Below the pieces are notes generated by a model. The model ran no database searches, had not been told where the DNA came from, and worked only from the letters and a program-made list of their open reading frames with translations. This document shows positions 1 through 64,000 of a DNA stretch of 64,000 nucleotides, in pieces. Source of the DNA: Owenia fusiformis (taxonomy: Eukaryota > Annelida > Polychaeta > Sabellida > Oweniidae); the NCBI GenBank assembly GCA_903813345.2, contig CAIIXF020000010.1, positions 32,270,425 through 32,334,424 on the forward strand, in the 5' to 3' direction. Position 1 is the stretch's first letter; each line of letters opens with the position of its first letter. The translations under genes were made by a program, and so were the position numbers.

Positions 1-628
1 AAACGAAGAGGAAGCGCAGGTTTATGAACATGACTTGCGCCTCGCTTATGAGCTATCTGTCATAATTAAAGAGGAGAGCGGCAAACAGATAGCCACGCTG
101 CTTTTAGCAGAACGCAATGGCTTTCTATACACAGATGTTGATAGTGAAAATCAGGAGAGAATTGATACTGCAACAGAACGTTACAAGAAATTGTATAATG
201 CAGATGGCGACTACTATGAGAAAGGTTTGCTGAAAATAGTTCCACGCGAGGACAAATATCATCATACAATATGCCAAAAGCAATTGCTAAATTGTTATAT
301 TGCCGCAGTTAAGGTCAAACGGGACCAGACAAAATATAAAGATGGATGTAAGGTAGCCGAAAAACTTCTTGACGGCACTAAAGATGAGAACTATCAGAGC
401 AAGGCAGAAATCTACATAAAATTTGGGGACCTCGAAATGGCAATGAACGAACCTGCTGTCAAGAATAAAAAGTATTTGAATAACGCCATTGTAAAGTACG
501 AAAAAGTCCTGAAGTTGGAAGATAAAGTACCCACTGTTAATCAAAGAGCCGACCGAAAGATTGAAGCACTGCAGAAGATTGCAGAATGTTTGTATAGACG
601 CCATAGGAAGGATTGGAAAAAGGCGAAG

Positions 629-640
629 AACTATGCAACA
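629..640 (+). repeat. Target-site duplication of the LINE, left copy
   Basis: The 12-mer AACTATGCAACA occurs at 629-640 and again at 4059-4070, directly after the LINE's A-rich end. It is host coding sequence (Asn/Lys-Tyr-Ala-Thr) duplicated by target-primed insertion. Confidence 0.88.
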
Positions 641-3600
641 GGCAATGTTACTCCTGAAGATTTTGAATCTAATATGTTTAATATAAGAGGTTTTGGCAAA
701 CCAAAATATTCAACTAATGAGGGTAGAGGTCTCATTCTATGGGCCCATGATACTGTACAGATAAACATTTGTGATCTTAATATGTCAAATGATTTAGGTA
801 ATTGCTGGATTACTATTAAAGTTGAACATAAGATTTTCTTTTATGGATTCTTTTACCGTTCACCATCACTTACTGCGAATGAGACTAGACTATACTTATC
901 AAGGGTCAAAGACAATATTTCTAATGTTTTATTGCAGCAGAATGATGGGATCATTATTAATGGTGATTTTAATGCTAGAAACAATGCCTGGTACGTTGAT
1001 GATATTAATAATATGGCTGGTATAGAATTAAACAATATTTTGACTGATCTTGGACTTCAGCAACTTATTTTTGAACCAACTAGGATTACCAAACATTCTA
1101 AGTCATGTATTGATTTATTGATTACAGATTCTGAACATCTTATTTCAAGTTCAGTTGAACCTCCTTTAGGTAACTCTGATCACTGTGCTATCATTACTAA
1201 AGTTCGAGTCAATATTCCCAGGGAACCATCCATTAAGAAGACAGTATGGTATTATGATAGTGCTGATATTAATCTGCTAAATCAAAAAATCGCTCAAACT
1301 GACTGGAACTTTATCCTTGATACACAAGTCAATGATGCTGCGGTTAGATTTGTTAATTCTATTTTATCAATTTTCAAGGAAGTTGTTCCTAATAAAACAG
1401 TCTCCTCAAGGTTTGATGACCAACCATGGTTCACCAGTAAAATCAAAAAAGAGATATATAAAAGAAACAAATTGCATCATAAATTTAAATCTACAAATAA
1501 TCCCATGTTCAGAGAAAAATATATTACGCAAAATCAACTAGTCAATCAACTAATTCATGAGGCCAAGGCAGAACATGAAATAAAAATAAAAAATAAGTTA
1601 GATAATATATCAAAAAATTCTATTAACTACTGGGTACTAATTAAAGAGCTTCTTGGAAAAAACCAAGTCTCCTCTATACCCATCCTTTTCAACCCAACAT
1701 TAAATTCAGCAGCTGTTAATAGTATTGATAAAGCTAATGTACTTATGAAATATTTTGTCAATAAGAACATTGTAAATATCAATGACAATTATATTCCCTT
1801 TTTTAGACCAAGAACTCAAAGTATCCTAGCTGAGATGTCAACCTCACCTGAAGAGATTTTACATCTAATTAATGATATTGATGTCACTAAAGCACATGGT
1901 CCTGATGAGATATCCAATAAAATGCTCAAATTATGTGCACATTCTATAGCAGATCCACTTTCATTACTATTTAACAGAATTTTTCAAGACAACATTTTTC
2001 CTGACATTTGGAAAGAGGGTACAATAGTTCCAATATTTAAAAAGGGAGACAGAGCACTAGTTACTAATTACAGACCAGTTACTCTTCTAAGTTCAATCTC
2101 TAAAATCTTGGAATCTATAATTCATAAAAGACTATATTCTCACCTCGTGCAACATGATCTTATTTATAGGCTTCAGAGTGGGTTCTTACCCAAACATAGT
2201 ACTGTCAATCAGCTTATTAATATAGTTCATGATATCCATGAACACATTGATGATAACAAGAATGTAAGATCAGTATTTTTGGATTTAACATCAGCTTTTG
2301 ATTTAGTTCCACATAAACTATTAATTTCAAAACTTAGGGGATACGGTTGTAATGATAAATTTATCAATTTAATGTCATCATACTTAGATAACAGAAGAGT
2401 AAGAGTCCGCGTGAATGGCACCCTTTCAAAATGGTCTTCAAATAATATTAACAATCAAAATGAACCTAATGAGCAGTCTGTGAACTATACCATCAATGCT
2501 GGAGTGCCACAAGGGTCTGTCCTTGGACCGTTACTATTTCTAATTTATATAAATGATTTGCCAGATGAATTACTATCAAAATCGTTCATTTTTGCCGATG
2601 ATACTTCCATTTATTGCCCATATGACAAAAATACAGTGTTTTTCAATATTCATCAACCAATTCAAAGTGATTTGGACAAGCTTGCTCTCTGGGCTGCCAC
2701 CTGGAAGATGCAATTCAAAGCTCAAAAAGCGCCGATATCATTTTCTCTAGAAGAAATATTCCTTTTGACCCACCACCATTGAGATTAGGTGCAGATGTTA
2801 TTCCCAGTTGTGAGAATCACAAACATCTAGGGCTTAATCTTGACAAACACCTTAACTTCAATTACCATATTGATCAGATTATAAAAAGAGTTACCTCACT
2901 CCTAAGACCAATGAAAAAATTTAGCAAACTTTTAAATAGTATGCACTTAGAGATAATATATAATACGTATATCATGCCACATTTTGATTATTGCGATGTA
3001 ATTTACAATAAGGCTTCAAATTTGAAACTACAAGCTCTTGACAGACTACACTACCGAGCAGCCTGTTTGGTATCTGGTTCTATTCATGGATCCAATACTA
3101 TTAAAGTCTTAAATTCTTTGAATTGGAAATCCTTATCCGTTAGAAGAATCGAGCACCTAAAAATGTTTGTTTTTAAATGCAGATATAATATCAACCCCCC
3201 GTTTATTTGTGATTTACTTCGTAAATATGAGCATATACCTGCCCGTAATTTAAGAGATCAAAGAGATTATTCTCTTCCAACTCGACTGAGCATGTCTTCT
3301 AAAAGAAGTACCATATTTCAGGCTATAACATTGTGGAATGATTTGCCACCTGATACTAGAAGGGGTCAACCTATTTCTAGTTTTAAAAGATTAGTGCGAG
3401 AGTACAAGAACCCTGTCTCTTTAATCCCAACTACTAAATTAAATGTGACCTTACCCAGACATCTCGAAATAAAACTTAATAGACTAAGATCTGGCCTCTT
3501 ATTAAAATCACACCTTTATGCTCACAACTTCAAAGACATTACTGATCCTTTGTGCCATTGTGGTGTACCAATGACAACCATGCATTTTCTTTTAAAATGC

Positions 3601-3804
3601 CCACTGCTACAGAATGAAAGAAACAACCTCATTGCAGGCCTTCGTACTTACAATTTAAGTGACTTGTTCAATAACTACAACTTGAATGACAAATTACAAT
3701 TTTTACTGTTTGGAAGCACTAACCTGGATGCTACTATGAATGAAGCTTTAATTCATATTGTTAGCTATTATATACATACAAGCCTTGTTTTATTATCTAT
3801 CTAG
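641..3804 (+). pseudogene. LINE endonuclease-reverse transcriptase, one frameshift
   Basis: The APE-like endonuclease (about 641-1210) shows GDFNARN, the C-I-D-LLITD segment and S-D-H near its end. The reverse transcriptase follows, with the FKKGD-NYRPVTLLS block, LDLTSAFDLV, GVPQGSVLGPLLFLIYIND and the catalytic FADD (about 2593-2604). The frame breaks in a run of five A at about 2724-2728. The following frame (stop near 3804) carries the RT thumb/C-terminal region and a CxCGxxxxTxxHxLxxC cluster typical of LINE ORF2 tails. The upstream open frame is continuous with gene A exon sequence, so the long open frame from base 2 to 2782 is a host-LINE chimera and not a real protein. Truncation and frameshift make it non-autonomous. 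Confidence 0.85.
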
Positions 3805-4058
3805 TAGTAATTTGACAAGTCCTTTTTTCTGCAATGACCGAATTATTTTTCAAGTTCCGTTAACATCCTGGCCCATGGGATAACCTTCAGGTATTTTGAA
3901 ATAACCTTAACAAATTTATCTTATTTCATTATCTAATATCTACATGTATATATAATATATATATTAAATTGCCGCTAATGTTGCAAAACCTTGGCAATTA
4001 GAATTTGTAATTGAATGTAAATGTTTATATTAGAAATAAATTGATAACATGAAAAAAA
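641..4058 (+). mobile_element. 5'-truncated non-LTR retrotransposon (LINE)
   Basis: A 3.4-kb LINE lies between two copies of a 12-bp target duplication and ends in a short A tract (about 4051-4058). It begins part-way into the endonuclease domain, so the 5' end and any ORF1 are missing, as is usual for incomplete reverse transcription. It carries an APE-type endonuclease, a reverse transcriptase and a C-terminal Cys/His segment. The 3' UTR runs from 3805 to the A tract. The arrangement fits the Jockey/CR1/L2 group broadly, but I cannot place the clade from sequence alone. Confidence 0.9.
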
Positions 4059-4433
4059 AACTATGCAACAAGAGCAATTGACATGTGTACGAAGGAAAAA
4101 ATCAAAAAAGATACTATCACGAAACGTCAACATTTATTAGATGCAATGAACGATCCGTAAAATATCCAAATCTGTCTTTGTACAAACGGATATAAACATT
4201 TGATCATAGTTATGGAAAGAAGCCTTATTAACCAAGGACTTAGATTTAAAGAGATGGTATGACCATAACGAGATCACACAAAAATTAAAGTGGCAATACG
4301 TCACTAATAAAACCTTTCGATTAAACGAGTGTAACTAAAAGAAATCCTTTCGTACTTTAAGATAGAAAATGCTGAATCATCACTACACGTGGTAAATTTC
4401 AGTCGTGTCTGTTGTACATGTATATTATAGGAA

Positions 4434-4571
4434 TATCCTATGGTTTTGAAAAAATATCATTTATATCCATGAGTGGATATTGATATCTTCATGAGTGAGC
4501 GCAGCGAATGAGTGAAGATATTTGTATCCACGAGTGGATATAATTGATATTTTTGAAAAACCATAGGATTG
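4434..4571. repeat. Palindromic hairpin element
   Basis: The sequence TCCTATGGTTTTGAAAAA near 4435 reappears inverted as GATATTTTTGAAAAACCATAGGA near 4548-4570. Nested inside is a second inverted pair built on TATCCATGAGTGGATA and TATCCACGAGTGGATA. It could fold into one long stem, and looks like a small foldback or MITE. Confidence 0.6.
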
Positions 4572-4579
4572 TCCGTTTA

Positions 4580-4955
4580 TCCCATGGGAAATCATCATCA
4601 GCGAAAAAAGTTAAAAAATATAATTTGAGATAAAATTTGAAAAAATAATTTTAAAAAATTGTGAAAAAATGTTGAATTTTTTTTCGAAATTTTGAATTTT
4701 TTTAAAAATATTTTTGAAAATAATTAAAAATAATTTTTTTTTGAAAAAAATCGAAATCATCGAATATCACTTTTCAAACCATCGAATATCACTTTTTCAA
4801 CCATCGAATATCACTTTTTAAGACGTGATATTCGATAGTTTAAAAGTGATATTCGATGGTTTGTGAATTTTTTGCTAAAATATGATATCTTGATCCACAA
4901 ATCAGATATATCTTTGTGTGATATTCGATCTATATCCTTGCAACCATGGGATAAT
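4580..4955. repeat. Inverted-repeat block with tandem 25-mers
   Basis: TATCCCATGGG near 4578 and CCATGGGATA near 4944 are inverted to each other. Inside are three head-to-tail copies of ACCATCGAATATCACTTTTT (about 4755-4815), followed by their reverse complement (about 4820-4862). A low-complexity A/T stretch (4605-4750) fills the left part. No coding is seen. Confidence 0.55.
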
Positions 4956-6056
4956 ATATAATAATGTGTATTTTGTTATACAAAACCTGTATTTCACCTT
5001 TCTAGTTCAACAGTCATATATAGAGCAGAATCATGTAACTTTTGATGTAAGTAAAATGTAAAAAACACTTGCCTCAGTGCATGATATGTTTCTACGAAGT
5101 GTATCGCTCTGAAGGTATTATCGAGAAAGACCTAGCTTGCATATTCTTGAAATTGTGTTTAGCAAGATATAATGAAGCCATGTAGATAATTGTCTAATGT
5201 TAGACAAATATATTACCAGGGTTTCTCGTTTTAGATCCATAGGGGTTTATTTGAATTAAGGGTGTATTAAAAGAAGTTTTCCCTCTTTTAAAAGACCAAG
5301 TCGCAATTTCCAAAGACTTTCAAATGAACGCTCGTGCGACATAAATGTCTAGCGGTCGTATTAGCGAGAAACCCCGGTACACAACATATATATATAACAT
5401 TGTAAAAAGTACTGTTTTGAACAATGTGAAACAATAGTATGTTATGTATCATACCTGATATATTTATTATTTGTCAACAAAACAAAGCTGTTATTTAAAG
5501 TATATTTTAAATGTTACTAAATGTTATTAAGTGAACAATGTATTTACTTTGATATAAACAAAGAAACGTTTTTTGCAAAGCTTCTACTGTTCCCACTTCT
5601 ATTATACTGTACACGATATTTAAACTATACAATTTTGATTTCATATTTATAGCAATTGCATTGGTTCACTGTTTTCTGTAGCTATTCAGTTAATGTTAAC
5701 CGTATGTTCCAATAGTTCATAAATTATTGAATAACTTATTGCAATGGACCAATAACTTATTACAATGTCACTGTAACTTATTACAAGGTCAAAATAACTT
5801 ATTTGAATGTCACAATAACGTATTGCAAGGTCAAAATAACGTATTGCAATGTCACACTAATTTTAATGTCACGATAATTTATTGCAAGGTCACAATACAA
5901 TGACTTATTGCAAGGTCACAATACAATAACTTATTGCAATGTCAAAATTAATAATTGCAATGTCACACATGGAAACATGCATCTATAGACTAATGTATAA
6001 CTGAACACACTTGACTTGTTGGACAATGTTAAGCTTTTGATTTTTTTATTATCTAA
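4956..6056. other. Intergenic, with degenerate 25-30 bp tandem repeats at 5720-5965
   Basis: No gene is visible. From about 5720 to 5965 the motif AATAACTTATTGCAATGTCAC recurs roughly nine times with point differences (GTCAC or GTCAA, GCAAGG or GCAATG). The rest is unique AT-rich DNA. Confidence 0.55.
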
Positions 6057-6987
6057 ACAGGGTGGTCCAAAAAAGGTGATCTGTTGCAACAGGCTATATT
6101 TCCCTTATTACCTGCAAGAATCCTTTCAATTCTTCACATATTGTAGGGGAAGGTCTAAGATTTGTGTTGGTACCATACATTTTTCGTAGTCTTGAAATTC
6201 GCAGAAATCATAAGCCATGACCAAACATCACTGAAAATCGATACAATGTGAACTTCAACTATCTTCTAGTGGAAATCTTTTGAGCCGCCTTCTGAAAAAC
6301 ATAATGTTTTGTGGCTTTGTTTGGTTTTAAATTCTGCACATTATGGTGTAAAAATTAGCACCCTGCCCCCATTAGTTGCAAAGTTATTGTGATCCAAAGA
6401 AATGATCTAAATTTCCAAAGACAAAAACATCTTCCAGTGAAATCATAACATACCCCTATGTGGTCTTAAAATTTCAATATCTTCATTAATCATGGACCAA
6501 TTCTAACGAAATATGGCTCAAAACACCGAATATAAGATGAAGGGCTTCTCAGATTTTGGGTCACTTTGCCCCCCCCCCCCCTCTAACTGTTTGTGTAGGT
6601 AACATGTCCCTTAACTGTTGAATGGTTAAAACTGCTTCAAAATGGTCAATGGAAGTGTAGAATGTGTTTTCTGCCCAAATAGTGTTACATTTGTCTTATG
6701 GTATGGTTTAAACTTATATCCCTCACTGTAAGCTTTTTTAAGATCATCCAATGTGTTTCACCAATTTCCGTGAATCACATTGGTAAAATTTTGCACAGTA
6801 TCGAATATTAGGCATGTTTGTTTAAGTCTTGTAATTTTTTCGAAATTGAAGACTGAGAATACGTTATGGCATCAACAAAAATTCTAGATCTTTCTCTACA
6901 AGATGGGATAATATATATGAACCAATTCATGCATGTATTCAGGAAAATATAGCCTGTTGCAGGGGTTCACTTTTTGGACCACCCTGT
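6057..6987. mobile_element. Non-autonomous TIR element (CAGGGTGGTCC type), 0.93 kb
   Basis: The ends are inverted: ACAGGGTGGTCCAAAAA at 6057 and its complement ending at 6987. A further matching block (GCAACAGGCTATATTT) extends the inverted repeat to about 48 bp with mismatches. No transposase frame is seen inside. The termini resemble Tc1/mariner-derived MITEs; that assignment is by terminal resemblance only. Confidence 0.7.
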
Positions 6988-8772
6988 ATTCTAGCCGTTT
7001 TTCATGTATTTTTAATTTTCTACTGAATAAATTGATAGCTATTTTGAAATGAAAAAAGAAGTTTTAATTGTATGTTTACTATGACCTTCTTCATTTACAT
7101 TTAATGCATTTTGGCTCACAAAATTTAGGAAAATGTCTGTATCATATGAAATGGTCATATGCTAAGTACTTGTAATATATGATAAAATAAAGAAATAATA
7201 TAATATATATCATTGAGTTTGGGGGTCTTTTGTCCATATGAAACGTTCATTGGAGTAGTATATTTGAATATTATTTGAACTTGGATCCATTAGATTTACA
7301 AAACATATCTTGTATTTTAATGTTATAGGAATGATTATTTTAAAACCGTGACAGATTTCTATAGGCTTTTTATATTTCTTATATATAATTCTAAAATTTA
7401 GACATTTGTTCATGTTTTATCATTTGTCTGTACAATTGCCTTATCACGTCCAAAATACAATATGACACAGATGTGTGTGAAAAACGTTTAACATACACAA
7501 CATAAATTAATTATTAATGGTAAGCCAAATAGGTGCTTATGCAAATTAATGCATATATCAATGACCTCCTTCAATTGACCCCTGCAACACGCAACTTGCA
7601 ATTTTAATTTTCTCAGATATTATTGACCCATCATTGAGATCAAGTCTTGATTGAAATGTTGTAGGTATACTTTTTTAATACATCAAATCACCAGCCGAGG
7701 CAATGTATACTTTCCGATGAAGAGCAATACAAAATGCAGTCATATTTTCAAATGACATGTTGTTTTACAATTTTGAAAGCAAAGCAACAGCATGTTTCAT
7801 TCCTACACGCATACGTGACTACAAGTATGTAAATTCTAAGTACACATACTTGAAATTCTCCTGAACAATTATGTTTAATACCCCCTCCCCTGTATGGTAA
7901 GATGATGTCAGGCATTGTTACCTCGAATTAAAAATAGAAAACTAAAGTAGGCAGGAGTATGCACAAAGACAATGACTGAAAATATAGAAAACAGCTAAAG
8001 GTAATTGGTAATGCCATCCATAGATTACATCAACCCTGAGCAAAATCGATGGATATTACTACGGTTCAATGTTGTTAAAACGATAACTGGCATGACATGG
8101 AATGTGGATTAGTATTATATTATACAATTTAATTAAAACATGAATTTTCTTTTCTAAAAATTATTTATATCAATATAAATACTTAATGTATGGAATCTAT
8201 ATATTAGAATATCAGATATACCATCGATAAGACACTGTTTATAGCTTCTAACGTTTTCATAAATTTAGCATGTCACAGATATGTTTTCTTGATTTTATTT
8301 GCTATTCTACAATAAATTAGATTAAATAGTATATCCACTCAAGCAACAGCTTGACATGACTCAATAAATTAATTTATAATCATAAAATAAATACTGGTCA
8401 CTTCATCTCCAAAAGTTAACATGATCTTATTTAAGTATAATCAATTAACGTCTCAGAACCGTAGACATTTTGCTTAAAATATAAATTATATGAGACTGAT
8501 AACAGTTGACAATCATTTTCTGTATGATAAATAAATTATATGTCTTAACATTTTTGTAGAGCTACATATATCAAATTCATGACACTTTAAAACCAAAAGA
8601 TCGTGATTAATAAATCATGTCAATAAACCGTCAATTTACTAGGATGAGAAAAGTACAACGACCGTCAATGCATTAGACAAGACGGACCAGTATAAATAAC
8701 GTTTGGCAAACAAGCAACCAGGAACACATTGCCTTATTTGGTATTTAACCTTACTTTATTTATAAACATACA
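6988..8772. other. Intergenic, nothing recognised
   Basis: AT-rich sequence with short open frames only. No homology, RNA gene or clear repeat was recognised. Confidence 0.5.
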
Positions 8773-11700
8773 ATATCGGGTGTCCCAAAAAGTGAGCCGC
8801 TTTTTGATAAAGCTACGTTCACACCAATGGCGCTTTGATGGCGCTTTAAAGCGGCTTGTAAAGCGGCACCAAAGCGTAACAAATCTTGATTAAAGCGTCG
8901 GGGTCGTAATAGGTAGTAAAAAAGCTCGGAGTTAAGCGGGATATTCGGCAAGAGCGCAAAAAATTAAAACTGTTCAAGCTACGTTCGCACCGACGGCGCT
9001 TTGATGGCGCTTTAAAGCGGCTTGTAAAGCGGCACCAAAGCGCAACAAAGCTTGATTAAAGCGTCGGGGTCGTAATAGGTCGTAAAAGGCTCGGAGTAAA
9101 GCGAGATAATCGGCAAGAGCGCCAAATTTTTTTAAACTGTTTAAAACTTTTGGGCGCTTAGTTACGAATTGATAAAAGCGCCGAGAGCGTATCAAAGCTT
9201 AACAAACCGTAACAAAGCTCAGCAAAGCTTGACCCAAAGCGTAGGAAAGCTTTACAGAGCTTGGTTCAAAGCGGGGACCCCAGTCTCTTCACTGTCTGTT
9301 ACCACTTGATACGCTTCGTTAAGATGTCTCAAGATTTGCTACGATCTGGCATGAAGATCTGACACGAGGTCAGACGCTTCCATCAATATCTGACACTCTT
9401 TGTTACATTTTCATGAAGGACTCTCAAGCTTTCCAACGAATTGAGACGCTTTAATCAAGGATTGAAACGCTTTGCTAGGCTTTGTTACGCTTCTTCAGAA
9501 AGGTCATGCTCTGGTCCATCTGGAATTTCTGGATCTTGTTGTTCTGCCATCGTGTTCTCGAGTCAAAGATGCAATGGTTTTATGGATCTACTGCATCTTT
9601 ATATAATAGTTATTGGATCAAAAGTGGCATGAAATCGGCGATCTCGACATTTTCCAATGCGTGACAGAGCTTAACAGAGCGTAACAATGCACAACAGAGC
9701 TTGGTAATCGTATCAGAGCCTGATTTAAAGCGTCATTATCGAATCAAAGCGTAATAATGCTTATCAAAGCGTGATTTCAAGCGTAACAAAGCCTGGTCAA
9801 AGCGGGATCAAAGCGTGAGGAACCTATCAGAGCTATGTTTAAGCTTTCCTACGCTTTGGATCAAGCTTTTCTGAGCTTTGTTACGGTTTGTTAAGCTTTG
9901 ATACGCTCTCGACACTTTAATCAATTCGTAACAGAGCGCCCAAATTTTTTAAACAGTTTAAAATTTGTTGGCGCTCTTGCCGAATATCCCGCTTTACTCC
10001 AAGCTTTTCTGCGACCTATTACGACCCTGACGCTTTAATCAAGCTTTGTTACGCGTTGGTGCCGCTTTACAAGCCGCTTTAAAGCGCCATCAAAGCGCCG
10101 TTGGTATGAACAAAAATGACGGCGCTTTGCTCGCCGATTTAAAGCGTGGCATTCGCCGTTGGTGTGAACGTAGCTTAAGTATTTTCTCAGCAATGGGTTA
10201 ACCAAATCTATTAAAGCTATGTTCACACCAACGGCGAATGCCACGCTTTAAATCGGCGAGAAAAGCGCCGTCATTTTTGTCATTTTTGTTTATACCAACG
10301 GCGCTTTGATGGCGCTTTAAAGCGGCTTGTAAAGCGGCACCAAAGCGTAACAAAGCTTGATTAAAGCGTCGGGGTCGTAATAGGTCGTAGAAAAGCTCGG
10401 AGTAAAGCGGGATATTCGGCAAGAGCGCCAAAATTTTTTAAACTGTTTAAAAATTTTGGGCGCTCTGTTACGAATTGATTAAAGCCCCGAGAGCGTATCA
10501 AAGCTTAACAAACCGTAACAAAGCTCAGAAAAGCTTGATCCAAAGCGTAGGAAAGCTTAACATAGCTCTGATAGGTTCCTCACGCTTTGATCCCGCTTTG
10601 ACCAGGCTTTGTTACGCTTGAAATCACGCTTTGATAAGCTTTGATGAGCATTATTACGCTTTGATGCGAAAATGACGCTTTAAATCAGGCTCTGATACGA
10701 TTTCCAAGCTCTTGTGCATTGTTACGCTCTGATCTGTTAAGCTCTGTCACGCATTGGAAAATGTCGAGCTCGCCGATTTCATGCCGCTTTTGATCCAATG
10801 ACTATATAAAGATGCAGTAGATCCATAAAACCATTGCATCTTTGACTCGAGAACACGATGGCAGAACAACAAGATCCAGCAATTCCAGATGGACCAGAGC
10901 ATGACCTATCTGAAGAAGACATGATGTTTGTCGCACGGCGTGATATAGCGTGTGGAAACTTGTCAAGCGTAACAAAGCCTAGCAAAGCGTTTCAATCCTT
11001 GATTAAAACGTCTCAATTCGTTGGAAAGCTTGAGAGTTCTCATGAAAGTGCAACAAAGAGTGTCAGATATTGATGAAAGCGTCTGACCTCGTGTCAGATC
11101 TTCATGCCAGATCGTAGCAAATCTTGAGACATCTTAACGAAGCGTGTCAAGTGGTAACAGACAGTGAAGAGACTGGGGTCCCGCTTTGAACCAGGCTCTG
11201 TAAAGCTTTCCTACGCTCTGGGTCAAGCTTTGCTGAGCTTTGTTACGGTTTGTTAAGCTTTGATACGCTCTTGGCGCTTTTATCAATTCGTAACTGAGCG
11301 CCCAAAATTTTTAAACAGTTTAACATTTTTTGGCGCTCTTGCCGATTATCCCGCTTTACTCCGAGCCTTTCTACGACCCATTACGACCCCGACGCTTTAA
11401 TCAAGCTTTGTTACGCTTTGGTGCCGCTTTACAAGTCGCTTTAAAGCGCCATCAAAGCGCCGTTGGTGCGAACGTAGCTTGAACAGTTTTAATTTTTGAG
11501 CTCTTGCCGAATTTCACGCTTTACTCCGAGCTTTTCTACTACCTATTACGACCCCGACGCTTTGGTGCCGCTTTACAAGCCGCTATAAAGCGCCATTGGT
11601 GTGAACGTAGCTTAAAGCTTCACATCAACGGCGCTTTGGTGGCGCTAAAGCTACGTTCACACCAATGGCGCTTTGATGGCGCTTCAAAGCGGCTTGTAAA

Positions 11701-12427
11701 GCGGCACCATATCGTAACAGAGTTTGATTAAAGCGTCGGGGTCGTAATAGGTAGTAGAAAAGCTCGGAGTAAAGCGGGATATTCGGAAAGATCACTAAAA
11801 ATTTAAACTGTTCAAGCTACGTTTGCACCAACGGCGCTTTGATGGCGCTTTAAAGCTTTCCTACGCTTTGGATCAAGCTTTTCTGAGCTTTGTTACGGTT
11901 TGTTAAGCTTTGATACGCGCTCGGCAAATTCAAAACAGCATGTCAACAAATCCAATATCAGAGCTGCACAATGAAGCCTTCATCATATTCATGGCAGCTG
12001 CCAGGTGCTGAAAACTGTTTCAAGGAGAAATAATGGCGTTGAAGAATAATCGTGAAGGAATTTCCGGACAAGGAATGGAGTCATCTAACAGTTAAGACTT
12101 ATAAAGCTGCACTGCATCGAACATGCATTAAAGGATGGGATGATTTTATCATGGGCGGCAATATGGTAACAGAAAATGATCAAAGCATTTCTGCTTGGAA
12201 AAATGGCTTAATACATACTGAAATAAGTAACTTTTTCATTGATATGGGATATTTTCACTAAGTGTTTTTTGACAATTTGAAAATAATTTGAAAGAGATCG
12301 CCTATATATTTTGCAGACTTGTTGGTGCCACTCTAAAGCTACTTTGTAAAATTTTATCAAAAAGTTGGTTCATGGATGCTAAGAAAATAATTGTCAAAAA
12401 GCAGCTCACTTTTGGGACACCCGATAT
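8773..12427. mobile_element. 3.65-kb TIR element containing a large AAGC/GCTT palindrome
   Basis: The outer ends are inverted: ATATCGGGTGTCCCAAAAAG at 8773 and CTTTTGGGACACCCGATAT ending at 12427, both continuing into GTGAGC..GCTTTTTGA. The interior is an arm-on-arm palindrome centred near 10.2 kb. Blocks at about 8805-9930 recur inverted at about 10210-11930, for example a CATGCTCTGGTCCATCTGG stretch near 9505 and its complement near 10885. Units rich in GCGCTTT/AAAGCGC, AAAGCGTAACAAAGC and TTAAACTGTTTAAA recur at least five times in both directions. It is a composite foldback inside a mariner-like TIR pair. Confidence 0.75.
12015..12261 (+). pseudogene. Possible transposase remnant inside the TIR element
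   Basis: A short frame contains EFPDKEWSHLTVKT, which resembles the helix-turn-helix of some IS630/Tc1/mariner transposases (EFP-x-K-x-W-S), followed closely by a QSISAWKNGL stretch like the C-terminal tail of such proteins. The DDE core between them would be deleted. This could be what is left of the element's original transposase. The match is short and remembered by eye, so confidence is low. Confidence 0.3.
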
Positions 12428-12676
12428 ATCCACCAAAAGCTTGTGCGGTTAATTGGTCATGTGATTAATTCAGAGATATTAACAAACAACGAACTGGCAT
12501 ACATCTAAAAGTATCTGGTTCCACAACGTCGCCAAAGGTTTTTACATCGTGCTACATAGATGAGACGCAGAATGCACAAGAATTATGAAATGTCCATACA
12601 TAACTTGAGGAAAGGTTATTACTTCTCGAAACTGCATAATTAGGATCTGCTTATAAGAATTTGTAAGTATATTCTC

Positions 12677-12681
<5 letters not shown>

Positions 12682-12747
<66 letters not shown>
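12682..12747. repeat. (CT)n microsatellite
   Basis: About 33 uninterrupted CT dinucleotides lie roughly 165 bp upstream of the acceptor of gene B's first coding exon. On the + strand this is a pyrimidine tract, so it could affect splicing or promoter activity nearby; nothing shows that directly. Confidence 0.9.
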
Positions 12748-12748
<1 letters not shown>

Positions 12749-12931
12749 GATTTCTCAGTAACATTACTAATTTAAGCTTTAGACTTTTTTCTTAAAAATG
12801 AGATATAGAAAGAAACTGGTTTGTTCAACTTGTATGATTTATTTTTGATGTCAATCCTTGACATTAAATTAAAGCTTCATAACTAAAAAAATACTTGTAT
12901 GTATTTCCAGATTATCTTTGAAACACCAGCC

Positions 12932-15900
12932 ATGGATGTACTCAAAAACAGTATCAAACAGATTAATGAACAATCCAACTTTTTCACGATCTTTGGATTC
13001 CTGGTGACAGTTCTCTACATTCCAAGAGTTGCCATCACCTTAGTAGCTCAATCAGAATTCTTCAATAAAGACTACCTTGCATGTACACCGAACAGCACTA
13101 TGGACTCGGAATACGGAAGTCTGAGGCAACGGTGTTATGTAAAATTCGCTACATCGTGGCCTCCCCATTACCATTGGTTCATGCAATTAGGGCTGACAAT
13201 CGGCGTTTTAATTTGCTTCTATTTTCCATCCTTGTGGTCCATTAAGCACAAGAAGAACATCTCTAAGAACGTCGAGCGAGGATACCTTGTTCAAACGGCG
13301 ATAAGGGCAGTTTTTGAGACTTGCTTTATCGTTGCTCAAGGTGTCTTATACGGATTTGAAGTAGACAGCAAATTCGTTTGTTCCGTAGATAATAGACGTA
13401 TACAATGCGATGTCCTTCGAGTGATTGGAAGGGTTGCCATGCTTGTGGCTATGTTCGTTATCTCCATAGTTGTGTTGGGTTTGCTCATTGCAGATTTCAT
13501 CTACGGAATCTGGACACTTAGAGCAAACGAAGGTTCCCTCTTACCAGTGCTCGAAGATACAGGTAATAAATACTTTTGATCCATATGGCATAAGATTCAC
13601 AATCAATTTAGTTGTTCACTAGTTTTTTATATCTATAATAGACGGCTAGAACCAAGCCAATGGTTTGACCAAGTCTTTACATTTTTACTATCCAAATCAA
13701 AATAATACATTTAAACAGACTTAATTTTTTGGCTTTAAACTTTCAATTCGACTCGCGATGTCAGACTGTGCTCCGCGAGCGCAGGGCATTATTTATTTTC
13801 TAATAGAGCTTAAAGACAGAATCAGAGGCCTCATCACCCGCTCGTCGCAACGCAGATTCGCAAGCGCACTGCAACGCAACGCAAGTTTGCGAATCGCAAT
13901 CAGGTTTTGTATCATCCGCTCAACGCAACACAATCGCAAATTGAAAGATGTTTCAATCGAAACTGATAGCGATAGATCTGTGTGAAAAACAAGTACATCT
14001 GTGACAAAAAGGGGGACTATCTTCCCCAAATTTTGGGGATTCAATAATCTGCCCGCCGCAGTGTCTATACCGAGACACTGCATAGGAGTTCGGGAACACC
14101 CTACTCCATATGGACAATGCATCTGCCCACAGATCTCAAAATTTTCAGAAAACAATATCCCTGGACCTCAAAATTGAGCCCTTGGCCAATGCACCATTTT
14201 GTCCAGATCTGCTCACGTGTGACTTATTTATTTCTATACTACTTATTTCTATAGAGAAAGGATGCATGTTTATTGATATTGATGAAATAAAACAACCCGT
14301 GCAACTGCATCTTGCTAGAGAATGGATTCAGCCTTGTCTCACAATCTTGAATTAAGAGGATGAGGAATTGTGTACATGTAGCACTTGATGGAACCTACCG
14401 TTTGTAGAGGACCCTGTGGAATGAATGTGGCATGAATATCACATAGTGATGATAAAATATTCAAAATCAACTATGGCATAACAAAATTAGGTAATTCATG
14501 ACCATAATAGTTTATTTTGTTCAGCCTGCATTCAACTGCATTGCATGTTAAACAAGCTAAAATAGCTTCAGAATGTTTGACGTAAATGTCGGTCCCGGGG
14601 TACCTATACATCCTTCACGAAAATAAAGATATATCAAAAGATATTACATGTTTTGTTTTCAAATCTTCAGAGTTGATAGATAATTGAATGATGTATCACT
14701 GGTAAGAAAATCGAAGAGATTGGTCTATAAAAAGCATCTGTGTAAAAAGCGTCCATTACTTATTGATCACCCCTCGTATATTGAGCAATATGTAGGGAAT
14801 GCTCAAATCTAGTAATGGTGTAATTTATTGCAAGAAATGATCAAGCATAAAGCAAACTTTGAGAAACTTGTCAATCACAAAACCTGCCTTTTTGTCAAAT
14901 TTTATAGAGTGAACAACAAAAACTGTAATTTCAAGAGCTTTGAAATCTTCAGAGAACATAAATTGCATATTCAGCTATTTGAAAGTTATTTGAAAGTTCT
15001 ACTTCAACAAAGTGCCTGGTATTTACAGAAAATTTGACCTTTTGCCCTGAAAATGAGAAAGTCCTACTTTTTGTCAAATTTATTGAGTAAACATCAAAAA
15101 CGGTAATTTCAAGAGCTTCGAAATCTTCAGAGAACATAACAGCAACTACTACAAGTTACTTGAAAGTTCTACTTCAAGAAAGTGTCTGGTATTTACAGAA
15201 AATTTGACTTTGACGTCAAAATCAGCAATTTCTCGGAAACCGGGCGGACTTGGGAAATGGCGATGATAGGTTAAATAGGCATTGTGGATATGCATAAAAT
15301 GAATGTGGATATGACTCAATCCGAATAGCAGTTTTAATTTGTGCGGCCAATGTTGACGGACGGACGGACGGACCAACGGACGGACGGACGCCTGGTCGAT
15401 CCCATAGGCTCACTGTGTGAGCCAAAACCGACGTTCTAAACTTTCCTTATATTAAGAGATCCCTTGAATGACACAGCTCTTGGTTTCAAAAGATGATCAT
15501 ATCAATTCGACGAAAGGTTGGGGTTTGCGTGAAAATGTACGTATAGTACTATCATTTGCGCATCGAAATCTTGACTGCAATTATCTCCGTCAAACAATGG
15601 GATTTTTAATGATGTTTTTATTAATGTAACAAGCCAGGTAATAGTTGCTATGACCCTCAAGAGGGTGTATTAGATGCCACATAATGGTATTTACTAATCG
15701 TTTTGATGTATAATAGGAGATGGAATTACATGGAACAGTTTGAAGTATGATTCAGTACATAATGATGAAATTAAGTATTTTAATGAACATGGCTGTGCAT
15801 GTAGGTTTTTCTGCGTCCCGTCGTCTTGCAGCTTTAAATTTTAATATTAAATTCCTAAAGAAGAATAATACAATTGATTAATGTATGTGTACTAGCTGAT

Positions 15901-18900
15901 ATTGATAAAAATGGTAATTTGAGTATACATCTGTAAAATGTATCTTCATTTCAGTAAAAGAGAAATCCCATTGTGAAAGACCCCCTGATCCAGTAGAAAA
16001 TGTCATCAGATGTGAAAGCTATACAAAACTAGAGAAGAAACTAAAGAAGGAGACTTTTGTTATCTTAAGTGGTAAGAAAATAAAGATTTTCTCTGCATCA
16101 TTTGATTTTGCTTTTACACATTTGAACTTCAAAATTACTCGAAATTAATTTAGCAAAAATAAGACTAACAGTTGAAAAATGCCATTTAACCATGCGTATG
16201 CATTCTTGATCAAAAGCATGTCCCATTCCATTGTAATTCTCAAGAGACATTTTTCAGAATGACAAGTGTAATTTCACGGGGAGGGAGACACATGTTTACA
16301 ACACATTAAAAAGTTATTCTTACACAGCTTCTAAAGACTCGAAAATTCACAATTACAACAATTACAATAAAATAATGAGTCAAGATACTTATTATCTTTA
16401 AAGACTTAATACTGCAAGGTTTTGCACGTTATTAAGCTACAACTACGAAATTCTAATATTGTGTATAAGATAGATACACCGAAAAGCAAAATGGCTCTGG
16501 ACTGATCTACGAATACCAGTTGATGGTTAAATGAAGCTAGATGATTCCTTAAATGGTAGCTTACTCAGTATTCTATGGTTTTGTCCTATTTATATGTTTG
16601 AAGTTTATCACCGGCTTTGTTCCTGAGATCAGTAAAAATGTGCACTTCAGAACGTTCAGTAAACACTAATTGATCATAATGAACCCCACCATTTATCCTG
16701 AGCTGCAGAGTAATAAGTAACACTTTACAAAATGTAAAAAATGCTTCAACGGTTTTAATTTTCAACTGATCTTGTGAGACCCATATGCCTCCCTCCCCTC
16801 CCAACATCATACCCCTTTATTTGCTGAAAACGAATGACTGTTAAAGAAGCTTTTGGTCACAGGATTTCTATTTTAAATATAGAAACAGCAACAGTGAAAG
16901 TGAATAACATAATCATAGATCAATAATACAGAATACTTAAGTTTGCTATTTCCTTACCAAAACAGGTCCCTCTGGTTCGGGGAAAACACAGCTAGCGCTG
17001 CTTTATGCCAAGAAGTTTATACATGAACATAAGGACAGCACTTGCTTTAAGTTCAACTCAAAATCCCCAGAGGATGTTCTCGTCGATGGCAAAAAGTTGA
17101 TAGATCAATGTAAACTGGACATTCATAGTCCTGACAGTGGCAAGGGTGAAGAAGACAGTATGGAGAACAAAGCCTGGAGATTACTTATCCGTATTCGCGA
17201 AGACCTTGTCAAGGACAATACAAAAACTTTGTTTATTTTTGACAGTGCCACTTTCGAAATAACTTGTATCATCAAAGAGGTGTTTATAAGTAGTAGCTCT
17301 TTCATCGTTATAATTACCTCAAATGACCCATCTCCGAAAGGTTTATACGATGATTTGAAAATCGAAATAAAAGGTTATAGTGATGCCGATGTAAACACTC
17401 TAATAATATGTCAATACAAGAAATTCAACCACGATATGGCAAAACGGCTCAACTTTTTACCACTCGGAATACACGCAGCCTGTCAATACTTTATTGAGTC
17501 TAAAGAAGCTATTCCTGAACTACCAAACCAACTAGATGACAACCCAATAAATGGCTTGTTCCAAATGTTGTACAGAAAAGCTCTCGCGACATGCAAGGAT
17601 AAAAAGGTCAGTCTACTTCTCAATATCGTCGCCTTACTAAGCCATGATCCAATACCCTTTGATGTTCTAGACTGGACGATACGAGTAAGCTATCAATCAA
17701 AGCCAGGTGATTCCGAGAAGACAAATGAGAATGGGAATATATCTTCAAAATCAGATGAAACAATAGATAAAAGGAACAAATTCCTCGATATAATAAAACG
17801 GTTCCATCTTGGGACGGTTGAAACGAATGGTTCGGAAACGAAGATGCTTCGTATGCATAGTGCAGCGGTGATGGCATTACAAAAAGCATGGGAACCTGAT
17901 GAGTTGAGACAATATTACATACAAATGCTGTTAGTCCTTGATGACCAAGCTGATAAAGACACACGAAGTTCCAAAGACTTTCTGTATTTCCTCAAGCTCA
18001 TTCCCCATGTTAAACATGCTCTGCAATATGAATACCTTATTTTAGGCAGACAATCCAAAGATGTTGGCATCCAGATATTACAAATCAGTCTCCAAGATAA
18101 GCTGTATTATATGTATACACAAACAAAGCTGATAGGATACTTCAAGGAGAACGAGTCAAAAGCTAAAGAACTATGCTATCTCCTCATCAATCAAAATCTC
18201 TCGTCTGACGATGCTGAGGCTATCGTGGATAACGAAGTACAGGATGGCATATCGGAGACAGTGCAGGGCACCAAATTGACTAATCTTGAATCTTGCGTGG
18301 ATATGGAAGGACAAAGTGGCACATCTGTTACATCGCAGGATATCGAATTGACTGAATCAAACGTGGATGATGAAGGACAGAGTGGCATGTCGGGGACAGT
18401 GCAGAGGTACGGCGAATTGACTGCAGTTGGCTCTAACATGGACAAAAAGGTTAACATAAATCAGACACAATTCATAAAGAAAAAAGCCAAGTTGATTTAC
18501 AATAAACTTGATGGACTGGAAGTTCCCGATAAGCCTTTAGACTACATTGAAGAGCTTATTTGTACAAGACGTCTCGATAAAGGCAATGTCGAACTTTTAC
18601 GAAATAAGATGAAAGAATTGAGCAACAGAAAATGTTGTAATGTCCTATGTCAAAGAAAAGATGATGAAACAGATCCTGATTATCCAAGTCAAAATTTACC
18701 CAATGATTACCTCATAGAAAGCAGGTACAAATACTTGGAAGAAAAGGGACTGGCAATCGGCTTGAAGAAAATGAGGAACATTTTTCTTGTGGAGCTCATG
18801 GCCTCTATTCTCTACACGCATGGTCGAATGTATTTTTACAAGGATGATAATAAAGAAGAAGCAAGTGTTTATGAACATGACCTGCGTCTCGCGTATGAGC

Positions 18901-19574
18901 TTTCTGCCCTTATCAAAAAGGAACAACACGAAAATATAGTCACGTTGCTTTTGGCCGAACGTAATGGCTTTTTATACAACGATGTAGAAAGCAAAGACAG
19001 TGAGAGGATAAAACGTGCGACAGATCACTACAAGAAGTTGTTGGATGAAAAGGGAGAATATTATGAGAAAGGATTGCTGAAAATAGCAACAAAGGATGAT
19101 TCGTATCACAAGACAACATGCCGTAAACAATTAGTAACTTGTTACATTTCCGCCGTCAAATGTGAAGATGACTCAAAAACGAAATTGAAGAAATATGACG
19201 AAGGTTGTAAGGAAGCCAAAGCGCTACTCAAAAATATAAAAGAAAGTGACAAACATAACAGGATAGAGGCTTTCATTAAATGCGGTGACCTTGACATGAA
19301 AGTTAGTGGAATTCATAAAAAGTATTTGGATAAAGCAATAACCAATTACGAGAAAGCTCTGAAATTAGAGAATGAACTTGTCCGGGGAGGAAGCAACAGA
19401 ATTAGAGCTCTTGAAGGTATCACAGAAGCCTTATACAAACGTAATAAAAAAGATGATTGGAAAAAAGCAATAAGCTATGCAACGAGGGCAATTGAAATTT
19501 GCACGAAGGAAAAAATAGAGAAAAATACTATCGTAAAACTCAAGCAACTACTGGAGCTTATGAATAGTCCTTGA
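12932..19574 (+). CDS. Gene B: connexin-like channel fused to STAND (NB-ARC-like) ATPase and TPR-like tail
   Basis: Three coding exons join in frame (12932-13562, 15955-16071, 16966-19574; phase 1 both times) to give about 1118 residues. A likely 5'UTR intron ends at 12910; ATG 12932 fits paralogues C and D. Residues 1-210 form four membrane spans (about 20-40, 84-102, 118-140, 166-190). Loop cysteines are C51/C68 and C150/C159. The stretches TVLYIPRVAITLVA and LYGFEVDSKFVC look like connexin TM1 and E2, and the cytoplasmic loop is only about 14 residues. Residues 211-249 are a linker. The ATPase shows Walker A GPSGSGKT (250-257), Walker B LFIFD (to D342), an ITSN sensor, FLPLG (413-417, GLPL-like) and MHS (about 546-548, MHD-like). 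Three acidic repeats (about 670-743) precede TPR-like helices to the end. I infer a pore gated by STAND oligomerisation, perhaps at the plasma membrane. Family calls are by motif reading only. Confidence 0.82.
13990..14106. repeat. Dispersed palindrome-bearing repeat, copy 1
   Basis: Inside gene B intron 1. A GGGGGACTATCTTCCCCAAA stretch is followed by CCCGCCGCAGTGTCTATACC and a small palindrome GCAGTGTCTATACCGAGACACTGC (14060-14083). The same block occurs inverted at 54209-54330, and a shorter relative is near 54600-54640. Confidence 0.6.
14107..14355 (+). pseudogene. mariner/Tc1-type transposase fragment
   Basis: The frame has DNASAHRS followed about 25 residues later by APFCPDLLTCDLF, the pattern of the second catalytic Asp and the PPYSPDL-CDF block of mariner-like transposases. 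Only this C-terminal catalytic piece remains, within gene B intron 1 and ending at a stop at 14353-14355. It is a dead fragment; no matching terminal repeats were found. Confidence 0.65.
14905..15215. repeat. Tandem ~170-bp repeat, two copies
   Basis: The block with GTAATTTCAAGAGCTTTGAA, ATCTTCAGAGAACATAA and GAAAGTTCTACTTCAA(G/C)AAAGT is repeated head to tail with about 90 percent agreement by eye. It lies in gene B intron 1; no coding is seen. Confidence 0.6.
15355..15390. repeat. (GGAC)n microsatellite
   Basis: A run of GGAC units with one interruption, in gene B intron 1, next to other repeat-derived sequence. The remainder of the intron (15391-15954) shows nothing recognisable. Confidence 0.85.
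16072..16965 (+). other. Intron 2 of gene B
   Basis: GTAAGA donor and CAAAACAG acceptor. The intron splits the first glycine codon of the Walker A motif (G at 16071, GT at 16966-16967). No gene or repeat is seen inside. Confidence 0.75.
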
Positions 19575-19622
19575 CTCGTACTATAACTATACATGACATT
19601 TCATGCTCAAAAACCGGTTTGC

Positions 19623-20075
19623 TAAAGCTAGCCGTACACCAATGGGACATTGTCCGAGTGTCCCTTTGTCCGTTTTGTCGCAACCTGTCCACTGTTGTCC
19701 CCTGGACATCATCAGGCAATATCGTTGTGCCATTTTGTCTGTTTGTACAGCGGCACTTTGTCAGAAAATAGTCATATAATCGTCACGTTATAAAATGACC
19801 TTCATTTGTCCGGTAATGTCCCTTGAAAAGAATTAACATGTTTATTCTTTTCATGGGACATAAAGAGACACAAAGAGACAAAATCGGACAATGACGGACA
19901 ATGTCGCGCGGACAAAGTGGGACATAAGGGACAACGACTGACAGTGTCTCTAAATGTCCCATGAATGCCCAATGGGAATGTCTGAGCTTGTCTGTTAATG
20001 TCTAATGAAAATATTTTACTCTATAGCTAGCTCCATTGATGTCCCATCATGTCTCATTGGTGTACGTTTAGCTTA
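19623..20075. mobile_element. MITE-like inverted-repeat element, 0.45 kb
   Basis: TAAAGCTAGCCGTACACCAA at 19623 is mirrored by TTGGTGTACGTTTAGCTTA ending at 20075. The interior is dense in GTCC/GGAC words (GGGACATTGTCC, TTGTCCCATTTTG). A partial copy of the left end is at about 52722-52870. Confidence 0.65.
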
Positions 20076-20123
20076 AGAGACATACACAGCATAAAATAGT
20101 CTGACTGTTATAGATGAACTTGT

Positions 20124-20250
20124 CTTACCAAGCATATGCCGTAGTCACGGCATATGTTTGGTAAGTGCTCCGATATTCAGGACCGGCGCCCGGCCAATGC
20201 TTGCTGATGAGCTCTTTGTTTAAAATTGCTTTCAATTTTAAACAAAATAC
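20124..20250. repeat. Two short perfect-stem hairpins
   Basis: CTTACCAAGCATATGCCG at 20124 pairs with CGGCATATGTTTGGTAAG ending at 20165. A second stem, TTTGTTTAAAATTG with CAATTTTAAACAAA, lies at about 20214-20246. Neither is followed by a T run and no RNA gene is recognised. Confidence 0.5.
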
Positions 20251-20389
20251 TCATCGGGCTTGACCGGAACAAATGTGACAACGGGCATATGTTCTATAAT
20301 CATGAACTCGGGAAACTCATTCAGGACAATTCTTTGGTTTCAACTTGTCAAACTAACCCGATTGTAAAAATGTCTGCTGTGTGTATAAC

Positions 20390-21386
20390 CAGGGTGTCCA
20401 AAAAAAAACAGGACCGTAAGAAAGTTGAATAACTCGGTCAATTTTGCATATTTTGCCTTGAAATTTAAGAATTATTTAGTTCATTCAATGAGAATTTTGT
20501 TCTGAAAGTTTGATGATAATCTGTTTATTTTGTCAAAAACTACAGTCCTTTACAAAACATGCCCAAAGTGGGCACTTTTCCTCTCTATGCACAAACGAAT
20601 CCTGCGAACAAAGTTGTTAATGACCCTAACCTATACACATTAATGTGGATGGTAAATATTGGGGTAGTTATTGGCCTCTTAAGGTTGTTAGGGGCCTGTC
20701 AGTATACACATTGGCTTTGAGAAATCCTCAAAGATAAAAATTTGGGGGATTTAGATCAGGCAAATGAGCTGCCCATATGGTTTGGGTTCTGCAACTGATG
20801 AGCTGTCCACCAACGCATTGCCTAAACCATTTCAGCATATCATTTGCAGTGTTGAGGTGTTATTGGTTTGTTGAAACCACTGTTTAATTATCTCCTTAGA
20901 TGTCCCTTCTGGTGCTTAGTGACCTCCAAAACTTGGTGAGAACTTACTGGTCCTTGTTCATGCTGATAGCAAGTCCCAAGTCACCTTCGACCCAAAAGGG
21001 ACTGATGATTCCATGTTTCCTCATTGCCACCCAGCGAGTGCATTGTTCAGAATGCAATGGATGCTGTAACACTTCATCAGGAGGATGTAAGCCCTAGTAG
21101 CAATTGTTCTTGGAACAAACTTGTCCATTCAGAAAGACATGTGTGTAGGAGGATCATCAACAGCTTTGTTTGCCGGATTGAATTGTGCATAGAGATGAGA
21201 TTTGCACATTTGGGGCATGTTTTGTAAGGAGCTGTAGTTTTTGACTCAATTGGTAGATTATTATCAAACTTTCACAACAAAATTCACATTGAATGAACTA
21301 AATAATTCTGAAATGTCAAGGCAAAATATGCAAAATTGACCGAGTTATTCAACTTTCTTACGGTCCTGTTTTTTTTGGACACCCTG
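20390..21386. mobile_element. TIR element (CAGGGTGTCC type), 1.0 kb with ~190-bp inverted ends
   Basis: CAGGGTGTCCAAAAAAA at 20390 is mirrored by TTTTTTTGGACACCCTG ending at 21386. The match continues inward for about 190 bp with few differences (both arms contain ACTCGGTCAATTTTGCATAT or its complement). The central part has no intact transposase frame. Confidence 0.8.
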
Positions 21387-23188
21387 TATAATGACTAAAA
21401 AAGAAAATCATGCAAAAGCCTAAGCTTAAGTAATACGTCAATATATTGTTTGACAAATTGTAGACCGAATATATTAGGATTAGAAGAAAAAAATATTATT
21501 CAATACCCGAAGAAACATCTTAAAGTGATTTTCACGGACGTTTATGTTTTCTATTTTTTATTTGTTGTATAAACATATGTAATTGTCAATGAAATTTTTC
21601 ATGTGAATGCTAATTTATAAGCTTATAGCTTGTGAGATAATGTGATGAACGTTGTATTGCATTATGGCAATTCATCATGTATTTTAGTATGTTTGTGAAA
21701 AAATTGCTTACATAATTAAGAAATAATTATTGTCGAAATAATAAAGTTTTATTGCATCTTCACGATAGCTTCGTTCATTTATGCTAATATTTATATTCTT
21801 ATAATCTCAAACTCAATAGGTTTAAAAATAAATGAATCGTTAGGTGCATTTTTGGTACACCCTGTGTTAACACTTTAACTTATATTATCTCGATAACAGA
21901 GAATTTTAGCAGCCGCGCTTATACACAGTTTTTAAATCCCTTATGTTAATAACGTATAAAGTGTATGTACTACGTCATCATTTGATGCGCAGCTCTATCC
22001 ATTTATAAGGAACCGTCACTTAAAAAAGTTTGTTTATAAGTGGGTTAAACGTTATCTCTTTTAGACACGGTTAATGGTTAGGAGTGATACTTGGCATGAA
22101 CTCATCTTAGTATACAGTCAACCTTTTAAACAAGATATAATAGAAGAAACTTCATTTTCGGTGAGAAAAGCATTGGAATTGATCGATAAAATATATATTT
22201 ATAAGTAAGTGTACAATGTTGTTAACTGTATTACAGTATACTTTCAGCTTTCTGCAAATGTAAATAAATGGTTTGACCATCTGAATTCATGAGCTGAAAG
22301 TTTTCAATCATCACTTGATGGAACCAATTTGTATCAGAAATGATTTGACAGGTGACGAGACAATAATGATTTATTTTGATCATGTAATCAGTGTATTCTA
22401 CCACCCAACTCAGAGGGGGAGAAACACCAGGGTTCAAAGATGACATACGCTTATAATGTAAATCTGTATTGAGATGACATCGTGGTGTAGTATTTGATAA
22501 CAAGCCGATGAAAATTCGAACGAACGAAGGTGGTACGCAAGAGAGGTAACTATGTCTGTCATCTTTAAACTCTGGGGCTTTCCCTCCTCTTCACCCAACT
22601 AAAAAAACTACAGTCTGTCAGGTATGTATTAAACTTCATTTATCAGATATTATATAACATATCACCAACTTAACATTTCTCTAATTACAATGATATGATC
22701 ATTTAGATCCTCTATATGACTTTGTAAGAAAGGTATATTCTATTCTATATAGATATTCTATAACTGCATCATCAGATGATGAAATAAATTAGTGCACAAA
22801 ATGAAAGATGGCGTTTGTGTCAAAGTTTTAACACATAAAAAACATAAACAGTATGCTTATGAAAAAATCGCAATAATGTACCACTTTTTGTAAATAACAC
22901 GCGAGAGTCTTGATTACAGGGTCTTTAACACGAAGTTTTACTAGGTTTCCCATTTTGTTAAAGACATGCTTTGTTCAATTTGAAAGACATTTGCTCTAAG
23001 CATGTTTTACAAGTGGTATTCTTAGTTTGGAAAAATCATAAAGTCCTTTAGTTCCAGAGAGTGACACAGCAGATGGTTACAGGGGTTGACAAAACCAATA
23101 ATATTACTTCATTTTGATGAAAAGTCTGCCAAAGTGAAACTGTGATACAAATAACATTCCATGTACAGTGTTATGTGCATAAGGGCAT
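21387..23188. other. Intergenic, nothing recognised
   Basis: Only short frames are present. No conserved motif, RNA gene or clear repeat was seen. Confidence 0.45.
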
Positions 23189-24000
23189 AAGAAGTAGATT
23201 CTTTGTTTTGCGTTCCCTTGCTTGCACGATTTTGAGTAAATCAGAAAAAACGAACACATCAAAATAGCAATCACAAGGGTCTGAAAGTACCATCGTATGT
23301 CGTTCAATCAGAATCAGACGAAATGGCGGAAAAGTTGATGTGCGTCAAAATTGACAGTGTTATTGATTACTTTGGCATACATTGTGTATTTTCTTATTTT
23401 TGACCCTTGAATAATAGCTATGTTTAAATATATTGTCTAAAATGTATACCTATGTGTTTATAGTCACTGCAAATTGGTATGCCATTCCTTTTTATGCCCA
23501 TAAAATGTTTCTCAGCAAACAAAGGACAGGTATCGATAAGGTGAACTGAATTCAATGTTTTTCTCTTAAACCAAGTATTGTAAACATTCTGTAGAAAAAC
23601 ACGGTCCTATGTAATGTTGACTGATTGTCTTTCCTAACCTTGTTGGAACAAAATAGCATATACAACTTAACATTTTCAAAGACCTCTCAATATTATAGTT
23701 TTACAAAGGAAATTTGGGTTGATTTAACAAAAAGTATACAAAAACTTAAAACAACCCCCCCCCCAAAAAAAATAGATAGAAATTAAGATAAACCTTTTAT
23801 TTCATTTACACGATCCTTTTTGAAAATCAACCAAACTTTCCTTTGTACAATTACAATATTGAGAGACCTAAAAACGTTGTGTTTATGTCGTTTTGTTCCA
23901 ATGAGGTTCTGATTGTTGTTTCATTTCATTTCGAACATATGATACCAAGAACGATGATTTGGATTTTGCCAGGATGCAAAACAAAGAATCTACTTCTTAT
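23189..24000. repeat. Foldback-like inverted repeats
   Basis: AGAAGTAGATTCTTTGTTTT near 23189 is inverted at 23978-24000. A second inverted pair is TCTCAATATT..TTTACAAAGGAAA (about 23683-23713) with TTTCCTTTGTACAA..AATATTGAGAGA (about 23838-23868). The two pairs have different centres, so this is a rearranged or nested foldback. Confidence 0.45.
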
Positions 24001-24174
24001 TGCCTAATTAAAAAAACAATTCTGATGTGCGCAAATTTCGAATTCAGAATATTAATCAAGCAATCAGCTGTGAGGGAACACGAAAGACGTCTATGTTGTC
24101 CCAGTATGAGAAGGATAATTGTGTACAAGAAATACAACGACATCTATTTTGTCTACTATTGCTTTTCCTCGCTC

Positions 24175-25042
24175 TCAAGTTGATTTCAGAATTTTGTCAA
24201 TGCTTGTAATAGCTTCAAGGGCACCAAGAGGTAGTCCTATATGTTGTCCATGGGGGACAGTGGATTCCGCAGGGTTAATACGAATGAGAGTTCCCTTACC
24301 CTCTGACCTTTTAATAATAGCTTCTCCTCTTTCCCTGACTCTGGGCACAGCTAGTCCACTTCCTATTTCAATCACGATAAATGTAGTACCACCATCGATG
24401 AGCTTTTCTTCAAAAGCTTTGAATTTAACTTCCTGGGCGGATGTACGTGTGTCAATCCAAGTCACATCATGAAACATTTTGATGTTCGGTCTTGCAAGGT
24501 GGGTAGGATTGCTCGGAGGGCCAAGAGGGAGAGGACTTGGGGCCCTAAGGGTGGACTCTTCGACATCGATGTCAAAATTATCGGGCACGGGCCATATTGC
24601 ATCAGATATATTAACATCAGCACATTGGAGATAATGTATGCTACCATGGCATTCATCTACCCTGTCCTTTGGGAATCCTGCCTTTTGAAAATGTCCATCA
24701 ACGTTACTTGTGTATACATGGTAACCATTCTCCATCGATTTCGCCCATTTCAACAAAATTCCGAATCCCTCATGAGGAGTCGTGTTCTTATATAATTTAT
24801 AGCGGTGACCATAGAACCCCCATGCAAACTTATGATCACTTTCAAACCACTTTGGATTTGGATTTGCCATATCTTGAAGATTTATTCCTGGCTTCCCAAA
24901 ATCCTCTGTCACCTCTGAAGTCTGGAAGACCTGAATCAACTCCCATACCAGCGCCGGCTGTTATAATCATCGCAGATGCTTGATTTATAGCATTAGCAGC
25001 ATTTTCGATGGATAGTCCAACATTTTTCTTAGTGGATGCCAT
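24175..25042 (-). pseudogene. Intronless SIR2/sirtuin-like NAD-dependent deacylase, frameshifted
   Basis: From ATG 25042 (complement) the protein reads AGAGMGVDSGLPDFRGDRGFW (residues 29-49), the NAD-binding signature of SIR2 proteins. At about 24895 the frame changes. The second frame carries the rest: WGFYGHR, PHEGF, YTSNVDGHFQKAGF (the sirtuin N-x-D segment), ECHGSI with the catalytic-type His, VIEIGSGLAVP and a C-terminal INPAE stretch. About six residues usual between FW and the next block also seem missing, so a small frame-breaking deletion is likely. Only one Cys follows HGSI, so the four-Cys zinc site is absent, as in some bacterial-type subfamilies. The coding part is a single exon. 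It could be a retrocopy, a horizontally acquired gene or, if the break is a sequence error, a live gene. Confidence 0.75.
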
Positions 25043-25433
25043 TTTCTGTACAGCATCCTAAAGTCTTTTGTGGATTCCTACTTCTCTATAGCTTAATAAA
25101 TATTTAGTTCTTTTGTGACCCACTTTCAAAATATTGTTAACAATGTGTCTATGAGTCTCTTTATGACAACCGTGTTTACATTTACACTTGTACTTAAAAT
25201 TAAGAATAACTTTCTTTGTTCATACATGTTAACGTTTTACTCAGTTGTGCACTGAATTCTGAATAAATGACCCAATTTTTGCAGTTAGGTACAATATTTA
25301 GAGTTCTGGATATATAAATAGAATGCTCTCTTTTCCGATCTATTTTCTGATTTATATCAAGGCAATGGTGATATTTTTCTTACGGGTTTACAATACGCCA
25401 CTGTATGTTATCAGATATATCAGAATTGAACCC

Positions 25434-26814
25434 TATAGTCCATGGTATGAAATCTCTAGGACGTCTAATAAAGGAGCTGGTAGCACACTATAGCGCAGCG
25501 ATATTTGACCTAACATTAGCATACCTACATATGTCCCCTAATAATTTTTATTATAACCGTTTAATATACTTCCGGCTTTAAGGCTGAATTATGCCTGCCA
25601 TTAACAGAGGTCAAAAATTTTCCAAAAAGTAAACTTCCAAACTTTCACAATTTGGAGTACACAATGCAATAGCAAATAATAAAATATGATTTTAAGTATA
25701 TGATTTAGGTTTCTAAGCTAAAAGTTTGAGGTTATTTTTCTTATCAATACCAAAAGATTATGTCATCAGTGTATCGACATTTTGTATTGTTTCTCAGGTA
25801 TTAATGAGATAAATGCTACAAATGAATATTTTTTATATTAGAATAACAAATGCTTAAATTATGCTAGGTTTTCACAAAATGGGTCTTAATACGTTTTAAG
25901 ATATGAACTTTTATTCAGCGGTGAACATTATCAATAAAGGTGGGCATATTGCTCTTCCTTGACTAATTGCGACTACAGCTAAAATTCTATTTCTCGTAGT
26001 TAGATATAGCTCAGTTGCCTATGAAACAACCATCAAGACTTGGTCGAATTCATGAATAATTGAGAAAAATCGTTATCATTATCTTCCTAAAATTTGATTA
26101 TATCCTTCGGTAAGGTCAAAGAAGAAATAACCATCAGAAAACTTGATGATAGCCACAACTAACGTCGAGGAAGAATTTTAAGGCGTTCGACTGCATATGA
26201 CTCTAATTGATTATTAGACATGCCCTTGGAATATATGAACATGCAAATACCTCTGTAACATCGAATTAGATATGAATCTTACCTATTTGTCATTGTATTA
26301 TGTTTTATAAAACATCAACAATAATTTGTTGTTAGACCCTTTACGATTATATGGAAAAATTCTGGTAATAAAATGTTTTAACTGGTAAGAAAACTATTAC
26401 GTTCCCAATCAAAAAAAATTACCTAAATATTCCATACAATTTTGTTGAATCGGCTTAGCTCATATTTGAAAAATCTGAAAACACACACTTGTGTAATTAC
26501 ACTAATTAAACACCGACATCTACAGTAAAATCATAGTAATTTTGACATAGTGATATTCAATTTTTTTGTTCGAATACTTAGAATAACAGTCTGTGTCTTA
26601 TAAAATGTATAAAAGTTCGAATCAAAATATTTACGTTTTTTGACCCCTTGTGATGAAATACATTTTTCGACCCGAAAGCCGGAAGTTTTTTCAGCAAATG
26701 GTATTTTAAAAGAATCAAGACATATACACCTTCATAAATATTGCTTCGAATGTTGCTGCGCTATAGTGTGCTACGGATCCTTCATATTCGGAAGTCATAC
26801 TATGGACTACTATA
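25434..26814. mobile_element. Foldback/TIR element, ~1.4 kb
   Basis: TATAGTCCATGGTATGAAAT and GTAGCACACTATAGCGCAGCG at the left (25434-25500) are mirrored at the right (26758-26814: CTGCGCTATAGTGTGCTAC and CATACTATGGACTACTATA). No coding is seen inside. Related sequence recurs at about 59590-59830. Confidence 0.6.
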
Positions 26815-26842
26815 ATATAAGTGCATTTAATGTTATTTACCG

Positions 26843-27728
26843 TACAGGGTGTTCAAAAAACGAAACCCAAAGAAATCGTTATATCTTCGAAAATACTAAA
26901 TGTAATTGTGTTCATATTTTCAGGAAAGAAAGAAGAGACTATGTATGTATGTATAGCTCCTGTTGTTAATTAGTTGTAAAACAGGATGTCCTGGACACTT
27001 GCTCAAAAGACAGTTGTACTAGGAAAATACGAAAAACGCGGATGGAAAATCACTATATCTTGGAAAGTACTATATATATAATTCAATTATGATCATTTTT
27101 AAGGAAAAGAAAGAAGAGACTGTGCGTGTATAGCTCCTGTTGTTAGTAAGTTGTGAAACATGATGCCTCGGACACCTGCTCAAAAGACAAGGAAAATACG
27201 AAAAACGTAGTCAGAGGTGACTGTCATGGCAATAAAACCAAATAACTTTCTAATCATATTGTTCAATGTTAGGTTAATGTGTGGAGTTTCATTAAAATCA
27301 CTCAAGAGACTTCACAGTCATGGTCAAAATGCCTTCTTAAGTCTGCCTGGACCAGGGTGTTTGACTGCGATTTGAAAGCATTTCAACCATGACTGTAAAG
27401 TCCCTGAAGTAATTTTGATATCACTCTACACATTTACCATACAGCAAATGAAGATGATTTGTGCCAAATTTGAAGAACCAAAACACTATGGTTGGGAAGT
27501 TATTTAGTTTTTTGGGGGGTTGCAGTCATCCCTGACTATGTTTTTCATATTTTCCTAGTACAACTTTCTTTTGAGAAGGTGTCCAAGGCATCATGTTTTA
27601 CAATTAACCATCTACAATAGCTATACATACACAGTCTTTTCTTTCTTTTTTGAAAAAATGATCATAATTGAATTAGTATTTTTCAAGATATGGCAATTTC
27701 TTTGTGTTGCGTTTTTTAACACCCTGTA
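26843..27728. mobile_element. TIR element (TACAGGGTGTT type), 0.89 kb
   Basis: TACAGGGTGTTCAAAAAACG at 26843 is mirrored by CGTTTTTTAACACCCTGTA ending at 27728, with about 100 bp of imperfect inverted match. The left arm is internally duplicated: the AAAGAAAGAAGAGACT to ATAGCTCCTGTTGTTA unit appears at about 26925 and 27104. No transposase frame is seen. Confidence 0.7.
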
Positions 27729-28825
27729 CATGTGAAGTAAACTTTTATAAAATAATTATCGATACTTTATTGATGAAAATTATGTTTTTACTACAAGGCG
27801 TTTCGTTATAAGAAAGGTGCTCAGAAAGATGAACATTAGTCTAGCTACGTCCAAGCCTCTGTGATCCCCCCTCCTCTACTTGACTAAATACATTCTGGCA
27901 TAGAATTGACAAGAGCATTAGGCTAGACGAACAATATTATTCTGTATTTCATAGCCAAGGCCTCTGAGCTTGACACGATGCTTACATGATATGTCAATGT
28001 ACCGAAAAATAAAAAACGACTGCTGACTCATGTCTAAAAATATGCATTTATAGAATATCTTAATTATAGCTATTCCTTAAATATTGTATCTTTTAGGTGC
28101 ATAAAAACGCAATATGACATAGATGCGCTCTAAGTAAGCAAGTAAGCTCAGAAGCATAACAATATCGAGATAAATATTTCATTTCAATTTAATTTATTTG
28201 AGTAGATTCTATAGCATTCTACATAGATTCTATAGCACAGCAATTTCTCATTTTTCTCATTAATAATTCAGAATTATTTTCATTGAACATTTAGATACCA
28301 AAGTCCTTTCATTAGTTTTGTATGATAAAGTAAATCACAAAATATTGATAATAATCAAGTAATGTGCAGGTTTTATCATATTTCATAATTTATTATATAA
28401 TCGGATGAAAGTGCATCGATGAAGAAAGAAGGCATACTTAAAAAAATAAATAAAACAACATCTCAAGACTTTTACGAGTTGTGATGGTAAAAGCTGCGCT
28501 TCAAACATTAGAATACCACCCGTAAGTGGTTCAAGCTTCAGCTTTGCGAGAATGGAAAATTAACGATTTTTGTCCAAATCGTATGAAACATGCAGTCTCT
28601 TCGTGTAGCATCAAAACAACGGTCACGTGATGCCAATCCATCCCATGGTGCAGCTTTTTTTGGGCGTAATTGTGGGAAATATGTTTTATTTATGACGGGC
28701 TTTAATCTTAAAGGGCAGACAGAATGCCTATTGGTGTGGAACTAATTACAGTCTTGGAATCTTCAGAAAACGACATCTGAGTGGACAAGACAGACAAACA
28801 TATATTTAACAACACATATCAGAGA
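27729..28825. other. Intergenic, nothing recognised
   Basis: AT-rich unique sequence; no coding, RNA or repeat call can be supported. Confidence 0.45.
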
Positions 28826-29790
28826 GTGAACAATGAATGCAACAACGGACAATGAATGGAACGACGGACAATGAATGCAACAACGGACAATGAATGCAAT
28901 AACGGACAACGAATGCAACAACGGATAATGAATGCAACAACTGAGAATGAATGCAATAATGGACAACGAATGCAATAACGGACAATGAATGCAACGACAG
29001 ACAATGAATGCAACAACGGACAACGAATGCAATAATGGACAACGAATGCAATAACGGGCAATGAATGCAACAACGGACAATGAATGCAACAACGGACAAT
29101 GAATGCAACAACGGACACTGAATGCAACAACGGACAATGAATGCAACAACGGACAATGAATGCAACAACGGACAATGAATGCAACGACAGACAATAAATG
29201 CAACAACGGACAACGAATGCAATAACGGACAACGAATGCAACAACGGATAATGAATGCAACAACTGAGAATGAATGCAATAATGGACAACGAATGCAATA
29301 ACGGACAATGAATGCAACGACAGACAATGAATGCAACAACGGACAACGAATGCAATAATGGACAACGAATGCAATAACGGGCAATGAATGCAACAACGGA
29401 CAATGAATGCAACAACGGACAATGAATGCAACAACGGACACTGAATGCAACAACGGACAATAAATGCAATAACGGACAACGAATGCAACAACGGACAATG
29501 AATGCAACAACTGAGAATGAATGCAATAATGGACAACGAATGCAATAACGGAAAATGAATGCAACGACAGACAATGAATGCAACAACGGACAATGAATGC
29601 AAGAACGGACAATGAATGCAACAACGGACACTGAATGCAATAACGGACAATGAATGCAACAACGGACAATGAATGCAGCAACGGACAATGAATGCAAAAA
29701 CGGACAATGAATGCAACAACGGACAATGAATGCAACAACGGTCAATGAATGTAATAACGGACAATGGATGCAACAACGGACACTGAATCT
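28826..29790. repeat. 19-bp minisatellite, about 50 copies
   Basis: The unit ACAATGAATGCAACAACGG is repeated head to tail with variants (GATAATG, GAGAATG, CAACGAA, AACGACAG). A higher-order period of about 320 bp is visible: the AACGGATAATG-AACTGAGAATG-AATGGACAACG series at 28916 recurs near 29237 and, in part, near 29480. Because 19 is not a multiple of 3 and the unit has no stop in the minus direction, all three minus frames stay open for over 300 codons. These frames are not evidence of a gene. Confidence 0.92.
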
Positions 29791-29841
29791 CGACTGAGTC
29801 GTGCTAACAATATAACAATCACAGTGGTTACAGTTCAGTTA

Positions 29842-32480
29842 CAGTACAAATAGTTTCCGGCAATGGATTGATAGTTACAGCGGTAGGAAAAAAGAGACTA
29901 CTACTTACACTTACTCATTTTTTAATTGGAATATTAACAATCATTGACTTTTTAACAGGATGTATTGGTATGCCTCTATATATGTACGCAAATGTTTTCA
30001 ACATGAAATATTGTCAACTCACACACAGTGTAATTTATATTACATTGCATGTATCTAGTAATATGGTTCTCTTGATAGCAATTGAAAGATATATCACTGT
30101 GGCTAGTCGATCTATGTGGATGCAGTCATTTATATGCAATGTATCGTGGGTGCTCGCCTCTGTACTTTTCAATGGAAGATATTTGCACTTCTGTTTAAAT
30201 AATCTATATTTACTTACCGTGTATATGATACTTCATTGATTTACAAACCAAAAGCTATGCTATAAACACACATTCTCTGATATTTTTACGGAGAATAGAT
30301 AACTCAAACGAGTTCACTCGACCAGTTTTATCATCTCTCTCATAGCTGTGAGAAGGTATGTATAATATGCCATAGGTTTACCTTATAATGGGGAATAAAA
30401 AATTCAAGTAATATAATTACCTCACTTACACAAATATGTCTGTGTGAAGTAAAATACAAATACAATGCGTTTTATAATATTTCTGGGGTTATGGTATGAA
30501 ATATTTGCTTTAAAAAGCAATTTAATTTTGATGTATCATGTGGATTAGTAGACGTTCTAAATGGATTCAATGAACAGACTGGCTATGTTTTAATTTAACC
30601 ATTTTGAATGTGTGTATTTTTAGTATTTTAATCCACAGTGTCCAAAAACAATGCTATATTGGTAATCGGAAAGATTCCACTTACCACGATTTCAAAAAAT
30701 TGTAAATAGATAATATTATTCTTGAATTTGGGTCATTTGTTTCAAGGAATCTGTAGGCTCGTTCAGCTGAGCTGACAAAATCATCAAGATTTACGGATGG
30801 CCCATCTGTTGACTGCTCATTGTTACTTTTAAGGAATGTTAATGGCTCTGAAACTTGTAGCCTTGCCCAATTCGGTATTTATTTACTTATCTGATCTTGA
30901 AGTATTACCACCTTGTACAATCCAATGCATCATCACTGATATTATGCTAAGTTATTCAGCGGTTCCGAGATTCCCATAAAACCTGCGCTATCTAAGGTTA
31001 TCGCGAAACCTTATTGATTGACAAGATCGCATGGACACGACGTGTGACTTCAGGCTGATTGATCAATCTAAACGTTATCTGATCTCATCGAGTGTTTCTT
31101 GAGAGTTACAACATATTATGTTATTAAATGTACATTGGAATGTAAGCAGTCATTACTACTCGTATAAATGAAATCATGCAATTCCATGTTGATTCAAAAT
31201 CAAAACTGAATTCGCGATGGAAATGCACGAAGATCTAGTCCGGCAATGTAGGGCCGTCGTTGATTGGTCAAATTTTACCAACAAAAACATTGGGTCGGTT
31301 AAGCACGTGGCTTTCTTTTGGGTACAAGGCGGTCATAATAGAAATCAAGATAAGTAAAAGAGACCGACTTGGGCAAGGCTATGAAACTTGATTTGTGGGT
31401 ATTCCAGTGGGTTGATGGGTCTTTGGCTCTGAATTCACTTCATTGGCGTACCTAATTTCAACATTTTCCTTGTCATCATTACATGTTATGGACCCGTTTT
31501 TCAAATTAACAGTATTAGGGATAAAACCATAGTTTTTTCATCTGTAATGGCATTTTCCAGTTGATGGGTTTATATATAGTATTTTCAATTCTTCATGAGG
31601 GTGTCTTGTAATGGTTTGGCTAATTACTTTACTGAATGAGGAATGTTTATCCAAACAATGGATACAAAGAAAACCTGGCCAGTTGTCCATCAGTAAATAA
31701 ATCATCATGATAAAAGTATAATTTATTATAGCATCCATTTGTTACCGTTCTGAATCCAAATGATACATAGTGGCATCCATTTTATACATATATGTTGAAG
31801 TTTACGAAATGTTTTATCTTACCTATAACAGGAATATGGTAGCTGAAACTTTCACACATTGTCTTACTTTGCATATTGAATATGTATGCAAGATTTCAAT
31901 GGATGACTGCATCCACATAGATCGACTAGCCACAGTGTATATAGCAATTTTGCACCCATTCGTTTATCAAAAATGGATGAGTTTGAAAAGAATCAAACTG
32001 GCAGCTGTTATTGCGTCTCTCGTACCGTTTGTAAACACGGTCTATATTGTGATATGTTATGCTTTATTGCCATCTGGTTTGGAAATACTAAAGATTGGGG
32101 AGTTGATGTTAGTTTGAGCATTAATAGTGGTAATTTATATAAAAAATATTAGTAGTTGTGCGAAAACAGTTAAGGGATATCGCTGCTATGAAAACACAAA
32201 ATTCTGACATTGAAAACAAAAACAAAAACAACCATGGTATCAAAAAATCAATAAGAAAGACATTTTCCTGTGTTTTATGGCGGGTTCTCTTATTTTATCG
32301 TGGCTACCTTTTGTAATAGTGGCTATATTGAAGTATGAAGAAATATCATCCTCGTTCATAACGTGGTCCGTTGTCACGACAATAGTCGGACCAAACCCGG
32401 GTGTCAACCGTCTCGATATTCAGTATTGGCACTCGACTTCGTCTCGGACCAATACGGAATTTCTCAAGCAGAATATATCC
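29842..32480 (+). pseudogene. Rhodopsin-class (class A) GPCR pseudogene split by a DNA element
   Basis: The left part (to 30094) encodes TM1 with the GN motif (SGNGLIVTAV), TM2 and TM3, ending IAIERY. The right part (from 31943) resumes with AILHPFVYQKWMSLKRIKLA and TM4. Removing the element and one 5-bp duplication makes a normal E/DRY-x-AI-HP junction. Further damage: an in-frame TGA at 32115-32117 in TM5, and single-base shifts near 32157, before TM6 (near 32276; TM6 has SWLPF) and at TM7 (near 32408), where the N-P-x-x-Y motif straddles two frames. The N-terminal start is not evident because the minisatellite abuts it. It is intronless as far as seen. The receptor subfamily is not resolved. 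Confidence 0.8.
30095..31937. mobile_element. 1.84-kb DNA element with perfect 35-bp TIRs
   Basis: The first 35 bases (CACTGTGGCTAGTCGATCTA onward) are exactly inverted at 31903-31937. TATAT flanks both ends (30090-30094, 31938-31942), and removal of one copy plus the element restores the GPCR reading frame, which fixes the boundaries. The interior has only short frames with no recognised transposase, so it is non-autonomous. CACTG ends with a 5-bp duplication do not let me name a superfamily. Confidence 0.85.
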
Positions 32481-33473
32481 TGTATTGCACTTCAAATCAT
32501 TCAATAACTTATAGTATTTTTAAACAGAAGTACAAGTTTACGTACAAGTTAACCAAATAACCAAATATCGAAAGCTTTTTACTGTTTTTTCAACGTTTAT
32601 TGTGTTTTTTGTAATATATTTTATTTCTAAAAGAATACATATTTATTTTACTGTCTGTGCCTCTCTTTCATTACACATTGCACAAAATAAAAAGTCATAT
32701 TGCCCTACTATATATTGAACTCCTAGAAGAACTAAGCTTGGCGCTTGTTTTACAAGATAAGATGTACACAAGCTCTTGAAAAAAATTCACAATGCATAAG
32801 AAAAATGTAACAAAGTCCAAGTTCTGAAGTGGAAACGTCGGATCGAAAGATCTAAAGTGAAAAAGCATGTAATCACCAAACGGAATCGACCAGAAATCCA
32901 AAAATATCAGGCAATTTATTCAAATTTTAGAGGACAACTAAGGAATAATTATCTTTCAGAGAGAATATATATAGATACGGGATGTTTGACACCGACATCG
33001 GCTAATGAGACACTATCCCTCAGATGTAAACTGTTATATTTACTACTAATCTTGATCCTTATAGAATCGGTCTGATCTTCGATCTGCAAAGAATTGATTC
33101 GACTATCATAGTTTCTTATGAAATACACGCACTTATTTGGTAAGTATACATAATTTAATCGGGTTACTTACTCCAAGTGTTTTTCTTTGGAATGAAACGA
33201 TTGTTGTATAAGATTCACTATGATAGGACATTTTGTACCAAAAGAAGCGTTCATAGTTTGAGAATATTTTTTGAACGAACCTAGAGCATGTCATGAAATT
33301 AGAATCATTCACAAACCCAACTGATCAAGTTGAAATCTTTTGACACAATCAAACATTGCTTCAAGGACACACATGCCAAATAAGTAGTCCCCAAATTTTA
33401 GTTTGTGTTAAATTAATTGACTTTTTGCGGGCCATTTTAAACACATTGTAGAATATATTGAAGTTTAGTTAAT
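32481..33473. other. Intergenic, nothing recognised
   Basis: No conserved frame or repeat is seen. Several AATAAA-like words follow the GPCR remnant. Confidence 0.45.
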
Positions 33474-34921
33474 ACACGCCTAACCATCGACAACGTACAG
33501 TGACAGGATATACCGTCGTACACTTTAGGTGTACGGTGTCACTATTAACTGATTTGAAGCGAAAACTATGATGTAGGTTTGATTGTGGTTTTCAAAAATT
33601 AATTTGAGGAGTAAATAAACGATTTCATGTTTGATTTCGTGTGTATTCGATTTGGAAGACATTTACCTTTCTAATTACGTTAAAAAATTTCGAGCAGTGC
33701 TCGATTTTTTCGTTGTTAATCTACCATGCAATTGGTCGGTTGGAAAATGTGTTTTTTTACACATTTCCTTTGATCATTTTCTCCCCTGTCGTCTAAGAGT
33801 GACGAATATTTTAATGAGAATATGTTTCTCTAAACTACACAATCTAAAACGGTTGAAGGTTATATAAATATCCATGTATTTGGTATTTAAAAAATCAAAA
33901 ATGTACGTTGTCATCTCCAATGAACGTTGTCCCTGAAATTGAATTGTAAACAATACAACGATTTAATTTCAAAACGCATTAAGGGTTTTATGAGTAACAA
34001 TTGATGTTCAACGAACATGTTCATGTGACCCTGGTACAGATAAACATGTAAAAGTGATTTTTACCTCTCGTGGAATGCTATTTCATTTTATGAAATTGTT
34101 CATATTGTCATATGGTGATAAATATTTGACCATGGGTCGCTATGTTCCAACCTCTTTTACCATTCGTCGTCGGTACTAGTACGTTACGTTATATTGCACT
34201 TTTATGAATTTTAATAATCTTAAGGAGTTCATGGAGAGATCTATACTAGTTAATCGAAGATGACTTTCGAAATCCCGTTCATGATATTTCTGGAAAGAGC
34301 AGAGGTTCACTATAGTTCAATTAAGATGAATTAGTAATACTGGATTGTTCCGTTTCAGTTTAAAATGAATCTGACCCCATATCCCTTCGTGTAATGACAA
34401 AGCGTTGTCTACATAAGGGTTAACCCGTGAATTCAGATATGTAAGTTCAATGGGACAACGTACATCGAGATGACAACGTACACTTATGATTTGTTTTTAT
34501 TATTTTAGCAAAAACGTGAATATTTATTACATCTTCAACCGACCTTAATTATGTAACTTTGGGAAACATATTCTCATAAAAATTATCGACACTCTTAGGC
34601 GAAAGGGGAAAAAATGACCAAAGGAAATTTAAAAAACCAACATTTTCCAACCGATCATTGTTGGTGGGTAGATTTACTACGAAAAAACTCGAGCACTGAC
34701 CGAAAATCCTTTCACGGAATTAGAAAGGTGAATGTCTTCTAAATCGAATACACACGAAATTTAACATAAAATCCCTTAAGTATTCCTCAGATAAATTTTT
34801 AAAACCTACAAAACACCCACATCATCGCTTTTGCTTCATATCAGTTAGAATAGTGACACCGTTCATCTAAAGTGTACGACGGAATGTTTTGTCACTGTAC
34901 GTTGTCGATGGTAAGGCGTGT
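33474..34921. mobile_element. 1.45-kb foldback element immediately upstream of gene C
   Basis: ACACGCCTAACCATCGACAA at 33474 is mirrored by TTGTCGATGG..GGCGTGT ending at 34921. Inverted similarity runs deep into both arms: GTACACTTTAGGTGTACGG with its counterpart near 34870, and a GTGTGTATTCGATTTGGAAG block near 33640 with its complement near 34740. The right end lies only 36 bp from the acceptor of gene C's first coding exon, so it occupies the end of the presumed 5'UTR intron or the promoter side. Confidence 0.75.
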
Positions 34922-34977
34922 TATAGTGTTGTAAATAATGGACATGTATGTTTTCAGAATAAGCAGATAACTAAGCT

Positions 34978-37900
34978 ATGGAAGGGTGCTCTACAATTAC
35001 GGAGAAGTTAGAACCAAAGTACTTCACAGTCTTTGGATTTCTGTTGAACATTCTACTGATACCAAGATTCGTTATAACAGCAGTATCTCAAACAGAACTT
35101 TTCAATACGGACAACTTTGTTTGTACCCCAAATGTCACTCTTGATTTGGATTCAGAAAGCATAAAACAAAGATGCCATGATACATTTGCTGCAACCTCGA
35201 CATGGCCGCCACATGCCAATTGGTACACACAATTAGGTGCAACAATTAGCCTTGTGTTTTTCTTCTTCTATTTTCCATCTTGGTGGACTGTTAACCATAC
35301 GGAACAGCTGTCAGAAGGAGAAACGAAAACCATTGCTCGTGGATATCTCGCACAGACAGCCTTCAGAACAATCATAGAGTTCGGCTTCGGTGTTACACAG
35401 GTTGCCTTATATGGGTTCCAGATCCCTAGTCAGTTCGTCTGTTCAGTGAACAATGAAAGTATACCATGTGATGTTCTCAAGGTCACTGGGAAAACTGCCA
35501 TCCTTGTTGCTATGCTAATTATCTCCCTAGCCGTGGTGATTTTGCATGGGGTCGATTCAATGAAGGCAATCATAATGTTTCGAAGAGGCAACAGTCATAG
35601 ACTCTTACCAGTTCTATTGGATCATGGTTCAATCTTACCTCAGGAAGTAGATCAAGGTAAAGTCAACATTTAAATACATTATGCGAGGGATCTGAGAAAT
35701 CAAACTGAACATTTTTACTTGTCTTAACACTGTTACTTACTCTTGTAGTGCTAATCTATTAAGTTAAATAAGGTAGGAAACTTAGCATAATGTACATTTG
35801 ATTTACATGAGCAGATAAGGGCTATTTTACCAACACGACTTATCAGTCAACAACCGACAGTTGAATCCGCGAATGCTATCGTAGTCCTACGATTTCTACA
35901 AAAATTAGGTGTATTTTCGATTTCGGGGAACGAGTTCGCCGCACTCTCGTCGTAAAGTCGAATCTCTCATGTACTTATAAATCAACATCGTGTTTTATAA
36001 CTGATAGCTGCACAGGTTTACTGCGATATCTTAAAACTTATTTTTAAAAATCATTTCGTTAAAAATTAACCTTATGGTAGTTAGTGAGTTAGTGATGCTG
36101 AAGTCAAAACAAACAACACAATTCTTAATAGATGGCGACTCAATAAAATGTTACTTAGTATAAAAATGTTAATATTTTTCATAATTTTGGTGTTTAACCT
36201 AAAATATACTCGTGTTCTTGAAGTGCAAGCTCTCTCGATTAATTTGACACCAGCAGATTCAAAATCCTACCATGGTTGACTTCACAGGACGGAAATTATT
36301 AACTCATATTAAATCTGACTTGCGCCAACTTCTCGGCATCCTCCTATTACAGGGCTTCAAAATCCAGAATATATTCTTTTTTACCCCCTGCGATAAGCAA
36401 TAAGCATTTCCCTGATTAAGAACTCGCAATCTGATTGGCTGTCGCAACACTGCGACAGATATCATGTATAAGTCATTGTGTATGGAATTTATTTTGTATC
36501 AAAATTGGACATTACATGATCTATGGGAAAAATCGAACTATATGATGCGATACTCGAACTATATGATTCGAAACTCGCATCACACTATGCGAAATGCGCA
36601 TCATTATATGCGAAACTCGCATCATCGTATGCCATTTTCAATCCATGTTATACCAACAGTTAATTTTCTTGCATAACTTATTTTCATTCACACACGCACT
36701 GGTTGTATCAAGTGTCACACAAAAATCCAGAATCAATGTTGAAATGTCACACGGATTGTGTTATAAGTGGCATAGGATACTGAAAGAATTACACATGGAT
36801 CAAAGTAAATTTCGAACGAACGTGTCAATTTTACACACGCATTGAGTTCAAACTCGCATAGGATGGTTCCCGCTCGCATAGGCTGTCACAAACAAGTTGC
36901 ACTTCACACAGGGTGCGAGATTTGAAATCACGTGGCATTTGCATCCTGGTTTCTACAATACAGCGCCCTCCGTTGAAATGTTATAAAATGTAAATTTCAA
37001 ATTAAAAATATATAATTTAGCTTAGCTAGGGAGACGAACACGTGGCCATTTATTGAGAAACTACAAACTAGATCTTTTTATCTTTTTGCCGCGCTGATGT
37101 GTTATTTCGTTCAGTGCAAAAGTAACGCGAGATTTAGAAGAAAATCTCGAACATCTCTAGAAAGCAATTTATGTTACATCAAGATGTGTGATCGGTACAT
37201 CAAGGTGTGTGATCGGCACATCATGGTTTGTGAAGGGAAAAACGTTTTTGCGAGCCGCATAGGCATTTGTTCGACTTGTGTACCCTGTTCGATGTCATTT
37301 TTAAACACTGCATACACAAATACGCATGTACAAGTGTGATTTTACAAACATAGAGTGTGCAAACTCGAACAAATCGTGTATGAAATCACACGGATTGTGT
37401 ATGTATTCTGCTAAACGCTATTCTATGTGTTAGAGATATCACAGAAATATAATATGTCCAATTTTGATACAGTTTTAACACCATAATTGTGCATAATTAG
37501 ATCACGTGATTCAGAATAATCGTGCGCTTTCAAATTAGTTATAACAGGGGGAAGAAGGAGGTACGGATTCTGAATACCTGCTTAGGAGGATGACTTCTCA
37601 GTGGTTGAACATGTCATGCCTTTCCCCGACGGCATTCCATTTCCAGAATTTTCGGCATGTATGGTGACAACAGGACGGCATTGACCATTTTGTACTCGTG
37701 ACATTTTAATTGAGACACCCTGCTAGAATATCAAAAAATAGTTATCGTAAAGACCCAACTACAGTCCCGGGACTACAGTACTTTTCTGAAATAATATCTT
37801 GGTGTTATTATGCTTCTAGATCAGAGCGGGACAGCTGATAGGGGACCAGTCGACCAGGAGATAACTGAAACCATAAAAAGTAAAACTATACTCTATCAAT

Positions 37901-39761
37901 ATTAACAAGTTTCTCTTTAAAAGTAAAAAACAAACAGAGTAGGAGCAAGTATTCTGAATATGTCGGTATGCAGTATAACGAAACGCGATTTAAGTAACCA
38001 TGTAAATGTGACAATATTATCAGTGATTAGTACTACCTAAAGGGTAGGCAAAACAGTTATTAAAAACACTTAAAGATCTACATGTAGGAATACAACCGAT
38101 CATTGTGAACAAACAAATGACGTACTTTGTATCGATCAATAAAAGAGTAGAGTATACAAAAGTGATGTGCTGATTTCAGGTGTTCAACAAAAAATTGGAC
38201 TAGTATATGCCACAAACTTCTTCTATGCATACCTGAAGATTGTCATCCAACGAGGTACATGTCCAGGCTCAAGTAAGTCACTCTTTCACTATCAACGGTA
38301 ATTGATGCTCAAGCTTCTACAGGGTGTCAAATAAATACGTCCCTCCATACGCTTTATTGTAAACACAATGTTGCATAACTTTTTTTCTGCATGATTTCTT
38401 AATTGTTCTACAGTACTTTAAAACTAGGCCTAATGGAGCAAGAAGTTCCAAAAGTAAAAAAATTGGGGTAAAAATATTTAAATTGTCCCAAATAGTAAAA
38501 TGGTAACTATGGTAATTGGTAAATGGTAATTATTGTAAAAAAAACTTTAGTTTACTGGAATAAAGTATACACTTTTGGGATGTTTAGAAAATACACCTGA
38601 TAAGAATTGATATTTTCCATCAATGAATAAAATCATACAATCACAGATATGACGAATATTGACGATATTCGATTTGTAATACACTGTTTTCATTATTCGG
38701 TATTTTTGGTTCACAACTGATTACTACACATTTTTTGATCACGACACCTCAAACAATATTTTAAGCTTTTGACATAATTAAGCAATATAACCCCGAGATT
38801 ATGATTGTCTCATTCCTGGTTAGGAAGAGGAATATGAAATAGTTTGATATTCAATCGTCATTAGTCACGTCTATTACAAATATAAAACGATGGGCTAGCA
38901 TAAAATAGATTGGACGTTTGAATTGATAATCAAGATAATAATTTGATGTGTTGCGAAGTTTTTCTCTGTTGGTTGATACCTCTGATTGTTGTGATAATGT
39001 ATTTTTCAGAATTGAAGGACACGATTCAAGAATATATTGATAAAAAAGATTTGAAACGAAGAAAAATTAGAATGGCCAAAAAGCTGTATATACTAGTTCC
39101 TGATTCTGGAAAGTGTCCAAACTTGATGAGCGAAAAGGACCCCAAAATGAAGAAAACGTATTTCTTCGAGTTTAAAGCAAATCGTGCAGGTTCGTCGAGG
39201 ACATTCACAAACACAGTGTGGAAATTTAAGATTGGAGACCAGGTAGGGTATCACTCACTGTAGTTTATGAATAGTTAATTTAAAAATGACAGGGATAGTG
39301 TTAATCACGCTTTTACTATATTATCCTTGAAAACGAAAAAAACGAAAAAAAAGTTAAACAGATAAATCAATTAAAATATCTCAGAAATAGTTCATATTTA
39401 ATATAATACCGTACTCATTAAAAACCAATTTTACAAATTTTTAAATTAAACTATTTTCCAGGATTATCATGTCTTGGCTGAGTTTGCTACTATCCTTCAA
39501 ACGTTGACAGAGCTGCCGGAACAGATCATTAATGACAAGGAAAAGAGAATTGAAACGAGAAAATTTTACAAAGAGCTCAAACGTAATATTGATAACACTT
39601 TCGGAGAGTATGGTGATGTTGTTGAACTAGTAGATATTGACGATTCATCGCCAACGATATCTGAAGTCCTTAAAGAGAAAATAGATAAAGACTTTAAAGA
39701 GGCTGATCACAGTACTGTAAATCCTGTAAAATTGGCCAACATTAATGTCAAACTAATGTGA
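34978..39761 (+). CDS. Gene C: connexin-like channel fused to a STING ligand-binding domain
   Basis: Five coding exons (34978-35656, 37820-37879, 38180-38272, 39010-39242, 39462-39761) join in frame to about 454 residues; a 5'UTR acceptor is at 34957. Residues 1-226 are the four-pass module seen in genes B and D (two Cys per loop; LYGFQIPSQFVCS; CDVLKVTGKT before TM4). Residues 227-246 are a linker. From about 248 a STING domain follows: FFYAYLK, KKLYILVPDSGKCPNLMSE, NRAGSSRTFTNTVW and LAEFATILQTL. Aligned by eye to human STING, Y264, R336, R341, E362 and T365 fall on Y167, R232, R238, E260 and T263; Y163 becomes Phe, Y240 Phe and P264 Ile. No C-terminal TBK1-binding tail is seen. STING binds cyclic dinucleotides; I infer that this receptor gates or oligomerises the pore. 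A retrotransposon LTR supplies the present stop. Confidence 0.85.
36494..37471. repeat. Foldback-like element in gene C intron 1
   Basis: TGTATCAAAATTGGACATTA at about 36494 is inverted near 37451-37471. The left arm holds tandem ACTCGCATCA/TATGCGAAA words (about 36535-36640), and ATCACACGGATTGTGT-type words recur (about 36740, 37385). No coding is supported. The rest of the intron (35657-37819) shows nothing else. Confidence 0.5.
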
Positions 39762-40981
39762 GGGACGTTTTGTCCAAAATAAATAAACAAGAGAAATTTA
39801 TAAAATATTTTATATTATATCATGTATTATATCAGTCAACTTCCTTATTGATCATGTATTGATCATGTATATGTTGCACAACTACCTTAATGTTCAACTG
39901 CTATGTTGCACAACTACCTTAACACAACTGCTGTTGTTGTACAACTACCTTAAAAGATAAATCACAAAAGAGTGACAACTACCTTAACATATAAATTAGC
40001 CTACAAAAGAGTGACAACTACCTTAATCCATGAAAGTGTAGAACTACCTTAATCCATGAAAGTGTGGAACTACCTTAATTCATAAAATGTAAAACATTAC
40101 AAAAGAGTGACCAGTCTGCCAGTGCAGTACTGTTGGTGGAATGCCTAAAAATAAAAATTCACACCATAAGTTGATATGTAGCAATAAAGTAAAATGTCAT
40201 TAAAATGCAGATTAATTAATGTTTAATGTTTTAGTTGATAAAACCATATTTGTGATGGGGATTAAGTAATATATGAATGAATCTTTATTTCCCCATACAA
40301 TGCCTGAAGCATTATATAAACATCAAAACACATGAAGCATGACTTGTTCAATATGGTCAATAGGGTCAAGTTGACCTTACAAAATGTCGTATTGACCTTA
40401 CACATACTACAAATATAAATCAAATAACAAGAGTGGAATTTTACCTGACAATAAAGCTACTTGGGCTGTGAGTGTGGGCATATGGTAAAGTAGGTCAGCT
40501 AGGAACTAACCTAAAAATGTACATTTGAACCTAAGTGAAAATGTAAACAAAGGAATGAAATCCAATATGGCTGATGTTGAAATTTGCAAAATATCTTGGA
40601 GTCTTTCCTTAAACTCCTAATAACTTCAAAATTACAAACGGTATATAAAAAAATACCTATTTCAACATAGAGATTATATATTAATCTTTAAAACTAACTA
40701 TATGAATAATATACTGAGACAATATAACTTGTTTAGAAATTGGACAAAGTATGGAAAAATATTTACCACATCCAGAAGATTCAAAAGCAGGCCCAACACT
40801 AAAGTACATGATCATGTGACCTAGATCATGTGATACAGTGGTTACTAAACCTTTTTAAAGGTGGCATATCAGTACAGTCTCAGTATGTGCTGTGTTGAGA
40901 AGTAGTATACATTGGGTAGGAATAATCAGTTGTACCAACAATATTTAATATTTGAAAGTATTTATAAAAGTGCATGTCACA
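39757..40981 (-). repeat. LTR (3' LTR of the minus-strand element)
   Basis: 1225 bp, matching 47470-48690. It includes a stretch of short repeats built on ACAACTACCTTAA (about 39865-40080). On the + strand an AATAAA lies at about 39780, roughly 15-20 bp after gene C's stop, and could serve as that gene's polyadenylation signal. Confidence 0.92.
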
Positions 40982-41324
40982 TCCACGCGGACTCGTCTTC
41001 ATTTCAATAAAATGAACCTTAAACACGGCTACAGTAAACTGATATAATAAATGTACAATATCTTAAATGAATAAGAAAATTTAATACAAACATCAAAAAC
41101 ATAAGTTAAAATAATCAAATGATTCAAAATATCTGTCAATAAGATGAATAATTCTCTAAACGCTATTAGATTGGTATTTCCTCCCCTAATTAACAACCAC
41201 GACCAAAAAATAGATAGTTTATAAAATTATAGATCCCACTACAGTCATGATTTTGAAAAATGTTTTAAATTGTAGCTACTATCTTAACTACTGTAACGCG
41301 CAGAAATCAGAGTGAAATCTCAAT

Positions 41325-44300
41325 CTACTTCTGTTGATCTAAAAGTCTCTTAGACCTTCTCAGTTGAGGCACTTCTGCAGCTGTATCCTCATTAAGGAGC
41401 TTTTTGTTTCTGATCCCTTCTGGCAATTCTTTTAAATCTTCTCTATTTACAGTTTTCCTCAGTGAGTCTTCATTCTCAATTGTATATGTGTCTCCTTTCC
41501 TTTCAATCACTTTGTATACCGAATCTTCATAATAGTCTTGTATCTTGTTTCTTCCAAGTGTTCTCCTTCTTGTTAAGACTTTTCTTCCAACATCTATTTT
41601 ATCTTCAATGATTGTTGGTTTCTTGTCATGTCTTTTTTTCCTTCTATCAGCATTTTGATTCATATTTTCTTCTGCATGAGCATAAGCTTCTTTGAACGTC
41701 TGCTTTTGTTTGGTTACCCAGTTATCTGCTTTATTTCCTTCAGAATCTTCATCGTCATTCTCTGAATCAAGCACTAAAGATAGTGGTAGTAATGCTTCTC
41801 GACCAAACATCATGTAAAACGGTGAATAACCCGTGGAGCTATGTGGGGTTATGTTGTAAGAATACACCAACTCCTTCAGGTATTCTGGCCATTTGTTCTT
41901 CGTCTTTGCTTCTAGTGACAGCAGTAGATTATGGAGGGTTCTGTTGAACCGTTCGCACTGACCATTTCCTTGGGGATGGTACGGTGTGGTTCGTGACTTC
42001 TGAACATTGTATGTTTTACACAAACAGTCTACTATCTTGCTTTCAAAATTCCTTCCCTGGTCGCTGTGTAGTCGTTTGGGAATACCATAAACTAAAAACA
42101 GATCTTTTACAAGAACTTTTGACACTGTTTCAGCTGTTTGGTCCTTAGTTTCTTTGGCAATTGTAAACTTTGTAAAGACGTCAGTTATGATCAAAACGTT
42201 TTCCATTCCGTTGGTAGCTTTTCCAAAAGTGTAAAATCAATACAGACTAGGTCTAGTGGTGATTTTGCAGATAATCGTCCCATGGGAGTAATGATTTTGT
42301 GAAAGGGCATCTTGCCAAATACACATCGATTACATGTCTTGATATATTCACATATGTCTTGTTTCATTCCTGGCCAAAAGTATCTATCACTAATCAGTTT
42401 ATCAGTTCTTTCAACACCTTGGTGTCCTGCAAAGTCATGTCCCGCTTTTAGAACTTCTTCTTTTAGAACAGTTGGAATAGCAACTTGATCATCTTTATCA
42501 TTTGACTTCACCTTCCTATACAATATGTTATCAACTAGTCGGAGTTTATGTCTTTGTTTCTCCCATTTTCTTTGATGTTTTGTCATCTTCTTCAGTATCT
42601 TAGGTGTTGGAATAATGTTATGTTTTATGATTTCTTTGATGAGACTGATATCTTGATCATCGTCTTGCAATGTGGCTAGACCTTCCTTCGTAATAGTTGG
42701 GAAGACAGTTGTTTCTGTTGGAGTTATATCACTTTCTACTGTCAGAACATTTACTTCCTTCTGGTTAATTTCTGTAGACAGATCTGGAAGGTGTGTTGTG
42801 TTTGTGATCTCTGCGATAACACTCATAGCACTGACTTCGAAGTCATCATCCTCATCTTCATCTTCTGAACTGTGTTCTAGTCTGGAGAGTGCATCTGCTG
42901 CAGTGTTCTTTATTCCTGGCTTGTACTTTATCTCAAAGTTGAAGCATGCTAAGTCAGACACCCAACGTTGCTCTAATACTGGTAGTTTCTTCTTTCGCAT
43001 GATATACGTCAATGGGTTATTGTCTGTGAAAATTGTGAATTTTGATCCAAGTAGAAAATCTCTGAACTTTTCTGTAACAGACCATTTAAGTGCTAACAGC
43101 TCCAACTTTTTGGAAGAGTAGTTGTTCATATTTTTCTCGCCTCCTCTCAGCGATCGGCTGCCATATCCAATGACTCTCATCTTTCCTTCTTGTTCTTGGA
43201 GAAGTTCACATCCGAGTCCTGATGATGACGCATCTATCTCTAATACAAAAGGCTTGTTGTAGTCTGCGAAAGCAAGGACTGGTGCTGTAGACATTTTGTC
43301 TTTAAGTGTAGCTTGTGCTTGTGTACAATCTTCTGTCCATAGCTTTTCAATATTCTCGGTCTTCTTTTTTGTTCTTTTTGTGACTTTTGTAACAAGGTTA
43401 TGTAATGGTTGGGCAGTAGCTGCATAGTTCTTCACAAAACGTCTGTGGTATCCTGCCAATCCAAGAAATCTTCTGAGATCCTTCAGGGTCTTCGGCTGTT
43501 TCCAGTTCACTATCACCTTAATCTTTTCAGGATCAGGCTTTATTCCTTCTTTCGATATCTGGTGACCAAGGTATGTTACAGTCTCTTTAAAGAAGTAACA
43601 CTTTTTCAATTCAAGCTTCAAGTTGTAGCTGTGTAAAATTGAAAAGACATTCTCTAGCCTATGAATCATTTCTTCGATGGTAGAAGAGTATACTAATAAA
43701 TCATCGAGATAGACGAGTAAGGTTTTGAAAATCTCATCTTTAAATGCCATGGTCATTAATCTTTGGTAAGTCGCAGGTGCGTTGCAGAGGCCGAATGGCA
43801 TGCGTAAGTACTCAAAAGTGCCAAAAGGTGTGGTAAAAGATGTTTTGTGAATATCCTCTTGAGCTACCTTAACCTGATGATAAGCGCTTTGAAGATCCAA
43901 TGAGCAGAACCACTTTGCATTCAGCAGTGCATCCATACTTTCCTGTATACGAGGGAGTGGGAAGACATCCTTCTTTGTGTTGTGATTCAGCTGTCTGTAA
44001 TCCACGCATAGTCTAAGTGATTTATTTTTCTTTCTGACGAGAACAATAGGGCTAGCGAAGTTTCTACTACTTGGGCGAATGATCTTTTTCTGTATTAGTG
44101 TGTCAATACGTCTCGAAGTTCTTGAAAAACTGCAGGAGGCACTCTACGGAAAGGTTCATTCACAGCAAAATCGTCTGGTGTAGGTATTTTGTGTTCAATT
44201 GCATCAGTATACCCCAAATCATTTTCGTCTGTTCCAAAGATTTTGTGGTATTTGTAAAATAACTTTGCAGTCTTCTTGCGTTCATCTTCTGTTCCAGGGA

Positions 44301-44334
44301 AATATTCTAACAGTCTGTTTACTTCTTGGATAAC
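41325..44334 (-). pseudogene. Pol polyprotein: reverse transcriptase, RNase H, integrase; frame breaks
   Basis: Read on the minus strand, the region just after the gag-protease stop (from 44334) has a pol-like leader, then a break near 44100. The RT frame (about 44100-42191) has FSLDLQSAYHQV, LRMPFGLCNAPATYQ and the catalytic YLDD, then RNase H (LEIDASSSGLG, FTDNNPLTYI) and the integrase H-x3-H...C-x2-C zinc site. A one-base break near 42215 moves the integrase core to a second frame (stop near 41325), with the DDE residues in IITD, HSDQGRNFE and GQCERFNRT. A basic C-terminal domain follows. Two frame breaks make this copy defective unless they are errors. Confidence 0.88.
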
Positions 44335-44337
44335 ATG

Positions 44338-46326
44338 CTATGGGACTGTTGGCTCTTCTTCATCATTCTCAATTGGTTTTGATTTCAAATTCTCGTTTGT
44401 AGCTATTTTTACTGTATTGTCCTGTATGCTGTATGAAACTTTACAACAGTTTACTGTTGCAGAATGTAATTGTCCTATTGGAGTTCTTTTGGTAAGTATT
44501 ACACTCGTTTCCGAAGCATTTAAGACACGTATTGTAGCACTTCCAGATGTTGCATCTATGTATCCATTCATAACTTGGACATTTCCAGGTAAGACTCTAT
44601 CCAATGGTTCGACTAAACCTTGTCCTCTAAAAGAACCCGTAGAAACATCTACATCAACAGTTGTTGAGGCTGGGATAAACACCTGTCCTTTCACACGTAT
44701 AAGATGTGTTCTTTCTTCTGTGTCATTTGGTGTGGATTGAAACGTTGGCAAATGTTTCAAGACATTCATTCCTATTAACAGATCTGGATATGATCCGGAT
44801 TCTTCGTGTACTAGAATTCCACAGTCCTTTATGGTGATATCTTGTATTATTATATCTTCTATGAGGAGACCTTTGTATGGTATTTTGAGATTATTAGCTG
44901 CTTTGAGGTCAAGAAGTTGAAATGGTTGTAGTTCTTTGACAAATTGATTTTCATAAAATTCCTTTGACATAAGCATAACACTGCTCCCAGAGTCCATTAT
45001 TCCTGTAGTTTCTATATCTCCAATTTTGATATCCCATTTCTGCGTTTCACCAACAATTTTCTCCATGTTTGGATGACAAGATATACAAGTTGTATCTGTT
45101 GTCAGATTGACATTTGTTATGACTTCATTTGGTTTGCTATCTGAGTTTTTAGGGTCATTTACTTGTACACTGTGATTATCATATCGTTCATTGCTGTTGT
45201 AGTAGTTTGATGGTCTTCTGGAGTAATTGTTTCCTCTTGATCTTCCTCTTCCTCGGTAGTTGTTTTGACCTCTGTTGAAACGGTTGTTGAATTGTCCTCT
45301 GCCATAACTGTTGAAATTCTGTTGTGGGTTGTTTTTCATTTCCTTTATTTCATTCAGTTCATTCTCCATTTTGTTTTGTTTTTCTAGTAAGGTCCTCATC
45401 ATACTGTGTAGTGTGTTGTTACTATCTACTGTGTTTGCTGTAGTCTTTTTTGTTTCCATGGAGTCACTCTGCTTTTCGTTTAGTTCGTATTGAAAGGCTG
45501 TTTCTCTCAATGTGTGGAATGTAGTTGAACTGTTATAGTCCGAGATTCCTCTTAATTCCCATCTCATTTTAGGACAGCATACACCTTCTATTAGTTGCTC
45601 TTTTAACAGCTTGTCTTCATCAACCTTTTCATCTTGATTTTGTTTCACAATATCCATTAACTTCATAAAGGCTTGGGTATATTGAGCTATTGTCTCATTT
45701 GGATGCTGCTTTCTAGTATAGAATTCTGTCATTGATTTATGAGAAGACTTGTGTATTCCGAAAACTCGTTGTAGTGTTTTAAATATCTCAGTAGGTGTTG
45801 GGTTTGTCAGGTATCTCGCTTCTCTTCTAGGATTTGGACCTAGATGATATACAACAAAGTCTTCTTTCTCCGAGTTGTTTTTCAAATCTCGTATGGCCAT
45901 TGTAGCATCCTCAATCCAGTCATAGATATCCTCATCCTTGTTTCCCATAAATTTACTCAATTTTGGTTTCTTCGATATATACTGCGTATTCTTTGAACTA
46001 GTTTCTGGTGTACTACTAGCGCTTTGAGTGTCAGCTAAAGTTTTTCTATCTGGTATTTCTTCATCCAAATACTTCTTTTTGAGGATCGCCAACTCTTTTT
46101 CCATATTTATCATTCTGAGAAGTTCTCTTCTTTTTACTCTCTCTTCTTTATCGAGGGTTTCTGCCATATCATCTATCGCTCGTTCAGCTTCAGATTTATG
46201 ATCCTTTGTAGTTGTTTTTTTCTTTGTCGGGTCCTCTTGGCGCAATGTTTCAGCCATTTCATCTATTATACGTTCTGCTCCAGCTTTAATATCGCTTGGT
46301 GTTACTCCATCTTGTGCTTCAGCCAT
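44338..46326 (-). CDS. Gag-protease polyprotein of the LTR retrotransposon
   Basis: About 662 residues from ATG 46326. The N-terminal 120 residues are charged and helical, with two similar DIKAGAERIIDEMAETL-type stretches. The middle is a Gag capsid-like region (YDWIEDATMAIRDLK, FYTRKQHPNETIAQYTQAF). An RG-rich segment (NRGQNNYRGRGRSRG) replaces the usual CCHC zinc knuckle as the likely nucleic-acid-binding part. A retropepsin-type aspartic protease motif (IMDSGSS) is near residue 444. The frame ends at TAG 44338-44340 and continues open in the same frame into pol, so stop readthrough or a nonsense change are both possible. Confidence 0.88.
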   Translation of the reverse strand: MAEAQDGVTPSDIKAGAERIIDEMAETLRQEDPTKKKTTTKDHKSEAERAIDDMAETLDKEERVKRRELLRMINMEKELAILKKKYLDEEIPDRKTLADTQSASSTPETSSKNTQYISKKPKLSKFMGNKDEDIYDWIEDATMAIRDLKNNSEKEDFVVYHLGPNPRREARYLTNPTPTEIFKTLQRVFGIHKSSHKSMTEFYTRKQHPNETIAQYTQAFMKLMDIVKQNQDEKVDEDKLLKEQLIEGVCCPKMRWELRGISDYNSSTTFHTLRETAFQYELNEKQSDSMETKKTTANTVDSNNTLHSMMRTLLEKQNKMENELNEIKEMKNNPQQNFNSYGRGQFNNRFNRGQNNYRGRGRSRGNNYSRRPSNYYNSNERYDNHSVQVNDPKNSDSKPNEVITNVNLTTDTTCISCHPNMEKIVGETQKWDIKIGDIETTGIMDSGSSVMLMSKEFYENQFVKELQPFQLLDLKAANNLKIPYKGLLIEDIIIQDITIKDCGILVHEESGSYPDLLIGMNVLKHLPTFQSTPNDTEERTHLIRVKGQVFIPASTTVDVDVSTGSFRGQGLVEPLDRVLPGNVQVMNGYIDATSGSATIRVLNASETSVILTKRTPIGQLHSATVNCCKVSYSIQDNTVKIATNENLKSKPIENDEEEPTVP

Positions 46327-47469
46327 TTTGAAATACTAACGTAAAATAGTCACTTAAAATAGTCGCGTAAAATATTCACTCTGATTCCGCATGCGCCGAA
46401 TATAATATCCGAATGTTTAAAAGACAAAGTAAAAAAAACATTCAAATTTTTAAAAGACAAAGTAGTGGAAAATATTTACAAAGTTCTTCTAGTGAAGGCT
46501 ACACATGAAGTAATTAATATAAAGTACCAAGTATTACTGACATATACTGGTTATCAGTTGGTTACCTCGTATTAAATGTAAAATAGATGTCTCTATATAG
46601 ATGACATGTACGCAATACGTTCACTACCCTTGTATCATATGTAAAATATTGTATTCAGCAACTCTGCAGTGATCAATATGTATATTCATTGAATAACCTA
46701 TCTGAAGTGTTTTGTATATATACTTTGGGTTTATATCCCTACAATTACTAATTGTTGTGGTTGCTCTGTATATAAACAGTCCTTCACGTTATGATAAAGG
46801 TATACACCAACTGTTCACTGTCCCTGTTTTAGTACAGGTAAGTCACATCAACTCAAAATGTTATTTGCTATGCAAGTGTCTCTATAGATGGAGTTCCAGG
46901 TAAATGATAATGCTTAATGTTCATAAAGATGGCGCACTAGGTATAGTATCACTCAATGTTCAAGAAAGCGCTCAATTATGTAATAGCTCAATGTTCATAA
47001 AGATGGCGCTCTATTATAGTGATAATTCAATGTTCATATAGATGGCGCTCTATTATAGTGATAATTCAATGTTCATATAGATGGCGCTCTATTATACTGC
47101 TTAATGTTTCCTATAGATGGCGCTCTGTTATCATACATGTAACTCTCAAACCTTTTCGGGAACTCATCTGGGTAATCAGGCGGCAACTAGTCCACTGGAA
47201 CTGGTCACTCTTGCTAACTAAGCATGAAGTACTAGCTGACTAAACTACTAATTACCTTATCATGGGCTTAGGGCTACTAGTGGAGTAAGTCATGAGATAA
47301 AATTCATGGATTCCTTAAATTTATTTCCAATGGACATCCATGGTAAAATTTACAAAGGGAAATAATTGTAAAGAACACCCGTTGTAAAATTTGCAAAAGG
47401 AAGTACCCGCAGTACCATTTGTGAGGAGCACCCGCAGTACCATTTGTGAGGAATACCCGCAGTACCATT
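46327..47469 (-). other. Retrotransposon 5' leader with tandem repeats and a triplicated primer-binding-like site
   Basis: Next to the 5' LTR (minus-strand sense), the LTR edge plus TGGTACTGCGGGT, the likely primer-binding site, occurs three times in 24-bp steps (about 47399-47469), with weaker units further in. The tRNA is not identified. A second tandem array of about 38 bp (AATGTTCATATAGATGGCGC) is repeated five or so times at 46915-47125. The rest has no coding. Confidence 0.65.
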
Positions 47470-48690
47470 TGTGAGGGACGTTTTGTCCAAAATAAATAAA
47501 CAAGAGAAATTTATAAAATATTTTATATTATATCATGTATTATATCAGTCAACTTCCTTATTGATCATGTATTGATCATGTATATGTTGCACAACTACCT
47601 TAATGTTCAACTGCTATGTTGCACAACTACCTTAACACAACTGCTGTTGTTGTACAACTACCTTAAAAGATAAATCACAAAAGAGTGACAACTACCTTAA
47701 CATATAAATTAGCCTACAAAAGAGTGACAACTACCTTAATCCATGAAAGTGTAGAACTACTTTAATCCATGAAAGTGTGGAACTACCTTAATTCATAAAA
47801 TGTAAAACATTACAAAAGAGTGACCAGTCTGCCAGTGTAGTACTGTTGGTGGAATGCCTAAAAATATAAAATTCACACCATAAGTTGATATGTAGCAATA
47901 AAGTGAAATGTCATTAAAATGCAGATTAATGTTTAATGTTTTAGTTGATAAAACCATATTTGTGATGGGGATTAAGTAATATATGAATGAATCTTTATTT
48001 CCCCACACAATGCCTGAAGCATTATATAAACATCAAAACACATGAAGCATGACTTGTTCAATATGGTCAATAGGGTCATGTTGACCTTACAAAATGTCGT
48101 ATTGACCTTACACATACTACAAATATAAATCAAATAACAAGAGTGGAATTTTACCTGACAATAAAGCTACTTGGGCTGTGAGTGTGGGCATATGGTAAAG
48201 TAGGACAGCTAGGAACTAACCTAAAAATGTACATTTGAACCTAAGTGAAAATGTAAACAAAGGGATGAAATCCAATATGGCTGATGTTGAAATTTGCAAA
48301 ATATCTTGGAGTCTTTCCTTAAACTCCTAATAACTTCAAAATTACAAACGGTATATAAAAAATACCTATTTCAACATAGAGATTATATATTAATCTTTAA
48401 AACTAACTATATGAATAATATACTGAGACAATATAACTTGTTTAGAAATTGGACAAAGTATGGAAAAATATTTACCACATCCAGAAGATTCAAAAGCAGG
48501 CCCAACACTAAAGTACATGATCATGTGACCTAGATCATGTGATACAGTGGTTACTAAACCTTTTTAAAGGTGGCATATCAGTACAGTCTCAGTATGTGCT
48601 GTGTTGAGAAGTAGTATACATTGGGTACGAATAATCAGTTGTACCAACAATATTTAATATTTGAAAGTATTTATAAAAGTGCATGTCACA
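47470..48690 (-). repeat. LTR (5' LTR of the minus-strand element)
   Basis: 1221 bp, near-identical to 39757-40981; small differences include a 4-bp TTAA loss near 47928 and scattered substitutions. It ends TCACA, followed by the CTAA duplication. Confidence 0.92.
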
Positions 48691-48780
48691 CTAAAAAGCC
48701 ATTAATCACAACATCTATGTCATCTATGTTGCTGCTACAAGCAGAGGCATCAGGCATCCAGTTGAAGGCATGCCAATAAA
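48691..48780 (+). other. Displaced 3' end of gene C (original stop, 3'UTR and poly(A) signal)
   Basis: Directly after the right CTAA duplication, the gene C frame continues three codons (K-S-H) to a TAA at 48703-48705, with AATAAA at 48775-48780. This is the ancestral end of gene C, now 8.9 kb from its last exon. Confidence 0.78.
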
Positions 48781-51700
48781 GTTGAACTAGAACTCTACAT
48801 GTTTAAACTTTCTCTCAATATATCGGTGTAATCTAGTATTATTTATAAACAAATTAGTTAACAGGCCATTAATTTCATATGTTTCACGCCATCTAGAGAA
48901 AGATAGAAGATTGTTAGACAATCAATCTCTAAATGATTTTTTCTATTAAAGATCAGAATTATATCTCTATGAGACAATCATTAGAAAGAGCATGGAATAA
49001 AGCATTAGGAATTTGCAGGCATGTTAAGAACTCAAAGTTTTATCAGCAGCTACGGAGAAAAACAATACAGCGAGGAATTAATTCAAAGTGAGATGTTAGC
49101 TCTGGTATAGGTCAAAATACATGGATGTACAGTTTCACTAACTTTGGATGAATTTTTACTCTGCTATAATAATTAATTAAACATACTTATAGGGATGAGT
49201 AAGATTATGAGATGAACTGTATCTAAAAGCTAATTTAATTCTGAATCCATCACTATTTTTTCTGCTTATTTAAATTCTGAAAAGTGAATGAACTTTTACT
49301 TTAAAACATTACCATTCTAACTAATTGAATAGTAAACTCAACAACTGAGTATTTGACCATCGATGGAATGTTTCCAATCATTTAAATATTATAACTTGGA
49401 TCCCCTTGATTGTTGTACCATTGTAAAGAGAATTGAATTCACTTTAAATAAATAAAAAATCTTGAATTGAATTATTGTTTAACAAAATCTTAAACTAAGT
49501 ACAATTAACAAGCGGTTTTATTCAAGTTAAGGGCCAGTTTTAAAGTTGCTAGCAACTCCCATTAAAATATCAGGTTATAGACTGTGCACTGGACTATTCT
49601 GTATAAGTGCTTTAGAAATGCATCCTTCCTTTCATGGAAGGTCACACATTCCAACATATTTCAAACAATCTGTATGATTATGCTGGACACTTTCTGGGTA
49701 GTTGGACTTTATGTATGGGTGGCAGAAGGCCCTCAGGCCAATTTATACCCTTACCTCAACAAAACCTTGGGGTACTTTAATACCACCCAATAAAAAGAAT
49801 ACTAATGAATATCAGATATTCATTATTTTATAGTGGGTAGGGCATGCCATGGTTAGTCAGTGCCAGAAATTTCCAAACTCTGACGTATATGGTTTCCAAG
49901 GAAACAGTATTTATATCTCCCAATCTTCTCAATTTGACCCCGTCCCAAATATGTCCTTTAGTTCTCTAAGTGAAATATTTCAAGTGCAAATCTGTTTGGA
50001 TTTTGTGGCTGCTACTTTGTCAAAAGTTGAATTAATATGTAGTACTATGTATTCACACTAAAGCACTAAAAACTTGATATAAAAATCCCATAAATGAATA
50101 ATATTTATCAAATACAGTCACATAAAACTGGTTTTAGGGAAAAGTGGGCGTGGCACTTTTTGGTACTTGTGTAATTGTTGCAGCATTAAATGAAAAATAC
50201 ATATTATACTAACAACAATTGACATTTAATTAGCATCTACTAACATTGTGTAACATTGTAATGTGTTCATTATCATTATTAGATACTTTAAATATTTTAT
50301 ATAAGTGTTATCATGATCTTTACCTATCATAGGTCATCAATGGTCAAATTAACTTTTAGTCTAAGTCCTAGAGGTAGTCTTTTTATTTTGTCAAAGTCGT
50401 ATTCATTGACTTGTACCTAGAATATGAATGGTTCCATTGATCAAGAGCTATGAGATAATTTTGATTACTACATTTGACAGGGTATCATTTAGCCATTTTA
50501 TGCAATTGAAAAGCAATGAACTGTTCCATCCTTTGAGTATGATGTTATCTCATGCTGGTGTGAATTGCATACTAGTAACAGACTTGGATTAAGTTATATG
50601 AACTCATTTATCATAGAACAAACCTTCAATAGTATCTCTCATCTTACCTCTAAATCATCTTCATATTCATGGCCTTAATCGAGAAGGAGGGAGGGGTTAC
50701 AAACAGAGGGCAATGAGAATTTGTAACAGAGCAAGGACACTGATCAGTACCAAGCGAAGGTAACTGCCGTAACCTTTGCATTCAAGATGGCGCACGGTAA
50801 TTGTTGATTTCTGATATTTTTTAGTTTTCATTGAATTAAACTACTTTAGAGTTGACGTTACGCTTTGACATGTGTACCAAATCAGGCTTAAATGACATTG
50901 AAACTTTGGAGTATGATAATTTTTTCATATATCTTGCATGAGCACCACAGTTCAAGGCCTAGGGTATCTCACACAGCTTTAAAAGGGAAGGTAATACTAA
51001 CTAGTGAAAGGAATGTAGTAAACACAAATAAATGATAGGTGAAATGTTATGCCCTGCCTAATACATAATTAAGATTTCTTACTTTATCGGACAAATGGCG
51101 TCTCACAATATTGACTAACTGATTCTATTATCAATACATCAACATCAGGTAATGCAAGATCTATCCAATGGATTAAAGATAATTCTTGATTCCGATATGG
51201 CAAAATATATTATTCCATGTATGTATGAATTGCATAGTGCATCATTTTGCAGATATTATATGATGCATTCATTGACTCATGGTTAACAAGGTACGCGAAT
51301 AACTCCTTTTAGTAATTCGCAAAATAATGAAATATAAACAATTTACACATTTCTGAAATGCTGTACCTTCAGGGATTCCTTCAATATGGGTAGTTGTTTG
51401 TTATGTTAAAACTTAAAACAAATCTGTTTAGTCACTTACAAACAATAAAAGTAAATATGTTTAATATCAATTATTATTAGACATATGAATATAACTTAAA
51501 ATAAGAAATCTTGTTCTCGTATTCCATTTTAAAATTGGTTGACGGTGATTGGTGACGGTAACCGTCACGCTAATAACCGTACCGTTACCGAAATACCGGT
51601 AAGAATATGTAAGATAAAATGCCAATGCGATGCCACCCCCACTTTGTTCCTAACTCTCTCCGTAGCTTCTCAAGTCTATGTGCATACATGGTGCAAGACC

Positions 51701-51782
51701 GATTTGAACCCATACTGATGAACTTCACGAAATAGTATGTAACTATCTTACGAATCAAGCTGTATTTTTAGTTTTAAATTAA
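48781..51782. other. Intergenic, nothing recognised
   Basis: AT-rich sequence. The only notable structure is a short GACGGTAACCGTC-type palindrome cluster at about 51540-51600. No gene is supported. Confidence 0.45.
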
Positions 51783-52297
51783 ATGTATAGTTTGGAGCCA
51801 GACCAGCCTATGATCAAAAGAGACAAGTCGTCCGCGTCAAAGGTAAGAATATATTAATTAGCAGGATAATATTAAATTGAGTGATTAATTAATTTATTTC
51901 ATGTGACTACAGTTAATACAATCCAGGTGTTAAAGGGTGGGTGGTCCTATCAAATTTTGGGATTCCGTTTGGCATTATTATGTTTTTTTAGGATTCCGAA
52001 TGGCATTATTATATTTTGTAGGAATCAGTTTGGCATTGTTATGTTTTGTAGGATACAGAATGGCATTACTATGAGGCTATAGCTACAATGAAGAACGCAC
52101 TTCAAAGTGGTGATCTCACTTTTGACAAGGGTGACTCCTTATTGCTCAATTTGGACAATAAAAAGGGAAATGGCAAATGGGTGGAAGGCTGTCGCAATAT
52201 CTTCCTGTCCTATTTCAAGTGTGGTCAAGTGCCGACAAATTACTTTAAATCTACAGCGAAATCGACAAAACTTTACGGGAAACCAAAAACATTTTGA
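51783..52297 (+). CDS. Possible small two-exon gene, unknown
   Basis: ATG 51783 directly follows an in-frame TAA and opens a 20-codon exon ending at a good GTAAGA donor (51843). An acceptor TTTTGTAG ending at 52051 opens a second exon in the matching phase (52052-52297, stop TGA), for about 101 residues in all. The product is charged and hydrophilic (DTEWHYYEAIATMKNALQ... NKKGNGKWVEGCRN), with no signal peptide or membrane span and no family I recognise. Four or so imperfect 30-bp copies of the acceptor region (about 51957-52066) precede exon 2, each bringing its own TAG. AAAATAAAAT follows at about 52405. It could be chance open frame or an exon of a larger unseen gene. Confidence 0.35.
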
Positions 52298-52721
52298 TTT
52301 GATTAAAACTGTTCAAAAAGTGATGTTGTTAAAAATTGTGTGAGTCGGGAATCTTTGAAGGCACATTACTTTTTAACATGTTTGTTGTTTGCTACAAATT
52401 ATATCTTTTAAAATAAAATCGATATTTACCGCACCAATACAAATTCTTCACTTTTACTTGACCTGAAAAGTAAAAAGTAAATAATTTGATGAGACAACAA
52501 TGTCGTTAACATTTGAAGTTTAATTGCATATTACCTGTATAAAAGTAAAGCACGCATAAAGGACTATTGAAAAATTTGAATTGCTTTTGACTTTATCAAA
52601 GAGTTCATAATCCAGACGCACTTGAATGTACTCTCTCTTCTTAGTAAATAAATAAAAAAATATGTATGTTAGACTATGCACGGAAGATTTATTATTTTGT
52701 TTTGATCTTGTTCGATGGGTA

Positions 52722-53130
52722 CTTAACTAGCCATGCACCAATGGGACATTGTCCGTTTTGTCCCAACTTGTCCGCTTTTGTCCCCCGATCATCATTGGAC
52801 ATCATGGGACAATGTCCACCTTGTCCCATTTTGTCCGATGATGTCTGCAGTATAGCGCCATTTTGTCAGCAATCTATGGTCTCGCTCAAACATAGATGTG
52901 TATACCTTTTAAATTGCAAAATATTACAAAATCACAAAAAGTGAAATGTCTTATATTGGACAGATATCATTTTATTTTACTGGACATATTTTAATGCGCA
53001 TATCTATTTGATACATAAAGGTTATATAAAACTGAACGAATATAACAGATGTAATTTAGGTTGAACTTTCTACTATACCCGTCATGCTATCTGACCCGAT
53101 CGAGCCACCTGGTGGTGAAACTGGTAACTA
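52722..53130. repeat. Two dispersed repeat fragments
   Basis: 52722-52870 matches the left end and GTCC-rich interior of the element at 19623-20075. 52925-53130 matches 61836-62045 at about 80 percent by eye, including CTTTCTACTATACCCG and CCACCTGGTGGTGAAACTGG. Confidence 0.6.
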
Positions 53131-54208
53131 CGTACTAGCATTTGCGTTATTAAGAAGAATAAGAATTAATTGCAATATGTTAACGATTTGTTCCCTGAAT
53201 CTGAAGAAATATCTTCAGGTCAATAGGTGTCATATTTTACTGGATTGGTTACTAAATCAAAGCAACTCAAAAACTGAAATATACAAACAACAATTAATGA
53301 TGCATGGATATTGCGTCATATATAACTGCTTCATTATTCGTTTGTAATAAATTTCCTTCTACGAATATTTATGTAACATTTACTAATAAAATACCTAAAT
53401 TGCAAATACATATATGAGGTATCAAATAGACAAATAGATCTTGAAATCGGGTGCATTTTATGCTTGTAAGCACTAGAAATATATGTAACTAACAATTTAT
53501 TATTCGCCAACTACAGCTTATAATTTGTTGTTGTTGTTGTATCCTTAAAATAAATGAATGATTCACAATGGTCATCAGGAGAAAACTATGGCTGGTTTTG
53601 ATCCGTTTTCTCAAACTTTAATGCCATAATTAATCATCGTGTCTATGTTGTTTGTTTGAGTTATTGGTAAAATGATAAATGTGACCCTTGAATGCGGAAT
53701 GCTTTATGTATGCGTGAAACAAATACTCCAATGGCCTTATTCTATGCATTTTCTAAACACATATCATACTTGTAAATTCAATATTATAAAATATTTTACT
53801 TTTAGATATGAATGAAAGTAAACTAATAACCTAAGACTTATCAATTAGATAATAAGTTTGAGTGCTTTGTTTTTATGTTCGTATTGCCTGGATTTGAAAA
53901 ATACAACTTGTATTTATGAATTTGTAATTTGGAATTGGAATCTCTTTATTTATGATAATGAAGAGAGTGTGAGGGATAAACTTTAACTTTTAACTTAAAT
54001 TAATGAGATCAACAGATCCTTTAACTTGGACACGTAACAAAGAGGATACCGAAAGCATTGCCTTATATGGCAATGACCTCTGACAAAATTTCGTTTTGTG
54101 TTTATTAAATGAATTTTGATTTAAAATTTGATTACGTGATCACTGATCTAATGACCTTACAAACTGCAGTTATTGATCCAGGCGTTGTTAGCGATGTTTC
54201 CTCACTCG
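53131..54208. other. Intergenic, nothing recognised
   Basis: No gene, RNA or clear repeat was seen. Confidence 0.45.
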
Positions 54209-54640
54209 CAAATCCGAAGTCCAATGCAGTGTCTCGGTATAGACACTGCGGCGGGCAGATTATGGAATCCCCCAAATTTGGGGAAGGTAGTCCCCCTTTT
54301 TGTCACAGATGTACTTGATTTTCATACAACTTATAAAATATATGTTCTTTTATGTTCACCAATCATTATTTTGTCAAAATATTTCAAAATTATTGAAATA
54401 TGAGAAGAAATCACCGCGGAAGGAATTCTGAGTAAAAGTTTTGTTGATAATAGTTTACCGCACGTGTTGTTTATTAGTTAATACGCGCAATTCAACCAAT
54501 GAAATTGTCTAAATTTTACAATCACGCGACCTGAGCATGGGACTAGAACCAATCACGTCAGTTGTTTATTACGAAGTTACCATGCTTACGATGAGATACC
54601 TGCCCGCCGCAGTGATATTATCACTGCACGGGAGTTCGTC
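54209..54640. repeat. Dispersed palindrome-bearing repeat, copy 2 plus short relative
   Basis: 54209-54330 is an inverted copy of 13990-14106 (GCAGTGTCTCGGTATAGACA, GGGCAGATTATGGAATCCCC, AGTCCCCCTTTTTGTCACAG). A short relative, CTGCCCGCCGCAGTG..CACTGCACGGGAGTTCG, is at about 54600-54640. Confidence 0.55.
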
Positions 54641-54909
54641 GCAAATCGTAGAGTAGAATTTTCATCATGATCAACTAACCCATCACGTGACTCATACAGG
54701 ACGTGGTCAGTTACTCAGTTCTGCAGATAAAAAGCCAGTTTTGTAAGTATATTTAAGATTTGAAATAAAAATCATATCTTCCAAATATGTTAAAATAATG
54801 TAGCATATTATTCGTGTTTAAACAGGATAACATGATTATTAGGGAGTTGATTTGGATGGATTGTAGAATTTCACTTTTCATATTTTGGACATTATTTTCT
54901 GATATAAAA

Positions 54910-55108
54910 GGGTGTCCAAAAAGTGCTTCTGCTGGGATTTTGTGCGCTAATTCTGGTTGAACTTTCTGGAATCGAAAATTTTGAAGATGTGAGAGTTGTA
55001 AAAGTTACATTGGGTTCATGTTATTTTCCCATGAACTGAAATTTCTTTCAAATACATTTTGTGTCGGTGCCGTATTAAAAATAAAGCACCAGACTTTTGG
55101 GACACCCT
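54910..55108. mobile_element. Short MITE (~0.2 kb) with GGGTGTCC-type ends
   Basis: GGGTGTCCAAAAAGTGCTTC at 54910 is mirrored by ACTTTTGGGACACCC ending at 55107. It is the smallest of the CAGGGTGTCC-type elements in the window; no coding. Confidence 0.6.
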
Positions 55109-57917
55109 GTATCTTATCCCGATATCCATTTCTTCTTTATACCATGGGTGTTCAACTCCCAAATGTATAAGAGTTGCATTGAAACATTGAAATGACACAA
55201 ATCCATGCACTTTACTGAAATGAAACATTCCATTTCAAGTTAAAACCAAAATTGAATCAAAATTATGGTTTGATAGAATTACTTGGTTGTCGACTTCATT
55301 CAACATCATTATATGTAGCATGCCATTTTATAGCATGCCATTCGATATCCAATAGTGAATTCTGTTTGCGAGTAGGATGATGACGTGGGGTTACGCTTTG
55401 CGAGACGGAAGTACTGATCAACGTTAGTGCGCGGTGTCTCTCTCTTCAATTACCCAGTTAAAAACGTTTTTGTTCAGTGTAGAAACAGTCAATTTGTTAG
55501 AATATCAAAAATGATGCAGCAGACGGTAGAATTTCTCTTGACCAAAAATGTTGATGGATTTCTCGAAAAGAGAACACTTAATAGAAAACGAACCTGTAAA
55601 ACCTCAGGATAAATTAGTTATGTGATGCTCGGTTATGAATGTGAGTATATCCAAAACCTCCCATAACATAGCCTTATATATTTTGGTAATATCGTAAGAA
55701 ATATTGCATAGGGGATGATTCAGAGGGATTCGTACGTTGTCAAAACGTGTACGTGGATTTCAATAAAAGTGAAGCAAGTAGCATACAAGTATAAAATCTT
55801 CACAAATCTAAAGCAAATATATTTCGACATGCTAACTCTGGCCGGGGTTGTTTAGAACAAGCTACACTTGGATTTAATTAGATTATCGTAGTAAGTTGAA
55901 GTAATGTTTTAAAACAATATCTTTATAGTTTGACTTGGTTTTTAAGCAAGTCTTCCGTAAATTACATTGCTCGGGCGTTGTTTTAACTCACACGACGGTC
56001 GGCTGTTGTTATCACTCCCTTGTCCTTCTGCCTGTCCGCCCGTCTTCCCGTATGACCGTCAACAATAGTGGCACGATTCAAATCCTCTATCGATCAGATT
56101 TCCTATTTAAAGGGGCAACAAGGACTGTAGAGAAAATATGAAAAATTTGGCAATCAATCAAGGCAAAATTTGGTTAACATCTTTTTTGACATTACCTATT
56201 TTCTTAAAATGTATGGATAAATTATCAATTTCAGCATTAAGAAGTGTAAATTCAGTTCAAAGCTTCAAAAAGGGGACTTCCACTTTTATATTTTTAAGAT
56301 CCACAAGAGGAATATCAGCTAAAATAATGTTTATCTAGGGGTTTCTTTGTAGATAATAAAAATAGATGTTAGTCTTGATGAAATATCCAAACTTAAATAT
56401 ATTTTGACACTGGTCCATGATCGTTGAATGACCCCTCTGCACGAATTATTGCACCTTTAATTTTAAGTTAGTTTTGTTCAACAATATAACAGAAGCCCCT
56501 CCCCTATAACTCTTGATTCAAAAGCTCGCCTACTTTCAAAATGGTCGTCATTCCTGCATTGAAAAAAACAATGTCACTGTAAGCAGTTCTTTTATGAAAT
56601 TAATTTGTAGCAAAAAATAAAATTTCAATTCAATTGATCAATTTATTCATATATCCAATCATATCTAAGTTATTTGTGTTTACCATCAATACAGAAAAGC
56701 CCCCTATGCATATGCAGACTCCTATTTCAAAAGCTCATTTACTTATAGTTTTGAAATCTTTGACGATCTGATTCCTGTTTTTTTGTTCAACACCAATACA
56801 GAGCCCTCCCACCCCCAATGTGCCTCCCGATTCAAAAGCTCATCCATTTTCAAAATGGCCACCATTTTTTGTCTCGCAAAATTTACTTTATGACCTTAGT
56901 AGATTTATAAATGATTTCATGTGTCTGCATTGTAAAAATAAATGTCACTCCAATTAGTTCTTTTATGAAATCATTTTGTAACAAAAATAAAAATCAACCA
57001 AATTCTTTCAAAAATTAAGCAAAATACTATGACACATTGCAAATAGTTCGCGCACGTATTGTTACATATTTTCGCTTTTTAAAAGGACAGAATGTGACGT
57101 TTTTGAGAAAAATTTACACATTTGGAAATCCTTTCGTCCTCTCCATTTGCCTCTATATCTCAAAATATATTAGACGAATAACTCTGATATCGTATATAAT
57201 GAGGTTATATAATTTGTTACTTTTTTTTTATCAAATCAGGCATTATTCATTTGTGCACAAACTCTATGTCGCCAAAGCCATGCGAATTGCACTTTTACGA
57301 ATTGTTGTGAGTGTTGTAAGATACATTTTCCTTTCACGTTGTATATTGATTTGGGATAGTTGGATTTTCTTTCCATTTGGCAATGAGATCTTAGACATTT
57401 CATTTTCTTGCTATGTTTTGTCATTTTTGGTCTTTCGCATTTGGCACTTGTGCGTACATATTCATGACATTTTGGATAGAATTTGGGACAAAATGGCTAC
57501 TCCCAGGCTATATCTCTTTTGTTTTTATATCGGGTATTGCTAGAAAAACTAGTTTCTGGGTGAAATTATATGTCACATATGAAGGAGGTAATTTAATTTA
57601 TACTTGAATACCATGTATTACTCATTTCTGAGTTAATTCTATGCTGAAGAAGTAGTGAAGAAGTTCAATATCATTGTTAATGTTTTATGTGGAGTGGTAG
57701 TCATTGTCCCTGGGTCGTTGCTAATTGTGAGTACTATTCATACTCTTAAGCTTATTTTAGGGGAGTACAAGTTTCTTTTAACTTCATTCTATATTCTGTA
57801 TAATATTTAAAATTGTATAAAAGGTATTCCTTTCAAAAGTTGCACTCTGTCATGCTATATCGTTTTTTTTATGCAAGGCGCATCCTATAACGTTTGATTA
57901 ATCCAAGTTTTTATGTG
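55109..57917. other. Intergenic, with degenerate tandem repeat at ~56490-56960
   Basis: A block with CCCCTCCC, GATTCAAAAGCTC and CTTTCAAAATGG(T/C)C occurs three times (about 56496, 56695, 56810), followed by AAT-GTCACT tracts. A 168-codon open frame at 57037-57543 is AT-driven with no recognised domain. Confidence 0.45.
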
Positions 57918-58326
57918 CACGCGGTCCTAACTTCGACCGTTAATTTGAATTTTTGACCTACCGGATGTTTGAAAATCAAGGATTATGAGTCTCATACTGC
58001 ACCGTTTTTACTTCAAACTTGTTCCATTCAAAGCATAACAAAAATCCCTTTCTAATGGTACATTATTCTCTTAATAAGAGACCCTACTTTTAGCGGCATT
58101 TTGGTCCCAAGTTGTAAGAAGGCCTTCCAACAGCTGGAGACCAAAACGCTGCGTGAACGAGGGACTCTTTACAATAAAGTGATGCACCGACAGAAAGGCA
58201 ATCTTGTTTTGCTTTTAATGGTATAAGTTTGAAGAAAAACGGTGCAGTATGAAACTCGCAATCCTTGATTTTCAAGCAACTGGTAGGTCAAAAAATCAAA
58301 TTAACGGTCGAAGTTAGTACCGCGTG
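57918..58326. mobile_element. 0.41-kb inverted-repeat (foldback/MITE) element
   Basis: CACGCGGTCCTAACTTCGAC at 57918 is mirrored near 58308-58326. Inner blocks also pair (GAAAATCAAGGATTATGAG, GCACCGTTTTTACTTCAAAC and a CCCAAGTTGTAAGAAGGCC centre), giving arms of about 150 bp. Confidence 0.7.
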
Positions 58327-60567
58327 ATGTGTAGTATTAGGTTTTTGAGTGCATTTTATACAGTACCACATAATAAGCGAGGAATATACTATACTGAAGA
58401 AGTTACGATTTATATGTGAGGTATTCGTGTTTGTGAGTATATTCATGAGGCTATTATATTTTTGATTTTTCATGTGAGATGTTACTTTTTTTGCGAATGC
58501 ATTATGTTAGGCACTATTACCTGTGATTTATAAACGAGTTATTAGTTCTATATAAGAGCTTTCATGAGAGGATTGGTTCATGCGAGTGAATCCAAATGCT
58601 ATAGTCACTGATTTTTATTTGAGGTATTTTGTTTTGTTTAATGAACAGTGTTCCTTTTTTAAAAATAATTTCTGGATTTTGCGAACGTTTAAGTTTATGT
58701 ACTCGAGATGCTGAATGATGTGGGGATTATTTTAGGCAGTGTCAATTTAATTGCTAAAACTGAAGGCTTTAGGTTTGCAGTGGGATGCTGACCCTTTTAA
58801 ACGTTAAACGAATTATATCTCAAAGCATTAAGACCAAATTCTAAATATTGTATATCTAATATACTATTAATATTGTTATGAGTATTGGCTCTGAATTTGT
58901 ATTTTTATTCAATTTGTGTTGTAATGACTCGAGTATAATGAGGTGTTACTTGGTGTAATGGTCTGGGAATGATGTTTATACTTAGCTCGTGGGTCGGGAG
59001 GGGTTGATAGACGTTTGACTTTGGGATTGCTAGGGTTTCTTATGTCACCACCAAAAGTGGTATGACATATTGTTAAAGTTTTCAACATAAAGTCCATTGA
59101 CAGTACATATTCGGCGTTCGGTGTATGTAACAAATATGCGTTGGCATTTTGCATGTTAATGCTTTGATATTCCCTTATATTAGTATACTCTTGAACACAT
59201 TCCATTTGTTGCTGTGCCTTTTCCATTTCCACTTGATTGTGCGTTCATGTTTTGTTACTTCAGAATTCTGATTTTTTATTAATGTGTAACAAACAGTATA
59301 ATATAACAATTATATTTGTCACTGCGATGCATTACATCGATTCATTTTTACATGATTACCGACATTTCTCAAAGATCCATGTAGTCAATCAAATGTTGAT
59401 GATATGGTCCTGTTATATTGATTGCTTCACCAATATCTCCAAAACGACATAAAATGTTGAAACATTGATTTTTTATATATAAGGTATTTTAAGGAACACA
59501 TACCGCAAAATTATAGCCAATAAACTTGATGTATATATTAAAAATATTTTCATGTGATTTTCTTTTAATGTTTGTACTTTAAATTATGAAAAAATACGAA
59601 AAACTTTTTACACGTTTTTTGACCCCTGATAATGACATGCATTATTCGGCCTAAAAGCCCGCCGCATTTATCGCGGCTATACAAAAATAAAACGCAGGAC
59701 ACATGTAGGTATCTAAATATAAGCTCAAATATCGTTATGCATATATGGTGCCACCAACTCCTTAATTAGACGTCCTGGAAATTGCATACCATGGACTATA
59801 TACTAAAAATGAATGTTATAATCGAAAATGATACAGGTATAATCCTGTTAAAGCTGAGGTGATACTAAATTATATCAACTGATATTGGAATATATTTTGG
59901 TATAGTTTAGTACCAGACTCTTGTCTATATTATTTTCTTTCCGTATCAGATGTTTAATTTTGAATGATATTTTTGTGATACTGGATTAAACAATAGATTA
60001 AACATTGATATAAGGATTTTACACAGGGTTAGGTGAAATAAAGTGGCATAAATTGGCATCATCTTTCAATTTTGAGCCTATATTTTAAAAATTTGGCCAA
60101 GATTGTAAGATATTTGGGCCCAAGATATTATTTCGCAAACTGATCGGCCCCCTCATTTTAGTTTTCAGATCCGTCCCTGAATTATATATCAAGTGATATA
60201 TAAATTCAATCAATGTCATAACTTTAAGTATATAATGGTGTTAATTACTTCTGAGAAAAATGTCATAGTTTTGGTGCATGATGTTACCAATTACATAATC
60301 TACAGCCATATTTTTGGTATATAAATTCTGAACAGGAACATAAGGGAAAGCCCATTTAAAAATTGGATTGTAATATGTAAGAAACATGTAAACCCCTTGA
60401 GGCAATAAACTTCTCTTTATAATTCAAAAGTGTTTGCTTTTGTGAAAAAATCAACTGAGCTAGGACGCTTTCTTTTGAGCGTTCGTTTTGACATAAAGTT
60501 GATCAAATATTAGCAGCGTATAACGGAACAGTCTGAAAAAACATGTTAAGTAGGTTAAGTATATTGA
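58327..60567. other. Intergenic, with one copy of the 25.4-26.8 kb element family
   Basis: About 59590-59830 resembles the 25434-26814 element: a TTTTTTGACCCCTGATAATGA stretch like 26636, and GCATACCATGGACTATA, inverted relative to 25434. Nothing else is recognised. Confidence 0.45.
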
Positions 60568-60965
60568 ATAAAGGACGATTCTCGGTTTGGAGAACGAAGT
60601 TCATCAATCTAAATGAGCATTATCCCTGCTTCGGACAAATTTGATTTTTTTACATAATATAGATTTGAATGTCTTCTTTTGAATAGTCATAATTTAATTT
60701 GGGTAATATTTCTAGATTTTTCGCAAAAAAATATTAGCGCAGTACACTTATGAACTTCTTTCCCCAAATCGAGACTTGTATTTTATTGAATCGGTCAAAT
60801 TGAGCCTTATCCCTGCTTCAGACCAATTTGTTATTTTTACATCTTGTAGATTTAAATGTCCTTTTTTGAATATTCATAGTTTAATTTGGGTAATATTTAT
60901 ATATTTTTCATTAAAAAGATTATTAGCCCAGGAGACTGTTCTCCAAACCGAGAATCGTCCTTTAT
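60568..60965. mobile_element. 0.40-kb MITE with internal direct duplication
   Basis: ATAAAGGACGATTCTCGGTT at 60568 is mirrored by AACCGAGAATCGTCCTTTAT ending at 60965. Inside, a ~130-bp unit (GCATTATCCCTGCTTCGGAC ... ATTTGGGTAATATTT) is repeated head to tail at about 60616 and 60805. Confidence 0.75.
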
Positions 60966-62295
60966 CGTTATCAACTATACAAGCTAGTCTTTTGAAATAG
61001 CAGTTAAAGATGAACTTTGATTCAATATAGTGGACTAGTAAATAATGATCCAACCAATAATTCAATTGAAATAATATGGAATTATATTTCAAATTGAAGA
61101 ATGTAATTAGCAGGTTATAGCTACATGTATATAAGAAGAGGAAGTTAAACTTGAAAGTAAGTATTTCATGGAGAAGGTATCGAACAGCATCGTGTGTGAA
61201 CAGCCAGTACCACCACCAAAATTAACTAAAATAGCTCGCTCAGTTTTCAAAAGTGCTGGCTGTCACTCATGGCATACTAGCCCTTGTGCTATATAGCTCG
61301 ATTTTTGTCTTCAAAACGTTTCTCTCGGACTGTTTAAAGTGGTTTCGATTAATCTTTTTCTAGCATTGTACATGCTAATTAGGTGGCCTCAAAACTAGAC
61401 ATTTTTCTCAAATGAACTCGGGATTCAGTTTTTCACAGTTTGTATACTCATGGTAAGAAATGGTCAATTATACAAAATAAAATTGCATTATACTTTCATA
61501 ATAACAAGACTTTAGCAAAATGCTACACATACACAAAAAATGAAACAAAATTCTGGGTCACACGACCATTCAAAATGGCCGCTTTTCGATAAAAATAACA
61601 AATTCAAATTAAAAACCGTTAAGTGAATTTCAACCTAAATACAATGTAATAGACTAGATGCGAGTAGAAATAAATCTTGAGTTATGTCATTAACTATTCA
61701 AATTTTAGTCATATTTGAAATTTACTTGTAAAAGTACATCTAGAAATATGGTTTCGAAAATTGTTCATCAACTTTGAAAATTTAAAAAATGTGACTGCTA
61801 GTTCGGGTTGATTTCCCATAGACCCCATGTTACAAATCACAAAAAGTGAAATATGTTTTATTGTATTGGTCAGATAACATTTTTTACCTGAACATGTTTC
61901 AATTTGCATATCTATAAGATACATGAGGGTTATATGAAAATTGAACCTCTAAAACAGATATAATTTAAGTTAAGGGGAACTTTCTACTATACCCGCCATG
62001 CTATCTGACCCGAACAAGCCACCTGGTGGTGAAACTGGTGAAACGTGAAACTTGTGATGCCAGGTAATGAGAAGTGATATAGATATTGAAATGCCAACCA
62101 GGAATCATAAGAAAGGTCGAGATGTTAAAATACTCGAGGCTGTTTGATAAATGAATTATGTATTAAAATAACCTGATCTCCCCTTTTGAATCCCTATGAC
62201 CTTTTGGTATCTTAAATCATCAGTAACTTCCACGTTTATATGTAAGATATCTTATACTTCAGAAGTTATGTCAAATGTAATGTATATATTTTCAG
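60966..62295. other. Upstream region of gene D, with a dispersed 200-bp repeat
   Basis: 61836-62045 is the second copy of the repeat at 52925-53130. It ends about 250 bp before the acceptor (62295) of gene D's first coding exon. Nothing equivalent precedes genes B or C. No promoter can be named. Confidence 0.45.
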
Positions 62296-62365
62296 AATTT
62301 ACATCCTGGTACTTCAATGGCCTTGAACTGGAAGTAAGGTCAAGACAGTGAATATCAACACAGTC

Positions 62366-64000
62366 ATGGAATGTTTGACGACCATTACTGATAAGTTACA
62401 ACCAAATTTCTTCTCGGTCTGTGGATTTCTTCTAAACATTTTGATCATTCCACGAATCGGGATCACGGTTGTTGCTCACACTCTACTTTTCAACGAGGGG
62501 AACTTTCTTTGCTTCTTGAACATCACATCTGGTCAGTACTCAGACGACGCCCAAACAAACTTCAACCAACGCTGTCATAATGCATTTGCTTCAAAATGGC
62601 CGCCATATGTTCATTGGTACACACAATTAGTGTTGACAATTTTCATTTTGAGTTGCTTCTATTTTCCATGTTGGTGGACTGTAGAGCATAAAAAGCCATT
62701 AGACAAACTGCAAGCAAATCGTGACAAGTATAATAGATCAATAGGAAAAGTTCCTTGGATATATCTTGCCCAGACCGCTGCACGAACAGCTGTTGAATTT
62801 ATCTTTACCGTTTCCCAGGTTGCCTTATATGGCTTCCAGATCCCAAGTAGATATGTTTGTTCAGTTGACAATGACACAATACCATGTGATAATCTCAAGG
62901 TAACTGGAAAAGTTGGCCTTTTTGTTGCTATGTTTCTCCTGTCTCTACTCGTGATAGGCTTGCTGATTGCTGATTTATACAGAACAATTCAAAAGTTTTT
63001 GAAAGGCAGTGAACTATCGCTCTTACCAGTGCTTTGTAACGAAGGTAAGAAATTATGTATTATGCAGAAGCATTCAAATTCTCGTAGTTTCATTTCCCTT
63101 TCTAGTATTTATAATATTGTAAGGTTGTATCATGATTTCTGTATTTTCTAAATGTTATTATATATATTGATCGTTCCTCTATTGCAAATCAGCCTCATTA
63201 TTTATTCTACCAAAAGTAAGCTTAATTATTCATTTTGTTTCACTAAAAAAAATAATATAAAAACATATACAAATATTTCTCAAATTAAGTTGTTACCTGA
63301 TTCAAACGATGTGTAATTTTTTCAGATTTTTTCGTAAACAGGTTTAAAAGAAAACAATGTTGAATATAGTTTACCAAATCATAATAGTACCAATCCAAAT
63401 GTTATAGTAATTAATAAATAATCTGACTTATTGGTTCTTTAAGTGGATCATTATAAAACGATTTGTAATATTACTTCAGGCCAAAAATACAGCCCTATAT
63501 CCACAAGCGCACCTGAACCTGTAGCAGATTTCTTCAAATGTGAAAACTACACAAAGTTGGAAAAGAAACTAGGTGATCAAGACTTGGTTGTCTTAACAGG
63601 TGAGTGAACAAGAAAATGACAATTCTAAAGAGTATAAAACCAGATTAAACAAAATAAGTTTTTTCATGTTTATATACATGTACATGTAATTGAAATTATA
63701 ATTACCACAATCTGACATATGGAGAGCATTATAATTACCATATATCCCAGATGAACATTTTGCTTAATACAAAGGAAATTTTGCAAGATAGACAACTCTT
63801 AACAATCGTCTGGGATGAAACAATAACTTTTTAATTTTGACAAAGATACCATATTTTAACATATCTTGTTTATATTAAAGGGACAATGACGGATATAGCT
63901 ATGAGGAAAGCTTTCTGAATTACATTACAGTCGTACTACAATATTTTTGCTCAAAACAATCTATTCGATACCTGTTATCTGAAATGCCTAAAAGTTCAGG
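62366..64000 (+). CDS. Gene D: connexin-like channel plus STAND linker exon, continuing past the window
   Basis: Exon 1 coding runs from ATG 62366 to 63044 (226 codons plus one base); a 5'UTR acceptor is at 62295. It encodes four membrane spans with the loop-cysteine plan of genes B and C (LCFLNIT...QRC in E1; YVCSVDNDTIPC in E2; NLKVTGK before TM4), but a longer cytoplasmic loop of about 30 residues. Exon 2 (63480-63599, phase 1 to phase 1) encodes the same linker as gene B (C-E-N-Y-T-K-L-E-K-K-L, ending VVLTG), which in gene B leads directly into Walker A. So the next exon, beyond the window, is expected to be a STAND ATPase; this is inferred. The window's last bases, TTCAG|G, could be its acceptor, but cannot be judged. 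ATG 62366 is chosen over the in-frame GTG 62348 by alignment to genes B and C. Confidence 0.82.

Follow-up and report, generated by a model that had tools for sequence, protein, structure and literature searches.

A predicted fusion of a connexin-type module to a STING ligand-binding domain in the annelid Owenia fusiformis

Whether a connexin-like channel and a STING cyclic-dinucleotide receptor can be encoded by one animal gene, and what such a protein would do, is the question raised by a 64,000-nucleotide stretch of the genome of the annelid Owenia fusiformis (assembly GCA_903813345.2, contig CAIIXF020000010.1, positions 32,270,425 to 32,334,424 of the forward strand), which was analysed as a whole and is referred to as the window. 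If the reading developed below is true, the protein would represent a receptor of animal immunity that links a second messenger directly to a pore, without kinase or transcription steps. The gene is composed of the following features, with positions counted from the first letter of the window.

34978..35656, plus strand: exon 1, connexin-like module, residues 1-226 (joined to the downstream exons, GT..AG)
37820..37879, plus strand: exon 2, linker, phase 1 at both ends (join; residues match the deposited protein P0001; exon also present in the second copy, L024)
38180..38272, plus strand: exon 3, start of the STING domain with helix alpha1, GLVYATNFFYAYLKIVIQ (join; alignment with solved STING chains)
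39010..39242, plus strand: exon 4, STING ligand-binding domain with the KKLYILVP and NRAGSSRTFTN blocks (PF15009 genome scan, 31.4 bits, above the cut-off)
39462..39761, plus strand: exon 5, remainder of the STING ligand-binding domain (EFATILQTL) up to the stop codon (join; Pfam profile)
39778..39787, plus strand: two overlapping AATAAA strings of the poly-A signal type, 3' of the stop (pattern search; starts at 39778 and 39782)

The exons measure 679, 60, 93, 233 and 300 bases, all four introns are bounded by GT..AG, and the joins, in phases 1, 1, 1 and 0, yield 454 residues followed by a stop. The first methionine past exon 1 in the joined protein is residue 299, and a scan of the joined frame found no start codon in exons 2-5 for a complete STING domain; since residue 299 lies behind STING helix alpha1, the STING exons need an upstream exon. 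The AATAAA strings after the STING stop prove little, because such strings occur elsewhere in the gene (AATAAA or ATTAAA between exons 1 and 2, at 36142, 36308 and 37001) and the DNA is A+T-rich.

The downstream part of the protein is matched by Pfam STING_LBD over residues 256-425 (71.5 bits, cut-off 27, E 7.6e-20) and contains the blocks KKLYILVP (residues 301-308), NRAGSSRTFTN (335-345) and EFATILQTL (362-370). Matches to solved structures by sequence alone include a STING chain (8ydn, E 6.3e-14), oyster TIR-STING (1.1e-07) and connexin 36 (2.1e-07), and the STING ligand-binding fold is found in the predicted chain, with oyster TIR-STING among the best solved matches. In an alignment with solved STINGs, the cyclic-dinucleotide contact positions Tyr264, Arg336, Arg341, Asn345, Glu362, Thr365 and Thr369 are kept; these pocket residues we take to occupy the corresponding human STING positions, human Tyr240 being Phe343 here. 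Stacking aromatics and an arginine equivalent to human R238 are described in a passage of PMC9980059 as common to all known STINGs. STING's own N-terminal four-helix membrane domain is absent from the fusion, and the connexin module stands in that place. The chain stops about 15 residues beyond the domain, and no TBK1/IRF3 tail motif, as we assume such motifs to read, was seen by eye in residues 440-454; this C-terminal tail is missing from many invertebrate STINGs. The upstream enzyme family is represented in the genome by 32 Mab-21 matches, all 32 above the cut-off, some of which may be Mab21-like proteins making no signal. The sole further family listed by Pfam for the fusion protein scores far under its cut-off, and defence-system profiles gave no match to it.

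Pfam Connexin (PF00029) covers residues 115-193 of the whole protein (48.6 bits, cut-off 31.3, E 1.1e-12) and scores 51.6 bits on exon 1 alone. Its match in the fusion protein spans TM3-E2-TM4 only, the second half of the module; assignment of the first half draws on the fold model and, in the genome profile search, on a paralogue whose match extends over profile positions 23-222 of 225. The predicted module comprises an N-terminal helix, four TM helices, an E1 helix and an E2 beta hairpin, and in structural comparison the 50 entries among the matches listed are all connexins; connexin structures were part of the solved set on which AlphaFold2 was trained. As the full-length model reaches a pTM of 0.49, the relative placing of the connexin and STING domains in it is not reliable. 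The extracellular cysteines are Cys49 and Cys66 in E1 (C-x16-C) and Cys155 and Cys164 in E2 (C-x8-C), and E1 carries a glycosylation sequon at Asn52. The name canonical connexin gap-junction protein was rejected, as each extracellular loop has two cysteines where the canonical count is three. This pattern holds in all 13 connexin exons of the genome, and Cx23 also has four such cysteines in total, for which reason the label connexin-type module is used here.

The gene recurs at a second locus on the contig and among deposited proteins.

Same contig, about 36.57 Mb, minus strand: second copy, L024 (blastn, all five exons at 88.6-95.3% identity)

In L024 the splice sites are unchanged relative to the window gene and the joined frame runs through 442 aa with no stop, the blastn match of exon 5 covering 228 of 300 bases. 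P0001 (456 aa, Owenia fusiformis), which presumably derives from a different assembly of this species, agrees with the joined protein at every residue from 1 to 453 and then ends in KSH where the latter has M, while P0002 (405 aa) is 85% identical over 83%. Both carry the two Pfam domains, and P0003 (317 aa) carries STING only; the database names of these proteins, 'unnamed protein product' and 'Connexin cysteine-rich domain-containing', read as automatic in origin. The P0002 model of the second copy starts in a different frame and lacks TM1, and the DNA of L024 has the whole intact exon. Searches for protein-database relatives, which required shared five-residue words and lengths of either about 250-800 aa or about 124-400 aa, returned only the Owenia proteins P0001, P0002 and P0003; the one that returned P0002 alone missed even known chordate connexins, so that these searches do not show other animals to be without such genes. 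STAND fusions, being proteins near 1,000 aa, exceed the length limits and are invisible to them.

The sequence-only reading had proposed that five exons with matching phases join a four-pass connexin-like module to a domain carrying STING blocks, and the phases, introns and open frame bear this out. Neither domain is rejected by its profile, the fold model extends the connexin assignment to the half of the module that the profile leaves uncovered, and the proposed fusion reappears in L024 and in the deposited proteins. Because both profiles exceed curated cut-offs, a second locus and deposited proteins agree, and both folds are found in the predicted chain, it is well supported that a single gene encodes a single protein in which a connexin module is fused to a STING ligand-binding domain.

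The two copies differ unevenly along their length. According to Nei-Gojobori estimates, the connexin part shows dS 0.089 and dN 0.027 (ratio 0.31) and the STING part dS 0.130 and dN 0.121 (ratio 0.93), while the linker has four non-synonymous and no synonymous changes. Changes in the STING part include residues 342 and 344, which lie between pocket residues in the lid region; the ratio of 0.93 fits fast adaptation and fits loss of constraint equally.

The fusion also belongs to a wider family of genes combining a connexin with a cytosolic module, a point left out of the sequence-only reading; two other members start in the same window.

12932..13562, plus strand: gene A exon 1, connexin-like module (Pfam Connexin, 49.3 bits)
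15955..16071, plus strand: gene A exon 2, linker into the NTPase (exon join)
16966..19574, plus strand: gene A exon 3, STAND-like NTPase with P-loop GPSGSGKT (join, 1118-aa protein; nSTAND3)
62366..63044, plus strand: gene C exon 1, connexin-like module (Pfam Connexin, 43.4 bits)
63480..63599, plus strand: gene C exon 2, linker (join built on L029)

Extrapolation places the start of the NTPase exon of gene C (exon 3) at position 65132, outside the window, and exon 3 of gene A has weak TPR-like matches, under the cut-off, near its C-terminus. Profile searches covered the 498-Mb Owenia fusiformis assembly and give lower bounds for locus counts: PF00029 has at least 13 loci at E up to 1, from 18 candidates, all 13 above the cut-off and three of them in the window. 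Every one of the 13 exons has an E1 glycosylation sequon and, at its end, a readable phase-1 donor (about nine bases further on in L025 and L028), the joins being confirmed only in those loci where they were built; an E2 sequon occurs in only three, and L024 is without one. The downstream partner is STING in two loci (the window gene and L024) and, in seven (gene A, gene C/L029, L022, L025, L028, L030 and L031), a long P-loop-containing exon. For four of these seven, joining gave open frames of 1118, 1111, 1065 and 1041 aa; in the other three the long exon lies downstream on the same strand. Two further loci are followed by an unjoined Death-like exon (L026, 23.7 bits, above the cut-off of 22.6; L023, 17.3 bits, below it). 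Near L032 an open frame scores 16.0 bits with the RHIM profile against a cut-off of 20, and within about 9 kb of L027 the matches listed include none to the long exon of either gene A or L025.

With the linker joined on, nSTAND3 (cut-off 27.2) scores 31.6 bits for gene A, 26.7 for L031, 26.0 for gene C and 24.2 for L025, the query pieces being 833 residues for L031 and 330 for the others; the four long exons searched without the linker had no STAND hit up to E 1. The STAND name is thus based on one score above the cut-off and three that fall narrowly short, all with the linker included, and on a P-loop recognised by eye. Since the P-loop of L025 reads GSEKT where others have GSGKT, not every STAND-like copy need be active. 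Defence-system profiles matched two of the four NTPase exons weakly, and a sequence comparison of the joined L031 NTPase with solved structures yielded no convincing relative (best E 0.028). It is about as likely as not that a phase-1 exon for a connexin-type hemichannel has been shuffled as a plug-in output for innate sensing: onto STING in two genes, onto STAND-like NTPases in seven loci, of which four were joined, and perhaps onto Death-domain proteins in two unjoined loci. The result would be a set of related pores gated by sensors, in a group of animals from which connexins are held to be absent.

That connexins occur in an annelid at all is itself unexpected, and this too had been passed over. 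A section of the 2022 survey PMC8769644 places the rise of connexins within chordates and reports none confirmed in the non-chordates searched, with one unconfirmed sea-urchin transcript. The connexin profile now has matches outside chordates, in a deposited protein and at least 13 above-cut-off loci of the annelid Owenia fusiformis, which bears on that origin: the family may be older, or may have moved between lineages. Among the open-licence papers listed, no title or abstract concerns a connexin-STING or connexin-STAND protein; one of these papers, PMC6543705, contains both of the words Owenia and connexin.

The fusion protein is most likely a cyclic-dinucleotide-gated, undocked connexin-type hemichannel. 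The gene product would be one membrane receptor-channel, in which an N-terminal connexin-type channel subunit has both termini in the cytosol and a C-terminal cytosolic STING ligand-binding domain, devoid of the STING membrane domain, replaces the connexin tail. A cGAS-like enzyme would produce the cyclic dinucleotide, round which STING domains would pair and then stack laterally; tension transmitted by the linker (about residues 204-245) could assemble or open a hexameric hemichannel that consists of three STING pairs. Having two rather than three cysteines per loop, and a putative N-glycan beside the first E1 cysteine, may prevent docking into gap junctions, so that ions or small molecules, for example ATP, would be lost across one membrane, resulting in alarm or cell death. 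The idea that cyclic dinucleotides might open a large pore without a TBK1 step, already put forward by the sequence-only reading, draws on the ligand-contact residues, the connexin fold and the fact that no STING-type C-terminal tail was seen. Taken whole, the explanation in which a STING-sensed cyclic dinucleotide gates an undocked connexin-type hemichannel is considered probable, short of a confident assignment.

The connexin part could instead be a membrane anchor or scaffold that replaces the STING membrane domain and sets subunit number and location, with recruited adaptors signalling and no pore formed, a reading we regard as rather unlikely. The four helices of canonical STING mainly anchor and oligomerise, and a crude hydropathy scan of the open frames before nine other STING loci (469 bases only for L038) gave no four-helix exon, and no membrane part for the sister STING genes L039 (P0003) and L041. 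NVQVG motifs directly before the STING exons of L039 and L041, RHIM-like by eye, hint at adaptor signalling in the clade, but the RHIM profile did not match them. A mere anchor would need none of the N-terminal helix, E1 helix and E2 hairpin that the model retains, the connexin module is more constrained than the STING part (dN/dS 0.31 versus 0.93), and different cytosolic parts follow the same module in other loci. The gated pore is preferred because one phase-1 channel exon precedes at least two unrelated sensor types, as a shared effector would.

A gap-junction-like channel that passes cyclic dinucleotides to neighbouring cells and is gated by their binding seems improbable. Passage of cGAMP through mammalian gap junctions is established. 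Parts of PMC10598745 report gap junctions formed by zebrafish Cx23, which has four loop cysteines, whereas mouse Cx23 is described there as forming hemichannels and not gap junctions. All 13 paralogues have the E1 sequon; on glycosylated innexins and gap junctions, passages of PMC8769644 contain statements in both directions, N-glycosylation stopping chordate innexin homologues from forming gap junctions but seven innexins with predicted N-glycosylation sites being found in functional ones. Because of these seven innexins, and because only three of the 13 exons have an E2 sequon, the sequon argument against docking is weak, and an undocked state of the connexin-STING channel is suggested rather than asserted.

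The STING part might also be past ligand sensing, both genes being recent duplicates that lose function or serve as decoys; its dN/dS of 0.93 and the altered lid residues would suit this, but the frame is intact and the listed pocket residues are kept in both copies, which makes it very improbable. Least credible of all is a mis-joining of separate connexin-like and STING genes by gene prediction with no fusion protein: a short unspliced form is possible, as an in-frame stop lies five codons beyond the exon 1 donor, and poly-A-type strings are present between exons 1 and 2, but the identical join is found in two loci and in the deposited annotation, exons 2-5 offer no start for a full STING domain, and a phase-1 donor ends all 13 connexin exons.

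The gated hemichannel has counterparts in several known systems. In bacterial CBASS and type III CRISPR, a cyclic-oligonucleotide second messenger directly triggers a membrane effector; the membrane parts of those effectors are presumably unrelated to the Owenia connexin module, and we do not take the Owenia protein to be a family member. Connexin 23 (GJE1) is, to our knowledge, without a sensor domain. Like the Owenia module, it has four rather than six extracellular cysteines (in a passage of PMC10598745), and the Owenia spacings of C-x16-C and C-x8-C differ from the alternative connexin motifs C-x(10)-C and C-x(12,13)-C given in part of PMC6858305. Innexins and pannexins are also four-pass channels, many with extracellular glycosylation sites (sections of PMC8769644), but constitute a separate protein family, whereas the 50 structural matches listed for the Owenia module are all connexins. 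Canonical metazoan STING, for instance the human protein, shares the ligand-binding domain by profile, predicted fold and pocket residues; it has its own membrane domain, while the fusion has a connexin module and no TBK1/IRF3 tail motif was seen. Parts of PMC10732462 describe TM-STING, TIR-STING and further fusions, including bacterial TM-STINGs with two helices, and parts of PMC12424679 add PNP-STING; the words connexin, annelid and Owenia are absent from the main texts of both. TIR-STING of oyster and bacteria, bacterial TM-STING and fungal PNP-STING likewise combine a STING domain with another module; theirs are other modules, and that of Owenia is a connexin-type channel.

Besides the connexin-STING fusion gene, the window holds two further connexin-type genes, gene A and gene C, both of which were assembled by exon joining and are followed by a STAND-like NTPase exon.

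12932-19574, forward strand: gene A, a connexin-type exon, a linker and a STAND-like NTPase exon (1118 aa)
62366-63599, forward strand: gene C (locus L029), the third connexin-type gene of the window

The NTPase exon of gene A comprises 870 residues, and in a profile search with the linker as part of the query the gene scores 31.6 bits against nSTAND3, above the cut-off of 27.2 bits. In gene C, the corresponding exon comes next, past the window end, and the joined product is 1111 aa long. One STAND-like copy elsewhere in the genome, L025, is possibly inactive, as judged from its altered P-loop (GPSGSEKT versus GPSGSGKT).

Three loci, L023, L026 and L032 (C12, C8 and C3 of the genome), form a diverged group among the connexin-type exons. 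Profile searches placed a Death-like exon downstream of the connexin-type exon in L026 (23.7 bits, above the cut-off) and in L023 (17.3 bits, below it), and L032 carries a RHIM-like stretch as a weak match. Directly ahead of the STING alpha1 exon, the STING genes close to the fusion, L039 (deposited protein P0003) and L041, contain NVQVG motifs (HNVQVGSGTNIINN and DNVQVGNRNVQIII) that appear RHIM-like by eye only; a profile search of these motifs returned no match. A crude scan found no membrane part in either gene.

Other features noted in the window are as follows.

28763-29838, reverse strand: repetitive stretch, three frames simultaneously open
29808-30239 and 31764-32117, forward strand: two frames resembling, on visual inspection, rhodopsin-type receptor fragments
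41325-46335, reverse strand: three long frames with the apparent look of integrase, reverse transcriptase/RNase H and gag on visual inspection
24178-24960, reverse strand: open frame with a SIR2 domain (profile score 32.9 bits, cut-off 24)

The three long frames, by eye an LTR retroelement, lie immediately beyond the fusion gene on the opposite strand. The SIR2 domain is one that immune effectors also use.
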